From contig JAHBYV010000002.1 in NCBI GenBank assembly GCA_019635795.1, positions 62,001-126,000 on the forward strand: a stretch of 64,000 nucleotides of DNA. Direction: 5' to 3'. The notes beneath the pieces are model-generated. The model was given only the letters and a program-made list of their open reading frames with translations. It was not told the origin of the DNA and ran no database searches. Each line of letters opens with the position of its first letter. Position 1 is the first letter of the stretch. Made by a program: the position numbers and the translations under genes. This DNA comes from Rhizobiaceae bacterium. GTDB lineage: Bacteria > Pseudomonadota > Alphaproteobacteria > Rhizobiales > Rhizobiaceae. This document shows positions 1-64,000 of this stretch, one piece after another.

Positions 1-1218
1 GACGTTCTGAAGGCTGGTGATGTCGTCTATGTCGAGAAGAAAGAGGACAGCGACGGATACCTTCTGCGTCAGCCCCCCGGTGTCTCAGGTGGCATGGTTG
101 TGATGGACCCGCATACCGGCCGTGTATTGGCTATGGTCGGCGGATTTTCATATTCCCAGTCCGAGTTCAATCGCGCGACGCAGGCAATGCGTCAGCCGGG
201 ATCGTCGTTCAAGCCGATTGTGTACGCTGCAGCGCTCGATAATGGGTACACGCCCGCGTCCGTTATCATGGACGGACCGATTACGATCACAATCGGCAAT
301 CAGGTCTGGAGCCCGAAAAATTATGACGGCAAGGCTGCCGGTCCTTCGACATTGCGCAGCGGTATCGAGCGCTCGCGCAATCTCATGACTGTGCGGCTCG
401 CAAACGATATGGGTATGAACATCGTTTCCGAATACGCTGAGCGTTTCGGTGTCTATAACAAGATGCCCCCCCACATCGCCATGTCGCTTGGATCGGGCGA
501 AACCACCGTCATGCGCATGGTTTCAGCTTATTCCGTCATGGCAAACGGCGGCAAGCAGATCAAGCCGTCGCTTATCGACCGGATACAGGACAGATACGGA
601 AAGACCGTGTTTCGGCACGACGAGCGCGGCTGCGAGAATTGCTCGGCGCAAGAATGGGAAAATCAGGCCGAACCTGAGTTGACGGACACTGCGGAGCAGG
701 TGTTGGACCCGATGACCGCCTACCAGATTACCTCCATGATGGAAGGTGTCGTCCAGCGCGGCACGGCAACGATACTTCGTGAGTTGAATCGGCCTATCGC
801 CGGCAAGACCGGAACGACAAATGACGAAAAGGACGCATGGTTCATTGGCTTCACGCCAAACCTCGTTGCGGGGCTTTACGTTGGGTATGACCAGCCACGC
901 CCTCTAGGGAAGGGTACAACCGGCGGCGGTCTTGCGGCGCCAATATTCAAGGAATTCGTGGCAGACGCGCTGAAGGATGCCCCAGCCATCGATTTTCAGG
1001 TGCCAGCGGGCATGAAGCTCATTCCGATTGACCGCAAGACAGGTATGCAGGCTTCAAAGGGCGATCCAAACACGATCGTCGAAGCATTCAAACCGGGAAC
1101 CGGGCCCGCTGATCGGTATTGGGTGATTGGCATGGACGCGGGAGTTAATCCCTCGGCCGAAGCGCTTTCACCTGCGGCAAAGCAAGCTATCGAAGGTGGT
1201 GGCGGCGGCCTCTACTGA
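1..1218 (+). CDS. mrcA: Penicillin-binding protein 1A, C-terminal part (5' end outside window)
   Basis: Bifunctional peptidoglycan synthase of the inner membrane; only the transpeptidase half is in the window. The reading frame is open from base 1, so the gene starts upstream. The catalytic SxxK motif (GSSFKP), the SxN motif (SRN) and the KTGTT motif (GKTGTTNDEKDAWF) appear in the correct order. The protein ends in a glycine-rich tail (EGGGGGLY). The gene belongs to the host chromosome and converges with the sensor kinase that follows. Family assignment is secure; only the N-terminal glycosyltransferase domain cannot be checked. Confidence 0.92.
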   Translation, partial: DVLKAGDVVYVEKKEDSDGYLLRQPPGVSGGMVVMDPHTGRVLAMVGGFSYSQSEFNRATQAMRQPGSSFKPIVYAAALDNGYTPASVIMDGPITITIGNQVWSPKNYDGKAAGPSTLRSGIERSRNLMTVRLANDMGMNIVSEYAERFGVYNKMPPHIAMSLGSGETTVMRMVSAYSVMANGGKQIKPSLIDRIQDRYGKTVFRHDERGCENCSAQEWENQAEPELTDTAEQVLDPMTAYQITSMMEGVVQRGTATILRELNRPIAGKTGTTNDEKDAWFIGFTPNLVAGLYVGYDQPRPLGKGTTGGGLAAPIFKEFVADALKDAPAIDFQVPAGMKLIPIDRKTGMQASKGDPNTIVEAFKPGTGPADRYWVIGMDAGVNPSAEALSPAAKQAIEGGGGGLY

Positions 1219-1230
1219 CGCCGCACGCCG

Positions 1231-2568
1231 CTAGACTGCAACGACGCACTGGATTTTTGCTCTGAACATCGAGCGTCCAGCAGATATTTGCTCGGCCTGC
1301 AAACGCATGTCGCCACCTGCCTGTCGAACCAATCGGGACACAATTGCAAGGCCGAGTCCGAACCCGTCACCGCGCTTGTCCTGACGCTCATATCTCGCTG
1401 TCAGGCGCTCAACGACTTCCGGAGAGATGAAGTCTGTCTCGTTTTCCGTTTCAATCGTGCCGCTTTCTGTGACGCGCACGGTGATGGCAGAGTTTTCCGG
1501 GCTGTAATCCAATGCGTTTTCAATAAGATTTCGAACCACGATTGCCAGTGCATCAGCGTCAAACTGAACCTGAGGGCCATTTGCTGGCAGGTCGAGTATC
1601 AAGTCCCGGTCGTTCGACCTGCGTGCAATCTCGTCCGCAACCAGCCGGGTAACCAGACTGAGGTTGCAAACGGTCGACTGCGGTAGTTGATCGTAATTCG
1701 AGCGAGCAAGCTGCAGCAGCTTCTCTGTACGTTGCCCAAGGTTTGAAAGGGCACGGGCCACTTCTTCAACCCTTTGCTGTTCCGGCTTTGGCAATTTGGC
1801 CCTTTTCAGAATTTCGATCTGGGCGAGCGCTCCGGCAAGGGGGGTGCGCAGTTCATGAGCGGCATTTGCCGAAAACTCCCGTTCTGCTTCAATTGAGGCC
1901 GCGAGCCTGCTCATGAGCCCGTTTACTGATCTGGCAATTCCCTGCAGTTCATCCGGTATTGAGTCGAGTGCCAGGGACGTGAGCTTGTCGCCATGGCGTT
2001 GGTCGATTTCAGTCCATAAGAGCTTGACTGGTTGGGCGGATCGACGAACGATAAGGCCGATCGCAAATGCGCTTAGTGGGATGAGTGCCAGCATCGGATA
2101 GACGAACCCGGCAGCAGCCTCCATCGTTTCTTCGCGCCTGTAAGACTGGCGCTGGGCAACTTGTACATAGACTGAACCGCCCAGAGACTCGACAGTGAAT
2201 ATGTGCCAACCATCAGATTCGGAAAAGCCGAGTCGCAATTTCTTGGAAAGCGGCTCGGCGGGTGCTTCGTGGGACCGGATCAGTACATTGCCTTCACCGT
2301 TACGAATCTGGAAAATCGCTGGCTGGTGTTCCATTGAAACGGCCTGAGCCAATTCCCGCGCGGCATTTGTCTTGTCCTGCGCCATCAGATCATCAACCGC
2401 CAGAGGCAACAGGCGCCTGGCGACCTGCTCAAGCGTGCGATCCATGGCCTCATTCAGCTCTCTGTGAATTGTAAATGTTCCAGCAGCAAATGCGGCCAGC
2501 GCGAAGAACAGAAGCAGCGTGATAATGCTCGCAGCCAACTTCCTGAAAATGCTGTTTGATCTTTTCAT
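1231..2568 (-). CDS. Two-component sensor histidine kinase (QseC/PmrB-like)
   Basis: Membrane histidine kinase of 445 residues. It has an N-terminal membrane segment (about residues 12-32), a periplasmic sensor region, a second membrane segment (about 157-175), a linker, a HisKA dimerisation domain with phospho-acceptor H238 in AHELRTPLAG, and an ATPase domain with an N-box (NLIENALDYSP) and a G-box (GFGLGLAIV). It overlaps the response-regulator gene by 4 bases, so the two are co-transcribed and co-translated. The signal is unknown. The PepSY protein divergent from the pair may be the sensed or regulated product. Confidence 0.88.
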   Translation of the reverse strand: MKRSNSIFRKLAASIITLLLFFALAAFAAGTFTIHRELNEAMDRTLEQVARRLLPLAVDDLMAQDKTNAARELAQAVSMEHQPAIFQIRNGEGNVLIRSHEAPAEPLSKKLRLGFSESDGWHIFTVESLGGSVYVQVAQRQSYRREETMEAAAGFVYPMLALIPLSAFAIGLIVRRSAQPVKLLWTEIDQRHGDKLTSLALDSIPDELQGIARSVNGLMSRLAASIEAEREFSANAAHELRTPLAGALAQIEILKRAKLPKPEQQRVEEVARALSNLGQRTEKLLQLARSNYDQLPQSTVCNLSLVTRLVADEIARRSNDRDLILDLPANGPQVQFDADALAIVVRNLIENALDYSPENSAITVRVTESGTIETENETDFISPEVVERLTARYERQDKRGDGFGLGLAIVSRLVRQAGGDMRLQAEQISAGRSMFRAKIQCVVAV

Positions 2569-3224
2569 TGCACGACCAGTTTGTATCCGACACCTCGGAT
2601 TGTCTTGATGGTGTCACGCCCCACTTTCTTGCGGATGCGACTTAGATAAACTTCAATGGTGTTGCTCTCGACTTCCATGCCGAACGCATAAATTGCATCC
2701 TCAAGGTGTCGCTTGCTGACTGTCGCGCCCGGTTTTCGGGCGAGCTCCTCAAGCACGATCCACTCACGCGAGCTTAAAAACACTTCGCGATTCATTTGCA
2801 TGACAACGCGGCGCGCCAGATCTATCTCCGCACTGCCCGTGCGGATTACAGGACTTGTTCTGCCCGAATATCGTCGGGCAACGGCCGTAATGCGGGCAGA
2901 TAGTTCATCAAGCTCGAACGGTTTTACAAGATAATCATCCGCCCCGGCATTCAACCCGTCGATCCGTTCCGACAACCTGTCGCGCGCGGTGAGAATAATT
3001 ATCGCTGCAGGATTGTCGGCGCGGCGCAACTTGCGCAAAAGGTCGAGACCGTTTCCGTCGGGCAAACGAAGGTCCAGCAGGATCATTTCATAGCTCGCCA
3101 CAGACATAAGCTCATCTGCTTCAGCAAGATGGTGTGCGCGGTCAACGGCATGACCAAGCGAAGCGACATGGTCGCGAATCGCGCTCCCAAGCACGGGGTC
3201 ATCTTCCACAAGCAGAACGCGCAT
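2565..3224 (-). CDS. OmpR-family response regulator
   Basis: DNA-binding response regulator of 219 residues. The receiver domain starts MRVLLVEDDP with acidic residues D8/D9 and phospho-acceptor D51 (MILLDLRLPDG). A winged-helix domain at the C-terminus ends in the usual IRGVGYKL. An in-frame start at 3260 exists, but the ATG at 3224 has an AAAGGA ribosome site and gives the canonical N-terminus, so it is preferred. The partner kinase overlaps downstream. The gene is divergent from a PepSY gene across a long inverted repeat. Confidence 0.9.
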   Translation of the reverse strand: MRVLLVEDDPVLGSAIRDHVASLGHAVDRAHHLAEADELMSVASYEMILLDLRLPDGNGLDLLRKLRRADNPAAIIILTARDRLSERIDGLNAGADDYLVKPFELDELSARITAVARRYSGRTSPVIRTGSAEIDLARRVVMQMNREVFLSSREWIVLEELARKPGATVSKRHLEDAIYAFGMEVESNTIEVYLSRIRKKVGRDTIKTIRGVGYKLVVQ

Positions 3225-3263
3225 CGAAACAATCCTTTGGCTTGAAAAATCGATTTTCAAGGA

Positions 3264-3318
3264 AACCTGACACCAGGCTGAACGTATTGGTGTCGATCAT
3301 TCAGCCCCATGTCAGGTT
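3264..3318. promoter_or_regulatory. Imperfect inverted repeat in the divergent promoter region
   Basis: Two 21 bp arms (3264-3284 and 3298-3318) are inverted copies apart from four mismatches, with a 13 bp spacer. Each arm contains AACCTGACA and GGCTGAA or their complement. It lies between the start of the response regulator (minus) and the PepSY gene (plus), the expected place for a binding site that controls both. Its use by this regulator is inferred. Confidence 0.55.
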
Positions 3319-3365
3319 CGGTAGACAGATTAGCATCATCTCAAATCTGTTATGGAGGCATTTTA

Positions 3366-3632
3366 ATGTTGAGATCGTTCGTTCTATCAGCCGCCGCGCT
3401 GACATTCCTTTCCGGGGCAGCATTTGCCGAAAACCGCTGCAATGCACCAACCGACCAATGGCAGGCGCCCGAGAAGCTTCAGGCGCAGCTGGAAAAGGAA
3501 GGCTGGAAAATCCGCAAGATCAAGACCGACAACGGTTGCTACGAAGTCTATGCAACTGACGCGGCTGGCAAGCGCAAGGAAACATATTTTGATCCGGTCA
3601 CGCTGCAGCCGGTTGGCGAAGACGATGATTGA
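3366..3632 (+). CDS. Secreted PepSY-domain protein
   Basis: Small exported protein of 88 residues. A Sec signal peptide (MLRSFVLSAAALTFLSGAAFA) precedes a short PepSY-like domain (EKLQAQLEKEGWKIRKIKTDNGCYEVYATDA) and an acidic tail. The ATG at 3366 follows a TATGGAGG ribosome site. It is divergent from the two-component pair and overlaps the cytochrome b561 gene by 8 bases (3625-3632). This arrangement is common in alphaproteobacteria, where PepSY and cytochrome b genes are targets of the adjacent regulator. The biochemical role is unknown. Confidence 0.8.
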   Translation: MLRSFVLSAAALTFLSGAAFAENRCNAPTDQWQAPEKLQAQLEKEGWKIRKIKTDNGCYEVYATDAAGKRKETYFDPVTLQPVGEDDD

Positions 3633-4194
3633 TCGGTTCATCATGACACAACGTATCCAAAAAACCGTCAAGGTTTGGAGCGTTGCCACACGGTTGTTTC
3701 ACTGGTCACTCGTGGCCAGTGTTGCAACCGCCTGGTTGACTTCCGATGAATTTCGCTCAGCGCACGAACTTGCCGGATACTGCGCGCTAGGTCTGGTGGC
3801 GTTTCGTGTTATTCAGGGCCTCATTGGCGAGCGCTACGCGCGTTTTTCGCAGTTTGTCCGCTCTCCAGTTCACACTCTGAAATATCTTGGCTCCATGGCT
3901 CGCGGTCGTGAGGCTCGCTATATCGGGCACAATCCCGCTGGCGCGCTGATGGTGTTGGCGCTCCTTGTTACCGTGTTTGGCACTGGTCTGACAGGCTGGA
4001 TGCAAACGACAGATACGTGGTGGGGTATCGAGTGGGTTGAAGAGGTTCATGAGGTGCTCGCCAACTCGCTGCTCGTTCTCATTGCACTACACGTTGCTGG
4101 CGTCATTCTGGCCAGCCACCGGCACGGCGAAAATCTCGTTCGCGCAATGGTCAATGGCAAAAAACCTGCACCTGGCTCCGGCGATATAGGCTGA
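3625..4194 (+). CDS. Cytochrome b561-type membrane protein
   Basis: Integral membrane haem b protein of the prokaryotic cytochrome b561 family. Four hydrophobic segments are visible, with candidate haem-ligand histidines in RLFHWSLVAS, SAHELAGYCALG, EEVHEVLANS and LIALHVAGVI. It probably transfers electrons at the inner membrane. The start overlaps the end of the PepSY gene; an internal ATG at 3643 would remove six residues and is equally possible. It is co-oriented with the PepSY gene and probably in the same transcript. Confidence 0.85.
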   Translation: MIDRFIMTQRIQKTVKVWSVATRLFHWSLVASVATAWLTSDEFRSAHELAGYCALGLVAFRVIQGLIGERYARFSQFVRSPVHTLKYLGSMARGREARYIGHNPAGALMVLALLVTVFGTGLTGWMQTTDTWWGIEWVEEVHEVLANSLLVLIALHVAGVILASHRHGENLVRAMVNGKKPAPGSGDIG

Positions 4195-4463
4195 ACATAT
4201 TTGGAACTGGTTCATGGTCTGAGCCAGTTCCCTCTGCATTCCATCTGCGTGGATTTTCTTTCCTGTTTCAGGATCGTCCAAATAAAAAGTCAGGGTCCTT
4301 GTGTTTTGAGCAAAAGACCCTATATTGGACAAATCGAACTTGCGTGTTGAACTTTGTTTCGCGCTACGGCGTATCTGGCGATCTTCTTCTTCAACTTCGA
4401 TTTTTTTGTACGTTGGCTTGCTGCCAGCGTCCAGCAACTTATGAACGATGAAAGGTTGTCGTC
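4195..4463. other. Intergenic region, no gene seen
   Basis: A stretch of 269 bases between cytochrome b561 and cspA with no convincing coding frame. It probably holds the cspA promoter and a long structured 5' untranslated leader, as is usual for cold-shock genes, but no specific thermosensor fold could be proven by eye. Confidence 0.4.
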
Positions 4464-4673
4464 ATGAATACAGGTACAGTCAAGTTCTTCAATGCCACCA
4501 AAGGCTTTGGTTTTATCGCACCGGACAATGGCGGCGCGGATGTGTTTGTCCATATCTCCGCTGTAGAGCGCGCAGGAATGCGTTCCATCGTTGAAGGGCA
4601 GAAGCTGTCGTTTGATATCGTCGCGGATCGCCGCAGCGGAAAGAGCGCAGCGGAAAACCTCCAGGCGGCATAA
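4464..4673 (+). CDS. Cold-shock protein, CspA family
   Basis: Single-domain nucleic-acid-binding protein of 69 residues. The RNP1 motif (KGFGFI) and RNP2 motif (VFVHIS) of the cold-shock domain are intact, and the length is typical. It is expected to act as an RNA chaperone. The gene is in the host chromosome on the plus strand. Confidence 0.95.
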
Positions 4674-4803
4674 CGCTTGAAGTGACTCGCAAGCACGAAT
4701 GTACCGCTGCGGGTCGTGAAGGAAGTCGTCTGGGTTGGCGCATGAGATGGCAGATAGCTGTTTGAGTGCCGCAGATGGACGGCAGCCTGTAAGTGTAACG
4801 AAG

Positions 4804-4833
4804 GGTCGGGGTAATGCCCGGCCTTTTTGTTTT
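4804..4833 (+). terminator. Rho-independent terminator
   Basis: A 7 bp GC-rich stem (GGTCGGG paired with CCCGGCC) closes a 6-base loop and is followed by TTTTTGTTTT. It lies between cspA and the small basic protein gene on the plus strand. Confidence 0.65.
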
Positions 4834-4850
4834 AGAGTGTGGAGACGAGA

Positions 4851-5072
4851 ATGCTTAACAAATTCGAGACGCCATCCCTGACAAAAGTCAATCGGCAGAC
4901 CCAAAAAGCTGAAACCACAAATACCGTGGCTCGCACCATAATTGAGTCTGAAGCATCAAAGCGTGAGGCCAAAACGGCACGCTTGCGGGCCGCGCGTTTG
5001 AAAGCGGAAGCTGAGCGTCCGATAGCTCCTGCTGTAGCAAAAACGCGGAAAGCTTCGACGAGTCGCGGCTAA
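4851..5072 (+). CDS. Small basic hypothetical protein
   Basis: Predicted protein of 73 residues, rich in Lys, Arg, Ala and Glu, with a helix-forming middle (SEASKREAKTARLRAARLKAE). The ATG at 4851 is preferred over an in-frame GTG at 4839. No family is recognised. It lies between a terminator and the tRNA-Leu remnant, so it is the last host gene before the ICE. Confidence 0.5.
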   Translation: MLNKFETPSLTKVNRQTQKAETTNTVARTIIESEASKREAKTARLRAARLKAEAERPIAPAVAKTRKASTSRG

Positions 5073-5107
5073 GCAGCACGTAAGAGAGTTGTCGACACGG
5101 AGATTGT

Positions 5108-5161
5108 TGGTGGCCGCTGTGGGAATCGAACCCACACGGGCAAAGCCCGAGAGATTTTAAG
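5108..5161 (-). pseudogene. 3' half of host tRNA-Leu(UAA), separated by the ICE
   Basis: Reading on the minus strand, the segment gives CTTAAAATCTCT (anticodon loop and 3' anticodon stem), a long variable arm (CGGGC-TTT-GCCCG), a T arm (GTGGG-TTCGATT-CCCAC), acceptor strand AGCGGCC, discriminator A and an encoded CCA. The expected 5' half (GGTAGACG and so on) is missing from the neighbouring ICE sequence and is found 43.6 kb away at 48738-48779. Joining the two gives a complete 86-nt tRNA. As it stands this half cannot make a tRNA. Confidence 0.92.
5152..5161. repeat. attL core (anticodon-loop direct repeat)
   Basis: AGATTTTAAG, identical to 48738-48747. On the tRNA strand it reads CTTAAAATCT, which is the complete anticodon loop plus three bases of the 3' anticodon stem. 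The sequence to its left is host tRNA and the sequence to its right is ICE. Confidence 0.85.
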
Positions 5162-5303
5162 CCAGAGCATGGCATCCGCACCGGGCTAACGATGGGCTTG
5201 GATGAGGCTTGCTGTAGCAGGTTTTCCGCCAGGCCAAGGTCTTCCATCATATCCCGGTGCGCGATGCAAACCGCCCCGGTTCCCTTCCGCCTGGCTCCTA
5301 GCC

Positions 5304-5322
5304 GGCCCCTGGAATCGGGGCC
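5304..5322 (+). other. Hairpin in the integrase leader
   Basis: A perfect 6 bp stem (GGCCCC with GGGGCC) around a 7-base loop, followed by TTT, lies just ahead of the integrase ribosome site AGGAG (5328-5332). It could act as a weak attenuator or only as leader structure; nothing in the sequence decides this. Confidence 0.3.
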
Positions 5323-5337
5323 TTTCAGGAGCACCTC

Positions 5338-6537
5338 ATGGCGAAGATCAAACTCACCAAGTCCGTCGTTGACACGGCGCAGGCGCAAACCTGCGACGTG
5401 GAACTCCGGGATACGCTCGTTCCGGGCTTCTTGTGCAAGGTTACACCAGCCGGCCGCAAGGTATTCATGGTTCAGTACCGCACGAACTCCGGCGTGCGGC
5501 GCAAGCCGGCACTCGGCCAGTTCGGCGAGCTGACTGTCGAACAGGCCCGGTCGCTGGCGCAAGACTGGCTGGCCGAAGTCCGGCGCGGCGGCGACCCCGG
5601 ACTCGACAAGGCCGAAGCCCGCAAGGCTCCGACAGTCAAGGAGCTGTGCGGCCGGTTCATGGACGACCACTCCAAGCTGCACAACAAGCCGAGTACGCAG
5701 GCCGGCTATCAGTACCAGATCGACAGCTTCGTCATCCAGGCTTTCGGCAGCAAGAAGGTTCACGAGGTCACGCGCCACGACATCACCGCGCTGATGAAGC
5801 GCATGGAGAAGTCGCCCACCCAAGCCAACCGCGTGCTGTCGCTCGTCCGCAAGATGTTCAACCTGGCCGAACTGTGGGGCTACCGACCCGATGGCTCCAA
5901 TCCCTGCCGCCACGTGCCCAAGTATCCCGAAAAGGGTTCGACCCGGCTCATTACCGACGAGCAGATGGTCAAGCTGTTCGCCTATCTGGACAAGGCCGAG
6001 GCCGAAGGCTTGGAACATCCCATCCACCTGCTTGCCGTCCGCCTGCAATTCGAGTTCGCGGCGCGCATGTCGGAGGTTCTTCTGTTGCAGTGGGATTGGC
6101 TCGACCTGCCCAATGGCCGGGTGGTCTGGCCGGACAGCAAGACCGGCGATATGTCCAAGCCCTTGAGCGAGGAAGCCCGCCGGCGGCTGACGAATGCCCC
6201 GCGCTACGGCGATTCGCCCTACGTTTGCCCGGCGATCCTCGACCACAGCAAGCCCCTCAGCCCCCATACCTACTACCAGGCGTGGCGGCGCATCCTCAGC
6301 AATGCCGGTGTACCGAAGGTCGGCACCCACGGCATCCGCCACCGCTCGGCGACCGACATTGCCAATTCGGGCGTGCCCCTCAAGGTCGGCATGGCGCTGA
6401 CGGCGCACAAGACCGTGGCGATGTTCATGCGCTACGTCCATACCGAGGACGATCCGGTGCGGCAAGCGGCCGAATTGGTGGCGGCCCGGCGCAAGACGAT
6501 CACGAGTGCGCAGCGCCCGGCAGAGGTAGAAGCATGA
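5338..6537 (+). CDS. int: Site-specific tyrosine recombinase (ICE integrase)
   Basis: Integrase of 399 residues that should cut and rejoin the tRNA-Leu anticodon-loop core at the ICE ends. An N-terminal arm-binding domain of the DUF4102 type (about 5-95) is followed by a core-binding domain (about 100-190) and a catalytic domain. The catalytic residues R243 (ARMSEVLLLQW), H331 and R334 (HGIRHR), H357 and nucleophile Y366 (FMRYVH) are all present. The gene starts 177 bases from attL and reads into the element, the usual position. The preceding AGGAG supports this start. Confidence 0.93.
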   Translation: MAKIKLTKSVVDTAQAQTCDVELRDTLVPGFLCKVTPAGRKVFMVQYRTNSGVRRKPALGQFGELTVEQARSLAQDWLAEVRRGGDPGLDKAEARKAPTVKELCGRFMDDHSKLHNKPSTQAGYQYQIDSFVIQAFGSKKVHEVTRHDITALMKRMEKSPTQANRVLSLVRKMFNLAELWGYRPDGSNPCRHVPKYPEKGSTRLITDEQMVKLFAYLDKAEAEGLEHPIHLLAVRLQFEFAARMSEVLLLQWDWLDLPNGRVVWPDSKTGDMSKPLSEEARRRLTNAPRYGDSPYVCPAILDHSKPLSPHTYYQAWRRILSNAGVPKVGTHGIRHRSATDIANSGVPLKVGMALTAHKTVAMFMRYVHTEDDPVRQAAELVAARRKTITSAQRPAEVEA

Positions 6538-6670
6538 GTAGGACGCCGCCCACTGGGGCTGCGCGGGGCGCTGCCACAGCCGGCCCACAAGGAAATCCGA
6601 GACAGTGTCTCGGAAATGTGGGCGCTGGCTCGCCCCCTTCTCCTTGACTTTCATTCGTCTATAAACGAAA

Positions 6671-7006
6671 ATGACCATGTACCGGATCGAGCACTACCTT
6701 ACGGCCGACGGGCAGAAGGATCTCTACACCGACTGGCTGCGGCGCTTGCGTGATGCCCAAGCCAAGGTGGCGGTCATCCGTCGCGTGGCCCGTGTCGAGC
6801 AAGGCAACTTTGGCGACCACAAGTTCTGCCGCGATGGCGTGTGGGAGCTGCGCATCGACGTGGGGCCGGGCTATCGGGTGTATTACGGCCTAGCAGGCCA
6901 GCGGCTGGTGTTGCTGCTGTGCGGTGGCGACAAGCGCACGCAGGATGCGGACATTGACCGGGCGGTGGACTATTGGCAGGACTGGCAACGGAGAACCGAC
7001 GAATGA
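6671..7006 (+). CDS. HigB/RelE-type toxin (addiction-module killer protein)
   Basis: Protein of 111 residues resembling the Gp49/HigB branch of the RelE toxin fold. Recognisable parts are the N-terminal TADGQKDLYTDWLRRLRD, RRVARVEQGNFGD, a strand GVWELRID, GPGYRVYY and LLLLCGGDKRTQ. Members cleave mRNA, usually on the ribosome. The stop overlaps the antitoxin start (ATGA), so toxin precedes antitoxin, as in higBA. It probably stabilises the ICE against loss. Confidence 0.85.
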   Translation: MTMYRIEHYLTADGQKDLYTDWLRRLRDAQAKVAVIRRVARVEQGNFGDHKFCRDGVWELRIDVGPGYRVYYGLAGQRLVLLLCGGDKRTQDADIDRAVDYWQDWQRRTDE

Positions 7007-7320
7007 GAAGCAGACCCCATGACGAGGCGATGGCCGAGCTGTACCGCAGCGATCCGGCGCTCGCACTTGAAGTCATCAACAACATCCTGGCCGAGGGCGA
7101 CCAGGCCGAGTTGATGACCGTGCTGCGCCAGCTTGCGCAGACAGTCGGCGGCGTGCAGGCGGTGGCCGAACAGGCTCACCTGAACCCGACGCAGCTTTAC
7201 CGCACGCTGTCGCCGAAGGGCAATCCCGCCCTGAACAGCTTGACCGCCATCCTCAAGACGATGGGCCTGCGTTTGGCGGTGCAGCCGCTGGCCTCTGCGC
7301 CCTCGGCGCACGCCGCTTGA
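7003..7320 (+). CDS. HigA-type antitoxin / HTH regulator
   Basis: Protein of 105 residues with a helix-turn-helix (GGVQAVAEQAHLNPTQLYRTLS) and the ending NSLTAILKTMGLRLAVQPL, typical of the probable addiction-module antidote family paired with Gp49-like toxins. The ATG at 7003 overlaps the toxin stop codon. A TTG at 6973 is in frame but would overlap the toxin more deeply and is not preferred. It should neutralise the toxin and repress the operon. Confidence 0.85.
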   Translation: MRSRPHDEAMAELYRSDPALALEVINNILAEGDQAELMTVLRQLAQTVGGVQAVAEQAHLNPTQLYRTLSPKGNPALNSLTAILKTMGLRLAVQPLASAPSAHAA

Positions 7321-7326
7321 TGTTCG

Positions 7327-8268
7327 ATGCCTATGGCGAGCACCGTTCACCCGATTCACTTTGAAGACTACAGCGGCGTTCAATTTGAGCGTCTTGCTTT
7401 TGCTTATCACGTTCGTGCTGGCTGGCGCGATCTGATCTGGCACGGCCAATCGGGGGGCGACCAGGGGCGAGATATCTTCGGGATCGAGGAGTTTGACGAT
7501 CGACCTGCGCGCAAAACGATCATCCAGTGCGCCAATCGTGACACCCTGTCCCTGGCGAAAGCCCGAACCGACATGGAGAAGGCTGTCGCGGCTGCTGGCG
7601 GTAAGCCAGATGCCTTCAAATTCATCTGTCGTGGTTCAGTCTCCGACGCCAGCAGAACACGGATCAGCGATGCCGCTGCTGCACTTGGCGTAGCGCATGT
7701 GACGATTTGGTCGAGCGTCGAGTTCGAGGAGAACTTGCGTCTGCGTGGCGAATATCTCTTGCACCGCTTCGTCCAGGGCGTCGAGTTCCCCGAAGGCGAA
7801 GCTGAAATCCGCAAGTTCGCTGACGACTTCCCTGATTTATCCGACGCCGATGCGCTGGGTTTGATGGCCGCCGTATTCGACCGGCCCGCTTTTCGCACAC
7901 CGTTTCAGCAGGAAAGTTCGCTGCCCGCTTTCCAGCAAGCTGTTGAGGACACCATCGGAGCACTCAACACCGGCGCGTGGAGAACACGTGAAGGCACCGA
8001 AATCCGGCGCATCCCATCGATCCATCACATCAGAGATCAGCGTGTTCGCAAGGTGCTGGCCCAGGTTGTGCGTCAGGTCGATGAACTACGCCGCATTTTC
8101 GTCTCTCGCCTCCGAGAGGGCGAGATCCGGCATTGTGGATGCGGCAAAGCGGACTGCCCTACCTACATGCTCGGTTCTCGTGTGGCCGACGAACTGGATG
8201 CCGCCCGTGACCGCGTCCTCACCACCTTCCGCTCGGTGCATGCACCGTTCGATGTTGCCGTTCGATAG
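7327..8268 (+). CDS. Mrr-like PD-(D/E)XK nuclease-domain protein
   Basis: Predicted cytoplasmic protein of 313 residues. The N-terminal 100 residues look like a restriction-endonuclease fold: FEDYSGVQFERLAF, the acidic GGDQGRDIFG, and a strand KTIIQCANRD where Mrr-type nucleases usually have QxK. The expected lysine is absent from that position, so activity may be altered. The rest (about 150-313) is unassigned and contains a Cys cluster (HCGCGKADC). It starts 6 bases after the antitoxin and is followed closely by the TIGR02391-type gene. A role in defence is inferred from the domain and setting. Confidence 0.6.
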   Translation: MPMASTVHPIHFEDYSGVQFERLAFAYHVRAGWRDLIWHGQSGGDQGRDIFGIEEFDDRPARKTIIQCANRDTLSLAKARTDMEKAVAAAGGKPDAFKFICRGSVSDASRTRISDAAAALGVAHVTIWSSVEFEENLRLRGEYLLHRFVQGVEFPEGEAEIRKFADDFPDLSDADALGLMAAVFDRPAFRTPFQQESSLPAFQQAVEDTIGALNTGAWRTREGTEIRRIPSIHHIRDQRVRKVLAQVVRQVDELRRIFVSRLREGEIRHCGCGKADCPTYMLGSRVADELDAARDRVLTTFRSVHAPFDVAVR

Positions 8269-8285
8269 ACGCGGAGAGGTCGGCA

Positions 8286-9104
8286 ATGGCGGCGCAAATT
8301 GACCCGGTCAGCTCGCAGCATCTTGAAGCTGCCTGCCGTGTGCTTGCAGACACCGAGCGCGGCTTGAGTGGCACGCAGATTGGGAGGCTGCTGCAAGAGA
8401 TGGAGGTTGCCGACCCGTCACCGAGCATGACGAAGTGGAAGCGGTTGTTCAACGCGCTTGCCGAGGTGCAGAACAAGCATCAGCGAGGCAACCATCTGAT
8501 CATGTTCATCAACCGCGCAATGAACCCGGTGAACTACGTGCGCGATCCTGGGACATTTGCTTGGCTGCGCGATGAACTCAATGTCGTGCTGTCGTTCTCG
8601 GGCTTCTATGTGCGCGACGATGGCAGGGTGGGATATGCCGACAAGGCGACGACGTTGGATGCAGCCCGCGCACGCGCTGGCCGTCTCAAAGCGGCGCTGG
8701 AAAGCCGGGTCGTCCATGCAGAGGTCTTGAACTACTGCCGCGCCGAGCTATTGGACGAGAACTATTTTCATGCGGTCTTCGAGGCGAGCAAGGGTGTCGC
8801 CGAGCGAATTCGCATATTGTCGGGGTTAACCGGCGATGGTGGCGACTTGGTGAACAAGGCGTTCGCGGGCCAGCAGCCAATCTTGGTCTTGGGGCCACTG
8901 AGCACCGAGTCCGAAAAGAGCGAGCAGAGAGGATTTTCGAACCTGCTGATCGGGCTGTTCGGCGCCGTGCGCAATCCCTTGGCCCATGCCCCGAAGACGA
9001 ATTGGCCTATGTCTGAGCAGGATGCGCTCGACATCTTGACCCTGGTGTCACTGATCCATAGAAAACTGGATGGCGTGCAGAAAGCGGCCGTGTCCTTTTC
9101 GTAG
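8286..9104 (+). CDS. TIGR02391 (Hypoth_Ymh)-like protein
   Basis: Protein of 272 residues. The C-terminal 130 residues carry features of the TIGR02391/Ymh family: KGVAERIRILSG, DGGDLVNKAF, FSNLLIGLFGAVRNPLAH and a helix DALDILTLVSLIHRKLD. The family is common in defence islands and lacks a proven activity. The gene starts 17 bases after the nuclease-like gene, so the two probably form one operon. The N-terminal half is not assigned. Confidence 0.6.
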   Translation: MAAQIDPVSSQHLEAACRVLADTERGLSGTQIGRLLQEMEVADPSPSMTKWKRLFNALAEVQNKHQRGNHLIMFINRAMNPVNYVRDPGTFAWLRDELNVVLSFSGFYVRDDGRVGYADKATTLDAARARAGRLKAALESRVVHAEVLNYCRAELLDENYFHAVFEASKGVAERIRILSGLTGDGGDLVNKAFAGQQPILVLGPLSTESEKSEQRGFSNLLIGLFGAVRNPLAHAPKTNWPMSEQDALDILTLVSLIHRKLDGVQKAAVSFS

Positions 9105-9127
9105 GCATCGCAATGCCGTCCTGCTCG

Positions 9128-9151
9128 ATTGTCGTATCGTGATACGACAAT
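9128..9151. promoter_or_regulatory. Perfect 24 bp palindrome
   Basis: Arms of 11 bp, ATTGTCGTATC and GATACGACAAT, flank a GT centre. The short spacing fits a dimeric repressor site better than a terminator, because no T-run follows. It lies between the TIGR02391-type gene and the repeat-bounded cassette. No regulator can be assigned. Confidence 0.45.
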
Positions 9152-9174
9152 TAATCGCCTCCACTGAATAAGCC

Positions 9175-9324
9175 GTCCCGGCGCCGGGTCCGCGGGCTGC
9201 GCCCCCCCCCGCCTCGCACCGAGTCGCGGCGGCCATTCTGCTTTGACCCCTGCCGCCTCCGGCCCTTTCGAGCCTGCACGCTCCGCTTGCCGAAGCACAG
9301 GTGCGTGCAGTGACGGGGTGTGGG
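9175..9324. repeat. Direct repeat DR1, left border of defence cassette
   Basis: About 150 bp that reappears, with scattered differences, at 14013-14164. Shared landmarks are GTCCCGGCG, CCGAGTCGCGG, GGCCATTC, GCTTTGACCCCTG, CGCCTCCGGCCCTT, CGCTTGCC and GGGTGTGGG. It does not look coding. The repeat marks the left limit of the ATPase/PIN cassette. Confidence 0.65.
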
Positions 9325-9472
9325 AGCCTGACAGAGGGTCCGGAGTCACCGTACACTTACAAAATGAAACAGCGGCGCACCGATCATCAATACTTGCGGC
9401 GGCTAGCAACTACTACACGGCTATTGAAAAAGCGCGCGTGATGCTGCCGCGTCGGCACGCGTGAGCGCGACC

Positions 9473-9616
9473 ATGCCTCCCTTGAGCAGGCTGCTCAATG
9501 CCGCGGTCGTAGAACTCAGCTTCATCGCCAATTCACGAAAGATGCCGGCGCTGACGAAGTTATTCAAGGTCTTGGATCGCCACCCCGAGTTGGTGAACGA
9601 AGTCGAGACGGCTTAA
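9473..9616 (+). CDS. Short leader ORF or gene remnant
   Basis: A frame of 47 codons (MPPLSRLLNAAVVELSFIAN and onward) ends in TAA, 14 bases before the start of the ATPase gene. The frame extends upstream to a stop at 9425. It may be a small upstream gene, a decayed C-terminus or a leader peptide. No family is recognised. Confidence 0.3.
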   Translation: MPPLSRLLNAAVVELSFIANSRKMPALTKLFKVLDRHPELVNEVETA

Positions 9617-9630
9617 AACAAGGAGTCTTC

Positions 9631-12270
9631 ATGTCCCAAGCGGCGTTCAATGTCTTCGATGCGCTGTCCGCTTGGGGCAAGACGCTTTCCAACTGGCAGC
9701 GGTGCCTGCTGGTCAAGCTCGTCGGTGCCGTCGATTTCCCGGACGAGGCTTTGGATGAGGTCTACCGGGAGTACCTGATGGACCAGCAACTGGCCCCCGC
9801 GGAGATGCCACGCGCCACATGGGACATTGCCTTGCCTCAGATCCAAGGCGGCCCCACAACGGCCGCAAGCGTAGTGACCGCCATGACCGCACTGACCGGC
9901 GTCAACGCCCTGGCGCCGGGTGAAACACTGACTTTCGGGCGCAAGCTCACTGTGATCTATGGTCCCAACGGTGCGGGCAAGTCCGGCTATGCGCGAGTGC
10001 TGAAAGCCGCATGCTTCACTCGTTCCAAGCAAACCGCGATTCTTGGCGATGTGAAGTTGGCCAAGCACAAGCAACCCACGCCGAGCGCGACGTTTGCCTT
10101 CGACGACGGCTCCAACACGGCGTTCGTCTACAAGGAGCCTTGCCAGCGGCTGCGCGACAACTTCGCGGTGTTCGACTCGACCTGCGTGCGTGTCCATCTG
10201 GATGAGCGCAACGCTTTCCAGGTCATGCCCTATCTGTTCGATGTTTTTCCCCGCATGGTGGAGGTCTTCGGAAAGCTGCAGCGCAAGTTGCGCGATGACG
10301 TCGCTCCACGTTCCCACGCTACGGACAAGTTCGCGATTCCAGGCAGTACGTCCGAAGTCGCTACGCTGCTGGCCACCCTGACGGCACAGACGAACCTCGT
10401 TCGCTTGAAGGCATTGGCCGTCTTTGGCGACGAGGAGCACGCGCGCCTGGAATCGGTTGTCCAGCAACTCGCGACACTCAGGACCACCGATCCCAAGGAG
10501 ATCATTCGCCAGAATGAGCAGCGCATCACCGATCTGGACGCACTGAAGGCATCGCTCTCCGGCTTGCACACGGCTGTATCGCCAGCACTCGCGGAACAGA
10601 TCATCAATGCCGTCAAGCAGATTCAGTCGTTGACGGAAAAGGCAGCCGCGCTCTCAGCGGCACAGTTGGGCGAGGAGCCGGTGCAGCCCATCGGCACAGC
10701 AGCATGGCGTGACCTGCTGGCTGCAGCCATCGCATATAACGCCGAAGCCTACCCTGACGAGGCGTTTCCACCGAAGGCGGATGCGGCCCGATGCGTGCTT
10801 TGCCATCAGGTTCTCGACGAAGACGGCCTTGCACGATTGACCCGCTTCTATCAGTTCGCAACCAGCGATGTCGAAGCGCAGCTGGGCCAGGCCAAGACAA
10901 CGCTCGCAGGGTATGGCACGAAGTTGTCGAAGATCAGTCTAGCCTTCTTCGACGAGGGCAGTGTTGCGCGCCGGACCTTGACTGAGGTGGATGCCGCAAT
11001 GGCCGCGGCGGTTTCCAGTCATGTCGAAGGCTATCGGGAAGTCATCGGAGCATTGGTGCGGGCGGTTGCCGGTGCCTTCGACCCTGGCTTGAGCATGCTG
11101 GACCATGACCCGGTCTCGGTACGCATCACGGAGTTGGTGGAGCGCCTGAAATCCGACAACGATGCCTTGCGACAGAAGGACCCCAAGGTACTGATGGAGT
11201 CGTTGATGGCCGAGGAGCGGCTGTTACTCGATCGCCAGGTGCTCTCCAGCCAGTACGATGCCATCGCCACGGCGGTGGCGGACCTCAAATGGGTGGTGAA
11301 GGCCAATGCGTGCATCCGCAGCTTTGCTGTAACCCAACGCGAAGTGACCAGCAAGCAGAAAGCGCTGGCCACAGAACTGGTCGCGCAGGGCTTCATCGCG
11401 CGATTCACGGACAACTGCGCCGCCCTGCAGCTGAAGCTGCCGGTGCAGTTCCGCTTCGCGGGCGATGCTGGAACGACTGATCGCAAAATTGAGATTGCCA
11501 ACGCCAGCGTGGCCGGCATCGACCCTTCTTCGGTGCTGAGCGAGGGCGAACAGACAGCAGCGGCACTGGCCGACTTCCTCACCGAAGTGGAACTCAATGG
11601 TTCCTGTTTGGGCGTGGTGTTCGATGACCCCGTGACCTCGATGGACCATGTACGCAAAGAGGCGATCGCGCAACGCCTGGTGGACGAAGCCGCCAAGCGG
11701 CAGGTGATCGTCTTTACGCACGACATCCTGTTTACGAACTATCTGGCGACGGCTGCGGTGGATAAGGGTGTCGATTTCACGGGCCGGACCGTGTGGCGTG
11801 GCGAGGCCGAAGAGCCAGGTGTCATCGACAGCCTGGCCTTCCCTCACGAACACTACGAAGGTGCTGCACACGATCGCGCACGAAAGCACCTCGACGTGGC
11901 CCGCACGCTAGATGGCGACAAGCAGCGCGACAGCCTGGAGAAGGCGTGTGGCAGCCTGCGTACCGCCTATGAGGACTTCATCCAGCGAAAGCTGTTCGGC
12001 AATGTCGTGCGCCGCTGGCGGGAGAACATCACCTTCACGCTCAGTCAGGTGTATTTTGATGAAGGCATTGCTGCACAGGTTCACACGCGCATGGTGATGT
12101 TGTCCCGATACATCGATGCTCACTCCCATTCGCCAGACTTCCACGAAGTGCCGTTGACGATTGATTTCGTGGTTGACGAATTGGCGCAGATGGACCGCAT
12201 CAAGGCTGAATACGGCACAGCGCGCAAGGCATGGGAGAAAGCCAAGCCCCAGGCGGCGACCTTTAGCTGA
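9631..12270 (+). CDS. Zinc-hook ABC-type ATPase, RloC-like
   Basis: SMC/Rad50-type ATPase of 879 residues. Order of parts: N-terminal helical region (1-95), Walker A GPNGAGKS (111-118), a long coiled-coil middle with a CxxC zinc-hook motif (C388, C391), an ABC signature LSEGEQ (636-641), Walker B (FDDP, about 664-667) and an H-loop FTHD (H697). The C-terminal 180 residues contain R777-x3-E781 and a downstream H818, the spacing style of the R-x3-E...H triad in PrrC/RloC anticodon nucleases. A PIN-like gene follows 10 bases later. It is probably a defence ATPase; the anticodon-nuclease reading is a hypothesis. Confidence 0.7.
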   Translation: MSQAAFNVFDALSAWGKTLSNWQRCLLVKLVGAVDFPDEALDEVYREYLMDQQLAPAEMPRATWDIALPQIQGGPTTAASVVTAMTALTGVNALAPGETLTFGRKLTVIYGPNGAGKSGYARVLKAACFTRSKQTAILGDVKLAKHKQPTPSATFAFDDGSNTAFVYKEPCQRLRDNFAVFDSTCVRVHLDERNAFQVMPYLFDVFPRMVEVFGKLQRKLRDDVAPRSHATDKFAIPGSTSEVATLLATLTAQTNLVRLKALAVFGDEEHARLESVVQQLATLRTTDPKEIIRQNEQRITDLDALKASLSGLHTAVSPALAEQIINAVKQIQSLTEKAAALSAAQLGEEPVQPIGTAAWRDLLAAAIAYNAEAYPDEAFPPKADAARCVLCHQVLDEDGLARLTRFYQFATSDVEAQLGQAKTTLAGYGTKLSKISLAFFDEGSVARRTLTEVDAAMAAAVSSHVEGYREVIGALVRAVAGAFDPGLSMLDHDPVSVRITELVERLKSDNDALRQKDPKVLMESLMAEERLLLDRQVLSSQYDAIATAVADLKWVVKANACIRSFAVTQREVTSKQKALATELVAQGFIARFTDNCAALQLKLPVQFRFAGDAGTTDRKIEIANASVAGIDPSSVLSEGEQTAAALADFLTEVELNGSCLGVVFDDPVTSMDHVRKEAIAQRLVDEAAKRQVIVFTHDILFTNYLATAAVDKGVDFTGRTVWRGEAEEPGVIDSLAFPHEHYEGAAHDRARKHLDVARTLDGDKQRDSLEKACGSLRTAYEDFIQRKLFGNVVRRWRENITFTLSQVYFDEGIAAQVHTRMVMLSRYIDAHSHSPDFHEVPLTIDFVVDELAQMDRIKAEYGTARKAWEKAKPQAATFS

Positions 12271-12280
12271 TCGGACATCA

Positions 12281-13099
12281 ATGGCAAAGCCCACGATTGT
12301 TCTCGACAAGAACTACCTGCAAGGATCGACGGCGGCGCACATCCTGCAGCTCGCGCAGTCGCACCAATTATTGATGGCCGACGTACTTTTCTACGAGTTG
12401 ATCTCGTCGTCAGAGCCAGGACGCTCGCGCTGCTTCGCCAAGTTTCCCAAGACCGAGAACCCGGTAGTCTTGGTCCATCAGATGGGGGCGTTGCTGAAGC
12501 AGGAGATCGAGTCGCACGAAGCCTGCGGGAAGCCCTCTACGCGGTACGAGGATATTCGCTTCCAGTTTAACGAAGCGCTGGCCAGCACGAACTACGCGCT
12601 ACCGCCTTCGGCGGCTGAGGCGCTTCAGGAGCAGACGGCGGAACTCCGTGAAGATGTCGAACGATTTCTTGACCGCGTACGCCTGATCCCGACCTTGATC
12701 CCGAATCTTCTGGAAGGCACCAGCGCGGAGCTGCAGTCGCTGCGGGAGGCCGCCGAGGATGTCATCGCGACCGATACCGATGCCATGTTGAAGTTCTACG
12801 GGAGCTTGGTAGCCCCTCCGGGCGAACTTCCACTACCGCCTGTCACGATCATGACCCGGGATTGGGCGCTGTTTCGTTGGCAGCAGGTCCAGTTGCTTTT
12901 CGCGTTGGACGCATATTGCCGCTATGGCGGACATGTACCCGACACACTGAGCGGAAAAGCCTATGAGAAGATCGAGCACGATGTTCTCGACGCACACTAC
13001 CTGCTGTTGGGAGTGCTGGAAGGATCGTTCGCCACGCGAGAAAAGAAGCTGCAGCGGTGGTTTGGCCTGCTCTGTCCCGAGGGCCAGCTCTATTCCTAG
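12281..13099 (+). CDS. PIN-like nuclease, partner of the ATPase
   Basis: Protein of 272 residues. It starts with a PIN-like strand and acidic residue (TIVLDKNYL, D9), has a second acid in VLFYEL (E39), and ends with HDVLDAHYLLLGVLEGSFATREKKL (D234, D237, T252), which follows the D..D...FxTxD/E pattern of PIN RNases. The middle is a long helical insertion. The ATG at 12281 lies 10 bases after the ATPase stop, so the pair is one operon. The PIN assignment is by motif only; ATPase-gated RNA cleavage would be the natural model. Confidence 0.6.
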   Translation: MAKPTIVLDKNYLQGSTAAHILQLAQSHQLLMADVLFYELISSSEPGRSRCFAKFPKTENPVVLVHQMGALLKQEIESHEACGKPSTRYEDIRFQFNEALASTNYALPPSAAEALQEQTAELREDVERFLDRVRLIPTLIPNLLEGTSAELQSLREAAEDVIATDTDAMLKFYGSLVAPPGELPLPPVTIMTRDWALFRWQQVQLLFALDAYCRYGGHVPDTLSGKAYEKIEHDVLDAHYLLLGVLEGSFATREKKLQRWFGLLCPEGQLYS

Positions 13100-13125
13100 G
13101 CAGTGGCCTTGCGCAGGCATCCTAT

Positions 13126-13602
13126 TCAGATCGTCGGGTAGACCACCTTCTCGTTGTGATCGCTGAAATCGTCGCTCCACGTCAGCTTGATGGGATGCTT
13201 GCTTTTGCTATCCAGTGATATGGAGGCAATCAGTTCCACCGACTGGAGCGTGTCCAGTGTCTCTAGCGGGAATTTCGAGTCGATGTCCGATTGAACCAGG
13301 CAGTCGTTGCCGTCGGGAAACGACAAAGACACGTTGCGCGCGGCCGATTTCCCCTTGTTCCAGATTTTTAGCCGTCTATTGTTGCTGCCGATCTTGATGA
13401 ACGTCGCGCCCAGGTCTGCTTTCTTGACGTTGAGGACTTCGGTGGTTTCTTTTTCCAGAAGTAGCTTGTTCAGGCGATCCTGGCTCTCAATCAACTTGTT
13501 CTGCTTCTGATTGAATCTGAACGTCGTCCAGGTGGCATACGCGGACAGCAAAAGAGCGCCTATGGCGATGGCATCACCAACACTGATTGGGAAGGGCATC
13601 AT
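13126..13602 (-). CDS. Single-pass membrane protein, unknown function
   Basis: Protein of 158 residues. One membrane segment (about 8-24, ISVGDAIAIGALLLSAYATW) is followed by a short coiled coil (NQKQNKLIESQDRLNKLLLEKE) and a C-terminal beta-rich domain. Start and stop codons overlap those of the upstream zinc-ribbon gene (CGATGATG), so translation is coupled. Base composition is less GC-rich than the ICE backbone, which suggests later acquisition. It converges with the PIN-like gene. No family is recognised. Confidence 0.6.
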   Translation of the reverse strand: MMPFPISVGDAIAIGALLLSAYATWTTFRFNQKQNKLIESQDRLNKLLLEKETTEVLNVKKADLGATFIKIGSNNRRLKIWNKGKSAARNVSLSFPDGNDCLVQSDIDSKFPLETLDTLQSVELIASISLDSKSKHPIKLTWSDDFSDHNEKVVYPTI

Positions 13603-13886
13603 CGGATCTTGATGTTCTTGCTGCCGCGGAATGCCCTCTTCAGCGATTCGTGCAGTTCCTTCTGAAGATCCTTGACGACGGCTTGTCCGATCTCTTTGGC
13701 ATGCGCTTGCACGTTCTCGTCGTTGGCTCTGATGAGATCATCCTTGGAAATCTGCAGCCCACAGTTGCCACAAGTGAACAGCTCGCTCGTCTGCCCATCA
13801 GCGCCATCGTGCGAAAACTCAGTGCTACCGCATGTCGGGCAGTTCAGGCTGACCGATCGGTTGTATTTGTCCGCTTTGAAAGTCAT
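13599..13886 (-). CDS. Zinc-ribbon protein, unknown function
   Basis: Protein of 95 residues with a four-cysteine zinc ribbon (NCPTCGSTEF and FTCGNCGLQI) followed by an amphipathic helical C-terminus (HAKEIGQAVVKDLQKELHESLKRAF). It is translationally coupled to the membrane protein downstream. The two lie opposite the ATPase/PIN genes inside the same repeat-bounded cassette and may be part of that system or a separate passenger. Confidence 0.6.
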   Translation of the reverse strand: MTFKADKYNRSVSLNCPTCGSTEFSHDGADGQTSELFTCGNCGLQISKDDLIRANDENVQAHAKEIGQAVVKDLQKELHESLKRAFRGSKNIKIR

Positions 13887-14012
13887 GCCGTATCTCCGGT
13901 CGTGTCAAAGCTGTGAGCCATGAATGATCGCAGCAAAGAAAAAATAGCTTCGCTGCACGGGAATCTTTCGTCGACGCGATGCTTATTTATTTTATCTGAC
14001 AGTCTTCATCGC

Positions 14013-14164
14013 GTCCCGGCGTGCCGCCGTCGGGTTCGCGGGCTACGCCCCGCGCCTCGTGCCGAGTCGCGGCCATTCGGCTTTGACCCCTGACGCCTCC
14101 GGCCCTTGAGGGCCTGCGCGCTTCGCTTGCCCAAAGGCGCGTGTGTGCAGTGGGCGGGTGTGGG
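14013..14164. repeat. Direct repeat DR2, right border of defence cassette
   Basis: Second copy of the sequence at 9175-9324. Recombination between the two copies would remove the 4.8 kb that holds the ATPase, PIN-like, membrane and zinc-ribbon genes and leave one copy next to radC. Confidence 0.65.
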
Positions 14165-14322
14165 CGGTCTTGCTGTTCCCTTCACCGTATCACGGCGTTC
14201 TCGCCGTCAAGGGCGGCGCGCGCCATGCGCGCTTGCGTCCTGGCGGCCGTCTGCGACCCCTGACTGCTTGCGCTGCGCCGTGCTGGCCACGGTTCCGGGC
14301 AATTCCGCCCGAGCAACCGGAG
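14162..14322. repeat. Duplicated leader, copy A (before radC)
   Basis: About 160 bp repeated at 14951-15109. Both copies contain GGGCGGTCTTGCTGT, CCCTTCACCGTATCACGGCG, TTCTCGCCGTCAAGGGCGGC, GACCCCTGACTGC and GGTTCCGGGCAATTCCGCCC, and both end just before a start codon. The position suggests a shared promoter or untranslated leader. Confidence 0.65.
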
Positions 14323-14329
14323 CACGATC

Positions 14330-14839
14330 ATGTCGCAACTGTCCTTTTCCTCGTTCGATGCCTCGCTGATGGTGCGTGACGCACAGGGCCGCTACCTGCT
14401 GGCGACGGCAGACCAGATTCTGGAGGCCGCGCGCCAGGCCATCGAGCAGAAGATGCAGCGTGGCGCCTCGTTCAGTTCGCCGGCGGCAGTCAAGGAGTAC
14501 CTGCGCGCCAAGCTGGCTGGCTTCGAGCACGAAGTGTTCGCGGTGCTGTTCCTCGATACGCAGCATCGCCTGATCGAGTACGCGGAGATGTTCCGCGGCA
14601 CCATCGACAGCGCATCGGTGTATCCGCGCGAGCTGGTCAAGGAGGCGCTGCGGCTCAACGCGGCGGCGGTCATCGTTTCGCACAACCACCCGAGCGGAAA
14701 TCCCGAGCCGAGCGGCGCCGACAAGGTGTTGACCCAGCGACTCAAGGAGGCGCTGGCGTTGGTGGATGTCCGCACGCTGGATCACATCGTCGTGGCGGGC
14801 GGCAGCACCATGTCCTTCGCCGAACGCGGCCTGATCTGA
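14330..14839 (+). CDS. radC: RadC-family JAMM-domain protein
   Basis: Protein of 169 residues, the MPN/JAMM-like domain found in ICE and plasmid RadC relatives. The metal-binding signature SHNHPSGNPEPSGAD is intact. The N-terminal part lacks the helix-hairpin-helix of chromosomal RadC, as is normal for mobile-element versions. The activity is not established. A strong terminator follows directly. Confidence 0.9.
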   Translation: MSQLSFSSFDASLMVRDAQGRYLLATADQILEAARQAIEQKMQRGASFSSPAAVKEYLRAKLAGFEHEVFAVLFLDTQHRLIEYAEMFRGTIDSASVYPRELVKEALRLNAAAVIVSHNHPSGNPEPSGADKVLTQRLKEALALVDVRTLDHIVVAGGSTMSFAERGLI

Positions 14840-14843
14840 CCGA

Positions 14844-14864
14844 GGGGGCTTCGGCCCCCTTTTT
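14844..14864 (+). terminator. Rho-independent terminator after radC
   Basis: Perfect 6 bp stem GGGGGC/GCCCCC with a TTCG tetraloop, followed by TTTTT. Confidence 0.85.
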
Positions 14865-14950
14865 GCTGCGCCCCGTGGCGCAACTCCGGCCTTCGCGGGC
14901 CTGCGCGTGCTACGCACTTGCCAAAAACAGGTGTGGTGGTGTCGGGTTGG

Positions 14951-15109
14951 GGGCGGTCTTGCTGTGTCCCTTCACCGTATCACGGCGTTCTCGCCGTCAA
15001 GGGCGGCGCGTGCCAGCACGCTTGCGGCCCGTGGCCGTCCTTGACCCCTGACTGCTGCGCTGCACCGTGCTGGCAACGGTTCCGGGCAATTCCGCCCGTG
15101 CAACCGGAG
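14951..15109. repeat. Duplicated leader, copy B
   Basis: Second copy of the 14162-14322 sequence, placed immediately before the 15117 gene. Confidence 0.65.
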
Positions 15110-15116
15110 AACAGTC

Positions 15117-15509
15117 ATGCACGACAAATCACACGTTTCCCTCGAACAGCACGTTTGCTTGGTCTGCGGCACAGCGTTCGATACCGGCGCCGTCCTGTTG
15201 GACAAGCGCCTGCGCGCGAGCATGGAGCGCCATACGGCAACCGGCTGGGGGCTTTGCCCCGAGCATCAGAAACTGTCCGACGACGGCTTTGTCGCGCTGG
15301 TCGAATGCGATCCGCAGCGCAGCGGCTCGCAGGCCGGTGGCCGCATGAAGCCCGAGCAGGCATATCGCACGGGCCGCCTGGCCCATCTGCGGCGCACGGT
15401 GTTCGCGCAGGTGTTCAACGTGCCGATCGCGGACGAGCAGGCTTGCGTGTTCGTTGAGCCTGGCGTGATCGACCAGTTGCAGTCGATGACGGCGCCGGCG
15501 GCGAACTGA
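15117..15509 (+). CDS. ICE backbone hypothetical protein with CxxC motif
   Basis: Protein of 130 residues. The N-terminal VCLVCGTAFDTG and the following GLCPEHQKLSDDGFVALVECD suggest a small zinc-binding fold. Proteins of this kind sit next to radC in Tn4371-like elements, but no function is known. Its leader duplicates that of radC, so the two may be co-regulated. Confidence 0.7.
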   Translation: MHDKSHVSLEQHVCLVCGTAFDTGAVLLDKRLRASMERHTATGWGLCPEHQKLSDDGFVALVECDPQRSGSQAGGRMKPEQAYRTGRLAHLRRTVFAQVFNVPIADEQACVFVEPGVIDQLQSMTAPAAN

Positions 15510-16282
15510 TCGCGCCGCGCTGCCTTCGGTGCGTCGTTCCTGCGGGGGGCGGCGCACCTTTTTTTCTGCTGCGCCCGTTGCCGATACCTTCGCGCCTGGT
15601 GCGCTGCGCGCTTCGCTTGCCTCCAGGGGAAAGCCCTGCGGGCTATCCCCGCCGCGCGATGCTTGGCGCCCCTCGATGCCGCCGAACCGGCTGCGCCGGA
15701 TCGGCCAGACCACAGTAGTCGCTGTCGAACCTGTTTCCCGATGACTGGCGCATGAGCTTGTGCATCGAGCCTTGAAGGCTGTGCGTCCCCGGCCAAGAAG
15801 CATGGCCGGTCGCGCTGTCGTGCACGTGGCGCATCGAGCCGCCTGCGGCGTCTCGCCCCTGACGGGCTTCCATCGTTCCCTCGCTCCGCTCGGCTGACGC
15901 CTCCGGCCCGGCTTCCAGCTTCGGGCCTGCGCGCTTCGCTTGCGTGCGGTCGGCACAAAGAGGCGGCCGTTGCCTGTCCAGCCGTCTTCCCTGAACTCAT
16001 CACCTTGCTCGCGACTGTAGCCCGCGTCCGTGTGCCGTCAAGGCGCGCAGGGCCGTGTCCTCGGCTGCGCCTGCGGGCCGCACCAACCCTGCGCTTGCCT
16101 CCTTGACGACCCCCGTCCACGGGCTCCCTTCCGTCGCGGGCGATGAACTCAGGAAAGACGGTGGCAACGAGGCCAACCGGGTTCTTCGTGCCGACCGCAC
16201 CGAACAGTCGAAAGGCTGGGCTTCGAATCTAGGAATCCGGTGTGCGGTTTCTTCAACAGCCAACTTTGTCAGGAGAAAGACC
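15510..16282. other. Non-coding region with dispersed repeats
   Basis: 773 bases of very GC-rich sequence with no gene I can support. It contains one copy of a 106 bp dispersed repeat (15601-15706) and a partial relative of the DR1/DR2 family near 15890-15945. Long open frames here reflect base composition. Confidence 0.6.
15601..15706. repeat. 106 bp dispersed repeat, copy 1
   Basis: Identical to 20057-20162 apart from one base near the middle (CCCCTCG here, CCCATCG there). Both copies are intergenic and in the same orientation. Confidence 0.8.
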
Positions 16283-17107
16283 ATGCAACTTGCTTCCCGC
16301 TTCGCATCCCGTTCGCCGATACTGCGCTCGGAACATCCCTTGTCGGATGACCAAATCCGCGCCGTGGCCCCGTCCATCTTCGCGGACGCCCCACACGAAA
16401 GCCGCTCGCAGCGGTACAGCTACATCCCCACCGCAACCGTGCTGCAAGAACTGCGCGGGGAAGGCTTCGAGCCTTTCATGGTGACGCAGACCCGCGTGCG
16501 CCACGACGACCGCCGCGACTACACCAAGCACATGATCCGGCTGCGCCACGCCAGCCAGATCGACGGCCGCGAGGCCAACGAAATCATCCTGCTGAACTCC
16601 CATGACGGCAGCAGCAGCTATCAGATGCTGGCCGGGATGTTCCGCTTCGTTTGCAGCAATGGCCTTGTCTGCGGCGACACCGTGGCCGACGTGCGCGTGC
16701 CGCACAAGGGCGACGTGGCCGGGCACGTCATCGAAGGCGCTTACGAAGTTCTGCACGGCTTCGACCGGGCGCAGGAATCGCGCGATGCCATGCGCGCGAT
16801 CACGCTCGACGCCGGGGAATCGGAAGTGTTCGCCCGCGCTGCGCTGGCGTTGAAGTACGACGAGGACAAGCCCGCGCCCATCACGGAATCGCAAATCCTG
16901 ATGCCGCGCCGCCATGACGACGACCGCCGCGACCTGTGGAGCGTGTTCAACCGCACGCAGGAGAACTTGACCAAAGGCGGCCTGTCCGCCCGCGCCGCGA
17001 ATGGCCGCCGCCAGACCACCCGGCCCGTGCAGGGCATCGACCAAAGCGTTCGCCTGAACCGCGCCCTGTGGCTGCTGGCCGATGGCCTGCGCCAGTTGAA
17101 AGCCTGA
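16283..17107 (+). CDS. DUF932 phage/plasmid-like protein
   Basis: Protein of 274 residues of the DUF932/TIGR03299 family found on conjugative elements. Visible family features are TVLQELRGEGFEPFMVTQT, RHDDRRDYTKHMIRLR, EIILLNSHDGSSSYQMLAG and FVCSNGLVCG. The start at 16283 follows AGGAGA. Function is unknown; relatives are expressed with partition and replication genes. It precedes the parB-like gene by about 80 bases. Confidence 0.85.
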   Translation: MQLASRFASRSPILRSEHPLSDDQIRAVAPSIFADAPHESRSQRYSYIPTATVLQELRGEGFEPFMVTQTRVRHDDRRDYTKHMIRLRHASQIDGREANEIILLNSHDGSSSYQMLAGMFRFVCSNGLVCGDTVADVRVPHKGDVAGHVIEGAYEVLHGFDRAQESRDAMRAITLDAGESEVFARAALALKYDEDKPAPITESQILMPRRHDDDRRDLWSVFNRTQENLTKGGLSARAANGRRQTTRPVQGIDQSVRLNRALWLLADGLRQLKA

Positions 17108-17185
17108 ATCCCCACGCGGCAGGGGCAGGCAGCAGCCCTTGCCGCTTCTCTCGCTGCTGCATCCCAACCGCAAGGAGTTATCACC

Positions 17186-19246
17186 ATGAACGCCGTACTC
17201 AAAACCGAAGCCGTCGCCATCGAAGCCGCCGCACCGCTGGAAGTGGCCGACCCGACCAAGAACCTGATCTTGGTTCCCCTCTCGCAGTTGCTGCCGCGCC
17301 GCTCCAAGCGCAACGTCCGCACGACCCCGCGCCAGTCCATTCCCGAACTGGCCGCGAGCATTGCCCGCATCGGCCTGCTGCAAAACCTGATCGTCATCCT
17401 CGCCGCCGATGGCGAGCAATACGAAGTCGTCGCAGGCGACCGTCGCCTGACCGCCTTGAAGCTGCTGGCGAAGAAGAAGCGCATCCCCACCGACTACGAA
17501 GTGCCTTGCCTGCTGGTGGCCGATGCTTCCGCCCGTACCGTGAGCCTCGCCGAGAACGTGCAGCGCGAGAACATGCACCCCGCCGACCAGTTCGCGGCCT
17601 TCGCCGCGCTGGTCAAGGAAGGTCGCCCCATCGAGGACATTGCCGCCGACTTCGGCGTGACCCCGCTGGTGGTGCAGCGCCGCTTGAAGCTGGCGAACGT
17701 CTCGCCGCGGCTCATGGCCGACTATCGCGCCGGTGGCGTGACGCTGGAACAGTTGATGGCCTTGACCATCACCGACGACCACGCCGCGCAGGAAGCCGCG
17801 TTCTATGGTGCGCCGGAATGGCAGCGAAGCCCGTCCAAGCTGCGCGAGCGCCTGACCGAGCGCGAAATCGACGCCGCGCACGCGCTGGTGCGCTTCGTCG
17901 GGCTGGACGCCTACCGGCAGGCAGGCGGCGGCATCCGCCGCGACCTGTTCGAGGAAGGCGATGCCGGAACCTACCTCACCGATACCGCAGTGCTGGAAAC
18001 GCTGGTGCGCGACAAGCTGGCAACGCTGGCCGAGGACGTGCGCGCCGAGGGCTGGGCATGGGTGGAGGCCGTGCCGCATCTGGCCTACGAGGAACGGCAG
18101 GCGTTCCAGAATACCCCGCGCCACCGCCGCGAGCCGACCACCCGCGAGGCCCGCCGCATCGCCTCGCTGGAAACCCGCCTGGAAAAGATCGACGCCGAAC
18201 TGGAAGAGGCCTACCAAGGTGAAAGCAGCGAGGACGAGGCCAAGGCCGAGAAGCTGGAACAGCGGCGCGATCAGGTGGTCGGGGAACTGCAAGACGCGGA
18301 GGATGCCTTGCAAGGCTATGCCCCCGAAGTGCGCGAGGTGGCCGGTGCCATCGTCACCATCGACCGCAACGGCGAGGCCGTCATTCATCGCGGCCTGCTG
18401 CGCGAAGCCGAGGCCAAGGCGCTGCGCACGCTGGAAAAGCTGCGGCGCGGTTTCGGCAGCACCGAAGGCGAAGCCGACAACAACGAAGGCGAGGACGCCG
18501 ACGATGCGCCCAAGGCCGCGAGCCTGTCCGACCGGCTGGCGCAGCGGTTGAGCGCCCACCGCACGGCGGCGCTGCAAATCGAAGTCGCCCGGCATCCGCA
18601 TGTCGCGCTGGCCGCGCTGGTGCATGGCATGGTGCAGACCGTCTTGCAGCCCGGCGCCTACGGCGATGGCCTGCCGCTCGGCGTGCGCCTCACGGTGCAA
18701 GACCGGCTGGAAGGCATGGCCCCGGACTGGCCGGAATCGTCCGCCGCCGTGGCGCTGCGCGAACTGCAACAGGTAGCCGGTGAAGCCTTGCCGAAGGGCG
18801 GCACCGAACTGTTCGCCGCGCTGGTGGCGAAGCCGCAAGACGAACTGGTGCGGCTGCTGGCCGTGTGCGTGGCTTCCACGGTGGACGTGGTGACGCCTCG
18901 CGCCACGGCGCACCGGCCCGGCGAGGAACTGGCGCAAGCCGTGGGCCTCGACATGGCCGCATGGTGGAAGCCGACCGCAGAAGGCTACTTCAAGCACGTT
19001 TCCAAGGCCGTGATTCTGGATGCCGTGGGCGCGTTTGCACCGGAATCCGTCACCCGGCTGGCGAAACTCAAGAAGGCCGACATTGCCAGCGAAGCCGAGC
19101 GGCTGGCCGATGGTACGGGCTGGATGCCCGCCATCTTCAAGGCCGAAGCGCCGCAAGCCTCGCAGGCAGAACCGCAGGAGCAGGACGACGCACCGGAGGG
19201 TGCCGAGGCAATGGCGGATGAAGCCACTGTGGCGCTGGCCGCTTGA
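17186..19246 (+). CDS. parB: Long ParB/RepB/Spo0J-type partition protein
   Basis: Protein of 686 residues. The N-terminal ParB domain has SKRNVRTTPRQSIPELAASI, YEVVAGDRRLTALKLL (the GxRR box) and ENVQRENMHPADQFAAF, followed by a helix-turn-helix (IEDIAADFGVTPLVVQRRLKLA). A Glu/Lys-rich coiled coil (about 330-390) and a long unassigned C-terminus follow; the protein is more than twice the length of a chromosomal ParB. It probably works with the ParA at 26091, or as a nucleoid-binding regulator of the ICE. Confidence 0.88.
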   Translation: MNAVLKTEAVAIEAAAPLEVADPTKNLILVPLSQLLPRRSKRNVRTTPRQSIPELAASIARIGLLQNLIVILAADGEQYEVVAGDRRLTALKLLAKKKRIPTDYEVPCLLVADASARTVSLAENVQRENMHPADQFAAFAALVKEGRPIEDIAADFGVTPLVVQRRLKLANVSPRLMADYRAGGVTLEQLMALTITDDHAAQEAAFYGAPEWQRSPSKLRERLTEREIDAAHALVRFVGLDAYRQAGGGIRRDLFEEGDAGTYLTDTAVLETLVRDKLATLAEDVRAEGWAWVEAVPHLAYEERQAFQNTPRHRREPTTREARRIASLETRLEKIDAELEEAYQGESSEDEAKAEKLEQRRDQVVGELQDAEDALQGYAPEVREVAGAIVTIDRNGEAVIHRGLLREAEAKALRTLEKLRRGFGSTEGEADNNEGEDADDAPKAASLSDRLAQRLSAHRTAALQIEVARHPHVALAALVHGMVQTVLQPGAYGDGLPLGVRLTVQDRLEGMAPDWPESSAAVALRELQQVAGEALPKGGTELFAALVAKPQDELVRLLAVCVASTVDVVTPRATAHRPGEELAQAVGLDMAAWWKPTAEGYFKHVSKAVILDAVGAFAPESVTRLAKLKKADIASEAERLADGTGWMPAIFKAEAPQASQAEPQEQDDAPEGAEAMADEATVALAA

Positions 19247-19374
19247 CCCGCGCCGACAGCAAGCGCCTCGGCCTCGATGACCGGGGCGCTTTGCGTTGTG
19301 TGGCGGCTCATCGAAACGAAGAAATAACCCGACCAGCACCGCACCCAAGCCGTTCCGCCCTGGGTGCGGTGGAC

Positions 19375-19408
19375 GAAAAAATCCGGGCGCGGCAGTGGCC
19401 GCGCCCGG
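19375..19408 (-). terminator. Strong hairpin with T-run on the minus strand
   Basis: Perfect 11 bp stem CCGGGCGCGGC/GCCGCGCCCGG with loop AGTG. On the minus strand the hairpin is followed by ATTTTTT. No minus-strand gene lies immediately upstream, so it may block antisense transcription into parB. Confidence 0.5.
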
Positions 19409-19531
19409 TGTTCAAAGCGGGCAGCCGAGTCAGAACGCCGCCGCCTTCGCAGTGGCTCAGGCGGCGGCGTTGACGGCATCGCGGCCGCGATGGGCGCAGT
19501 GCCATTGCTGCGCATGGCATCCTTTTGCACC

Positions 19532-19924
19532 ATGACCATCGGCATCACCTTGAAGACCTGGGCCAAGCGTATCAAGCGCGATGGCGTGACGCTGTGGTTT
19601 GCGGGCAAGCATCCTCTGACACCGTGGTATGCCAAGGCCCTGGGGCTGTTCGTGGTGGCCTATGCCTTGAGTCCCATCGACCTGATTCCCGATTTCATCC
19701 CCGTGCTGGGTTATCTGGATGACATGATCCTGCTGCCTGTCCTGATCTGGCTGACCGTGAAGCTGCTGCCGGCCGAGGTGCTGGCGGAATGCCGTATCCA
19801 AGCCGATGAATGGATGCGGGTGGAAGGGGCCAAGCCCCGAAGCCGATTCGGTGCAGTGCTGATTGTGGCTGTGTGGCTGGTGGTGGGTGCGGGGCTGTGG
19901 TTCTGGCTCCAGTCGCATCTGTAG
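19532..19924 (+). CDS. DUF1232 (YkvA-like) membrane protein
   Basis: Protein of about 130 residues with the DUF1232 signature (YAKALGLFVVAYALSPIDLIPDFIPVLGYLDD) across two close membrane segments and a further C-terminal membrane segment (GAVLIVAVWLVVGAGLWFWL). An in-frame ATG at 19514 is also possible. Function is unknown. It stands alone between parB and a non-coding stretch. Confidence 0.78.
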   Translation: MTIGITLKTWAKRIKRDGVTLWFAGKHPLTPWYAKALGLFVVAYALSPIDLIPDFIPVLGYLDDMILLPVLIWLTVKLLPAEVLAECRIQADEWMRVEGAKPRSRFGAVLIVAVWLVVGAGLWFWLQSHL

Positions 19925-20734
19925 CTTGTCGTTGATTTCGGGATGACCGGCCTAGGCGTGTCGGCGCACAGCGCCGCCGGGCTTTCGGGCTGCGCCCCGT
20001 GCCGACTTCGCTGTCACGGCCATTCGGCTTCAATCCCTCACGCCTTCGCGCCTGCGGCGCTGCGCGCTTCGCTTGCCTCCAGGGGAAAGCCCTGCGGGCT
20101 ATCCCCGCCGCGCGATGCTTGGCGCCCATCGATGCCGCCGAACCGGCTGCGCCGGATCGGCCCGGCCAGCGCCCCGCCGCCCCGCCGCGATAGGCGGGGC
20201 GCCGGCGAACACGCTGGCGCTCGCTGCGGCAGGTTGTGCAGGTGCGTGCCGTCCTCAACGCTGGTGGTTCCTGCCCATCACGTCATGAAGGACGGTTCAC
20301 GGACAACCCGCCCGGCATCGCTATGGAGCTTGCACGCCACGCCTCAAGAGCGGCGCCGCCAGGTGCGGCGGGGGCGTTCTCGCTTGTCGTCGGATGGTTG
20401 ACCTGGCCCGCGTCAGTGGGCAAGCCGGAGAAGCCTTCGGGCGGGGATGCCGAGTCGGCCCCATCTCCTTTCGGAGCGGTTCGGCCCAAGGCGTCCTTGT
20501 CTCGTTGTGAATCCTGGTGGGGGCGCGGCTGCGCCTCGGGCTTATGGCTGCAACCGTCCGGCGAAAACAATTTCCCCGCCGCTACGCGGCTTCCTCGCGC
20601 AGCAAATTCTTTTCGCCTCCCGGCTCTCCACTGCGTTTCGACCGCAAGCGGTGCAGCCAGCCCGTCCCCCGCCGGCCGGATCACAACAAGGACGCGATGG
20701 GCGCGAACCTTGTTCAACCGAAAGGAGAAACATC
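19925..20734. other. Non-coding region with repeats and hairpins
   Basis: 810 bases without a supported gene. Contents: a DR-family relative near 19955-20055, the second 106 bp repeat (20057-20162), and a GC hairpin around CCCCGCCGCGATAGGCGGGG (about 20178-20197) that resembles the one after the DUF736 gene. Confidence 0.55.
20057..20162. repeat. 106 bp dispersed repeat, copy 2
   Basis: Matches 15601-15706 with one substitution. Confidence 0.8.
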
Positions 20735-21049
20735 ATGGCCAACATCGGCACCTTCACTGCAGACAAAGACGGCTTCACCGGCACACTTCGCACCCTGACG
20801 CTCAACGTCAAGGTCAAACTGGTTCCCAACGACAAGGGCGACACCGAGAACGCCCCCGACTTCCGCCTGCAGGCGGCCGGCCACGACATCGGCGCGGCGT
20901 GGAGGAAGACCAGCGAGGCCGGGCGGCCCTACGTGTCCGTATCCCTCGACGATCCTTCGTTCCCGGCGACGGTCTATGCCCGCCTGATCGAGAACGAGGA
21001 CGGCACGCACGACCTGATCTGGTCGCGCAGCAAGCCCAAGGCGGCGTGA
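20735..21049 (+). CDS. DUF736 family protein
   Basis: Protein of 104 residues beginning [20 protein letters not shown] and containing [35 protein letters not shown] and [10 protein letters not shown], the DUF736 pattern found on Tn4371-type ICEs and related plasmids. A GGAGA site precedes the ATG. The function is unknown. Confidence 0.9.
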
Positions 21050-21055
21050 CCGCCG

Positions 21056-21085
21056 CAGCGCCCCGCCGCGATGGGCGGGGCGCTG
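21056..21085 (+). terminator. Strong hairpin after the DUF736 gene
   Basis: Perfect 12 bp stem CAGCGCCCCGCC/GGCGGGGCGCTG with a 6-base loop, starting 6 bases after the stop codon. No T-run follows, so it may be a 3'-end stabiliser rather than a classical terminator. Confidence 0.5.
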
Positions 21086-21156
21086 CGCTGTTGGTACAGA
21101 ACCTACCCAGCCAGCATCTATGAGAAGCAGGCTCGCTCCGAACCTGCTATTGGAAA

Positions 21157-21993
21157 TTACACGCCGTTTCTAGCGGATTTAATGTCGAGAAGATTGATCT
21201 GGTCAATCTTGTCTTTGTGGATCACGATGGTCAGCTTCGCGGGATACTTGAATCGCATCTCGCTGATCCTGAACGTCCACAGCATTATCTTCAAGAGATC
21301 CTCGTCGGAAATGTTCTTGTGTCCTTTGATCCGCGTGATTCCCGAGCCGAAAATCGTGGTCGATACGCTTTGCTGGGCGTAGACGTTGTTTACCTTGTCC
21401 CAGAAATTGATGAGGAACTCAAGGTACTCCGGCATCGTCAGCAGCGCCTTGTTGTTCTCGTCGAACTTGGAGAACGCGGTCAGGAGGTAGTCTTTGTACA
21501 GGCAAATCGTACCTATCTGATACCTTTTCTTCTTTCCCTGTTTCCTGGCCTCGTTCTCCTCCAGGACTTCGCTGTCATCAAAAGCGTATTCCTCGATGTG
21601 GCTGTCCAGTTCGGAGAGCGGGACGCCGAGATGCTTTTGGATGAAAACGCCGTTGAGGGAAGTCTCGCCAATTATCTTGTTGTCCACCTGCGTGTCGAAA
21701 TACTCATTGAAGGCGATTGCCTTCAATCCAGGCTGCTGGAAAATGTCGCCAGTCTTGATCGCGACATCGCTGCCCTCGACATTGATGTCGATACTGTTCA
21801 GGTTGTTCGACCAGAGCCATATCACCAGGTAGGTGAGTGCCAGTATTGCCAGGAAAGCCAAGCCGGCCTTCAGCTTCCACTCGGCAGGGACGTCAACAAA
21901 AATAACTACGAATGACAGCGTACCGCTGACGACAGCGGTGATCTCAAGGAATTTCTTGATGACCCGCTTGTCAAAAAAGTTGACCTTCGCCAT
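21157..21993 (-). CDS. thsA: Thoeris type II effector: two-TM macro-domain protein
   Basis: Protein of 278 residues. Two membrane segments (about 14-33 and 42-61) are followed by a macro-type domain (VEGSDVAIKTGDIFQQPGLKAIAFNEYFDT, with IIGETSLNGVFI). In type II Thoeris the macro domain binds a nucleotide-derived signal made by the TIR protein, and the membrane part then kills or arrests the infected cell. The TIR gene lies directly upstream in the same operon, which makes the assignment strong. Base composition is less GC-rich than the ICE backbone. Confidence 0.85.
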   Translation of the reverse strand: MAKVNFFDKRVIKKFLEITAVVSGTLSFVVIFVDVPAEWKLKAGLAFLAILALTYLVIWLWSNNLNSIDINVEGSDVAIKTGDIFQQPGLKAIAFNEYFDTQVDNKIIGETSLNGVFIQKHLGVPLSELDSHIEEYAFDDSEVLEENEARKQGKKKRYQIGTICLYKDYLLTAFSKFDENNKALLTMPEYLEFLINFWDKVNNVYAQQSVSTTIFGSGITRIKGHKNISDEDLLKIMLWTFRISEMRFKYPAKLTIVIHKDKIDQINLLDIKSARNGV

Positions 21994-22026
21994 GACGTGG
22001 ATCGTTCGCCCCGATATGTCGATTGA

Positions 22027-22590
22027 TTATGGGTTGTACCTGTAGATGCCTGGGGCCTTCATGCTCCCAACCACGAACTCGCCGTCCTGCAAGGATTTCT
22101 TGATGAGTTCCTTGTTCATTGGGACATGAAGCGTAGGGACTTTGCTCATCGAATCCAGGAACACGGGAAGATGTCCCCACAGGTTCTTGACCGCCTGCTT
22201 CAATGATCCACCGACCAGCAGGCTTTCCTTGGTGGCATATTCGGGGTAGACGACGATGACGGGCAGCCCCTGGTCGTTGATCCCGTAGTCGATTTCTTCT
22301 CGAAGGGCGCGCGAATTCGTCGTGATCGAACTCAAGAGGAGGATGATGTTCTTCGAGTTCCGAAGGCGCTCCCTGAGTCTCGGCTTCAGGGTGTATTCCC
22401 AATCGCTGCCGTCGCGGACGCTGTAAGTTTTGTCGTGCGAATCGACGAAGGGGAACGTCGCATCAGCGCCTTTCCACATCCGCAGGGTGTTGTAGTATTG
22501 AAAATCTTTTGTCGCATTGGCACCCAGCGAGCTGGGATGGAATGGCTCCGTAACGTAGAAGGCGGTGTAGTTTCCATTTCGATATGCCAT
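22027..22590 (-). CDS. thsB: Thoeris TIR-like signal-producing protein ThsB
   Basis: Protein of 187 residues that matches the ThsB family: MAYRNGNYTAFYV, WKGADATFPFVDSHDKTY, a run RLRERLRNSKNIILLLSS, then the catalytic-glutamate helix SRALREEIDYGI (E98/E99) and LPVIVVYPE. It is expected to sense phage and convert NAD+ to an ADP-ribose-based messenger. The ATG at 22590 is preferred to an in-frame start at 22602 because it gives the usual MAYRNG N-terminus. It lies between the XRE gene and the effector gene. Confidence 0.87.
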   Translation of the reverse strand: MAYRNGNYTAFYVTEPFHPSSLGANATKDFQYYNTLRMWKGADATFPFVDSHDKTYSVRDGSDWEYTLKPRLRERLRNSKNIILLLSSITTNSRALREEIDYGINDQGLPVIVVYPEYATKESLLVGGSLKQAVKNLWGHLPVFLDSMSKVPTLHVPMNKELIKKSLQDGEFVVGSMKAPGIYRYNP

Positions 22591-22598
22591 GGCGCTTC

Positions 22599-22889
22599 TC
22601 AATCTCCATCTGAATTCAATACCGCCTCAAGTTCCTGACGAACCTGCGCCAGCAACTCGTCGGCCTTGCGCGTGCTGTCGCCTGCGTAAGCCAGCGTCAG
22701 CAGCGTGAGCGGGTGGATCTCCATCACCTCGCACAGCTCGGCCAGTTTGTTCAGGGTCGGGCTTTTGAGGTCGCGCTCCAGGGTGCTCATATAGGTGCGG
22801 CTCGACACGTCCGAAAACGCTTCTTGGCTCAAGCCACGCGCTTTCCTGACTGTCTTCAAAGCCTTCGCCAATGAGTACCGAGCCGCCAC
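22599..22889 (-). CDS. XRE-family regulator of the Thoeris operon
   Basis: Protein of 96 residues with an N-terminal HTH (LAKALKTVRKARGLSQEAFS, SRTYMSTLERDLKSPTLNKLAELCEVMEI). The start is GTG at 22889. It is the first gene of the operon, 8 bases before thsB. Such a regulator would keep the system silent and may repress itself through the two CTATAG sites just upstream. Confidence 0.82.
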   Translation of the reverse strand: MAARYSLAKALKTVRKARGLSQEAFSDVSSRTYMSTLERDLKSPTLNKLAELCEVMEIHPLTLLTLAYAGDSTRKADELLAQVRQELEAVLNSDGD

Positions 22890-22931
22890 CTATGGTTCCC
22901 CTGAAAAACCAAGATGACAACCCATTGCGCT

Positions 22932-22952
22932 CTATAGGGCTACAATCTATAG
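22932..22952 (-). promoter_or_regulatory. Paired CTATAG sites ahead of the Thoeris operon
   Basis: The palindromic hexamer CTATAG occurs at 22932-22937 and 22947-22952, 15 bp apart, in an AT-rich spot within an otherwise GC-rich element. This suits an operator over the operon promoter; on the minus strand the distal copy resembles a -10 box. Confidence 0.4.
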
Positions 22953-23131
22953 TGTTCACTTGTCGTTGCTCTCTGCTTTCGTGCCTTTACGGAATTCCGT
23001 ATCGGCGGGTTCCAACAAAGCCACAGAACCGCATCCGTGCTTGCGCACGAAGGCGTAAATCCGGTTTCGCGGTTCTGTGCTTCGACGTGGAACCGCATCC
23101 GTGCATCATTGGATTTGTGGGATTGCCGACC

Positions 23132-23482
23132 ATGCCCCAGCCACTCGCCACCGTCCCGGAGCGCGCGCAACTGCTCGCCAACGGCGAGTCCCGTGCCGCC
23201 GGCCGGGCCATCGACCCGGTGCCCGTGGTGCGGCTGTTCACGCCGGACGCGCATGTGACCTGGCTGTTGGCCGCACTCGATCCCGCCGATGGCGACACCG
23301 CCTGGGGACTCATCGACCTGGGAATCGGGATGCCGGCGCAGGGAACCGTCAAGCTGTCCGAGCTGGCCGGCATCGTCGGGCCGCACCAGCAGCCCGTTAT
23401 GCGCGACCTCTACTTCCGTCCCACACGCACGCTGTCGGAGTACACCCGGCTGGCCGAGCGCGACGGAGCGATCCCGGACTGA
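23132..23482 (+). CDS. DUF2958 family protein
   Basis: Protein of 116 residues with family features VPVVRLFTPDAHVTWLLAALDPADGD, AWGLIDLGIGMPAQGTVKLSEL and RDLYFRPTRTLSEYTRLA. DUF2958 proteins are common ICE backbone components with unknown function. The start at 23132 is chosen over in-frame codons further upstream, which run through the divergent promoter of the Thoeris regulator. Confidence 0.88.
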   Translation: MPQPLATVPERAQLLANGESRAAGRAIDPVPVVRLFTPDAHVTWLLAALDPADGDTAWGLIDLGIGMPAQGTVKLSELAGIVGPHQQPVMRDLYFRPTRTLSEYTRLAERDGAIPD

Positions 23483-23790
23483 ATACGACCCGCTGTGACT
23501 TTTTCAGTCTGGTGTCATACCGGGTAAGTCTCAATCGGGATTCTTGCGACGCAGCCCCACCAGTCTGACCCAAATAGACAGGATGCTTGGCGCGAGCTGC
23601 GGCAGGCTGGCTTGTGCAGTATCCCCGGCTGGGGAGCTGCCGCCGCAGCATTGAGACGAATACCGCAACGCATCGGAGCCAATCGGTCTTGATAGCCCCA
23701 TCTGCCTTTTTAACCCATAACGCTCTGACGATGGCGATGTAGCGCGTAGTTCTTCCGTGGCGGCGAGTCCTGTTCGCAGGAGGAGGCGTC
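23483..23790. other. Intergenic region, nothing identified
   Basis: 308 bases between the DUF2958 and DUF2285 genes. An AGGAGGAGG ribosome site lies just before 23791; no other feature was found. Confidence 0.5.
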
Positions 23791-24552
23791 ATGGTCAATC
23801 CTCATCACCTCGCGCATTGGTATCCCACTGCCGCATACCTGTATGTCCTTTGGCTGGATGCGCTCGCGCTCGCTTGGGAATATTTGCGCAGGCATCCCGA
23901 CTACCGGCTCGACTGGCTTCGCCGTCATCGCCGGCCAGACACGGCGCATCGCTGGGGCTTGCGCCTACTGGAAGACCCGGCGCTCGATGCGCGCGACGCG
24001 CATCCGGCCTGGCTGCCCGGCCATGCCGCCGTGGTGCAGCTCTACCCCGATGCCGATCCGCCACAGGATGCGGCGATCTTCGCGTTCTGGCGCATCCCCG
24101 GCCACAAGCAACTGCTGCATGACGGCAAAGGGCTGGCGCTGATCGCGCGCAGCCCAGGTTATTGCCTGCGCTTCGCGCTCGCGCCCGGCCTGGAAGACGG
24201 CATGGCCGTGGCCTATGCCCACCGCGGCGAGGCTGCCGCGCCTACGCGCGGTCATGCGCTCCAAGCGGCACTGGCGGCCGCCAAGCCCAGGCCGACACCT
24301 ACCGCGCTGCTGGAACTGCACAGCTTGCAGGCGCTCGACGCGACCCTGGCGGGCGCGTCTTTGCGTGAAGTCGCGGAAGGACTGTTCGGCGTAGATGCCG
24401 CAGCCGATTGGTACAGCGATGGCGGGCTGCGCTCCAAGGTGCGCCGCCTGGTGCATCGCGGCGATGCGCTGATGCGCGGCGGCTACCGCCGATTAGCACA
24501 GCTTCCGCCGCTTGAGAAGGGTCGTTTTGATGTGGATGCAAAACGGCCCTGA
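23791..24552 (+). CDS. DUF2285-domain transcriptional-regulator-like protein
   Basis: Protein of 253 residues. The N-terminal region (YLYVLWLDALALAWEYLRRHPDYRLDWLRR) is the DUF6499-like helical domain. The C-terminal region (SLREVAEGLFG, DWYSDGGLRSKVRRLVHRGDALMRGGYRRLA) is the DUF2285 DNA-binding-like domain. These proteins are found next to the AlpA-like and repA genes of Tn4371-type ICEs and are thought to regulate transfer. The ribosome site is unusually strong. Confidence 0.85.
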   Translation: MVNPHHLAHWYPTAAYLYVLWLDALALAWEYLRRHPDYRLDWLRRHRRPDTAHRWGLRLLEDPALDARDAHPAWLPGHAAVVQLYPDADPPQDAAIFAFWRIPGHKQLLHDGKGLALIARSPGYCLRFALAPGLEDGMAVAYAHRGEAAAPTRGHALQAALAAAKPRPTPTALLELHSLQALDATLAGASLREVAEGLFGVDAAADWYSDGGLRSKVRRLVHRGDALMRGGYRRLAQLPPLEKGRFDVDAKRP

Positions 24553-24635
24553 TCTAAAACCCCTCGCTTCTTGAGACTGCCTCCATCCGGTCGCGCTGTG
24601 TGGCCGGGCGCTTTCAACCGATGGAGGTTCACACC

Positions 24636-24917
24636 ATGCGTCCCGCTCCCTTGCGGCCTGCCGCCACTGTCTCGACCGCTGCCGCGCAGCCCCAACGCTA
24701 TCTCACCAACGACGAAGCCGCCGAGTACCTGCGCTTGTCGCCGCGCACGCTGGAAAAGCAGCGCGTGATCGGCGGCGGCCCGCGCTTTCGCAAGTTCGGC
24801 CGACGCGTCATGTACGCCGTGGCCGACCTCGATGCCTGGGCTGCCGACCGCAGTTTCGAGACGACTTCCGATCCCGAATACGCCGAGCACCACTCGGCCG
24901 ACAGCCGTGCGCGCTGA
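24636..24917 (+). CDS. AlpA/excisionase-like winged HTH protein
   Basis: Protein of 93 residues. A MerR/AlpA-type helix-turn-helix (YLTNDEAAEYLRLSPRTLEKQRVIGGGPRFRKFGRRVMYAVADLDAWA) makes up most of it. Such proteins act as excisionase or as regulators of integrase and transfer genes. The ATG at 24636 follows GGAGG. It is upstream of repA in the same direction. Confidence 0.85.
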   Translation: MRPAPLRPAATVSTAAAQPQRYLTNDEAAEYLRLSPRTLEKQRVIGGGPRFRKFGRRVMYAVADLDAWAADRSFETTSDPEYAEHHSADSRAR

Positions 24918-24943
24918 TCGGCGGCGCGCGGCAGGCCATCGCC

Positions 24944-25801
24944 ATGTCCAGCACTGCGCTGCCGTCCCGGCAGCGGCCGTTGCAGGAGCGCGAACAGCTC
25001 GACCTGTTCCGCGCCTTGCCCGGCGACATGGCGCCGCGCGACAGCCAGGACTTGATGGCCTATCCGTTCTTCTCGCTCGCCAAGTCCAAGCGGGTCAAGC
25101 CCATCGACTTCCGTGCGGGCAACGTGACGATCCGCGTGGAAGGCACGCAGGAGCACGGCATCGCCACGATTTGGGATGCGGACGTGCTGATATGGGCGGC
25201 CTCGCAGATCGTGGAAGCGAAGGACGCGGGCCTGCGGCCGTCGCGGCTGATGCACGCCACGCCCTACGAGATTCTGCGTTTCATCGGGCGCGGCAAGTCG
25301 CTGCGCGACTACCAGCGTCTCAAGGCCGCGCTCGACCGACTGCAATCGACCACGGTGGCAACGTCCATTCGCGAAACCACGGGAAGGCGTTTGCACCGCT
25401 TTTCGTGGATCAACGAGTGGAAGGAGCTGGCCGATGCCAACGGCACACCGCTGGGGATCGAACTGATCCTGCCGGACTGGTTCTATGCGGGCGTGCTGGA
25501 TGCCGCCCTGGTGCTGACCATCGACCCGACGTACTTCCAACTCACGGGCGGCATCGAGCGCTGGTTGTACCGCCTGGTGCGCAAGCACGGCGGCAAGCAG
25601 GAATACGGCTGGCAGTTCGACTTCCGGCATCTGCACCGCAAGTCGGGCAGCAGCACGCGGTTCTCGGATTTCGCCTACGACCTGCGGGCGTTGGTCGCCC
25701 GGCAATCGCTGCCGGGGTACGAGCTGGGCATCGTGCGGATTCCCGAGGACGACATGGAATTGCTGACCTTCCGGCCCGTGCCGCAGACGGCACGGGGATA
25801 A
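24944..25801 (+). CDS. repA: Replication initiator protein A
   Basis: Protein of 285 residues of the RPA (PF10134-like) replication-initiator family. Features include LMAYPFFSLAKSKRVKPIDF, ATIWDADVLIWAASQIVEAK, MHATPYEILRFIGRG and a duplicated winged-helix architecture (LDRLQSTTVATSIR, FSWINEWKE, IERWLYRLVRKHGGK). It should bind the iterons located just after its stop codon and begin replication of the excised ICE. parA follows. Confidence 0.9.
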   Translation: MSSTALPSRQRPLQEREQLDLFRALPGDMAPRDSQDLMAYPFFSLAKSKRVKPIDFRAGNVTIRVEGTQEHGIATIWDADVLIWAASQIVEAKDAGLRPSRLMHATPYEILRFIGRGKSLRDYQRLKAALDRLQSTTVATSIRETTGRRLHRFSWINEWKELADANGTPLGIELILPDWFYAGVLDAALVLTIDPTYFQLTGGIERWLYRLVRKHGGKQEYGWQFDFRHLHRKSGSSTRFSDFAYDLRALVARQSLPGYELGIVRIPEDDMELLTFRPVPQTARG

Positions 25802-25825
25802 CAGCGGGAAAAGCTGTGGATGGGG

Positions 25826-25889
25826 TCGTGCTATCAGGAGTAAGAGGTGTCGTGCTATCAGGAGTACGCCTATCGTGCTATCAGGAGTA
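25826..25889 (+). repeat. oriV: Three 17 bp iterons, probable replication origin
   Basis: TCGTGCTATCAGGAGTA occurs exactly at 25826-25842, 25850-25866 and 25873-25889, in the same orientation, spaced 24 and 23 bp, about two helical turns. The array begins 25 bases after the repA stop and is followed by an AT-rich stretch (25918-25980), the usual layout of an iteron origin. Confidence 0.8.
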
Positions 25890-26090
25890 CGAAAACGCCG
25901 CAAAGCCAGTAACGGCGCGGGTTTGCGATCTCTCTAACATTACTAACTTAAATTCTCTAACTATTGGTAGAGAAGCAGCATCGCGGTGGACAACTACCGC
26001 AGGCCGAAAAAACAGCCAGCAAGAACTGCAAAAAACACCCCGTTCGACGCGGCAAAAACAGTCCGGTCTTCCAAGCTGGAGGGCCGCGCC

Positions 26091-26729
26091 ATGATCGTCG
26101 CCTTGCTCAACCAGAAAGGCGGTGTCGGCAAAACCACGCTCGCCACCCATATCGCTGGGGAACTGGCCTTGCGCGGCCAGCACGTCGTCCTGCTGGATTC
26201 CGACCCGCAGGGTTCCTCACTCGACTGGACGCAGCGCAGAAGCCAGCAGGGCTTGCCCAGGCTGTTCAGCGCCGTGGGCCTGGCACGCGAAACACTGCAC
26301 CAGGAAGCCCCAGAACTCGCCAGGCGGGCCGATCACGTCATCATTGACGGGCCACCCCGGATCGCCGCCTTGGCGCGCTCTGCGCTGCTGGCGGCCGAAC
26401 GGGTGCTGATCCCGGTACAACCCAGCCCCTACGACCTGTGGGCCAGCGCCGAGATGGTGGCACTGATCCGTGAGGCCCAGGTGTTCCGGCCTGCGCTACG
26501 CGCGGCCTTCGTCATCAACCGGCGCGTCAGCACCACGGTGATCGGGCGCGAAGCACGGCAAGCCTTGGCCGAACAACCGTTGCCAGCGCTGCGCAGCGAG
26601 GTGCGTCAGCGCATCGTCTTTGCCGACAGCGTGGCTGCGGGTCGATTGGCGCGGGAGACAGCCCCCGATAGCGCAGCGGCGCAGGAAATCACCGCGCTGG
26701 TCGATGAACTGCTGCGGTGGCCGTCATGA
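26091..26729 (+). CDS. parA: ParA-family partition ATPase
   Basis: P-loop ATPase of 212 residues with a deviant Walker A (KGGVGKTTLA), Walker A' (LLDSDPQGSS) and Walker B (VIIDGPPR). It has no N-terminal HTH, so it is the small ParF/type Ib kind. It should move or position ICE copies, together with the RHH-like partner overlapping its stop codon and perhaps the long ParB. Confidence 0.92.
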   Translation: MIVALLNQKGGVGKTTLATHIAGELALRGQHVVLLDSDPQGSSLDWTQRRSQQGLPRLFSAVGLARETLHQEAPELARRADHVIIDGPPRIAALARSALLAAERVLIPVQPSPYDLWASAEMVALIREAQVFRPALRAAFVINRRVSTTVIGREARQALAEQPLPALRSEVRQRIVFADSVAAGRLARETAPDSAAAQEITALVDELLRWPS

Positions 26730-27013
26730 GCGACAACAGCAACCCACCCAACGGCAAACGCCCGGCCAAGCGGGTCGGCATAGGCACGCGTCCGCCCGCC
26801 AATCCGCACGCCGAGGCTTGGATTCGCCAGGGCGATGCCGATGCGCTCAACAAGGGCGACCTCTACACCGCTCGCCTGACCCTCGACATCACGCCTGCCA
26901 TGCGGGCACGCATCAAGGTGTCGGCCTTCACCCAAGGCGTGACCGTGGCCGACCTGCTGCGCGGTTTGCTGGAGCGAGAGTTTCCAGAACACCGCAGGGA
27001 GAACACGCCATGA
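26726..27013 (+). CDS. Small RHH-like partner of ParA
   Basis: Protein of 95 residues with a basic, disordered N-terminus and a C-terminal ribbon-helix-helix-like segment (YTARLTLDITPAMRARIKVSAFTQGVTVADLLRGLLERE). Its start overlaps the parA stop (ATGA). It is probably the ParG-like centromere binder and autorepressor. Confidence 0.75.
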   Translation: MSDNSNPPNGKRPAKRVGIGTRPPANPHAEAWIRQGDADALNKGDLYTARLTLDITPAMRARIKVSAFTQGVTVADLLRGLLEREFPEHRRENTP

Positions 27014-27555
27014 CCACATCCGCATTGTCTGCTGCCGCACCTGCCGCCAGTGCGGCCACGGCTACCCATGAAGCCTCTTCCAGCCAGCCTGTCAGCACGC
27101 CACTGACGCGCGTGGCGCTGGCTTACATCGAACCGCGCTTCAAGCTCTACCTGCGCTTCGGCGCACCAGCTCGTACGCTCCAGCTCGATCGCTGGCGGCG
27201 CTGTGCCATGTTCATGCCGGGAGCAATGCTCTGCCGCGTTCGCTGGCAGGCCAACGACTACGGCACGATCCGCTGGCAGCTCATGGTGATGCAGGCTGCT
27301 ACACCGCTTGATGCCACGCAGCGCATCCCCGGCGTGCAGCCAGGCGCGTGCCTGCTGCTGCATGCAGAAGGTGACGCCAATGTGCGTGCCGTGCTGGAAC
27401 GCATCGACGGCATCGAGGCGCTGGGCATCGCTGCCATTGACGTATCGCCCGCGTACTGGCGCATGCTCGCCAACCGGCTCGCCGCGCATTTGCCGCTGCC
27501 CGAATACACCGCCGAGCGGCATGCCGCCTGGCTGGCCGGGAGGGCGCTGCCATGA
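27010..27555 (+). CDS. DUF2840 family protein
   Basis: Protein of 181 residues. The core is LTRVALAYIEPRFKLYLRFGAPARTLQLDRWRRCAMFMPGAMLCRVRW with GTIRWQLMVMQAA, the DUF2840 pattern of Tn4371-like ICEs. Function is unknown. It overlaps its neighbours on both sides (ATGA), so it is part of the parA to traF operon. Confidence 0.88.
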   Translation: MTTSALSAAAPAASAATATHEASSSQPVSTPLTRVALAYIEPRFKLYLRFGAPARTLQLDRWRRCAMFMPGAMLCRVRWQANDYGTIRWQLMVMQAATPLDATQRIPGVQPGACLLLHAEGDANVRAVLERIDGIEALGIAAIDVSPAYWRMLANRLAAHLPLPEYTAERHAAWLAGRALP

Positions 27556-28151
27556 CAGCCCATCCCACCGCCGCACGCACGCCCAAAGCTGCGCCGCTTC
27601 CTCACTCGCGCCTGCGCGCTCGCCTCGTGCTGGCGGGCATTGCCGCCGTCGGCCTCGCTGCGCTGGCCTGGGCGGCTTTCGTGCAGCCGTTGCCGCGCCT
27701 GATCTACAACCCGTCCGACAGCGTTCCGGTCGGTTGGTATCGCGTCGATCCGCAGCGCCACGGCGCCGACTCGCTGCCACGTCCCTTGTCCGTGGGCAGC
27801 GTCGTCGTGACGACGCTGCCGCCAGATGTTGCCGCGCTCGCTGCGCAGCACGGCTACCTGCCCGTACACGTTCCGCTGCTCAAACGTGTGGGCGCGGTCG
27901 CACCACAACACGTCTGCATAGTCGCCGGTCAGGTACGCATCGACAGCGTGCCGATGGCCGCTGCGCTGCCTACCGACCGGCTGGGCCGACCGTTGCCATC
28001 CTTGCAGCTTTGCCGTCGCCTTGAGGCGGGCGAACTGTTCCTGTTGAGCGTGACCAATCCGGCATCGTTCGACAGCCGCTATTTCGGCCCAGTCAGCGCA
28101 TCCGCCGTGATCGGCGTTGCGCATCCGATCTGGGTGGAGACACGCCCATGA
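27552..28151 (+). CDS. traF: TraF: conjugative S26-type signal peptidase
   Basis: Protein of 199 residues with an N-terminal membrane segment (about 27-45) and an S26 peptidase domain. The catalytic serine lies in YNPSDSVPVGWY and the lysine in LLKRVGAVAP. In RP4-type systems TraF matures the pilin TrbC, for example by cyclisation. It overlaps the DUF2840 gene by four bases. Confidence 0.9.
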   Translation: MTAHPTAARTPKAAPLPHSRLRARLVLAGIAAVGLAALAWAAFVQPLPRLIYNPSDSVPVGWYRVDPQRHGADSLPRPLSVGSVVVTTLPPDVAALAAQHGYLPVHVPLLKRVGAVAPQHVCIVAGQVRIDSVPMAAALPTDRLGRPLPSLQLCRRLEAGELFLLSVTNPASFDSRYFGPVSASAVIGVAHPIWVETRP

Positions 28152-28599
28152 TGGCCACCGATTCACTGCACGTTACCGTGCCTCTCATCGTGCCATCAGG
28201 CGTGTCGTTCCGGCTGTTGCTGCCGTGTCGTCGCGCGTGCAGTGCGGATGCATTCGCATCGCACTTCGCGCTGTCTTCGGCGCAGCCGTCTGATGTGCAG
28301 GCGTCTTGCCTCGAACGCGTCCCAGGCTTGTCCATCTGCGCGTTCGCCGGCGGACTGGCTGCAAGTAGCGTAGCGCCGCCGGGCCGCCGACGCCCAGAGC
28401 GGGAGCGAGGGGCAAAGGCGGAAGGCAAGACAAAAGGACTCGGCACCTTGCCGCGTCGAAAGCCAGTCTGCACATGGGGGGAACACGGCACGGAGCGGCT
28501 TCGCCGCCGTGCCGTGTTCGGCGCGAAGGTCACGCCAATGCAGGCATGTCCGCGTGCTTCGCACGACTGGACACGCCAGAGCTTGCAGGGAGAACGGCC
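28152..28599. other. Region between traF and the relaxase
   Basis: 448 bases. An open frame of 151 codons starts at 28148, overlapping the traF stop, but its composition is irregular and no family is recognisable, so it is not called as a gene. The region holds a long hairpin at 28481-28519 and the relaxase leader. Confidence 0.5.
28481..28519. other. oriT: Long inverted repeat, candidate oriT
   Basis: Arms GAACACGGCACGG (28481-28493) and CCGTGCCGTGTTC (28507-28519) pair perfectly, and the spacer can form an inner GCGGC/GCCGC stem. It ends 80 bases before the relaxase start, a common oriT position. A nic sequence could not be recognised, so a transcription-control role is also possible. Confidence 0.4.
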
Positions 28600-30582
28600 A
28601 TGACCGACCGCCGCGACGACGATTTCCGCGTGCGCCCCAGCGCCCCGAAGAACCGGGGCAAGGGCCAGGGGCAAAGCTTCGTTTCCAAGGTGCTCAGGCA
28701 GGCCGGCAAAGCCAGCAGCGGCAAGTCGGCGGTGCACCGTCCTGGGGCGGCTGGCACCGGCCAGCGGCCCGGCTCGCGGCTCGGGCGCGGCCATACGGCG
28801 GCGCGCTTCGCCGGGGCGAAGCTAACACCCATGTCGCGGCGCGTGACCATCAAGACCTTGCTGGTCAATCACCAGCGGGCCAGCCTGCAATCGCTCGCCA
28901 AGCACCTGCGCTACATCGAGCGCGACGGCGTGGGCCGCGATGGCGAACCGGGCCGGGCCTACGGGCCGCAGGCCGACGAAGCCGACCTGAACGCCTTCAA
29001 GGAACGCTGCGCCGACGACCGGCACCATTTCCGCTTCATTGTCTCGCCCGAGGATGGGGCCGAGCTGGACGACCTGCGCACTTATACCCGCCATCTGGTG
29101 AGCCGCATGGAAGCCGACTTGGGCACGCGGCTGGACTGGGTGGCAGTTGATCACTGGAACACCGACAACCCGCACACGCACATCGTCGTGCGCGGGCGCG
29201 ATGACACCGGCAAAGACCTCATCATCGCGGGCGACTACATCGCCCACGGTTTCCGCCATCGTGCCGCCGAGTTGGCGACCGAATGGCTGGGGCCGCGCAC
29301 CGAGTTGGAGATCCAGCAGACCTTGGGGCGCGAGGTGGAACAGGCGCGGTGGACAAGCCTGGATCGCACCTTGCAGCGCGAATCCGGCGAGGATGGCCGG
29401 GTGCAGATCGAACGCTTCAGGGAGCCGAACTTGCAACGCCAACGCCTGCTGCTGATCGGCCGCCTGCAACGCTTGCAGCGTCTGGGCCTGGCCGACGAGA
29501 CGCAGCCCGGCACCTGGGCCATTCATGCCGATGCGGAAAAGACCCTGCGTGCCCTGGGCGAGCGTGGCGACATTATCCGCACGATGCAGCGAGCCATGAG
29601 CGGGCAGCCGCGCGAGCTGGCAGTGTTCGAGCCGGGCGACGATGGCAGAACCATCCTTGGCCGCGTGGCCGCGAAGGGGCTGGCCGACGAACTGCACGAC
29701 CGGGGCTATCTGGTCATCGACGGCACGGACGGCAAGGCCCACTACGTCGCGCTGAATGTCCGCGACGAGCTGGCGAACTATCCCACAGGCGCGGTGGTGG
29801 AAGTGAAGGGTTCGGCCGACGTGCGTGCAGCCGACAAAAACATCGCCGCGCTGGCGAGCGATGGCCTGTACCGCGCCGATCACCACCTGGCAATCGAACA
29901 GGGCCGTGCCAAGGACGGGCGCGACCCGCAGGAAGTTGTCGCGGCGCATGTCCGGCGGCTGGAAGCCCTGCGCCGGACCGGCATCGTGGAGCGCGTCGCC
30001 GAAGGGCTATGGAAGGTGCCGGACGACCTGGCCGAGCGTGGCCGCCAGTACGACGCGCAGCGCCTGGGCGGCGTGGCCGTGGAGCTGAAATCTCACCTGC
30101 CCATCGAGCGGCAGGCCCGCGTGATCGGGGCCACCTGGCTCGACCAACAGTTGATCGGCGGTGGCTCGGGCCTGGGCGACCTGGGCTTTGGCGGCGACGC
30201 CAAGCAGGCCATACAGCAGCGTGCCGACTTCCTCGAAGAACAGGGGCTGGCCCAACGACGCGGCCAGCGCGTCATCCTCGCCCGCGACCTGCTGGGCACG
30301 CTGCGCAACCGAGAACTGGCGCAGGCCGCCAAGGACATAGCAGCGGAAACTGGCCTGGAGCATCGCCCGGTAGCCGACGGGCAGCGTGTGGCTGGCATCT
30401 ACCGGCGCTCCATCATGTTCGCCAGCGGGCGCTTCGCCATGTTGGACGACGGCTTAGGTTTCACGCTCGTGCCTTGGAAGCCCGTCATCGAACAGCGACT
30501 GGGCCAATCCCTGGCTGCCACAGTCCGCGGCGGGCATGTCTCCTGGGAACTCGGTCGCCAGCGCGGCCCATCTGTAGGCTAA
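28600..30582 (+). CDS. VirD2-type relaxase with DUF3363 domain
   Basis: Relaxase of 660 residues that should nick oriT and lead the strand into the recipient. It begins with a basic disordered region. The relaxase core has a conserved RASLQSLAKHLRYIERDGVG, HHFRFIVSPEDG and the three-histidine metal motif (DHWNTDNPHTHIVVRG). A DUF3363 region makes up the C-terminal half (AVEVKGSADVRAADKNI-like section and VIGATWLDQQLIGG). It is followed by the arsenic operon, which separates it from traG. Confidence 0.92.
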   Translation: MTDRRDDDFRVRPSAPKNRGKGQGQSFVSKVLRQAGKASSGKSAVHRPGAAGTGQRPGSRLGRGHTAARFAGAKLTPMSRRVTIKTLLVNHQRASLQSLAKHLRYIERDGVGRDGEPGRAYGPQADEADLNAFKERCADDRHHFRFIVSPEDGAELDDLRTYTRHLVSRMEADLGTRLDWVAVDHWNTDNPHTHIVVRGRDDTGKDLIIAGDYIAHGFRHRAAELATEWLGPRTELEIQQTLGREVEQARWTSLDRTLQRESGEDGRVQIERFREPNLQRQRLLLIGRLQRLQRLGLADETQPGTWAIHADAEKTLRALGERGDIIRTMQRAMSGQPRELAVFEPGDDGRTILGRVAAKGLADELHDRGYLVIDGTDGKAHYVALNVRDELANYPTGAVVEVKGSADVRAADKNIAALASDGLYRADHHLAIEQGRAKDGRDPQEVVAAHVRRLEALRRTGIVERVAEGLWKVPDDLAERGRQYDAQRLGGVAVELKSHLPIERQARVIGATWLDQQLIGGGSGLGDLGFGGDAKQAIQQRADFLEEQGLAQRRGQRVILARDLLGTLRNRELAQAAKDIAAETGLEHRPVADGQRVAGIYRRSIMFASGRFAMLDDGLGFTLVPWKPVIEQRLGQSLAATVRGGHVSWELGRQRGPSVG

Positions 30583-30699
30583 AGACTGAATTTGTCATGT
30601 GTGCCGTGGCTCGTGATGCTTCACTTGTGGTCGCAGACTCATGCGAGCGCCCTCCATCCGGCCAGGCACCGCCCCAGGAGGGGATTTTTCGGTTGCCGC

Positions 30700-30728
30700 T
30701 TGATACCTTGATGAACAAGGTATATAGT
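30700..30728 (+). promoter_or_regulatory. Promoter and operator of the arsenic operon
   Basis: A -35 box TTGATA (30700-30705) and -10 box TATAGT (30723-30728) are 17 bp apart. A perfect palindrome ATACCTTG-atgaa-CAAGGTAT (30703-30723) fills the spacer, so a bound repressor would block RNA polymerase. The predicted start site is at or next to the ATG at 30736. Confidence 0.7.
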
Positions 30729-30735
30729 TACGCTC

Positions 30736-31113
30736 ATGGTTAAATCGACGACTTCCCTCAAGACCGTAGAGCGCACACCGGTGGACTATACCGACCGGTT
30801 GTATTGGGGCGGCATCATCAAGATGAGCCTGTCCAAGTTCTTCATCCTGAGCGTGCTGCAAAAGCGGCCCATGCACGGCTATGAGATCGCACGTGAAGTG
30901 GAGTGCTCGACCCAAGGTTGTTGCGCACCCACCGAAGGCACTATCTACCCGGTGTTGCGCGAGTTCGAGCAGGGCGGCTATGTCACCGCGCATACCGAAA
31001 CGGTTGCGGGCCGTGGACGCAAGGTCTACACGTTGACCGACAGGGGCCGCGAAGCCTTCACGGTGGCGGTAGATGCTTGGATGGAGGTGGCTGCGCACAT
31101 CACCCGTCAGTAA
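30736..31113 (+). CDS. PadR-family regulator, probably arsenic-responsive
   Basis: Winged-helix repressor of the PadR family: FFILSVLQKRPMHGYEIARE, EGTIYPVLREFEQGGYV and GRGRKVYTLTDRGREAF. Cysteines C57, C62 and C63 (ECSTQGCC) sit in the recognition region and could bind trivalent arsenic. The ATG at 30736 may be leaderless relative to the predicted promoter. An internal ATG at 30823 (MSLSKFF) would give the more usual PadR N-terminus and cannot be excluded. It is the first gene of an arP-M-aqp operon and probably represses it. Confidence 0.8.
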   Translation: MVKSTTSLKTVERTPVDYTDRLYWGGIIKMSLSKFFILSVLQKRPMHGYEIAREVECSTQGCCAPTEGTIYPVLREFEQGGYVTAHTETVAGRGRKVYTLTDRGREAFTVAVDAWMEVAAHITRQ

Positions 31114-31167
31114 TGGCGGTTTTTTTTGAATACAAACATTGATCATCTATGCATTGAACAGGAATAT

Positions 31168-32064
31168 ATGATGAACCTGAACACACTCACCGAAACCCTG
31201 CAGTTCTTCGCCATGATCAGCGCCGAGTTGATCGCGCTGTTCTTCGTCGTCAGTTTCATGGTGGCGATGATGCAGGAGTATGTACCAGCCAGCACGGTGC
31301 AACGCTTACTGACCGGGCGAGGCCTGCGTGGCAACATCGTCGGTGCCGGGCTGGGGGCAGTCACGCCGTTTTGCTCCTGCTCGACTATTCCGGTCACGGT
31401 CGGCTTGCTCAACGCCGGTGCGCCATTTGGCGCCACCATGTCCTTTCTAGTTTCCTCGCCCATCCTCAACCCGGTGATCCTGGGCTTACTGGTTACGTTG
31501 TTCGGCTGGAAGTTCACCGTCTTCTATGGCGCGGCATCCTTTGTGCTGGCGGTGGCAGTGGGCGCGGTCTGGCAACTCTTTGGCCTGGAGCGCGACGTAA
31601 AGAAGGTGCGTGTGGTCGGCGAGAGCGAAATTGCAGGGCCGACCGACTTCAAATCGCGCCTGCGCCGAGCTGGCAGCGCGGCCTTTGCTTTGTTCAAGAC
31701 TTCCTTGCCCTACCTGCTGATCGGCGCGGGCATTGGCGCGCTGATTTATGGCGTGGTACCCGGTGAGTGGATCGCCACTATGGCAGGTGCCGACAATCCG
31801 TTCGCGATTCCCGTGGCTGCCGCTATCGGTGTGCCGTTATACATCCGCGCTGAAACCCTGATTCCGATTGGCATGGCCTTGCAGTCCCAAGGCATGAGCA
31901 TCGGCGCGGTAGCGGCGCTGATCATCGCTGGCGCAGGTGCCAGCATTCCCGAAGTCACGCTGCTCAACACGATCTTCCGGCCCCGACTGGTGGCAGTGTT
32001 CGTGCTGACCATCTTCACGGTTGCCATCAGCGTGGGTTACGTCGCCAATCTGCTGTTCATTTGA
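31168..32064 (+). CDS. arsP: ArsP-type permease (organoarsenical efflux)
   Basis: Membrane permease of about 298 residues of the DUF318/UPF0718 family, with eight or so hydrophobic segments. The CSC motif in AVTPFCSCSTIPVTVGLLNAG and the LVSSPILNP motif are intact. ArsP proteins export trivalent methylated arsenicals. A second ATG at 31171 is possible. It lies between the PadR-type repressor and the cysteine-repeat small protein. Confidence 0.88.
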   Translation: MMNLNTLTETLQFFAMISAELIALFFVVSFMVAMMQEYVPASTVQRLLTGRGLRGNIVGAGLGAVTPFCSCSTIPVTVGLLNAGAPFGATMSFLVSSPILNPVILGLLVTLFGWKFTVFYGAASFVLAVAVGAVWQLFGLERDVKKVRVVGESEIAGPTDFKSRLRRAGSAAFALFKTSLPYLLIGAGIGALIYGVVPGEWIATMAGADNPFAIPVAAAIGVPLYIRAETLIPIGMALQSQGMSIGAVAALIIAGAGASIPEVTLLNTIFRPRLVAVFVLTIFTVAISVGYVANLLFI

Positions 32065-32076
32065 AGGAGAAAGACC

Positions 32077-32274
32077 ATGTCCGAGAAAAAAGGCTTTATA
32101 GCGCGTTTGTTTGACAAGCAGGAGGACTCGGCTTGCTGCGCGGTGCGCATCGAAGAAGTGCCCAAGACGGAAGTGACCCAAATGCCCGTCGCCAAGAAGT
32201 CCGCATGTTGCGCGGTGCGCATTGAGGAGGTCAAGGACGATGATGCCACTCAGCCGCCACCTGCCACCCGGTAG
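32077..32274 (+). CDS. Small protein with two CCAVRIEEV repeats
   Basis: Protein of 65 residues. The 11-residue unit SACCAVRIEEV occurs twice without change (18-28 and 42-52), separated by a short polar linker. It starts 12 bases after arsP with a good GGAG site. The vicinal cysteine pairs would suit binding of trivalent arsenic or other soft metals, so a chaperone, buffer or sensor role is plausible. No named family is recognised. Confidence 0.7.
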   Translation: MSEKKGFIARLFDKQEDSACCAVRIEEVPKTEVTQMPVAKKSACCAVRIEEVKDDDATQPPPATR

Positions 32275-32586
32275 CCCAATCGACCTATCAAGGCGGAAAC
32301 CACGCTGGTGCTGGAAACGGTGAGCCTACAACACGACATGCACCGCGCGTAGATCGAGCCTTGAGCCAGGGTGATCAACAACAGCTTGACAGCCGCTCGT
32401 CCGGCATCGCCATTCCTGGTGACGCGCGCCAGCCGCGAACTGCCGCTGATTGCCGACGTGCGCGGCCAGCATGCCCATCGCTTCGCCATGATTCCGTTGC
32501 AGGCGCAGGAGCCTGTCGGCATCGACTTGTTGGGCCGCATGGCTGCCCACTGACCTTAAACCCTTCAACTCAAAGGAAGACAGTCC
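32275..32586. other. Gap in the arsenic operon with a possible gene remnant
   Basis: 312 bases between the repeat protein and arsM. A frame from GTG at 32371 to 32553 (60 codons, ending QAQEPVGIDLLGRMAAH) could be the tail of a decayed gene. I do not recognise it and do not call it as functional. Confidence 0.4.
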
Positions 32587-33672
32587 ATGAACAATCAAGC
32601 TCCAAGCCTGGAACGGCGGATCGAGGAAGTTCAGCACTACTACGGGGACACCTTGACGGATAAGCAAGATTTGGCGACCAATGTCTGCACAGCGGACGAG
32701 CCGCCGTCAGACGCCATCAAAGCCATCCTGACGCAAATACACGACGATGTGCAGATGCGCTTCTACGGTTGTGGTGCGCCCTTCCCCCCGCTGCTGGAGG
32801 GCGCAACCGTGCTGGACCTGGGCTGCGGCGGCGGACGCGACTGCTTCGTGCTGTCTAGCCTGGTGGGCGAGCGAGGCAAGGTCATCGGTGTGGACGCCAC
32901 AGCCGAACAGATCGCTTTCGCGCAGAGCTATGTGGAGCACCACCGCAAGGTCTTCGGCCACACCGAAAGCAACGTCCGCTTTCTGCAAGGCAATATCGAA
33001 GCCTTGGATCAGCTCGACCTGCTGCCGGAGAGCATAGATGTCATCGTTTCCAATTGCGTGATCAACCTGTCGATGACCAAGGCCGATGTGTTGGCAGGCA
33101 TGGCCAAACTGCTCAAGCCTGGCGGCGAAATCTACTTCGCCGATATCTTCTCAGATCGCAGGCTAGCCCCTGAGTTGAAAGACGATCCGCTTATCGTCGG
33201 CGAGTGCATCGGTGATGCGCTGTATTTCGAGGACTTCGTGCGCTTGGCACAGGCTGCCGGCTTCCTTGATGTGCGAGTTACCGCCAAGAGCCTGAAAACC
33301 ATCGCCAATCCCGCCATCGAAGCAAAGCTCGGGGGCGCCAAGTTGTACTCGATCACCTTGCGCCTGTTCAAGATGGATTTGGAAGACCGTTGCGAGGATT
33401 ACGGGCAGGTTGCCATCTACAAAGGCAACCTGCCGGAAGCCCCCGACCGATTCGTGCTGGACAACGGCCATGCTTTCGATACCGGTCGGGCGGTACCGGT
33501 ATGTCGCAATACGGCCGACATGATCAGCAAGAGTCGTTATCGCATCTTGTTCGATGTGATTGGCGACGGCCGCCGACACTATGGCCTTTTCCAGTGTGGT
33601 ACGCCGCTGATCGAGTCAGTGCCAACGCTGGCCGATGTGGGCGTTTGCGGCCCCGCTGGGTGCGGATGCTAG
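32587..33672 (+). CDS. arsM: Arsenite S-adenosylmethionine methyltransferase
   Basis: Cytoplasmic methyltransferase of 361 residues that turns As(III) into methylated arsenicals using SAM. The SAM motif VLDLGCGGGRDCF and the four conserved arsenic-handling cysteines, C34 (NVCTADE), C62 (YGCGAP), C157 (SNCVINL) and C207 (GECIGD), are present. The C-terminus ends in a Cys-rich CGPAGCGC. It acts with ArsP, which exports the trivalent methylated product. Confidence 0.95.
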   Translation: MNNQAPSLERRIEEVQHYYGDTLTDKQDLATNVCTADEPPSDAIKAILTQIHDDVQMRFYGCGAPFPPLLEGATVLDLGCGGGRDCFVLSSLVGERGKVIGVDATAEQIAFAQSYVEHHRKVFGHTESNVRFLQGNIEALDQLDLLPESIDVIVSNCVINLSMTKADVLAGMAKLLKPGGEIYFADIFSDRRLAPELKDDPLIVGECIGDALYFEDFVRLAQAAGFLDVRVTAKSLKTIANPAIEAKLGGAKLYSITLRLFKMDLEDRCEDYGQVAIYKGNLPEAPDRFVLDNGHAFDTGRAVPVCRNTADMISKSRYRILFDVIGDGRRHYGLFQCGTPLIESVPTLADVGVCGPAGCGC

Positions 33673-33701
33673 GAACCCCCATTTTGCGGGCAACACGAAG
33701 T

Positions 33702-33744
33702 GAGATCAGGACGACCGATCATGCCTTCCTGATCTCGGCGTTTT
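33702..33744 (+). terminator. Hairpin after arsM
   Basis: Perfect 10 bp arms GAGATCAGGA and TCCTGATCTC with a 15-base loop, followed by GGCGTTTT. It may end arsM transcripts or reduce read-through to the aquaporin gene. Confidence 0.45.
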
Positions 33745-33822
33745 CAAGCGAAAGAGGATAGGAATGCTGCGTAAAAGGGGCGCTGCATTGAACAAGAACG
33801 GGTAGTCCACGGAGGAGTTCGT

Positions 33823-34497
33823 ATGCTTCCTACACAGTGGAAATATTTTCTGTCCGAATTGATTGGGGTTTTCGCGCTGATTTTTATCGGGGCAGGCGCA
33901 GCGATACTGAGCAAGCAAGGTGACGCGGTCAGTTATCTCGGCGTTGCGCTTGCATTTGGGGTCAGCGTAACCTGCATCATTGGCGGTATTTCGACGTCAA
34001 GCGGCGCCCACCTTAACCCCGTGGTGACACTTTCGCTCTGCGCTACTGGTAGGTGTTCGTATAGATGCCTGCTCTATTACACCATCGCGCAAATCATTGG
34101 CGCCTGTCTGGCGTCGGCCGCTTTGTTCGCCCTCTTCGGGCAACGGATCGAAGCGGGCACCACCCGAATCGGCACCGGCGTCAGCCTGGCGAACGGTTTC
34201 ACGGTGGAGATAATTCTGACTTTTTTCCTGGTTTTGACCGTGCTGCGAACAACCAGTGCACTGATCATTGGTTCGGTGGTGTTCTTGGGCGCACTGGTCG
34301 GTGGATACATCACAGGCGCAGGCATGAATCCGGCGCGAAGTTTTGGGCCTGCGCTATTCAGCCATCACTGGGAAAACCACTGGATCTATTGGTTGGCACC
34401 GTTATCCGGGGCGCTGCTCGCTGTCTTGGTTTTCGTCTTGATGGACAAACCCGCCACGCTGCCGAAATGCAGCGATGCAGAATCGAAGAAATCGTGA
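33823..34497 (+). CDS. AqpS-like aquaglyceroporin
   Basis: Membrane channel of 224 residues of the MIP family with six membrane segments. The two pore loops carry HLNPVV in place of the usual NPA, and GMNPARS. MIP channels in arsenic operons let arsenite or methylarsenicals leave the cell down a gradient. It follows arsM by 150 bases and precedes a LysR gene. Confidence 0.88.
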   Translation: MLPTQWKYFLSELIGVFALIFIGAGAAILSKQGDAVSYLGVALAFGVSVTCIIGGISTSSGAHLNPVVTLSLCATGRCSYRCLLYYTIAQIIGACLASAALFALFGQRIEAGTTRIGTGVSLANGFTVEIILTFFLVLTVLRTTSALIIGSVVFLGALVGGYITGAGMNPARSFGPALFSHHWENHWIYWLAPLSGALLAVLVFVLMDKPATLPKCSDAESKKS

Positions 34498-34503
34498 GCG
34501 GCC

Positions 34504-35448
34504 ATGCAACTACGACATCTGCGTTACTTCATTGCAGTCGCTGAAGAACTCCACTTCGCCCGCGCGGCCGAGAGACTGCATATCGAGCAGTCACCGCTGT
34601 CGCGCACTATCAAGGAGTTGGAGGAAGACTTGGGCGAACAGTTGTTTGTCCGAACCAGCCGCAGCACGCGCCTGACGCGGGCTGGCAAGCTGTTTTTGGA
34701 GCATGTTCCGCGCGTGTTCGCTGCCTTGCAGCAGGCCCGCGACAGCGTGAAGGCTGCGGCCAATGGCTTCCACGGCCAGTTGCGTATTGCCCTGTCCGAT
34801 GGCATCACGCCGCCGCGCCTACCGACCTTGCTCGCACTTTGCCGGCAGGAGGAACCAGAAGTCGATATCCGGCTGTTTCAGGTGCCCTTGTCGCAGCAAA
34901 TCAAGGGGCTGCAAGACGACTTGTACGACGTGGGCTTCGCGCAATCGGATGAAGTAGGCGAAGGTATCGCCGCCGAAGCCGTGTGGAATGACCCGTTGAT
35001 GGTGGCGGTGCCAGCACGCCATCATTTGCTCAAGCACCGACGCATCCCGCTGGACGAAGTGCTGCACTTTCCGCTGGTTCTCTGCGACCCGCAAGCATGT
35101 GAGGGCTACGCGCGACAGGTTGAACGTGTGCTGCGCCGCTCTGACCGGGAGCCTCTGATCGTCGAACGTGTTGCCTCATTCGACTTGATGATGGTGGTCG
35201 TATCGGCCGGCTTCGCCCTGGGGCTGGCTGGTGCTCCGCATATCGTGTCCAACCGGGAACCTGGCGTTGTGGCCCGGCCCTTGGCGGGCCGCTCGCCAAT
35301 GCTGACAACCTACTTGTTGCGACGCGAAGACGAGCGTTCGGAAGTGTTGTCCCGATTCATCGAACGGGTGCAGGCGATCGACTTGCCCGAAGGTGTGAGG
35401 CCCGTGCCGCCACCTCAGTCCGAATCACAGGAGGAATTCGAGCTATGA
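34504..35448 (+). CDS. LysR-family transcriptional regulator
   Basis: Regulator of 314 residues with an N-terminal HTH (MQLRHLRYFIAVAEELHFARAAERLHIEQSPLSRTIKELEEDLG) and a substrate-binding-like effector domain. It overlaps the following eexN-like gene by four bases, which ties it to the transfer region more than to the arsenic genes. LysR genes in this position occur in Tn4371-type ICEs. The effector is unknown. Confidence 0.9.
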   Translation: MQLRHLRYFIAVAEELHFARAAERLHIEQSPLSRTIKELEEDLGEQLFVRTSRSTRLTRAGKLFLEHVPRVFAALQQARDSVKAAANGFHGQLRIALSDGITPPRLPTLLALCRQEEPEVDIRLFQVPLSQQIKGLQDDLYDVGFAQSDEVGEGIAAEAVWNDPLMVAVPARHHLLKHRRIPLDEVLHFPLVLCDPQACEGYARQVERVLRRSDREPLIVERVASFDLMMVVVSAGFALGLAGAPHIVSNREPGVVARPLAGRSPMLTTYLLRREDERSEVLSRFIERVQAIDLPEGVRPVPPPQSESQEEFEL

Positions 35449-35708
35449 AGCGAATAACACCTATGCTTGTGGTAGCCGTGCTAACGGCCTGCGGCCCGTC
35501 GGAGACACCCAAGCAGGCCAACGTACCGACCGTGGAGGAACTGGCTGCCGACCCGGCACGGTTGAAGGAACTACGCCAGCAATGCAAAACCGACCGCGCG
35601 ACGCTTGGCGACGTGTTGTGCAACCGTGTGGCCGAAGCTACGCGCAAGCGGTTCTATGGCGACGGCAAGACACCCTACACGCCATTGGAAACGCCACCGA
35701 AGTTCTGA
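35445..35708 (+). CDS. EexN-like lipoprotein (entry exclusion), copy 1
   Basis: Protein of 87 residues with a lipoprotein signal (LVVAVLTACGPS, lipidated Cys at residue 16). The mature part EELAADPARLKELRQQCKTDRATLGDVLCNRVAEATRKRF is the EexN/TrbK-type pattern. It should sit on the inner membrane and hinder entry of a second copy of the element. A paralogue lies in the trb operon at 43306. Confidence 0.8.
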   Translation: MKRITPMLVVAVLTACGPSETPKQANVPTVEELAADPARLKELRQQCKTDRATLGDVLCNRVAEATRKRFYGDGKTPYTPLETPPKF

Positions 35709-35936
35709 TCGCAGTCTTTCGCAAAAAATCCTGTCTTCTTTGCCAACACGCCGCAGCGCGCTCGCGCCTGCGGTGTTTTTACTGGTTTCTTTGCAGCCTG
35801 AAACAATGCTTTTTGCATCATCTTGCTTCCGATAACGGTCTTTGACCGGCACTGACCCGGCACCGATTCTCACGCTATGCGGCACGTCCTTGTGCCGCTC
35901 TTGAACGAGGAATAGCGCAGGAATCGGAGGTCAGTC

Positions 35937-37943
35937 ATGCAAGCTCAGGGCGTGCTGTTCGGGCAGATCGCCGCCGTCTTCGGCATCGTGATCGCCGGCG
36001 TATGGGGTGCAACGCAATGGACAGCAGCCGCCCTGGGCTATCAACTACGCCTTGGCTCGCCCTGGTTTGATTTCTTCGGCACGCCGGTCTATCACCCCTG
36101 GCGGCTGTTCGAGTGGTGGTTTTTCTTCGATGCCTACGCGCCGCATGTCTTCGATATTGGCGGGGCCATCGCGGGCGGTAGCGGCTTGGTGGCGGTGGTG
36201 GTCGCCATCGCCATGTCGGTGTGGCGCTCCCGGCAATCGCGCCTTGTCACCACATACGGCTCGGCACGCTGGGCCGAAGCGGATGACGTTCGCAAGGCCG
36301 GGCTGACGCAACCGGTTGGCGTGTTCCTGGGCAAGTACCGCAACGAGTACCTGCGCCACGAAGGCCCGGAACACGTCCTGACCTTCGCGCCCACGCGCTC
36401 GGGCAAAGGCGTCGGCCTGGTGGTGCCCACGCTGCTTTCGTGGCCCGCATCCGCCGTCATTCACGACATTAAAGGCGAGAACTGGCAGATCACCGCCGGC
36501 TGGCGCTCGCGTTTCTCACATTGCCTGCTGTTCAACCCGACCGATGCAAAGTCGGCAGCCTACAACCCGCTGCTGGAAGTACGGCGCGGCGCGCATGAAG
36601 TGCGCGACGTGCAGAACATCGCGGACATTCTCGTTGACCCCGAAGGGGCGCTGGAGAAGCGCAACCACTGGGAGAAGACCAGCCACGCGCTGCTGGTCGG
36701 AGCCATTCTGCATGTGCTCTATGCGGGCGAGGACAAGACGCTGCGCGGCGTTGCCAACTTCCTCTCCGACCCAGCCAGCCCGTTCGAGCTGACCTTGCAC
36801 CAGATGATGACGACGAAGCACCTGGCCGATGCACCGCACCCGGTTGTCGCGTCCGCTGCCCGCGAAGTGCTGAACAAGTCGGACAACGAGCGTTCGGGCG
36901 TGTTGAGCACCGCCATGTCGTTCCTCGGCCTGTACCGCGACCCCACGGTGGCCGAAGTCACCTCGCGCTGCGACTGGCGCATCGCCGACCTGATCGCATC
37001 CGAGCATCCCGTCTCGCTGTATCTGGTAGTGCCGCCCTCGGACATTTCCCGCACCAAACCGCTCATTCGCCTGATCCTCAACCAGATCGGGCGACGGCTT
37101 ACCGAGTCGCTCGACGGCAGCGACGGCATCGAGCGCCGCCACAAGCTGCTGCTGATGCTCGACGAGTTCCCGGCGCTGGGCCGCCTGGACTTCTTCGAGA
37201 CGGCGCTTGCCTTCATGGCTGGCTACGGCATTCGCAGCTTCCTCATCGCGCAGAGCCTGAATCAGATCGACAAAGCCTACGGCCAGAACCATTCAATTCT
37301 GGACAACTGCCATGTCCGCGTGACGTTTGCGACCAACGACGAACGCACGGCCAAACGGATCTCCGAAACGCTGGGCACCGCCACCGAACTGCGCGCGCAG
37401 CGCAACTATGCCGGCCACCGGCTCGCGCCGTGGCTCGGGCATCTGATGGTGTCGCGGCAGGAAACGGCCCGCCCGCTGCTGACACCGGGCGAAGTCATGC
37501 AGCTTCCGACCGACGAATCAGTGGTCATGGTGTCCAGCGTGGCACCGATCAAGGCGAAGAAGCTGCGCTATTACGCGGACGCCAATTTCAAGCGTCGCGT
37601 GCTGCCACCGCCCACGCTGGCGGACGGGCAGTACGCAGACGCGCCGCCGTCGCGGCCCGACGACTGGAGCGGGCTGGCGATTCCTTCCGTGCCCGCTGCA
37701 CCGGCCACGGCATCCTCCGATGGCCTGGAGAACTCGGCTTCGGCCGACGACGGCGGCCCGCGCCGCCAGCCCGAGCTTTCCGAAACCGTCGCCTACGACC
37801 CCGAGCTGGCCGCGCCCGCGGCCGACCTTGGGCTGCTCGATGACGACGACCTGCCGCTTCCCCTTCCTCGCCAGCTTGATCCGGCCATGCAGCGCACGGC
37901 CCGGCTGGCTTCCCTCGACCCCAACGACGGAATCGAGCTATGA
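35937..37943 (+). CDS. traG: TraG/VirD4 type IV coupling protein
   Basis: Coupling ATPase of 668 residues that brings the relaxase-DNA complex to the secretion channel. Two N-terminal membrane segments (about 5-30 and 75-98), Walker A APTRSGKGVGLV, Walker B LLLMLDEFPALG and the RSFLIAQSLNQI motif are present, followed by an acidic C-terminal tail. It overlaps the CopG-like gene by four bases and heads the transfer operon. Confidence 0.95.
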   Translation: MQAQGVLFGQIAAVFGIVIAGVWGATQWTAAALGYQLRLGSPWFDFFGTPVYHPWRLFEWWFFFDAYAPHVFDIGGAIAGGSGLVAVVVAIAMSVWRSRQSRLVTTYGSARWAEADDVRKAGLTQPVGVFLGKYRNEYLRHEGPEHVLTFAPTRSGKGVGLVVPTLLSWPASAVIHDIKGENWQITAGWRSRFSHCLLFNPTDAKSAAYNPLLEVRRGAHEVRDVQNIADILVDPEGALEKRNHWEKTSHALLVGAILHVLYAGEDKTLRGVANFLSDPASPFELTLHQMMTTKHLADAPHPVVASAAREVLNKSDNERSGVLSTAMSFLGLYRDPTVAEVTSRCDWRIADLIASEHPVSLYLVVPPSDISRTKPLIRLILNQIGRRLTESLDGSDGIERRHKLLLMLDEFPALGRLDFFETALAFMAGYGIRSFLIAQSLNQIDKAYGQNHSILDNCHVRVTFATNDERTAKRISETLGTATELRAQRNYAGHRLAPWLGHLMVSRQETARPLLTPGEVMQLPTDESVVMVSSVAPIKAKKLRYYADANFKRRVLPPPTLADGQYADAPPSRPDDWSGLAIPSVPAAPATASSDGLENSASADDGGPRRQPELSETVAYDPELAAPAADLGLLDDDDLPLPLPRQLDPAMQRTARLASLDPNDGIEL

Positions 37944-38404
37944 GCCATTACCGCCTGAATCTCTTTATCCAGCCCGAGCACGCCAAGCGCCTGGACGAGC
38001 TGGCCGCCAAGAAGGGCGTTTCCAAGTCGTCCATCGTCGCGGCGGCGCTCGCATCGTGGCTGTCGCCCGATGCCGCCGACCAGCGCGAGGCGGCCATCGC
38101 CAAGCGGCTGGATAGCCTGTCGCGCCATGCCGAGCGCATGGAGCGCGACCAGAACATCGCCATCGAAACGCTGGCGCTGTTCATCCGTTACTACCTCACG
38201 GTCAGCACGCCAGTCCCCGAGGCGCACCAAGAGGCTGCCCGCGCACAGGGCAAAGCGCGCTTCGAGCAGTTCACCGAGCAACTTGGCCGCCACCTGCTGC
38301 GGGGCCGCAGCCTGGTGCGCGACGTGGTGGAGGAACTGCATCCCGACCCAATGCGGATGGAAGACGCGGCGGCAGCCGCACAAGCGCAGGAGCGTGCGTC
38401 ATGA
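37940..38404 (+). CDS. CopG-like ribbon-helix-helix protein
   Basis: Protein of 154 residues with an N-terminal ribbon-helix-helix (YRLNLFIQPEHAKRLDELAAKKGVSKSSIVAAALASWL) and a helical remainder. It is found between traG and trbB in Tn4371-like elements. It could regulate the trb operon or assist relaxosome formation. It overlaps traG and trbB by four bases each. Confidence 0.85.
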   Translation: MSHYRLNLFIQPEHAKRLDELAAKKGVSKSSIVAAALASWLSPDAADQREAAIAKRLDSLSRHAERMERDQNIAIETLALFIRYYLTVSTPVPEAHQEAARAQGKARFEQFTEQLGRHLLRGRSLVRDVVEELHPDPMRMEDAAAAAQAQERAS

Positions 38405-39453
38405 GCGCCGTTCCGCAGTCCATGAGCGCCACGTCGCTCGACCGCCGCATCCAGATGCTGCGCACGGCGATGGGGCCGCTGATCGCCGCCGCGCTCGAAG
38501 ACCCGGACGTGGTGGAGGTGATGCTGAATCCTGATCGCACCCTTTGGGTGGATCGGCTTTCCAGTGGGCGCGCGCCGATGGGCGTGGAACTGCCCGATGC
38601 GGACGGCGAGCGAATCATCCGCCTGGTCGCAGCCCACGTCGGCGCAGAAGTCCATCGCGGCCAGCCGCTGCTGTCCGCCGAGTTGCCCGAAACGGGCGAA
38701 CGCTTCGAGGGCATCTTGCCGCCGGCAGCACCGGGGCCGGCTTTCGCGCTGCGCAAGCGCGCCATCGGCGTGATTCCGCTGGAGCGGTACGTCATCGACA
38801 GGATGATGACCAGCGCGCAGGCGGGCTTTCTCGTTCGCGCCGTGCGCGAGCGGCAGAACGTCTTGATCGCCGGCGCCACCAGCAGCGGCAAAACCACGCT
38901 CGCCAATGCGCTGCTAGCCGAGATCGCCGCCACGGGCGACCGCGTGCTCGTGCTCGAAGACACGGTGGAGCTGCAATGCGCGGCCCGCGACCACGTTCCC
39001 CTGCGCACCCGCGCAGGCGTGGTGTCGATGACCGAGCTGGTGCGCTCGTCCATGCGCCTGCGGCCTGATCGCGTCGTCGTTGGCGAAGTGCGCGGCGCCG
39101 AGGCACTGGATCTCATCAAGGTGTGGGGCACGGGCCACCCCGGCGGCATCGCCACGATCCATGCCGGCTCCGCGCTCGGCGCGCTGCTGCGCCTGGAGCA
39201 ACTGATTCTCGAAGTGGCGGTGAATCCGCCCCGTGCGCTGATTGCCGAGGCGGTCAACGTGGTGATCCACATCGCCGGACGCGGGCGCAAGCGCCGCATC
39301 GAGAGCATCGCCCGCGTCGTCGGCTTCGACGGCGTGGGCTACCAACTGGCGGACGCGCTGGAAACGCCGTTTCCCGAGCTTCCGCCACTTCCCAATGCCG
39401 CACCCGCTGCGGCGACTTCCCCAACCCCTGACTCACTTGGAGAACTGCCATGA
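38401..39453 (+). CDS. trbB: TrbB: conjugal transfer ATPase (VirB11)
   Basis: Secretion ATPase of 350 residues. An N-terminal PAS-like domain precedes Walker A (GATSSGKTTLAN), the Asp box (VLVLEDTVELQC), Walker B region (RVVVGEVRGAEALDLIK) and His box (GHPGGIATIHAGSA). It is a cytoplasmic hexamer that powers pilus assembly or substrate transfer. Confidence 0.95.
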   Translation: MSAVPQSMSATSLDRRIQMLRTAMGPLIAAALEDPDVVEVMLNPDRTLWVDRLSSGRAPMGVELPDADGERIIRLVAAHVGAEVHRGQPLLSAELPETGERFEGILPPAAPGPAFALRKRAIGVIPLERYVIDRMMTSAQAGFLVRAVRERQNVLIAGATSSGKTTLANALLAEIAATGDRVLVLEDTVELQCAARDHVPLRTRAGVVSMTELVRSSMRLRPDRVVVGEVRGAEALDLIKVWGTGHPGGIATIHAGSALGALLRLEQLILEVAVNPPRALIAEAVNVVIHIAGRGRKRRIESIARVVGFDGVGYQLADALETPFPELPPLPNAAPAAATSPTPDSLGELP

Positions 39454-39833
39454 CGCAGATGACTTTTCCTGCTTTCCGTTTTTCTGCAAATCCGGCATTG
39501 CGTCTTGCGCGGCTGCGCTGCCTGGCCCGCCCTGCGGGGCAAGGGCTGCTGCTGGCCGCGCTGCTGTTGTTCCTGGCCGGAACCGCGCAGGCCGCCGGTT
39601 CCTCGATGCCGTGGGAAGGCCCGCTGCAATCCATCCTCGAATCCATCCAGGGGCCGGTGGCGCGCATCGTCGCGGTCATCATCATCATTGCCACGGGCCT
39701 CGCGCTCGCGTTCGGCGACACGTCCGGCGGATTCCGCAAGCTGATCCAGATCGTCTTCGGTCTGTCCATCGCATTCGCCGCTTCGAGTTTCTTCCTGTCG
39801 TTCTTCAGCTTCTCCGGCGGGGCGGTCGTATGA
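39450..39833 (+). CDS. trbC: TrbC: pilin subunit (VirB2)
   Basis: Prepilin of 127 residues with a long N-terminal signal (hydrophobic 35-50, ending GTAQAAGSSMPWEGPLQ) and two membrane segments (RIVAVIIIIATGLALAFG and IVFGLSIAFAASSFFLSF). Probably matured with help from TraF. Confidence 0.92.
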   Translation: MTQMTFPAFRFSANPALRLARLRCLARPAGQGLLLAALLLFLAGTAQAAGSSMPWEGPLQSILESIQGPVARIVAVIIIIATGLALAFGDTSGGFRKLIQIVFGLSIAFAASSFFLSFFSFSGGAVV

Positions 39834-40102
39834 GTGCTCCGGACACCTTCGCGGCCGGCTTCGAGGTGCCGCTGCATCGGTCGCTCACGGAGCCGATTCT
39901 GCTGGGCGGTGCGCCGCGCACCGTGGCGATCGCCAACGGCACGCTGGCCGCGGCTGTCGGCCTGGGCCTGCAACTGTGGATTCCCGGCGTGGTGCTCTGG
40001 ATCGTCGGCCATTCTTTGGCGGTGTGGGGTGCGCGCGTTGATCCGCAGTTCATGCAGGTCTTCGCCCGGCACATCAAGCACCGCCCGCTGCTGGACGTGT
40101 GA
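39830..40102 (+). CDS. trbD: TrbD: VirB3-like membrane protein
   Basis: Protein of 90 residues with the VirB3 pattern (FEVPLHRSLTEPILLGGAPR) and a double hydrophobic segment (LAAAVGLGLQLWIPGVVLWIVGHSLAVW). Start overlaps the trbC stop. Confidence 0.93.
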   Translation: MSAPDTFAAGFEVPLHRSLTEPILLGGAPRTVAIANGTLAAAVGLGLQLWIPGVVLWIVGHSLAVWGARVDPQFMQVFARHIKHRPLLDV

Positions 40103-40117
40103 GGGGAGGACGCCGCG

Positions 40118-42571
40118 ATGCTGAATCTCGCCGAATATCGCCAGCGCCCGGCCTTGCTTGCCGACTGGCTGCCCTGGGCCGGGCTGGTCGCACCGGGCGT
40201 CGTCTTGAACAAGGATGGCAGTTTCCAGCGCACGGCCCGGTTTCGCGGGCCTGACCTCGACAGCGCGACGCAAGGCGAGCTGATAGCCACGTCGGCGCGG
40301 TTGAACAACGCGCTGCGCCGAATGGGATCGGGCTGGGCGCTGTTCATTGAAGCCGAACGCCGTCCCGCTGCCGACTATCCGCACTCGGAGTTTCCTGAGC
40401 CGCTGTCGTGGCTGGTGGACGAGGAACGTCGCGCCACCTTCGAGGACTCGGGCAACCACTTCGAGAGCGGCTATCACCTGACGCTGGTGTATCTGCCGCC
40501 CGAAGAATCACGCGCCCGCGCAGCGGGCATGCTGTACGAAAACCGGCCCACCGAAGGCGTGGACTGGCGCGGCCGACTCGATGCCTTCGTGGCGGAAACT
40601 GATCGCGTCTTTGACCTGCTCGATGGCGTGATGCCGGAAATCGCCTGGCTCGACGACAGCCAGACGCTGACCTACCTGCACGCGACCATCTCGACGCGGC
40701 GCTACCGCGTCGGCGTGCCCGAAGTGCCGTTCCACATCGACGCACTGCTGACCGACTCCGCGCTGGTCGGCGGCCTGGCGCCCATGCTGGGCGACCAACA
40801 CCTGCGGGTGGTGTCGGTGCGGGGCTTCCCGACCTCGACGTGGCCGGGGATTCTGGACGACCTCAACCGCCTGGGCTTTGCGTATCGCTGGAGTACGCGG
40901 TTTCTCTGCCTGGACAAAGCCGAGGCGGAAAAAGAACTTTCCCGCCTCCGTCGCCAGTGGTTCGCCAAGCGCAAGAACGTCGTCGCGCTGCTGCGCGAAA
41001 CGATCTTCCAGCAGGAAAGCCCGCTGGTCGATACCGACGCCAGCAACAAAGCCGCCGACGCCGATGCAGCCTTGCAGGAGCTGGGCAGTGATCAAGTCGC
41101 CTTCGGCTACCTCACCGCCACGGTGACGGTGCTCGATGCCGACCCGGCCGTGGCCGACGAGAAGCTGCGTATGGTGGAGCGCGTCATCCAAGGCCGGGGC
41201 TTCGTCACCATCCCCGAAACGCTCAACGCCGTGGATGCGTGGCTGTCGTCCATTCCCGGCAACGCCTATGCCAATGTCCGGCAGCCCATCGTCTCGACGC
41301 TGAACCTGGCGCACATGATGCCGCTGTCGGCGGTATGGGCTGGCCCGGAGAAGAACGAACACCTCGACGGCCCGCCGGCCATCGTCACCCGCACCGATGG
41401 CGCCACGCCATTCCGATTTGTTACGCACATCGGCGACGTGGGGCACATGGCCGTGGTCGGCCCGACCGGCATGGGCAAATCCGCATTTCTAGCCGTGTTG
41501 GCGATGCAGTTTCGCCGCTATCCGCGTTCGCGCATCTTCGCATTCGACATGGGGCGCTCGATGCGCGCCACGATCCTCGGGCTGGGCGGCGAGCACTACG
41601 ACCTGGGTGTCGATGGCGACATCGCGTTCCAGCCGCTCGCGCGCATCGACCGCGATGGCTATCGCACCTGGGCGGCCGAATGGGTGGAAGGCCGGCTGCT
41701 GCATGAAGGCGTGGCGGTCGGACCCGACGAGAAGGCGGCCATCTGGTCGGCGCTGGGCAGCCTTGTCGGTGCGCCGCTGGAGCAGCGCACGATGACCGGC
41801 CTGTCGGTGCTGCTGCAATCGAACGCGCTGCGCCAGGCACTCGCGCCCTACGTGCTCGGTGGCGCGCACGGCAAGCTGCTGGACGCCGACCACGACCGGC
41901 TGGGTACGGCCGACGTGCAGTGTTTCGAGATGGAGGAATTGATGGCCAGCCCGGCCGCCGTGCGGTCGGTTCTGGGCTATCTGTTCGCGCGCTTCGATGA
42001 GCGTTTCGACGGCGCACCGACCCTGCTGATTCTCGATGAGTCCTGGCTGTTCCTGGACGACCCGATGTTCGCCGCGCGTATCCGCCAGTGGCTCAAGACG
42101 CTGCGCAAGAAGAACGTCAGCGTCATCTTCGCCACGCAGAGCCTCGCTGACATCCAGAACTCCAGCATCGCGTCCGCGATCATCGAAAGCTGCGCCATCC
42201 GCATCTTCCTGCCGAACCCGCAGGCGACCGAGCCGCAGATTCGCACGATCTATCAGGGCTTCGGCCTCAACAGCCGGCAGATCGAAATCGTCGCCACCGC
42301 GCAGCCCAAGCGCGACTACTACTACCAATCCCGCCTCGGCAACCGCCTGTTCGACCTCGACTTGGGGTCGGCGACGCTGGCGTTTGCGGGCGCTTCTACG
42401 CCGCAAGACCAGCGCGACATAGACCGCGTGCTGCTGGACGCTGGCGCACCCGGCTTCGCGGGCGCCTGGCTGCGCCATCGCGGCCTCGATTGGGCCGCCG
42501 ACCTGCTGCCCTCATTCCCCGGCCTCGCGCCGGGTTCCCTCGCTGACCAACCTCTGGAGAACCTGCCATGA
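40118..42571 (+). CDS. trbE: TrbE: type IV secretion ATPase (VirB4)
   Basis: Large ATPase of 817 residues. Walker A GPTGMGKSAFLA, Walker B LLILDESWLFLDD and the following SVIFATQSLADI are all present. It energises pilus assembly at the inner membrane. Length is normal for TrbE. It overlaps trbJ by four bases. Confidence 0.96.
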   Translation: MLNLAEYRQRPALLADWLPWAGLVAPGVVLNKDGSFQRTARFRGPDLDSATQGELIATSARLNNALRRMGSGWALFIEAERRPAADYPHSEFPEPLSWLVDEERRATFEDSGNHFESGYHLTLVYLPPEESRARAAGMLYENRPTEGVDWRGRLDAFVAETDRVFDLLDGVMPEIAWLDDSQTLTYLHATISTRRYRVGVPEVPFHIDALLTDSALVGGLAPMLGDQHLRVVSVRGFPTSTWPGILDDLNRLGFAYRWSTRFLCLDKAEAEKELSRLRRQWFAKRKNVVALLRETIFQQESPLVDTDASNKAADADAALQELGSDQVAFGYLTATVTVLDADPAVADEKLRMVERVIQGRGFVTIPETLNAVDAWLSSIPGNAYANVRQPIVSTLNLAHMMPLSAVWAGPEKNEHLDGPPAIVTRTDGATPFRFVTHIGDVGHMAVVGPTGMGKSAFLAVLAMQFRRYPRSRIFAFDMGRSMRATILGLGGEHYDLGVDGDIAFQPLARIDRDGYRTWAAEWVEGRLLHEGVAVGPDEKAAIWSALGSLVGAPLEQRTMTGLSVLLQSNALRQALAPYVLGGAHGKLLDADHDRLGTADVQCFEMEELMASPAAVRSVLGYLFARFDERFDGAPTLLILDESWLFLDDPMFAARIRQWLKTLRKKNVSVIFATQSLADIQNSSIASAIIESCAIRIFLPNPQATEPQIRTIYQGFGLNSRQIEIVATAQPKRDYYYQSRLGNRLFDLDLGSATLAFAGASTPQDQRDIDRVLLDAGAPGFAGAWLRHRGLDWAADLLPSFPGLAPGSLADQPLENLP

Positions 42572-43293
42572 AAAAGCGTCTTGTCGCCGCCGCCGTCGCG
42601 GCCATGCTTTGCACCGCCACCGCCCATGCGCAATGGGTCGTGGTCGATCCCACGAACCTCGTGCAGAACACGCTGACCGCGATCCGCACGCTGGAGCAGA
42701 TCAACAACCAGATCCAGCAGCTCCAGAACGAAGCGCAGATGCTGATGAACCAGGCGCGCAACCTCGCCAGTCTGCCGTCCAGCGTGGTCGGCCAGTTGCG
42801 CGCCAACCTGGCAACGACCGAGCGACTGATCGCCCAGGCCAGGGGCTTGGCCTACGACGTGACGAATCTTGATCGGGAGTTCGCGCGCCTGTACCCGGAG
42901 CAATACGCCGCGACCGTCAGCGGCGACCAGATGTACCGCGATGCGCAGGAGCGTTGGCGGAACACGCTCCACGGCTTGCAGACCACCATGCAGATGCAGG
43001 CGCAGGTGTCACAGAACCTGGGCGAAGACGAAAGCGTGCTGGCCGATCTCGTTGGCAAGAGCCAGTCGGCCGAAGGTGCGTTGCAGGCGATGCAGGCCAT
43101 GAATCAGTTGCTGGCCTTGCAGGCCAAGCAGTCGATCCAATCGCAGCGGCTCCAGATCACGCAAGACCGGGCGGCGTCGCTGGAGCTGGCGCGGCAGGCG
43201 GCAGCCACGGAGCGCGCCCGCGAAGTGCGGCGGCGTTTCCTGGGCGAAGGCACGCCGTACACGCCCCAGTCAGTGAACTTCTACGGCAACTGA
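42568..43293 (+). CDS. trbJ: TrbJ: VirB5-like minor pilus protein
   Basis: Periplasmic protein of 241 residues with a signal peptide (AAAVAAMLCTATAHAQ) and a long helical, Gln-rich body (LEQINNQIQQLQNEAQMLMNQARNLASL). TrbJ works at the pilus tip or base. Confidence 0.93.
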   Translation: MKKRLVAAAVAAMLCTATAHAQWVVVDPTNLVQNTLTAIRTLEQINNQIQQLQNEAQMLMNQARNLASLPSSVVGQLRANLATTERLIAQARGLAYDVTNLDREFARLYPEQYAATVSGDQMYRDAQERWRNTLHGLQTTMQMQAQVSQNLGEDESVLADLVGKSQSAEGALQAMQAMNQLLALQAKQSIQSQRLQITQDRAASLELARQAAATERAREVRRRFLGEGTPYTPQSVNFYGN

Positions 43294-43305
43294 CGGGAGG
43301 CCGCC

Positions 43306-43638
43306 ATGCGATGCGTCCTCGCCCCGTCTGTTGTGGTGCTTGTCGTGCTGCTGGCCGCTTGCGGCAAGCAGCCGGCCGACAACCTTGCCGATGCTCTGGC
43401 CGCCGATCCCGTGCGGCTGAAGGCATTGCGCGCGCAATGCGCGGCAGACCGGCAGGCCGCGGGCGAGGACGCTTGCCGCGCCGCCGCCGAAGCCTTCCGG
43501 CGGCGCTTCTTCTCCGGCCAGGCTGGGCCGGATGAATACCAGACCTTGGCCGACCTGCCGCCGATCCCGCCGAGCTTCGATGAACCGGCCGATGGCATGG
43601 CGCCGGCCGTTCCCGCCGAACCGGAGGACACGCCATGA
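43306..43638 (+). CDS. EexN/TrbK-like lipoprotein (entry exclusion), copy 2
   Basis: Lipoprotein of 110 residues (signal VVVLVVLLAACGKQ) in the usual trbK place between trbJ and trbL. Its DALAADPVRLKALRAQCAADRQAAGEDACRAAAEAFRRRFF aligns with the 35445 protein, so the two are paralogues. Expected to block redundant entry of a second ICE. Confidence 0.85.
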   Translation: MRCVLAPSVVVLVVLLAACGKQPADNLADALAADPVRLKALRAQCAADRQAAGEDACRAAAEAFRRRFFSGQAGPDEYQTLADLPPIPPSFDEPADGMAPAVPAEPEDTP

Positions 43639-45020
43639 ATGACGTGACCATCATCGACCAATTTCTCAACACCTTTGCCGCTTATATCGACTCGGGTTTC
43701 GGGCTGCTGCGGGGCGAAGTGGCGTTCCTCACGGCCACGCTGATCGTCATCGACATGACGATCGCCGGCCTGTATTGGGCCATGAGCCATGCCACCGGCC
43801 AGGGCGAGGACGTGATCGCCAAGCTGCTGCGCAAGGTGCTCTACGTCGGTGCCTTCGCCTACATCATCAATAACTTCAACTGGCTGGCCAGCATCGTGTT
43901 CCGCTCGTTTGCGGGATTGGGCATCACCGCCACCGGCTCGGCCATCACGATGGAAAACTTCCTGCAGCCGGGCCGGTTGGCGAAAACCGGCATCGACGCC
44001 GGGGCGCCGATTCTGGAGCAGATCGGCGAGATGGCGGGCTTTCCCGAAGTGTTCGTGAACCTCGACCCCATCGTGGTGATGTTCCTCGCGTGGCTGGTCG
44101 TGGTCTTGTGCTTCTTCGTGCTGGCGATCCAACTGTTCATCACGCTGATCGAGTTCAAGCTGACCACGCTCGCCGGATTCGTGCTGGTGCCATTCGCGCT
44201 CTGGAACAAGACCGCGTTCCTCGCCGAAAAGGTCTTGGGCAACGTGGTGGCCTCCGGCGTCAAGGTTCTGGTGCTGGCCGTGATCGTCGGTATCGGCTCG
44301 GGCTTGTTCGCTCAGTTCCAAGTCCATCCCGCCGAGCCGTCTATCGACCACGCGCTGGTCATCATGCTGGCCTCGCTCACCTTGCTGGCGCTCGGGATCT
44401 TCGGCCCCGGCATCGCCACGGGCCTCGTGTCCGGTGCGCCGCAGCTCGGCGCTGGCGCAATGGCCGGTGCTGCTGTCGGCGCTGCCGGCACGGCCGTCGC
44501 CATCGGCGCCGCCGCGACGGGCGTGGGTGGCGCCGTGGCTGCTGGCGCGCGCATGGCCCCGGGTGCCGCCAAGCTGGCCGGTAGCGGTGCGCGCGCCGCC
44601 ACGTCGGCGGCCAGCAGTGCGAAGTCGGCGTTCCAGGCCGGTTCCGCCGCCGCTGGCGGCGGCGCAAAGGGCGCGATGGCGGGCCTAGGCAACGTCGCCA
44701 AGACCGGCGCGCAGTCCACCGGACGCGCGGCTGCATCCCGCGCCTCCGCTGCCGGGCAACGCATGGCCGCTCCCTTCCGCGCTGGCTGGAATGGCGCTGC
44801 CGCCGATGGCGGCGCGGGCGCGGCATCCGGTCAGGGCGCCGCAGACGAGGCCGCATCCGGCGCCGCTACTGCGCAGACGCAGGAACAGCCCGCTTGGGCC
44901 AAGCGCCTGCATCGTCGCCAGCAACTCACCCATGCCGCGACCACCACCGCCCACGCGCTGCGCGGTGGCGATGGCGGCGGCTCCGGCCAGGGGCCGAGCC
45001 TGCGCGATTCCGATTCATAA
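43635..45020 (+). CDS. trbL: TrbL: VirB6-like polytopic channel protein
   Basis: Protein of 461 residues with six or so membrane segments in the first 290 residues (e.g. VIVMFLAWLVVVLCFFVLAIQ) and a long Ala/Gly-rich tail. It probably forms the inner-membrane channel. The tail varies widely in the family. Confidence 0.93.
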   Translation: MNDVTIIDQFLNTFAAYIDSGFGLLRGEVAFLTATLIVIDMTIAGLYWAMSHATGQGEDVIAKLLRKVLYVGAFAYIINNFNWLASIVFRSFAGLGITATGSAITMENFLQPGRLAKTGIDAGAPILEQIGEMAGFPEVFVNLDPIVVMFLAWLVVVLCFFVLAIQLFITLIEFKLTTLAGFVLVPFALWNKTAFLAEKVLGNVVASGVKVLVLAVIVGIGSGLFAQFQVHPAEPSIDHALVIMLASLTLLALGIFGPGIATGLVSGAPQLGAGAMAGAAVGAAGTAVAIGAAATGVGGAVAAGARMAPGAAKLAGSGARAATSAASSAKSAFQAGSAAAGGGAKGAMAGLGNVAKTGAQSTGRAAASRASAAGQRMAAPFRAGWNGAAADGGAGAASGQGAADEAASGAATAQTQEQPAWAKRLHRRQQLTHAATTTAHALRGGDGGGSGQGPSLRDSDS

Positions 45021-45032
45021 GGAGAACCGACC

Positions 45033-45737
45033 ATGCGATTCAAGAAACCGCAGGTGCGCTACGCCGACACGCCGCAGCCTGCCACGCCGTACCAAGCTGC
45101 CGGCCAGGTGTGGGACGACCGTATCGGAACGCCGCGCGTGCAGGCGAAGAACTGGCGGCTGATGGCCTTCGGCTGCCTCACGCTCGCGCTGTTGATGGCC
45201 GGCGGCCTGGTGTGGCGCTCGGCGCAGTCCTTCGTGACGCCCTACGTCGTAGAGGTGGACAACGCGGGCCAAGTGCGCGCCGTGGGCGAAGCCGCCACGC
45301 CGTACCGGCCCAACGATGCGCAGACCGCGTACCACATCGCGCGCTTCGTGACGCTGGTGCGCTCGCTGTCCATCGACCCCATCGTGGTGCGGCAGAACTG
45401 GCTCGACGCCTACGACTACACGACCGACAAGGGCGCGGCCGTGCTCAACGACTACGCACGGGTCAACGACCCGTTCGCGCGCATCGGCAAGGAGTCGGTA
45501 ACGGTGCAGATCACCAGCGTCGTGCGCGCCAGCGACACGTCTTTCAACGTTCGCTGGACGGAACGCCGCTACGTCAACGGCGCCGCGGCGGGCTTGGAGC
45601 GGTGGACGGCAGTGGTGTCCATCGTGCTTCAGCCGCCGCGCACCGAAGAACGCCTGCGCAAGAACCCCCTGGGCATCTACGTCAACGGCCTGTCGTGGAG
45701 CCGCGAACTGGATTCTTCCGAAGGAGCCAAGCCATGA
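45033..45737 (+). CDS. trbF: TrbF: VirB8-like assembly factor
   Basis: Bitopic protein of 234 residues with a membrane segment (LMAFGCLTLALLMAGGLVW) and a periplasmic VirB8 domain (WLDAYDYTTDKGAAVLNDY, SFNVRWTERRYVNG). Start follows AAGGAG. Overlaps trbG. Confidence 0.94.
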   Translation: MRFKKPQVRYADTPQPATPYQAAGQVWDDRIGTPRVQAKNWRLMAFGCLTLALLMAGGLVWRSAQSFVTPYVVEVDNAGQVRAVGEAATPYRPNDAQTAYHIARFVTLVRSLSIDPIVVRQNWLDAYDYTTDKGAAVLNDYARVNDPFARIGKESVTVQITSVVRASDTSFNVRWTERRYVNGAAAGLERWTAVVSIVLQPPRTEERLRKNPLGIYVNGLSWSRELDSSEGAKP

Positions 45738-46738
45738 ATGATCTTTTCCGTAAAACCGCTTTGCCGGTGATCCTGCTGGCCTCGACGGTCTTGTTCGCGG
45801 GCTGCGCCACGCAGGGCAAACCGCCGCCGACCATCTCGCTCGATGAGCCGGTGCAGGCCCAGCCGCTGCCAGAGCCGCCCGCGCCGGTGGAGGTGGTGGC
45901 CGTGCCCGAGGTGCTGCCGATGCCAGCCCAGTTGAAGCCAGAGCCCGAAGCCGAGGACGCCAAGCCCGTGCCAGAGCCAGCCGATGAGAAGGTGCGCGTC
46001 TCGCGCGCCAATGCCGAGGCGCGTGTCGCGCCCACGCGCGAGGGCTATGTGAACGCGATCCAGGTCTGGCCCTTCACCGATGGCGCGCTGTACCAGGTCT
46101 ATGCGGCAGTGGGCCGTGTGACGGTGATTGCGCTCCAGCCGGGCGAGGAACTGGTGACGGTGGCCGCTGGCGATACCGTGCGCTGGATCGTGGGCGATAC
46201 GTCCAGCGGCAGCGGTGCCGACCTGCGCGTCAATGTGCTGGTCAAGCCGATCCGCTCGGGCCTCAAGACCAATCTCGTCATCACCACCAGCCGCAGGACG
46301 TACTTGCTGGAGCTGACCTCGACGGAAAAGACGTGGATGGCGTCGGTGTCCTGGGAGTACCCGCGCGACCGGATGCTGGCTTTGCAGCGCCAGGCGCGGG
46401 CGGCCAGCGCCGCCGCGCCGGTGGACTCCGGCTTGTCGCTGGAAAACCTGCGCTTCCGCTACGCGGTCAGCGGTAGCAACCCGCCGTGGAAGCCGCTGCG
46501 CGCGTTCGACGACGGGCAGAAGGTCTATATCCAGTTCCCCGCCGGCATCGCGCAAGGCGAGCTGCCGCCGCTGTTCGTGATCGGGCCGGAAGGCGACGGG
46601 CAACTGGTCAACTACCGCTTCCGCTCACCGTACTACATCGTGGATCGGCTGTTTGGCGCCGCCGAACTGCGCCTGGGCAGAGACAAGGGCGACGTGGTGC
46701 GAATTGAGCGCACGGACGGCGTTGCGCGGAGGAACTGA
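45734..46738 (+). CDS. trbG: TrbG: VirB9-like outer-membrane complex protein
   Basis: Protein of 334 residues with a lipoprotein-type signal (VILLASTVLFAGCATQ), a Pro/Glu-rich linker and a VirB9 domain (YQVYAAVGRVTVIALQPGEELV, LLELTSTEKTWMASVSWEYP). It forms the outer core with TrbI. Confidence 0.94.
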   Translation: MNDLFRKTALPVILLASTVLFAGCATQGKPPPTISLDEPVQAQPLPEPPAPVEVVAVPEVLPMPAQLKPEPEAEDAKPVPEPADEKVRVSRANAEARVAPTREGYVNAIQVWPFTDGALYQVYAAVGRVTVIALQPGEELVTVAAGDTVRWIVGDTSSGSGADLRVNVLVKPIRSGLKTNLVITTSRRTYLLELTSTEKTWMASVSWEYPRDRMLALQRQARAASAAAPVDSGLSLENLRFRYAVSGSNPPWKPLRAFDDGQKVYIQFPAGIAQGELPPLFVIGPEGDGQLVNYRFRSPYYIVDRLFGAAELRLGRDKGDVVRIERTDGVARRN

Positions 46739-46740
46739 CC

Positions 46741-48000
46741 ATGAGCCAGGACGACACCCCCGACCTCGCCACGCCGCAGGCGGGCAAGGTTGCGCCGGAG
46801 GCGGTGGCGCTACGCGCCCAGCCGCGCCCGGTCACGCGCCTGAACCGGCGCACGCTGGCCATCCTCGTCGGCGGCCTGTCGGTCGCCGTGCTCGGGGCCA
46901 CGATCTGGTCGCTACAGCCGCAGCGGCGCGGGGCCAACGAGCAGACCGAGCTTTACAACGTCGATCACGTGTCCAAGTCCGAAGGGCTGGATGGCCTGCC
47001 GGCCGACTACTCGAAGCTGACGCCGAAGGTGCCCGAGCTGGGGCCGCCGCTACCGGGCGACCTCGGACCGGCCATCGTGGCCTCGCAGCAGCCGGCCGTG
47101 GCCGCCTACTCGGCGCCCGGCCACGACCCGAATGACGCCTTGCGCAAGGAGGCGGAAGCCGCTGCGGCTTCGTCGGTGTTCTTCCGCTCGGGCGGCCAAG
47201 CCGCCGCCATGGTGGCGCAGGCGGCGCCGGGTGCAGCAAGCACGCTCGCGGCCTTCGACCCGCTCGCTGCCGGGCCCGCTTCGACATCGGCCCAGCCCGC
47301 CGACCCGACCGCCGTGCAGAACCGGCAAGATCAGAAAGAGGCATTCCTGAAAGCCGGTTCTACGGAAACCCGCAATTCCGGCAACCTGGCGTTGCCGGCG
47401 TCGCCGTATCAGGTGATGGCGGGAACGGTGATCGCCGGTGCGCTGGTGACGGGTATCAAGTCGGACTTGCCGGGCGACGTGATCGCCACGGTGACGGAGC
47501 CGGTCTATGACTCGGCCACGGGCAAGTTCCTGCTGATCCCGCAAGGATCGCGCATCCTCGGGCGCTACAACAGCCAGGTCAGCTACGGGCAGAGTCGCGT
47601 GCAGGTGGTGTGGAACCGGGTCATCCTGCCCGACACGTCCTCGCTGGCGCTCGACAACCTTGTCGGCACCGACCCGGCCGGCTACGCCGGCCTGGAGGAC
47701 GACGTGGACTGGCATTGGAATCGCATCATCGCGGGCGCGGTGCTGACGACGCTGCTGGGCGTCGGCGCTGAGTTGGCTGCGCCGGAGAACCGGCAGGACG
47801 GCAACCGCATCGTCATTGCCGGACGCGACAGCGCACAGGACAGCATCAATCAGGTCGGCCAGGAGATGACCCGGCGCAACATGAACATCCAGCCGACGCT
47901 GACGACGCGGCCGGGCCTGCCGGTTCGCATCATCGTCAACCGGGATCTGGTGCTGCGGCCGTACCAGCCGCTGTTCTTCAATCGGGGAGTTTCGCAATGA
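46741..48000 (+). CDS. trbI: TrbI: VirB10-like scaffold protein
   Basis: Protein of 419 residues with an N-terminal membrane segment (LAILVGGLSVAVLGATIWSL), an Ala/Pro-rich linker and a C-terminal VirB10 domain (YQVMAGTVIAGALVTGIKSDLPG, LLIPQGSRILGRYNSQV, RIIVNRDLVLRPY). It spans both membranes. Confidence 0.95.
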   Translation: MSQDDTPDLATPQAGKVAPEAVALRAQPRPVTRLNRRTLAILVGGLSVAVLGATIWSLQPQRRGANEQTELYNVDHVSKSEGLDGLPADYSKLTPKVPELGPPLPGDLGPAIVASQQPAVAAYSAPGHDPNDALRKEAEAAAASSVFFRSGGQAAAMVAQAAPGAASTLAAFDPLAAGPASTSAQPADPTAVQNRQDQKEAFLKAGSTETRNSGNLALPASPYQVMAGTVIAGALVTGIKSDLPGDVIATVTEPVYDSATGKFLLIPQGSRILGRYNSQVSYGQSRVQVVWNRVILPDTSSLALDNLVGTDPAGYAGLEDDVDWHWNRIIAGAVLTTLLGVGAELAAPENRQDGNRIVIAGRDSAQDSINQVGQEMTRRNMNIQPTLTTRPGLPVRIIVNRDLVLRPYQPLFFNRGVSQ

Positions 48001-48239
48001 GCGCGACCAAGAAGCTGCGGCTCGGGCCGCTGCCCAAGACCGAGAGCGTCAAGCTGACCTTTGCCTGCCCGGCCAGCCTGAAAGCCGACCTCGACCGCTA
48101 CGCCGCGTTGCACGCGCAGGCGTATGGCGAGGCGGTCGATGCCATGACGCTGATCCCGCACATGCTGGAAGCCTTCATGGCCGGGGATCGTGGCTTCAAG
48201 CGCACACAGCCCAAGAACGGAAAAGCCGCCCCTGCGTGA
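47997..48239 (+). CDS. DUF2274 protein, last gene of the trb operon
   Basis: Protein of 80 residues: KLRLGPLPKTESVKLTFACPASLKADLDRYAALHAQAYGE with LIPHMLEAFMAGDRGF, the DUF2274 pattern always found after trbI in these ICEs. Probably RHH-like. Its last codons overlap the hairpin that ends the tRNA-Leu transcript from the other strand. Confidence 0.9.
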   Translation: MSATKKLRLGPLPKTESVKLTFACPASLKADLDRYAALHAQAYGEAVDAMTLIPHMLEAFMAGDRGFKRTQPKNGKAAPA

Positions 48240-48251
48240 GCAGGGGCGGCT
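48220..48251 (-). terminator. Terminator of the ICE tRNA-Leu (and hairpin ending trb)
   Basis: A perfect 12 bp stem AGCCGCCCCTGC/GCAGGGGCGGCT with a GTGA loop. On the minus strand it is followed by TTTT and lies 7 bases beyond the CCA end of the tRNA, so it should end the tRNA transcript. On the plus strand it overlaps the last codons of the trb operon. Confidence 0.75.
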
Positions 48252-48257
48252 CTGGAT

Positions 48258-48576
48258 TGGTGCCCGAGGCCGGAATCGAACCGGCATGACCGTGAGGTCG
48301 AGGGATTTTCTTACCACTTCGGCTTTCGCCGCCGTCCTGCTCACACAGGGCGTTCGTGGTCTGGAGCACGCCTTCACCATAGCCTTACAGCCGTAGGTGC
48401 CCGCCGTCTGCTCTCTACACCTTCCCAAGCGCATAGCTTGGGCTTGGCTCGGCGTTGGCTCGGATGCCGAAGCATCCAGGGCTTTCGCCGAATTTGACGG
48501 GCTTCACTTCGGGCGTTTCCCCCCGAAGGCTCAAATTGTTCAAGTCCCTTGTGTCTACCGATTTCACCACTCGGGC
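48258..48576 (-). tRNA. ICE-encoded tRNA-Leu(UAA) with group I intron
   Basis: The 5' exon (48542-48576, 35 nt) and 3' exon (48258-48309, 52 nt) join to an 87-nt tRNA-Leu. All arms pair: acceptor GCCCGAG/CTCGGGC, anticodon stem AGGGA/TCCCT around loop CTTAAAA (anticodon UAA), variable arm GACC/GGTC, T arm GCCGG-TTCGATT-CCGGC, and an encoded CCA. The intron splits the anticodon between U34 and A35. The gene lies 160 bp inside the right ICE end in the same orientation as the split host tRNA, and probably replaces it. Exon sequences differ from the host copy and look gamma- or betaproteobacterial. Confidence 0.95.
48310..48541 (-). ncRNA. Group IC3 self-splicing intron in tRNA-Leu
   Basis: Intron of 232 nt with no ORF. 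Catalytic-core signatures on the minus strand match the well-known Azoarcus tRNA-Ile intron: GTCAAATTCGGCGAAAGCC (48480-48500), GCCAACGCCGAGCCAAGCCC (48440-48459), AAGGTGTAGAGA...AGACGGC (48403-48423) and CTATGGTGAAGGC (48370-48382). The 5' exon ends in U and a guide GAGCC near the intron start can pair with exon GACUU through a U-G at the splice site, with one A-C mismatch. The last intron base is G. Confidence 0.93.
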
Positions 48577-48737
48577 GTAGCGCGCGATGCGCTGGAAACA
48601 CCTACCTCCATCTACTGGCGCCTAGTTGGCTCCTAACCGTCAAGCCGAGCTATGAAGCGACATCTTGGATGCTCGCAAACCGTTGTCACTATTGACCTTC
48701 TGGCCCGGTAGTTCAAGCAGAAAGGACTTGACAAAAC
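48577..48737. other. ICE right-end spacer
   Basis: 161 bases between the ICE tRNA-Leu and the attR core. No gene is seen. Transcription from the host tRNA promoter would have to cross it to reach the ICE tRNA. Arm sites for the integrase may lie here. Confidence 0.5.
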
Positions 48738-48747
48738 AGATTTTAAG
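48738..48747. repeat. attR core (anticodon-loop direct repeat)
   Basis: AGATTTTAAG, identical to 5152-5161. Host tRNA sequence (TCTCTTCCG on the plus strand) begins directly after it. Confidence 0.85.
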
Positions 48748-48779
48748 TCTCTTCCGTCTACCAATTTCGGCAAGCGGCC
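48738..48779 (-). pseudogene. 5' half of host tRNA-Leu(UAA), separated by the ICE
   Basis: Minus-strand sequence GGCCGCT (acceptor), the D arm containing AAATTGGTAGACGG, then AGAGA-CTTAAAA-TCT, where it stops matching a tRNA. The base-paired partners of its acceptor and anticodon stems are at 5108-5161. What follows in the ICE (GTTTTGTCAAG) cannot form a variable or T arm, so the tRNA is not rebuilt. Confidence 0.92.
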
Positions 48780-48804
48780 GAAGCACTGATGCTTCGCTGC
48801 GTTC

Positions 48805-48831
48805 CCTATACAGAATTTCGGCGTCTGTCAG
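48805..48831 (-). promoter_or_regulatory. Likely promoter of the host tRNA-Leu
   Basis: On the minus strand CTGACA (48826-48831) and TATAGG (48805-48810) are 15 bp apart, and the tRNA 5' end is 25 bases beyond the -10. Spacing is short, so this is tentative. After integration this promoter points through the 5' half into the ICE right end and its tRNA-Leu. Confidence 0.35.
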
Positions 48832-48850
48832 CCGTGTTTGCTGGCATATT

Positions 48851-50359
48851 TCAATCTTCTTCCACAAACACTTCGTCGCGCTTCTTGCGAACGCTGGGAA
48901 GCAGGACAACCACCAGCACCAGTACGGCAATCACAAGCAATGTGGCGCTGATTGGACGCGTGATAAAGGTCGATGGATCCCCGCGCGAAAGGATCATTGC
49001 GCGCCGCAGGTTTTCTTCGAGCAGGGGACCGAGCACAAAGCCCAGAAGCAGGGGCGCAGGTTCGCAGCGCATTTTTTGCAACACGTAGCCAAGCAAGCCG
49101 AAGAACGCGACCGCAAACAGGTCAAACACGTTCGAGTTCACGGAATAAACGCCAATCGAACAGAACGCCATAATGATCGGGAAAAGCACATAGTAGGGCA
49201 CTGTCAGAAGCTTCACCCACAAACCGATCAACGGCAGGTTCAGGATAATCAGCATCAGATTGCCGATCCACATCGATGCGATGATACCCCAGAAAAGCGC
49301 GGGTTGCTCGGTGGCAACGTTCGGGCCGGGAACGATCCCCTGAATGATCATCGCGCCAATCATCAAGGCCATAACCGGATTCGCGGGAATGCCTAGCGTC
49401 AGCATCGGGATGAACGAGGTTTGTGCGCCAGCATTGTTTGCAGATTCGGGACCTGCAACGCCGGCAATCGAGCCGTGACCAAACTCTTGAGGCGTTTCGG
49501 AAATCCGCTTCTCAACCGTGTATGACGCAAAGGAAGCGAGGATCGCGCCGCCGCCGGGCAAAATTCCAAGCGCAGAGCCGATAGCTGTGCCGCGAACAAT
49601 TGGTGCAGCCATGCGCTTGAAATCATCCTTGGTCGGCATGAGGCCGGTGACTTTCGAGATCAGAACCTCGCGTGTCCGTTCGTTCTCCAGATTGCGCAAA
49701 ATTTCAGCTATCCCGAACACGCCGACTGCAAGTGCGACGAAATTCAGACCATCGGCATACTCTCTTATCCCCAGCGTAAAGCGCGGTGAGCCTGAAATGA
49801 CGTCCGTTCCAACCAATCCGAGAAGCAGCCCGAGCACGACCATCGCCAGCGCTTTGACAACGGAACCGCTGGCGAGGGCGATGGAAGAAACCAGGCCAAC
49901 AATCATGAGCGAAAAATATTCCGCCGCACCAAATTGCAGTGCAATGGCGGTGAGGGGCGGAGCAAAAATCGCAACCAGGAAGGTTGAGACGGTACCGGCG
50001 AAGAATGAGCCGATGGCCGCAACTGCCAGCGCAACGCCTGCACGGCCCTTGCGCGCCATCTGATAACCATCAATGGCCGTCACTGCGGAAGAAGATTCCC
50101 CCGGCATGTTGATAAGGATTGCTGTCGTGGAACCACCATACTGTGCGCCGTAATATATGCCCGCCAACATGATAAGCGACGACACGGGGTCGCCAATCTG
50201 AAACGTGATTGGCAGCAGCATGGCAATCGTTGCTGTGGCGCCAATTCCGGGCAGAACGCCTATCAACGTTCCAAGGAGAACGCCTATCAGGCAAAAGCCC
50301 ATATTGTAGAAGGTGCTGGCGGTGGCGAAGCCGAGTGCGAGATTATCGAAGAGCTCCAT
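48851..50359 (-). CDS. tctA: TctA: large membrane subunit of a tripartite tricarboxylate transporter
   Basis: Membrane protein of 502 residues with about 12 hydrophobic segments. Typical TctA signatures are GVLLGTLIGVLPGIGATATIAMLLPITF, YYGAQYGGSTTAILINMPGESSSAVTAIDGYQMARKG and PGGGAILASFASYTVEKR. It forms the sodium-coupled channel of the TctABC system together with TctB and the periplasmic binding protein encoded upstream. First intact host gene right of the ICE. Confidence 0.95.
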   Translation of the reverse strand: MELFDNLALGFATASTFYNMGFCLIGVLLGTLIGVLPGIGATATIAMLLPITFQIGDPVSSLIMLAGIYYGAQYGGSTTAILINMPGESSSAVTAIDGYQMARKGRAGVALAVAAIGSFFAGTVSTFLVAIFAPPLTAIALQFGAAEYFSLMIVGLVSSIALASGSVVKALAMVVLGLLLGLVGTDVISGSPRFTLGIREYADGLNFVALAVGVFGIAEILRNLENERTREVLISKVTGLMPTKDDFKRMAAPIVRGTAIGSALGILPGGGAILASFASYTVEKRISETPQEFGHGSIAGVAGPESANNAGAQTSFIPMLTLGIPANPVMALMIGAMIIQGIVPGPNVATEQPALFWGIIASMWIGNLMLIILNLPLIGLWVKLLTVPYYVLFPIIMAFCSIGVYSVNSNVFDLFAVAFFGLLGYVLQKMRCEPAPLLLGFVLGPLLEENLRRAMILSRGDPSTFITRPISATLLVIAVLVLVVVLLPSVRKKRDEVFVEED

Positions 50360-50368
50360 GATACGGCC

Positions 50369-50830
50369 TCACTGACCGAGCCAGGGGCCAAGTGGCCTGT
50401 ATGGAAGTCCTAGCCCCCAAAGGAACACGACGTATGCGAATATGCCTACGCTGGTTGCCAATATGAATGCGGCTAGCGGGGTCATTTTGTGGCTGGCGAA
50501 TGATGCGAGCAGCGCGGCGAGGAAGATGGCGGGGATGAATCCCAACCCGCGCACCGTAAGCCCGAACAGGATCGGGGCTGGTAAAATGAACGCCATGCCG
50601 CGCCAGGCGATCGCTCCCAGCGGTTCGCCTTCAACTCTTGTCGCCTGTACCAGGATAATCACGCCGAGCAAGATCAGGACACCGGAAAGGACTATAGGGA
50701 AATAGCCCGGCCCCATACGGAACGTCGTGCCGAGTTCCATCTGAAGGGATTGGACGGCAAAGAACATGCCAATGGCAACCAGCAAGGCTCCACAAGCAAG
50801 GTTTGCCTTGTCGAAAGTGAAATTGCCCAT
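50369..50830 (-). CDS. tctB: TctB: small membrane subunit of TTT transporter
   Basis: Membrane protein of 153 residues with four hydrophobic segments (ACGALLVAIGMFFAVQSLQ, YFPIVLSGVLILLGVIILVQ, LAALLASFASHK and later). Start at 50830 (MGNFTFDKANLACG) is chosen over 50920, which would add a long hydrophilic tail. Nine bases from tctA in the same operon. Confidence 0.88.
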   Translation of the reverse strand: MGNFTFDKANLACGALLVAIGMFFAVQSLQMELGTTFRMGPGYFPIVLSGVLILLGVIILVQATRVEGEPLGAIAWRGMAFILPAPILFGLTVRGLGFIPAIFLAALLASFASHKMTPLAAFILATSVGIFAYVVFLWGLGLPYRPLGPWLGQ

Positions 50831-50916
50831 GACTACCCCTGATTGCGCGCGCGAAACATGCTGTTCGCGAGCCTGCCTCGAAAAAGGACGGGGCGCTGGA
50901 AGCGCCCCGAACTCAA

Positions 50917-51894
50917 TCAATCAGCATACTGGCCAGCAGCTTCGATGATCGGCTTCCAGCGGGCAATCTCGCTTTCCAGCTTTGCCTTGAGTGCCGCGGG
51001 CGTCGCTTCCTCATCGCTTGATGGCTTCGTTCCGAGTTCGGCAAAGCGGGCCACAACATTCGGGTCCTTCAGCGCTACCTGAAGCGATTTAGAAAGACGT
51101 TCGTTGATCTCAGCCGGCGTGCCTTTCGGCGTGTAAATGCCATGCCAGATGGAAACCTGCATCCCTGGCAAGCCGGCTTCATCTGTGGTCGGCAGGTCGG
51201 GCAGTACCTCCAGCCGCTCCGGCGTGGTTACGGCATAGGCCTTGATCGTTCCGCCAAGAATTTGCTTGGTGGTGTTGGTGGTCTGGTCACACATGATGTC
51301 GACCTGCCCGCCTAGCAGGTCCGTCATAGCCGGACCCGTTCCCTTATAGGGAACCGTCACGAGGGGAGTGCCGATTGCGGACATGAATAGCATTCCGCAA
51401 AGGTGGGAAGCCGCGCCAACGCCAGCATTGGCAACTGTTACGGTATCCTTGTTGGCCTTTGCGTATTCTACGAGGCTCTTGAGATCCGCTGGCTCAAGGT
51501 CTTTGCGTGCAACGATAGTCATCGGCACTTCCGTTACCAGGCCGACATATTCGAATGCGTTCAGCGTATCATAGGCCAGCTTGCGATAGAGCGTTGCGCT
51601 GGTTGCCATGCCGATGTGGTGCAACAACATGGTGTAGCCATCGGCGTCAGCGCTTGCCACGCGGCCTGCGCCAAGCGTGCCGCCCGCACCTCCAACGTTT
51701 TCGACCACGACCTGTTGCCCGAGGTCCTTGGACATGGATTCAGCTACAAGTCGAGCAACTGTGTCCGTTGGACCACCTGCCGCGAAGGGAACGACCATCG
51801 TTACCGTGCGGTTGGGGTAGTCCTGAGCTTGAACGCTGAAAGCAGTAAGTGCGACAGATGCCGCTATGCCCAACGACGCCAAAAATTTCTTCAT
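50917..51894 (-). CDS. tctC: TctC: periplasmic solute-binding protein (Bug family)
   Basis: Secreted binding protein of 325 residues: signal peptide (FLASLGIAASVALTAFSVQAQ), then YPNRTVTMVVPFAAGGPTDTVARLVAE and GAASHLCGMLF, VPYKGTGPAMTDLLGGQVDIM, typical of Bug/TctC proteins. The bound substrate is unknown; neighbours suggest an amino-acid or carboxylate compound. Confidence 0.94.
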   Translation of the reverse strand: MKKFLASLGIAASVALTAFSVQAQDYPNRTVTMVVPFAAGGPTDTVARLVAESMSKDLGQQVVVENVGGAGGTLGAGRVASADADGYTMLLHHIGMATSATLYRKLAYDTLNAFEYVGLVTEVPMTIVARKDLEPADLKSLVEYAKANKDTVTVANAGVGAASHLCGMLFMSAIGTPLVTVPYKGTGPAMTDLLGGQVDIMCDQTTNTTKQILGGTIKAYAVTTPERLEVLPDLPTTDEAGLPGMQVSIWHGIYTPKGTPAEINERLSKSLQVALKDPNVVARFAELGTKPSSDEEATPAALKAKLESEIARWKPIIEAAGQYAD

Positions 51895-52069
51895 GGGTAT
51901 TCCTCCCGATTATATTAACTCTGCGCTTTTCTATGAGCGCCTGATAGTTTCGCACACGAATCCGTGTGAAGAAGCTGGTGCTGAAACGAATTCTGCAAAG
52001 TCTGAACTGTATTGTCCAGCAGGCCGCCGTGGATTGCGCGAAACACCCAAGAGCGACTGCGCCGGAAAA

Positions 52070-52831
52070 TCAAAACGCACTCACATATAGCCCGCCGTCC
52101 ACGGGTATGTTCTGGCCAGTCAGGTAGCCCGCGTGGACAGAACAAAGGAATGCGCAGATTTTGCCGAACTCCTCCGCAGTGCCAAGGCGTCTGGCTGGAA
52201 TTTCGGCAGCGAGCCGCGCCTTTTGCTCGTCGAGATTGCCGTCTTTAGCGAACGCGCCCCGCAGCCGATCTGTGTCCAGCTTGCCCGGAAGCAGGTTGTT
52301 GATTGTAACGTTGTGTGCCGCGACGTTCCGCGCAATTCCAGCGAGAAATGACGTAAGCCCAGCCCGCGCTCCGGATGAAAGATCAAGGCCGGATATCGGC
52401 ATATAGACAGACAAGGACGTGATGTTGACGATGCGACCAAAGCCGCGCTCAGCCATTCCGTCAACCACGGCCTGAACAAGCTCGATTGGCGTCACCATGT
52501 TCTGAACGACGCCGCCAATTATCGCTTCACGATCCAGTTCGCGAAAATCTCGCCGGGGTGGGCCACCATTATTATTTATCAGAATGTCTGGCGCGGGGCA
52601 GACTGCGAGCAAATCTTTCTGACAGCCGCGATCGGAAATATCTCCGGCTATCTCAATGACCGAAACCCCGTAATCGCGAAGCTGTTTTGCGGTTTGCGCT
52701 AGCGTTTCTCTATCACGGCCATTAACGACCAGATTGCACCCAGCCTCGGCAAGGGCTTGTGCGCATCCTTTGCCTAACCCTTTGCTGGACGCGCAAATTA
52801 TCGCACTACGTCCACGAATTCCCAGATCCAT
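52070..52831 (-). CDS. Short-chain dehydrogenase/reductase family protein
   Basis: Protein of 253 residues with a Rossmann motif (AIICASSKGLGKGCAQALAEAGCNLVVNGRD), LINNNGGP and a C-terminal GYLTGQNIPVDGGLY. The SDR catalytic YxxxK is absent: the place reads GLDLSSGARAGLTSF. It is probably an SDR relative with altered chemistry. The start at 52831 (MDLGIRG) avoids an overlap with the epimerase gene. Part of the tct-epimerase gene cluster. Confidence 0.82.
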   Translation of the reverse strand: MDLGIRGRSAIICASSKGLGKGCAQALAEAGCNLVVNGRDRETLAQTAKQLRDYGVSVIEIAGDISDRGCQKDLLAVCPAPDILINNNGGPPRRDFRELDREAIIGGVVQNMVTPIELVQAVVDGMAERGFGRIVNITSLSVYMPISGLDLSSGARAGLTSFLAGIARNVAAHNVTINNLLPGKLDTDRLRGAFAKDGNLDEQKARLAAEIPARRLGTAEEFGKICAFLCSVHAGYLTGQNIPVDGGLYVSAF

Positions 52832-52848
52832 TATATGCGCCTCCTGTG

Positions 52849-53832
52849 CTAGCCCCACAATTCCGGTTGAGGGGCAGATACGGTCGATCCTTCATACAGC
52901 AGAGCCGGTTCCCGGTCGCGCGCCAGAAGCAGCGGACCATCCAGATCGACAAATGCAGCGCCTTGCGCCAACAAAACCGCTGGTGCCATGGCCAGCGAAG
53001 TGCCAACCATACAGCCGACCATGATAGAAAAGCCCATCTCGATTGCGAGGTTGCGAAGCTTCAAAGCTTCTGTGAGGCCGCCAGCCTTGTCCAGCTTGAT
53101 GTTTACAGCGTCGTAAAGGCCGACCAGCGCGGAAAGGTCGTCAGACGTGTGAAGGCTTTCGTCCGCACAAACTGGAACGGGTCGCTCTATTGCGCGCAAG
53201 AACTCGTCTTCTCCAGCAGGAAGTGGCTGCTCGACCAGCACCACACCGCACTCTGCTGCGATTTTCAGATGATGTTCGATATTATGCTGCGTCCAGCCCT
53301 CATTGGCATCTACAATCAGCCTTGATTGCGGTGCAGCGTTGTTGACCGCCCGCAATCTGGCTTCATCATCTTCTGTACCGAGCTTGATCTTTAACAGAGG
53401 ACGCATAGCATTTTTACGCGCCTGCTCAGCCATGCCTTCAGGAGTCCCCAGCGATAGTGTGTAAGCAGTTGTCAGCGTATCCAGCTCTACCAAACCGATG
53501 CTTTCGGCGACACGTCGACCTGACGCCTTGGCTTCAAGGTCCCATAGGGCGCAATCGATAGCGTTGCGCGCGCCGCCAGCAGGCATGACTCTCAAGAGAT
53601 CATTTCGACTTGCGCCGCGCGCAATCAGCGGTACCGCATCCTTGATCTGGCCAAGCACTGATTCGACTGTCTCGCCATAACGGCGATACGGAACACATTC
53701 TCCTCGCCCTGTGAAACCACCGTCAGAAATGCTGCAAACGAGCACTTCTGCCTCGGTTTTGGAGCCGCGAGAGATAGTGAACACCCCGGCAATCGGGAAA
53801 TTTTCTGCCGTGACGGAAAGAACGCGCGTCAT
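52849..53832 (-). CDS. Enolase-superfamily epimerase/racemase (dipeptide epimerase or DgcA-like)
   Basis: Protein of 327 residues. The second-shell and catalytic set of the muconate-lactonizing subgroup is visible: LLKIKLG (KxK), LIVDANEGW (metal Asp), LVEQPLP (metal Glu), CADESLH (metal Asp) and NIKLDKAGGLTEAL (catalytic Lys). This suits L-Ala-D/L-Glu epimerase or N-acyl-D-glutamate racemase DgcA. It lies with transporter and SDR genes, indicating catabolism of an amino-acid derivative. Confidence 0.85.
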   Translation of the reverse strand: MTRVLSVTAENFPIAGVFTISRGSKTEAEVLVCSISDGGFTGRGECVPYRRYGETVESVLGQIKDAVPLIARGASRNDLLRVMPAGGARNAIDCALWDLEAKASGRRVAESIGLVELDTLTTAYTLSLGTPEGMAEQARKNAMRPLLKIKLGTEDDEARLRAVNNAAPQSRLIVDANEGWTQHNIEHHLKIAAECGVVLVEQPLPAGEDEFLRAIERPVPVCADESLHTSDDLSALVGLYDAVNIKLDKAGGLTEALKLRNLAIEMGFSIMVGCMVGTSLAMAPAVLLAQGAAFVDLDGPLLLARDREPALLYEGSTVSAPQPELWG

Positions 53833-53909
53833 CTATTTGCACCCGGCGAATCGATTGATATTCCACAGTCAAAGTGACACGGCGCGCCGATGTCGATAAG
53901 AGGTTGTGA

Positions 53910-55085
53910 ATGCTGAATGGACAAGGCACAGATTCTGCCGACCCGGCGCTGGAGAAGCCTTCTGTTGCTTCCCGGCTGGAAAGCGGTGTGCTTTCCATAG
54001 AGATGTCGGGGATCTGGTCTACGCGCAGCATTGGTCAGATCGATTCCCAGATGCGTGCGCTCGAAGCCCGGAATAACGTTGATCGCGTGGAGATGGATGT
54101 TTCCGGCATCGGGCGGATCGATACCGCTGGCGCATGGGTTCTGGAACGGCTGGCGCAAAGCTACAGAAACATTCAGGTCGATGTGCAGATCAACGGCGCG
54201 AACGAGGATGACCGCATATTGCTGGATGCGGTTGAGCCCGCGGCCGAAGCGAAAGATGAGGGCGAGCGCAAGCGCGAACCCTTTATTCTCATCCGGATGT
54301 TCGAAGCGATCGGGCGCGGCGTTTATGCCATGCTCGCAGACGTGACTGCGTGGCTCTACATTCTTGGTGCGACCATCCGTGGCGGCCAGATGAAGGCGGG
54401 CAGGGGGCAATCGATCAACTTCACGGCGATTGTGCACCAGATTGACCGGATGGGCGTTGGCGCCATTCCTGTCGTTGTTCTTATGTCGGGGATAGTCGGG
54501 GCAATTGTCGCTCAGCAGGGTGCTTTTCAGCTTCGCTATTTTGGCGCGGATATCTTCGTTGTCGATCTCGTCGGAATTCTCGTTCTTCGTGAACTTGGCG
54601 TGTTGTTGACCGCAATCATGGTGGCTGGCCGGTCGGGCAGCGCAATCACTGCCGAAATCGGCTCAATGAAGATGCGTGAAGAGGTTGATGCGCTCACTGT
54701 CATTGGCCTTAACCCGGTGGGTGTGCTTGTTTTTCCGCGTCTGGTTGCGCTTGTCATTTCACTGCCCTTGCTAACGGTTATTGCTAACTTCGCGGCTTTG
54801 GGCGGAGCAATTTTCGTTGCCTGGCTATATGTCGATATTCCCCCGGCAGCATTCATCGATCGTTTGCGCGCGGCTATAGACGTTTCAACTATCGCGGTTG
54901 GGCTTATCAAGGCGCCCTTTATGGCAATCATTATTGGCGTGCTGGCTTCCGTTGAGGGCTTGAAGGTTGGTGGCAGTGCGGAATCGCTTGGTCGGCAAGT
55001 GACCAGCTCCGTTGTGAAAGCCATTTTCATGGTCATCATTATGGATGGCATGTTTGCGATGTTCTTCGCCGCCATCGACTTCTGA
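53910..55085 (+). CDS. STAS-MlaE permease of an MCE-type lipid transporter
   Basis: Protein of 391 residues: an N-terminal STAS domain (about 20-110, containing VEMDVSGIGRIDTAGAWVLERLA) fused to an MlaE permease (RMGVGAIPVVVLMSGIVGAIVAQQGAFQLRYFG, LRELGVLLTAIMVAGRSGSAITAEIGSMKMREEVDAL). It should move phospholipids across the inner membrane. The ATPase and MCE genes usually found with it are not next to it here. Confidence 0.9.
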   Translation: MLNGQGTDSADPALEKPSVASRLESGVLSIEMSGIWSTRSIGQIDSQMRALEARNNVDRVEMDVSGIGRIDTAGAWVLERLAQSYRNIQVDVQINGANEDDRILLDAVEPAAEAKDEGERKREPFILIRMFEAIGRGVYAMLADVTAWLYILGATIRGGQMKAGRGQSINFTAIVHQIDRMGVGAIPVVVLMSGIVGAIVAQQGAFQLRYFGADIFVVDLVGILVLRELGVLLTAIMVAGRSGSAITAEIGSMKMREEVDALTVIGLNPVGVLVFPRLVALVISLPLLTVIANFAALGGAIFVAWLYVDIPPAAFIDRLRAAIDVSTIAVGLIKAPFMAIIIGVLASVEGLKVGGSAESLGRQVTSSVVKAIFMVIIMDGMFAMFFAAIDF

Positions 55086-55112
55086 CACATCTCACCAAGA
55101 GCGACCCAGTTT

Positions 55113-56078
55113 ATGAGTATCACCCTGCCTTTTGATGATTTTCGCGCATTACTGATGCAATTGCATGCGCCAGACAGGCAATCGACAATAAATGCCCGCG
55201 CCGCGTTTGGCCGTCGAAACGGTGGTGTTGAGGGTGGCCGGTTTGGTGATGTTGGTGCCTGGTACGCATCACTTGCGGGTGGTGCGCGACTCGTGGCGCG
55301 CGCGCAGATTGCCATTTTCGCTGGGACGCACGGCGTGGTGCGGCATGGCATTTCTCGCCTTTCGGTTTCGTCCACTGTTCAGGCTGTTGCTGCCTGCGGC
55401 GACGGTTCGGCTACCATCTGCAAGCTTTGCCAGACATACGATCTTGGCTTGAAAGTGTTTGATCTGGCGCTGGACGTGCCGACCGCAGACATTACGCAAA
55501 AACCTGCTTTGGACGAGCGGGCATGTGCTGCCACCATGGCGTTCGGGATGGAGGCGGTGATGGAAAAGCCGGATGTGCTTTGCCTCGCCAGCTTTGGTCC
55601 AGGTTCCTCGACTGTTTCAGCAGCGTTGCTGGCCGCGCTGCATGGCGGCCCTGCAGGTGATTGGCTGGCCGGTAGCGATAACGAGTTGATCGCCCAGCGA
55701 ACCACTGTGGTTGAAGATGTTTTGGCGCTGCACGGGCCACATTGTGCTGATCCGCTTGAAGCGCTGTGCCGGATTGGCGGCAGGGAGTTTGCTGCAATGG
55801 CGGGTGCAATACTCGCAGCCGGGGTAGAAAGAATTCCTGTTGTGCTGCATGGCAAGGCAGCGTTCTGTGCCGCTGCTGTGCTTGCGGCAGTTCAGCCGGA
55901 TGCACTTTCACACTGCATTTTGGCTGAGAAGCCCGCAAACCTGCGAATGGCAGAACTGGCTCAAAAGCTTGGCCTTAGCCATGTATTCGATGCAGGGTTT
56001 AACGGCGAGACGGACCAGCCGCTATCTGGCGCTTTGGCAATTATGGCGATCAAGGGAGCCGCAGCCAGCGCAACTTGA
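55113..56078 (+). CDS. CobT-like phosphoribosyltransferase
   Basis: Protein of 321 residues resembling nicotinate-nucleotide-dimethylbenzimidazole phosphoribosyltransferase: RAQIAIFAGTHGVVRHGIS, ALCRIGGREFAAMAGAILAAGVERIPVVLHG. CobT makes the lower-ligand nucleotide of cobalamin. No other cob gene is in the window, so it could be a paralogue. Starts 27 bases after the MlaE gene. Confidence 0.82.
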   Translation: MSITLPFDDFRALLMQLHAPDRQSTINARAAFGRRNGGVEGGRFGDVGAWYASLAGGARLVARAQIAIFAGTHGVVRHGISRLSVSSTVQAVAACGDGSATICKLCQTYDLGLKVFDLALDVPTADITQKPALDERACAATMAFGMEAVMEKPDVLCLASFGPGSSTVSAALLAALHGGPAGDWLAGSDNELIAQRTTVVEDVLALHGPHCADPLEALCRIGGREFAAMAGAILAAGVERIPVVLHGKAAFCAAAVLAAVQPDALSHCILAEKPANLRMAELAQKLGLSHVFDAGFNGETDQPLSGALAIMAIKGAAASAT

Positions 56079-56079
56079 A

Positions 56080-57597
56080 CTAGCGTGACTGCGCACCTGC
56101 TCTTGTGGGTATTGCGGGTAGGGGATCCATCACTCGCGTTGATGGGAAAATTGCAATTGCCTCCGTCCCTTCCCGCAACTTTGAGTTGATTTGAAATTCC
56201 CCGCCGTGAACCTTCAACAGGCCCTGAACGATCGGCAAGCCAAGGCCGGTGCCTTGCTCTGCATTTTTGATTGCAATCGTTCCTTGACCGAAAGCCGAAA
56301 GGACAATCGGAATTTCGCTCGCCGGTATTCCGGGCCCATTATCCTTTACCGAGATGTATTGACCGCCGCCGGCGGTCCACCCAACTCGAACACGGACCTC
56401 GCTGCCCGCGGGCGCGAATTTCAGCGCGTTGGACATAAGATTCAGCGTGATCTGGCGCACGGCCCTCTCGTCGGCCAGCAATCGAGGCAGATTTGGTTCC
56501 AACTGCCTTACGATGCGGATGTCCTTTTTACGCGCTCTCAACTCCATCATGTGGCAACATTCTTCAACCACCAGATGAATGTTCAACGGCTCTTCGTTTA
56601 GCTGATAGCGTCCCGCCTCAATGCGTGAGAGGTCGAGGATTTCATTTATCAGATCAAGAAGGTGCTGACCTGATTCATGAATGTCGCGTGCATAGTCCCG
56701 ATAGGCGGCGTTATTCATCGGTCCAAGCACTTCGTTGGACATCACCTCTGAAAAGCCGAGTATCGCATTGAGAGGCGTCCGAAGCTCATGGCTCATGGAA
56801 GCCAAAAAGCGAGATTTGGCCATATTCGCTTCTTCAGCCCTGTATCGCGCTTCGTCAGACATAGACTTCGCGGTTTCGAGTTCCGCGATCAGTTCATCCT
56901 TTTCCGATCGGAAAGCCAGCATCTGAAGTGCCGATTTCTGCATGGTTGCTGCGATATATGTGAAGAACAGCAGCGCGCAGGCCAATAGCGCAAAAAGGGT
57001 CAAAACCAGCGAATCGCTTGATTCTGCATAGCTTGCCCCGAACGCCAGCACAGGGAGTGTGAAGGTTGCAAGAACGGAGCCCTTCAGCGCTGAACCAAGG
57101 ATGGCAGAAGCAGCTATGACGGCCAGCAACACGACGGCTTTCAGCAATGCCAGTGAGTCCATGCCGCAGTTTTCGCAGGACATTGTGAGAAAGTAGACCC
57201 AACTCAGCCCGCTCACGAAATGTGCCAGCAGAAAATCCTGATGACCGGCAGAAATTCGTATTTCTGAGGGCTCGGTGCGGTCATACCGGTGTGCAATAAT
57301 TGCCAGCGGGAGATAGCAGACGGCAGTGAGCAGCGGCCATACAAGCACCTTGGTATCGGCACCACCAATAACTGCAGCGACTGCCAATACAATACTCAGA
57401 AAGGGGATGATGGGGAAATTGCTCACCATCGCGTTCGCGTGGAGCTTGATCAATTCCCGTTCATAAGCTGGATTGCCAGTGCCTTCGGCCAGCCGCTCAC
57501 GCGTTTTCCTGATTGCGCGCGCGACCTCTTCATTGCGGCGCGGCTTGCGGCGATCCACAACGAATTTGTCAGCGATTTCTGGACTTTCCAGAGTCAT
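56080..57597 (-). CDS. PleC/PdhS-type membrane histidine kinase
   Basis: Protein of 505 residues. About six membrane segments (60-215), a short coiled coil, a HisKA domain (SHELRTPLNAILGFSEVMSNEVLGP) and an HATPase domain (LMSNALKFAP, VKDNGPGIP, GTGLGLPIV). The HisKA resembles PleC/DivJ/PdhS kinases that control alphaproteobacterial cell-cycle regulators. No response regulator is adjacent. It converges with the CobT-like gene. Confidence 0.88.
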   Translation of the reverse strand: MTLESPEIADKFVVDRRKPRRNEEVARAIRKTRERLAEGTGNPAYERELIKLHANAMVSNFPIIPFLSIVLAVAAVIGGADTKVLVWPLLTAVCYLPLAIIAHRYDRTEPSEIRISAGHQDFLLAHFVSGLSWVYFLTMSCENCGMDSLALLKAVVLLAVIAASAILGSALKGSVLATFTLPVLAFGASYAESSDSLVLTLFALLACALLFFTYIAATMQKSALQMLAFRSEKDELIAELETAKSMSDEARYRAEEANMAKSRFLASMSHELRTPLNAILGFSEVMSNEVLGPMNNAAYRDYARDIHESGQHLLDLINEILDLSRIEAGRYQLNEEPLNIHLVVEECCHMMELRARKKDIRIVRQLEPNLPRLLADERAVRQITLNLMSNALKFAPAGSEVRVRVGWTAGGGQYISVKDNGPGIPASEIPIVLSAFGQGTIAIKNAEQGTGLGLPIVQGLLKVHGGEFQINSKLREGTEAIAIFPSTRVMDPLPAIPTRAGAQSR

Positions 57598-57669
57598 GAT
57601 TTAGCAAGGAACCGAAGGAAAATGCTTGAAATGACGCTAGTTTAGAAACCTTAAGAGATTGTTTGCCAT

Positions 57670-58344
57670 ATGCGCGGAAGGCCGATACAGGCAAGGAAAC
57701 TTAAAGGAAATTTGCCTCGCAAACGCCCGCTTTGGCGCGTCGCCGCAGATTTCATATTAGCAGTGGCGGTTCTTGCCGGGCTCCTGGTTGCGGCCACCCA
57801 ATTCGAACGCGCTCATTCCCGGCGGGAAACAGGTTTTGTTACGGTAAACGATGGCGATTCGCTTACATTGAATGGCCAGCGCATCCGTCTGCGCGGCATT
57901 GATGCACCGGAGCTGGCTCAGACATGCTCGGCAGGAGGAAGACAATATCCTTGCGGGAGACGATCAAAAGAGGCGCTGCAAGAGCTTGTCCGGGGCAAGA
58001 AGGTAGAATGCACCGGAGCCGAGTTGGATAAGTATCAGAGATTGCTCGCAATTTGCTCGGTTGGCTCTATGGAGGTCAATTCTGCAATGGTTGCATCAGG
58101 GTGGGCTCTTTCCTACGGTCAATACGGCGCTGAGGAGGCAAATGCGCGCAAACAGAAGATTGGCGTTTGGGCAGGGCAGTTCGAGCGACCGCGAACTTAT
58201 AGGGATCGCGAAAATAATCCAGCTTCATTGAACCAGGATTATCTGACGAAATTCATCAGCCTGTTGACAAAATGGCTTTCCGGGCTGATCGACGGTTCAT
58301 ATTTTTCGAGCGACTCAAGCGGAGGATTCGATGAAGCTCTATGA
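57670..58344 (+). CDS. Membrane-anchored thermonuclease-like (SNase) protein
   Basis: Protein of 224 residues with an N-terminal membrane segment (FILAVAVLAGLLVAATQ) and a staphylococcal-nuclease fold: TVNDGDSLTLNGQRIRLRGIDAPELAQ, then KYQRLLAIC and NSAMVASGWALSY. The Asp, Arg and Glu cluster of the fold is present. It probably acts in the periplasm. Its end overlaps the GST gene by 14 bases. Confidence 0.88.
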   Translation: MRGRPIQARKLKGNLPRKRPLWRVAADFILAVAVLAGLLVAATQFERAHSRRETGFVTVNDGDSLTLNGQRIRLRGIDAPELAQTCSAGGRQYPCGRRSKEALQELVRGKKVECTGAELDKYQRLLAICSVGSMEVNSAMVASGWALSYGQYGAEEANARKQKIGVWAGQFERPRTYRDRENNPASLNQDYLTKFISLLTKWLSGLIDGSYFSSDSSGGFDEAL

Positions 58345-58942
58345 TGGCGGTAAGGCACCAAACCCGCGCCGCGTAAGAATTTTTCTGGCCGAGAAGGGCA
58401 TTGAGGTGCCGATGGTGCCGGTCGATATGGGTGCCCTGGAGCATCGCAGTGCCGAGATTGCTAAACGCAATCCATTGCAGAGACTGCCGCTTCTGGAACT
58501 TGATGACGGTACGATCTTAACTGAGAGTATAGCGATCTGCCGTTATTTTGAGGAACTTCACCCTGAACCTGCACTTTTCGGAAAAGGCGCGTTGAACAGA
58601 GCGCTGATCGAGATGTGGCAGCGTCGCCTCGAACTCCACCTCTACCTGCCGGTCGGGTATGCTTTCCGGCATATCCATCCAGCAATGCAAGGTTGGGAAG
58701 TGCCACAAATCCCCGAATGGGGCGAGGCAAACAAGCCAAAAGTTTTGGAATTTCTTGGGGTTATGGACAAGGAACTTGCCGATCGTGAATTTGCCGCCGG
58801 CGACGAGTTTTCAGTGGCCGACATCACTGGCCTGATTGCGCTGGACTTTATGAAGCCGGCCAGAATCACAATCCCCGAAGAACTGCAGAATGTTCGCAAT
58901 TGGCATGAGCGACTGAAGTCACGTCCGAGCGCTGCTGCATGA
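58331..58942 (+). CDS. Glutathione S-transferase family protein
   Basis: Protein of 203 residues with a thioredoxin-like N-terminal domain (MKLYDGGKAPNPRRVRIFLAEKGIEV, LPLLELDDGTILTESIAICRYFEE) and an all-helical C-terminal domain (FSVADITGLIALDF). The substrate is not known. Confidence 0.93.
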   Translation: MKLYDGGKAPNPRRVRIFLAEKGIEVPMVPVDMGALEHRSAEIAKRNPLQRLPLLELDDGTILTESIAICRYFEELHPEPALFGKGALNRALIEMWQRRLELHLYLPVGYAFRHIHPAMQGWEVPQIPEWGEANKPKVLEFLGVMDKELADREFAAGDEFSVADITGLIALDFMKPARITIPEELQNVRNWHERLKSRPSAAA

Positions 58943-58981
58943 CGGTTAGAATATTTTTCTTGAAAATGCCCTGATAATTGG

Positions 58982-59020
58982 TCCATATGGCGAATATATT
59001 CTAATGGAGCGCCATATGGA
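58982..59020. promoter_or_regulatory. Inverted repeat over the Lrp-type gene start
   Basis: Perfect 11 bp arms TCCATATGGCG (58982-58992) and CGCCATATGGA (59010-59020), 17 bp apart, flank both possible ATG codons (59004, 59016) with an AT-rich spacer. It suits negative autoregulation by an Lrp-type dimer. Confidence 0.6.
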
Positions 59021-59507
59021 CCGCCTCGACCGCAAAATTCTGCGTCTTCTCCAAGAGGACGCGACGCTAGCAGTTGCTGATATTGCCAAGAAGGTTGGTC
59101 TTTCGACGACCCCATGCTGGCGACGAATCCAGAAGCTGGAAGAAGAAGGTGTCATCAAGAACAGGGTGGCAGTTCTCGACCCGGAACGGATCAATGTTCG
59201 GGTGACGGTTTTTGTCGCAATTCGAACGAATTCCCATAGTCACGAATGGTTGCGCCGCTTCTCGGAAGTTATTCAGGAATTCCCGGAAGTCGTTGAATTT
59301 TATCGCATGTCTGGCGAAGTGGACTACCTTCTACGGGTGGTTGTCCCCGACATCGCGGCTTATGATGCCTTCTACAAGCGCATGATATCGAAAATCGAAA
59401 TCAGAGACGTGTCGTCATCGTTTGCCATGGAGCAAATCAAATATACCACCCAGTTGCCGCTGGATTATATGGTGCTGGAGAAGGAAAGCTCTTCAAACGC
59501 CGCGTAA
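59016..59507 (+). CDS. Lrp/AsnC-family transcriptional regulator
   Basis: Regulator of 163 residues: HTH (DRLDRKILRLLQEDATLAVADIAKKVGLSTTPCWRRIQKLEEEGVI) and a RAM ligand-binding domain (EVVEFYRMSGEVDYLLRVVVPDIAAYDAFY). The start at 59016 gives the standard MDRLDRKIL; 59004 is in frame and adds four residues. Confidence 0.94.
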   Translation: MDRLDRKILRLLQEDATLAVADIAKKVGLSTTPCWRRIQKLEEEGVIKNRVAVLDPERINVRVTVFVAIRTNSHSHEWLRRFSEVIQEFPEVVEFYRMSGEVDYLLRVVVPDIAAYDAFYKRMISKIEIRDVSSSFAMEQIKYTTQLPLDYMVLEKESSSNAA

Positions 59508-59588
59508 AAACACCATTTCTCGGCGCAAAATCTGGGTATTGGCGGAAAATACGCCCGCAAAAGCCAGAATTTGCGCCGAAATCCGGGC

Positions 59589-60458
59589 CTATTTTTCCAA
59601 CCGAGCCAACAATGAGGATGTGTCCCAACGATTGCCGCCCATCGCCTGGACGTCCTTGTAAAACTGATCGACAAGAGCGGTAACCGGAAGCCTGGCTCCA
59701 TTGTTGTCGGCCTCGTCGAGACAGATACCTAAATCCTTCCGCATCCAGTCAACAGCAAAGCCGAAATTATATTCTCCGGCGTTCATGGTTTTGTGCCGGT
59801 TCTCCATTTGCCACGAACCAGCAGCACCTTTGGAAATGACATCGATAACTTTTTCGATGTCCAGTCCGGCCTTTTTTCCGAAATGAATGCCCTCGGCCAA
59901 GCCCTGGACAAGACCCGCTATGCAAATCTGATTCACCATTTTGGTCAACTGCCCGGCACCAGCCGGTCCCATCAGGCCAACCATCCGGGCAAATGCAGAA
60001 ATCACTGGTTTGGCGCGCTCAAAAGCAGCTTCCTCGCCACCCACCATAACTGTCAATACGCCGTTTTCAGCGCCAGCCTGACCGCCTGAAACGGGCGCGT
60101 CAAGGAAAGCAAAACCACCGGCCTTGGCGGCTTCATCCAATTCTCGCGCTACGATTGCAGAGGCAGTTGTGTTGTCGATGAAAATCGAACCTTTGGGCAT
60201 TGTGGAAAATGCGCCATTCTCACCAATGGTTACGGAACGAAGATCGTCGTCGTTTCCGACGCAGGAAAAGACAAAATCCTTGCCTTGAGCGGCTTCGGCG
60301 GGGGTTTCGGCTAACGAGCCACCGTGTTGGGAGACCCATTTCTCGGCTTTCGCGAGAGTGCGGTTGTAGACGGTTACATCATGCCCGCCCTTATTTTTCA
60401 AATGGGCCGCCATCGGGTAGCCCATAACACCCAAACCGAGGAACGCGATTTTCGCCAT
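59589..60458 (-). CDS. 3-hydroxyisobutyrate-dehydrogenase-like oxidoreductase
   Basis: NAD(P)-dependent dehydrogenase of 289 residues. Rossmann motif FLGLGVMGYPMA, substrate motif FLDAPVSGGQAGAENGVLTVMVGG and catalytic lysine region GQLTKMVNQI are present. Substrate (beta-hydroxyacid) not resolvable. Start at 60458 has AGGATT upstream; 60479 is an alternative. Confidence 0.9.
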   Translation of the reverse strand: MAKIAFLGLGVMGYPMAAHLKNKGGHDVTVYNRTLAKAEKWVSQHGGSLAETPAEAAQGKDFVFSCVGNDDDLRSVTIGENGAFSTMPKGSIFIDNTTASAIVARELDEAAKAGGFAFLDAPVSGGQAGAENGVLTVMVGGEEAAFERAKPVISAFARMVGLMGPAGAGQLTKMVNQICIAGLVQGLAEGIHFGKKAGLDIEKVIDVISKGAAGSWQMENRHKTMNAGEYNFGFAVDWMRKDLGICLDEADNNGARLPVTALVDQFYKDVQAMGGNRWDTSSLLARLEK

Positions 60459-60569
60459 TTTCTTGGAATCCTGCCTCATGTTCAAACTTTCGCAAAAGTC
60501 ATACACCGCAGGCCAAGAGAATTACCAGTGTGCAACGCCCGCCGGATTGGTGCGGCGGGCGTTATAAGG

Positions 60570-60824
60570 TCAGAGCTGTTTGCCGGTGATCTGGTGATAA
60601 CCCCAAATCACGACCATTGCTCCGATAACCGCAACTACGAGGCTCCAGAGGTTGAAGCCAGTAACACCTACACCGAGAAAGAGGCTAAAAAGGAAGCCGC
60701 CCACAATTGCACCAACAATGCCCAGAACAATATCCATCACCAAACCCTGACCACCGGTTCCCATCAGTCTGGAGCCGATGAAGCCTGCGATCAGACCCAG
60801 TAGTATCCATGCAATTACACCCAT
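60570..60824 (-). CDS. GlsB/YeaQ/YmgE family stress-associated membrane protein
   Basis: Membrane protein of 84 residues with three hydrophobic segments and the pattern ILLGLIAGFIGSRLMG, MDIVLGIVGAIVGGFLF, of the GlsB/YeaQ family. Start at 60824 (MGVIAW) has GGGAGTGGG ahead of it. Confidence 0.9.
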   Translation of the reverse strand: MGVIAWILLGLIAGFIGSRLMGTGGQGLVMDIVLGIVGAIVGGFLFSLFLGVGVTGFNLWSLVVAVIGAMVVIWGYHQITGKQL

Positions 60825-61043
60825 GTCCCACTCCCGTTTTGTTTCAGGCAAGGCAAACTTGCAGTTGTGATGCTTTCACAACCAACGACGCAACGCAAAC
60901 AACGGCAATTCGTTGCAATCACGGTCGTTTACTGGCCAAATTAGCGTTCCAGGGGAGGTTGGCGTGGTTGGTTTCAGCAAAACAGCATACTCAAGGTTGT
61001 GCATCCGCACGTGTCGCTGCTCTCTTAATGGATATTAAACGCA

Positions 61044-61931
61044 ATGGATTCTGGTTCTGGTATAGATCATCTCGTTTTGCCGGTGGCAGACCTTGACGAC
61101 GCGCAACGGCGCTATCGCGCACTTGGGTTTACTGTCGCGCCCGTTGGGCAGCATCCGTTCGGCACTGCAAATTGTTGCGTATATTTTGAGGACGGCACAT
61201 TTCTTGAGCCGCTGGCGATTGCCGATGAAAATGCCGCAAGGACTGCAATTGCAGACGGTAACGCTTTTGTGCAGGGCGACGCCAACTATCGCGCGCACTC
61301 GGGCGGAGAAGGGCTGGCTGGAATCGTGCTGGCAACCAATGACGCGAAGAAAGATGATGCAAGGTTCAGGGCCGCACATATAACGGGCGGATCGATCCTC
61401 GATTTTTCTCGTGCTGTTGTAGACAAAGCGGGGCGGACCGGAACGGCATCCTTTCGCCTTGCGTTTGCGCGCGACCCGCTTTCTCCGGCACCATTCTTCT
61501 TTTCATGCCAGCGAGTGAAAGCGCCGAAGGTGGACCGAGCTGCTCTGCAGCATCACCGTAACGCGGTGACCGGATTGCGTGGCGTCATTTTATTGGCGCA
61601 GCAACCGCACGCCCACCGGGGATTTCTGGAAGCGTTCTTCAGAACGACCGCGTTACGAGAATCCCGCCAATGTCTGGTATTCCAGCTCCCGAACGCCGAA
61701 ATAACTGTAGCGACGCCGGAATTTATGGCTGAGCGCTGGGGTATTGAACTTGCTCAAAGCCGTGTCGAAGGACTTGATCCGGTGGGCGTTGTTTTCGCGG
61801 CTACTGACATTGCGGCGCTTGGCAGCCTTTTCAACGCCGATTCAATAGCCTATCTGGCGCGAGGTAACGCACTTGTCGCGCCACCTGCCACCGGGCAGGG
61901 TGCGACCTTTATTTTTGAGGCAAGCTCATGA
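61044..61931 (+). CDS. VOC-family (Glyoxalase_3-like) protein
   Basis: Protein of 295 residues starting IDHLVLPVADLDDAQRRYRALGFTVAPVGQHPFGTANCCVYFEDGTFLEPL, the vicinal-oxygen-chelate pattern, with a second, degenerate half. Function unknown. Overlaps kdsA by four bases. Confidence 0.88.
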   Translation: MDSGSGIDHLVLPVADLDDAQRRYRALGFTVAPVGQHPFGTANCCVYFEDGTFLEPLAIADENAARTAIADGNAFVQGDANYRAHSGGEGLAGIVLATNDAKKDDARFRAAHITGGSILDFSRAVVDKAGRTGTASFRLAFARDPLSPAPFFFSCQRVKAPKVDRAALQHHRNAVTGLRGVILLAQQPHAHRGFLEAFFRTTALRESRQCLVFQLPNAEITVATPEFMAERWGIELAQSRVEGLDPVGVVFAATDIAALGSLFNADSIAYLARGNALVAPPATGQGATFIFEASS

Positions 61932-62764
61932 CCGGGCCGAACCACACCGTAACAGTTGGAAACGTGACTTTCTCGAACGATGCGCCGCTATCCCTGATTG
62001 CTGGCCCATGCCAACTCGAATCGCGCCAGCACGCGTTCGACATGGCCGGAGCACTTCTGGAAATGACAAACCGCTTCGGCATCGGACTGGTCTATAAATC
62101 CAGCTTCGACAAGGCGAACCGCACTTCTTTAAATGCAACGCGCGGAGCGGGTCTTGATGCTTCGCTGCCCATTTTCGCCGATTTGCGCAAGGAGTTCGGC
62201 GTGCCGATCATCACGGACGTCCACACCGCCGAGCAATGCGCAATCGTTGCCAAGGTGGTGGACATTTTGCAGGTGCCCGCATTCCTGTCGCGTCAAACGG
62301 ATATGCTGGTGGCTGCTGCTGCCACTGGCAAGGTTGTAAATGTCAAAAAAGGTCAGTTCCTCGCACCGTGGGACATGAAAAATGTCGTGGCGAAGATCAC
62401 CGAATCCGGCAATCCAAACGTCCTCGTTACCGAAAGGGGTGTGTCGTTCGGTTATAACACCCTTGTTTCGGACATGCGAGCACTGCCCATTATGGCCGAG
62501 ATTGGCGCACCCGTAATTTTTGACGCGACCCACTCAGTGCAACAACCGGGCGGGCAGGGTGGCTCTTCCGGAGGTGAACGCCGGTTTGTGAAAACGCTTG
62601 CCTCGGCCGCCGTTGCGGTTGGTGTTGCGGGCATATTCATCGAAACCCATGACGACCCAGATCATTCAGCATCCTCCGACGGGCCAAACATGGTTCCGTT
62701 GAAGGATATGCCGGAACTGCTGGAAAAGCTCATGGCGCTTGATCGCGTGGCAAAAGGGAAATAG
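61928..62764 (+). CDS. kdsA: 3-deoxy-8-phosphooctulonate synthase
   Basis: KDO-8-phosphate synthase of 278 residues, which condenses phosphoenolpyruvate and arabinose 5-phosphate for lipopolysaccharide. Visible motifs: LIAGPCQLESRQHAFDMA, YKSSFDKANRTS, VPIITDVHTAEQC, LSRQTDM, KKGQFLAPWDMKN, DATHSVQQPGG, ETHDDPDHS. Confidence 0.97.
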   Translation: MTGPNHTVTVGNVTFSNDAPLSLIAGPCQLESRQHAFDMAGALLEMTNRFGIGLVYKSSFDKANRTSLNATRGAGLDASLPIFADLRKEFGVPIITDVHTAEQCAIVAKVVDILQVPAFLSRQTDMLVAAAATGKVVNVKKGQFLAPWDMKNVVAKITESGNPNVLVTERGVSFGYNTLVSDMRALPIMAEIGAPVIFDATHSVQQPGGQGGSSGGERRFVKTLASAAVAVGVAGIFIETHDDPDHSASSDGPNMVPLKDMPELLEKLMALDRVAKGK

Positions 62765-62809
62765 CCAAGCGGCCAAAGCCGTTGCGTTTTCTGACGCCCA
62801 CGCTAATAG

Positions 62810-64000
<1,191 letters not shown>

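Follow-up and report, generated by a model that had tools for sequence, protein, structure and literature searches.

A Tn4371-like ICE that splits a host tRNA-Leu(UAA) gene and carries an intron-bearing replacement

Described elements that integrate at tRNA genes

Integration into a needed tRNA gene with a tRNA supplied by the element itself has been described for actinophages as tRNA-dependent lysogeny, and the tRNA of the element was shown to be required (PMC10865867, 2024, available passages). According to these passages the actinophages resemble the ICE described here in having a tyrosine integrase, an attB inside a needed tRNA gene, a short core, a target gene that is not rebuilt, and a supplied tRNA of the same isotype. 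The systems covered there are phages and not ICEs; in that text the word 'conjugative' has 0 occurrences and 'intron' occurs once, in the title of a reference. The available passages contain nothing on protection of the supplied tRNA from the integrase.

Among conjugative elements, Tn4371 and the ICETn4371 elements have related integrases (66-70% for the loci of this type among the relatives analysed here) and a similar gene plan, but their attB resembles TTTTTCAT and lies outside tRNA genes, unlike that of the ICE described here (PMC2789088, in part). ICEKKS102Tn4677, for which excision and transfer were reported, has the core GATTTTAAG (PMC11448139, in part), and the same core was described for ICEbphKF708 (PMC6563109, in part). 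A review gives tRNA-Leu as the main target of ICEKKS102, with integration at the 3' end of that gene (PMC9960961, in part), whereas the family examined here uses the anticodon loop and carries a whole intron-bearing replacement. The word 'intron' has 0 occurrences in PMC11448139, PMC6563109 and PMC9960961, and a search of the openly accessible literature returned no description of an intron-bearing replacement tRNA in an ICE. A role of introns in protecting tRNA genes against integration was put forward by Randau and Soll (as cited in the available part of PMC4390854). As here, a disrupted tRNA gene would bar site-specific integration; that idea concerns host genes, whereas the gene considered here belongs to a mobile element.

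The split host gene and the replacement tRNA

The window, which is the whole stretch of DNA that was analysed, comprises 64,000 nt of a Rhizobiaceae bacterium (GCA_019635795.1, JAHBYV010000002.1, positions 62,001-126,000). In window coordinates, a 43.6-kb Tn4371-like ICE is bounded by the two cores at 5152-5161 and 48738-48747. The features at and between the two junctions are as follows.

5108..5161, minus strand: 3' half of the host tRNA-Leu(UAA) with CCA, at the ICE left junction, 100% identical to positions 33-86
5152..5161: left core repeat AGATTTTAAG, read from the sequence, containing the published core GATTTTAAG
5338..6537, plus strand: tyrosine integrase, 399 aa, with Arm-DNA-bind_3 and Phage_integrase domains (Pfam)
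17186..19246, plus strand: protein with ParB N-terminal domain (Pfam PF02195)
28474..30582, plus strand: relaxase-like protein of the DUF3363 type (Pfam PF11843, weak PF03432)
34504..35448, plus strand: LysR-type regulator (NCBIfam LysR models, all below cut-off)
35937..37943, plus strand: TraG/VirD4-type coupling protein (Pfam PF02534)
38401..48000, plus strand: mating-pair genes, with TrbB, a TrbE/VirB4-type ATPase, TrbJ, TrbL, TrbF and TrbI identified
48222..48255, minus strand: GC-rich hairpin directly downstream of the ICE tRNA, a possible terminator (sequence)
48258..48309, minus strand: 3' exon of the ICE tRNA-Leu(UAA), 52 nt (ARAGORN, alignment)
48310..48541, minus strand: 232-nt group I intron interrupting the anticodon loop as CTT/AAAA (Rfam, ARAGORN, alignment, fold)
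48542..48576, minus strand: 5' exon of the ICE tRNA-Leu(UAA), 35 nt (ARAGORN, alignment)
48577..48737, minus strand: spacer of ~160 bp between right core and ICE tRNA, homologous in near relatives
48738..48747: right core repeat AGATTTTAAG, read from the sequence
48738..48779, minus strand: 5' half of the host tRNA-Leu(UAA), at the ICE right junction, 100% identical to positions 1-42

As in other Tn4371-like elements, a phage-type tyrosine integrase (Pfam) lies at one end of the ICE, and the relaxase, TraG and the trb cluster lie toward the opposite end, where the cluster closes with TrbI near the right junction. The window core AGATTTTAAG includes the 9-bp core GATTTTAAG of the ICEKKS102Tn4677 branch and differs from the attB TTTTTCAT of the 2009 Tn4371 description. 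We use the label Tn4371-like because later papers count elements with GATTTTAAG in the family (PMC11448139, in part). The LysR-type regulator is possibly the traR of the Tn4371 family. Cargo beside the integrase (7327-12270) gave candidate defence matches to PD-Lambda-3_B (8286-9104) and PDC-S06 (9631-12270), and cargo at 32587-34497 encodes proteins resembling arsenite methyltransferase and aquaporin-family channels, with matches below the curated cut-offs.

An earlier note made from the sequence of this DNA had claimed that the host tRNA-Leu(UAA) gene is cut in its anticodon loop, that neither ICE end repairs it, and that a complete intron-containing tRNA-Leu(UAA) lies just inside the right end; our analysis bore out all three statements. 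The halves at 5108-5161 and 48738-48779 both match the joined gene at 100%, the reference being an 86-nt host tRNA assembled from the two flanks. Read on the tRNA strand, the core is CTTAAAATCT and covers the whole 7-nt anticodon loop plus three stem bases. Between the two halves the acceptor stem pairs at 7/7 and the anticodon stem at 5/5 positions. A base-level reading of the left and right ICE ends found no continuation of the tRNA, so the host gene is unrepaired, and the short core together with a tRNA that is unrebuilt at both junctions is as in tRNA-dependent integration. Repair at a junction was rejected as a reading, the missing half being absent from both ends and the unrepaired structure recurring in relatives, and a chance origin of the halves was rejected in view of two 100% halves with pairing stems and the recurrence. 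When the stems were tested in 21 elements, the acceptor stem paired at 7/7 in 18, the parser having missed the stem in the other three (L131, L142, L176), and the anticodon stem paired at 5/5 in 17 and at 4/5 in four. The swap control of this test was a weak one because the stem is common to most hosts, and 7/7 pairing was also obtained in 144 of 420 swapped pairs.

The replacement was detected by ARAGORN with introns allowed as a complete tRNA-Leu(taa) at 48258-48576 on the minus strand, with a 232-nt intron at position 36; a plain tRNA scan of the window returned no tRNA. It has the same isotype and anticodon as the host target (ARAGORN), again as in tRNA-dependent integration. The Rfam group I intron model RF00028 matches 48361-48551 (minus strand) over its whole length with 39.2 bits and an E value of 1.8e-8; the intron is not listed at the gathering threshold because this score is below the RF00028 gathering score of 50. 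A conserved core, the U-G pair at the 5' splice site and the G at the 3' end of the intron agree with group I, and the intron is presumably of subgroup IC3. For the fold we aligned 20 intron-bearing tRNA genes, comprising 15 of the 23 UAA copies (that of the window included), one CAA copy and four genes from the survey of the order. RNAalifold gave 85 nested pairs, 35 of which were kept through a change on both sides in one or more sequences. At the 5' splice site, 19 of the 20 genes have a U-G pair and the CAA copy (L225) has C-G. The window copy is identical over 319 bases to L200. A consensus promoter scan of 48180-48960 gave 0 sites, and a terminator scan of the region gave one site (48226-48243), which is not significant against a shuffle mean of 1.0.

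The earlier note had also suggested looking for other tRNA-Leu(UAA) genes in the genome and comparing the locus with ICE-free relatives, and both comparisons came out in favour of its reading. The genome is a draft of 30 contigs that is 99.28% complete and gave 41 tRNA matches at E<=10, 39 of them above the cut-off. No second tRNA-Leu(UAA) was found in this draft: at the tRNA matches ARAGORN read Leu genes with anticodons CAA, TAG, CAG and GAG, and the only copy with TAA was that of the ICE, by which a second intact UAA gene in the window genome was rejected. Two genomes of the genus (G001, G002) and one of the family (G005) keep an intact intron-less tRNA-Leu(UAA) that is 98, 98 and 93% identical to the joined halves, and by sequence comparison this gene is the empty site. 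The arrangement of an unrepaired split with a whole replacement is thereby well supported at the level of sequence.

Recurrence in related elements

An integrase match at E<=1e-60 was obtained in 18 of 397 genomes of the order, the window genome included, and six of the 18 integrases are 66-67% identical. The named collection yielded at least 259 confirmed relatives, of which the best 80 were retained. The left ends of the best 80 fall into three groups: 25 adjoin the 3' half of a tRNA-Leu(UAA) and 12 the 3' half of a tRNA-Leu(CAA), in both cases cut at the loop, and 43 adjoin neither tRNA half. Three of the 43 stand apart: L141 begins at a contig edge, and in L134 and L140 the core is a look-alike that lies outside a tRNA. 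A T-tract was present at all 15 upstream stretches inspected out of the remaining 40 left ends, a result that fits the published TTTTTCAT site of the Tn4371 type (PMC2789088, in part). As a control, 27 of the 40 Tn4371-type genomes were searched with the replacement tRNA. Six had a match at E<=1e-8, three of them at full length (G479, G486, G494); these three have no split half in the surrounding 3.3 kb and look native.

In the UAA clade, 24 of 28 genomes gave some right-end match, which in G432 and G452 was only a piece of the 3' exon. The right end was obtained in 22 of the 28, and all 22 carry an intron-bearing tRNA-Leu(UAA) (20 by ARAGORN, G458 by eye, and G455 as a partial copy split over contigs). 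It was not obtained in G432, G433, G447, G451, G452 and G457. Thus the search for elements with an intron-bearing tRNA at the att side, which the earlier note had named as a check, showed that the arrangement recurs. The query consisted of the intron-bearing copy and the spacer; a diverged intron-less right end could be missed by it, but because the spacer is included a near intron-less right end would still have matched. The uninterrupted-loop pattern described below would likewise have revealed an uninterrupted copy, provided that its D-arm was of the usual kind. The spacer between core and tRNA measures 160-197 bp in the relatives where it was measured. In the 20 UAA copies parsed, the exons meet as GGACTT/AAAATCC. 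The usual exon arms are AGGGACTT and AAAATCCCT, and most UAA copies read AGGGACTTAAAATCCCT when the intron is removed, which is the very arm hit in the hosts of L127, L130, L131, L138, L142, L144 and L176. Deviating exon arms occur in the copies of L135 and L138 (GGGGACTT/AAAATCCCC) and of L176 (GCAGACTT/AAAATCTGC).

One of the published elements belongs to this group. The host of ICEbphKF708, C. basilensis KF708, is represented by L146 and L212 on one contig of 119,585 bases, where the two ends lie ~61.8 kb apart, the published size. This element splits tRNA-Leu(UAA) and carries an intron-bearing copy.

The related elements in tRNA-Leu(CAA) show the same kind of split, with 3' and 5' halves on one contig in G111, G329, G405 and G279. 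Searching 18 genomes yielded 15 intron-less replacement tRNA-Leu(CAA) genes in 14 of them, all with U32 and all reading GATTCAAAA, whereas the 12 host halves beside U32 copies all have C32 and read GACTCAAAA; three of the 15 copies (L256, L257, L260) were assigned by sequence only, with no host half in the stretch. G467 yielded no CAA replacement. In Variovorax sp. Root473 (G436) the tRNA-Leu(CAA) gene is likewise split, by a second element whose integrase is 66% identical and whose replacement tRNA-Leu(CAA) contains a group I intron. Following this observation, eight genomes with missed or incomplete right ends were searched again with another query, and three of them, the Burkholderiales G466, G468 and G470, have a split half and an intron-bearing C32 copy. 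Four of the remaining five were without a match, and G285 gave only the previously seen L081. All four intron-bearing CAA copies have C32; three of the four were sought, and found, after the first. The first CAA query, being intron-less, had missed intron-bearing copies. In G468 the element spans only ~18 kb between its split halves, and some of the relatives may thus be less than a complete ICE.

G436 has two elements, in tRNA-Leu(UAA) and in tRNA-Leu(CAA), and both replacements bear introns. Group I introns in tRNA-Leu(CAA) were seen at L224, L225, L297, L298 and L299; for L224, from Cupriavidus basilensis, the part that was read contains no split half, and the gene may be native.

Proposed shielding of the replacement and alternative readings

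None of the 42 replacement copies (23 UAA including that of the window, and 19 CAA) has an uninterrupted target loop, each being either altered or interrupted there. Copies within a clade share descent, and the 42 represent about four replacement lineages and not 42 events. What the earlier note had not pointed out is that the intron lies within the 7-nt core loop, and that in the intron-less sisters a base of this loop is changed. It had called the destruction of the anticodon loop combined with a spliced replacement a different strategy. The split without rebuilding and the intron-bearing replacement stand, but the basic strategy was already known in actinophages (PMC10865867, in part).

We consider it likely that this is tRNA-dependent integration in an ICE, with a replacement that is unable to serve as attB for the integrase of the same element. 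The tyrosine integrase would recombine the ICE at the anticodon loop of tRNA-Leu(UAA), presumably the place of the exact crossover, with the stem arms acting as flanking inverted repeats, and integration would split the host gene without rebuilding it. The cell is proposed to survive because the ICE brings a whole tRNA-Leu(UAA) ~160 bp inside the right junction, a copy that would then be essential. This tRNA lies just downstream of the host 5' half on the same strand, so that its transcription probably starts at the host tRNA promoter; in several hosts, genes for tRNA-Gly and tRNA-Cys lie upstream. The transcript of the ICE tRNA would be matured by group I self-splicing. An intron-less replacement would present the anticodon arm used as attB again, ~160 bp from the junction. 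With the intron lying between positions 34 and 35 of the tRNA, the 7-bp loop is interrupted; the DNA copy would then be no attB, while the spliced RNA would be a normal tRNA. In the CAA sister elements an intron, or the exchange of C32 for U32, would have the same effect.

Whether the intron is kept in order to hide the needed tRNA from the element's own integrase, with U32 giving the same end in the sisters, we regard as evenly balanced, although shielding is the simplest reading that covers both the intron and U32. The intron could instead be a passenger, the needed tRNA having been taken from an intron-bearing host and the intron splicing well at little cost. Achromobacter insuavis and A. 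pulmonis have tRNA-Leu(UAA) genes with an intron that look native and share 84% identity with the ICE copy, and others occur in genomes of the order of the host. By sequence, betaproteobacteria are a possible donor of the intron-bearing tRNA, from Achromobacter genes. An intron-bearing tRNA match at E<=1e-8 was obtained in 44 of the 397 genomes of the order, a count that includes the window, tRNA-Arg introns and exon-only matches. U32 was seen by eye in 44 of 150 tRNA-Leu(CAA) genes among the matches listed for the order, one of the 44 being an element copy. As both U32 and introns exist natively, the altered loops may simply come from the donors. What speaks against a passenger is that replacements of different origin (GCCCGAG-type UAA, GCGGACG-type UAA (L221), Burkholderiales-type CAA and alphaproteobacterial CAA) are all altered or interrupted, that the loop is changed by two different means, and that 0 of 42 copies keep the target loop. 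We therefore rate the passenger explanation as unlikely, while taking it seriously.

A much fainter prospect is that the ICE copy is dispensable, its function being taken over by a further host tRNA that is intact. A search with an uninterrupted-loop pattern in 29 genomes, that of the window included, gave 25 places in 24 genomes, of which 21 are split 5' halves and four are intact genes (G444, G445, G447, G451). For 20 of the 21 genomes with a split 5' half the pattern found no uninterrupted tRNA-Leu(UAA), in line with the lack of a second UAA gene in the 99.28% complete window genome. G444, a MAG, is alone in showing an intact tRNA-Leu(UAA) beside the split one, which would suit dispensability, as would a second, intact C32 tRNA-Leu(CAA) in G469 (L272). 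In G445 and G451 the ICE sits outside a tRNA, and G447 is a MAG. The four uninterrupted copies (L230, L233, L250, L254) have no split half within the surrounding stretch that was read. Six CAA-clade genomes of the order survey, to which the single-gene check in this clade applies, have one uninterrupted tRNA-Leu(CAA) each by pattern, and the replacement itself fits that pattern. These drafts are incomplete, and the pattern requires the usual D-arm and would overlook an intact gene in which this arm is unusual; the host split half of G454, with the altered core GGACAAAAAATC, was missed by the pattern.

It is very improbable that the replacement tRNA mainly serves to evade a tRNA-cutting defence. 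Loop changes in tRNAs against such defence are cited in PMC10865867 (in part), and a cargo ATPase weakly matches PrrC (E 0.00087), its main matches being to other models; the predicted loop of the spliced ICE tRNA, CUUAAAA, is however the same as that of the host tRNA. Islands in tRNA genes as a rule rebuild the gene (PMC4383910, in part), and the window copy could accordingly be a case with decayed ends of an element that normally does so. The probability of this is negligible, as the missing half is at neither end and the same structure, with a spacer of 160-197 bp, is found in many hosts.

If the intron is indeed kept for shielding, a self-splicing intron would here have a selected function, which is to give a mobile element self-immunity. 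The proposed reading as a whole would carry tRNA-dependent integration beyond actinophages to conjugative elements with hosts among the alpha-, beta- and gammaproteobacteria, and it would account for the use of the middle of a single-copy tRNA gene by a transferable element. The integrated element could then not be lost by simple deletion of its tRNA. The intron-less target with its intron-bearing copy, and the C32 target with its U32 copy, would be natural pairs for the idea that an interruption of the anticodon loop guards a tRNA gene against integration.

A distant search with the window right end matched 1,281 plasmid records, three of which were inspected. The Klebsiella resistance plasmid NZ_CP139688.1 (L001, 4800-5400) has a related right end near aac(3)-IId, with a complete tRNA-Leu(UAA) that contains a group I intron and is preceded by a core-like GGACTTAAAA and a spacer that resembles the alphaproteobacterial end L221. 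This piece of the plasmid occurs in 635 of 5,426 complete E. coli genomes, 624 of which have at least 80% of it, and in six rows among the matches listed the E. coli piece is without an annotated feature. The Cupriavidus megaplasmids pBB1 and p1 of KK10 (L002, 4001-4337; L003, 12001-12334) hold right-end remnants that are cut within the intron.
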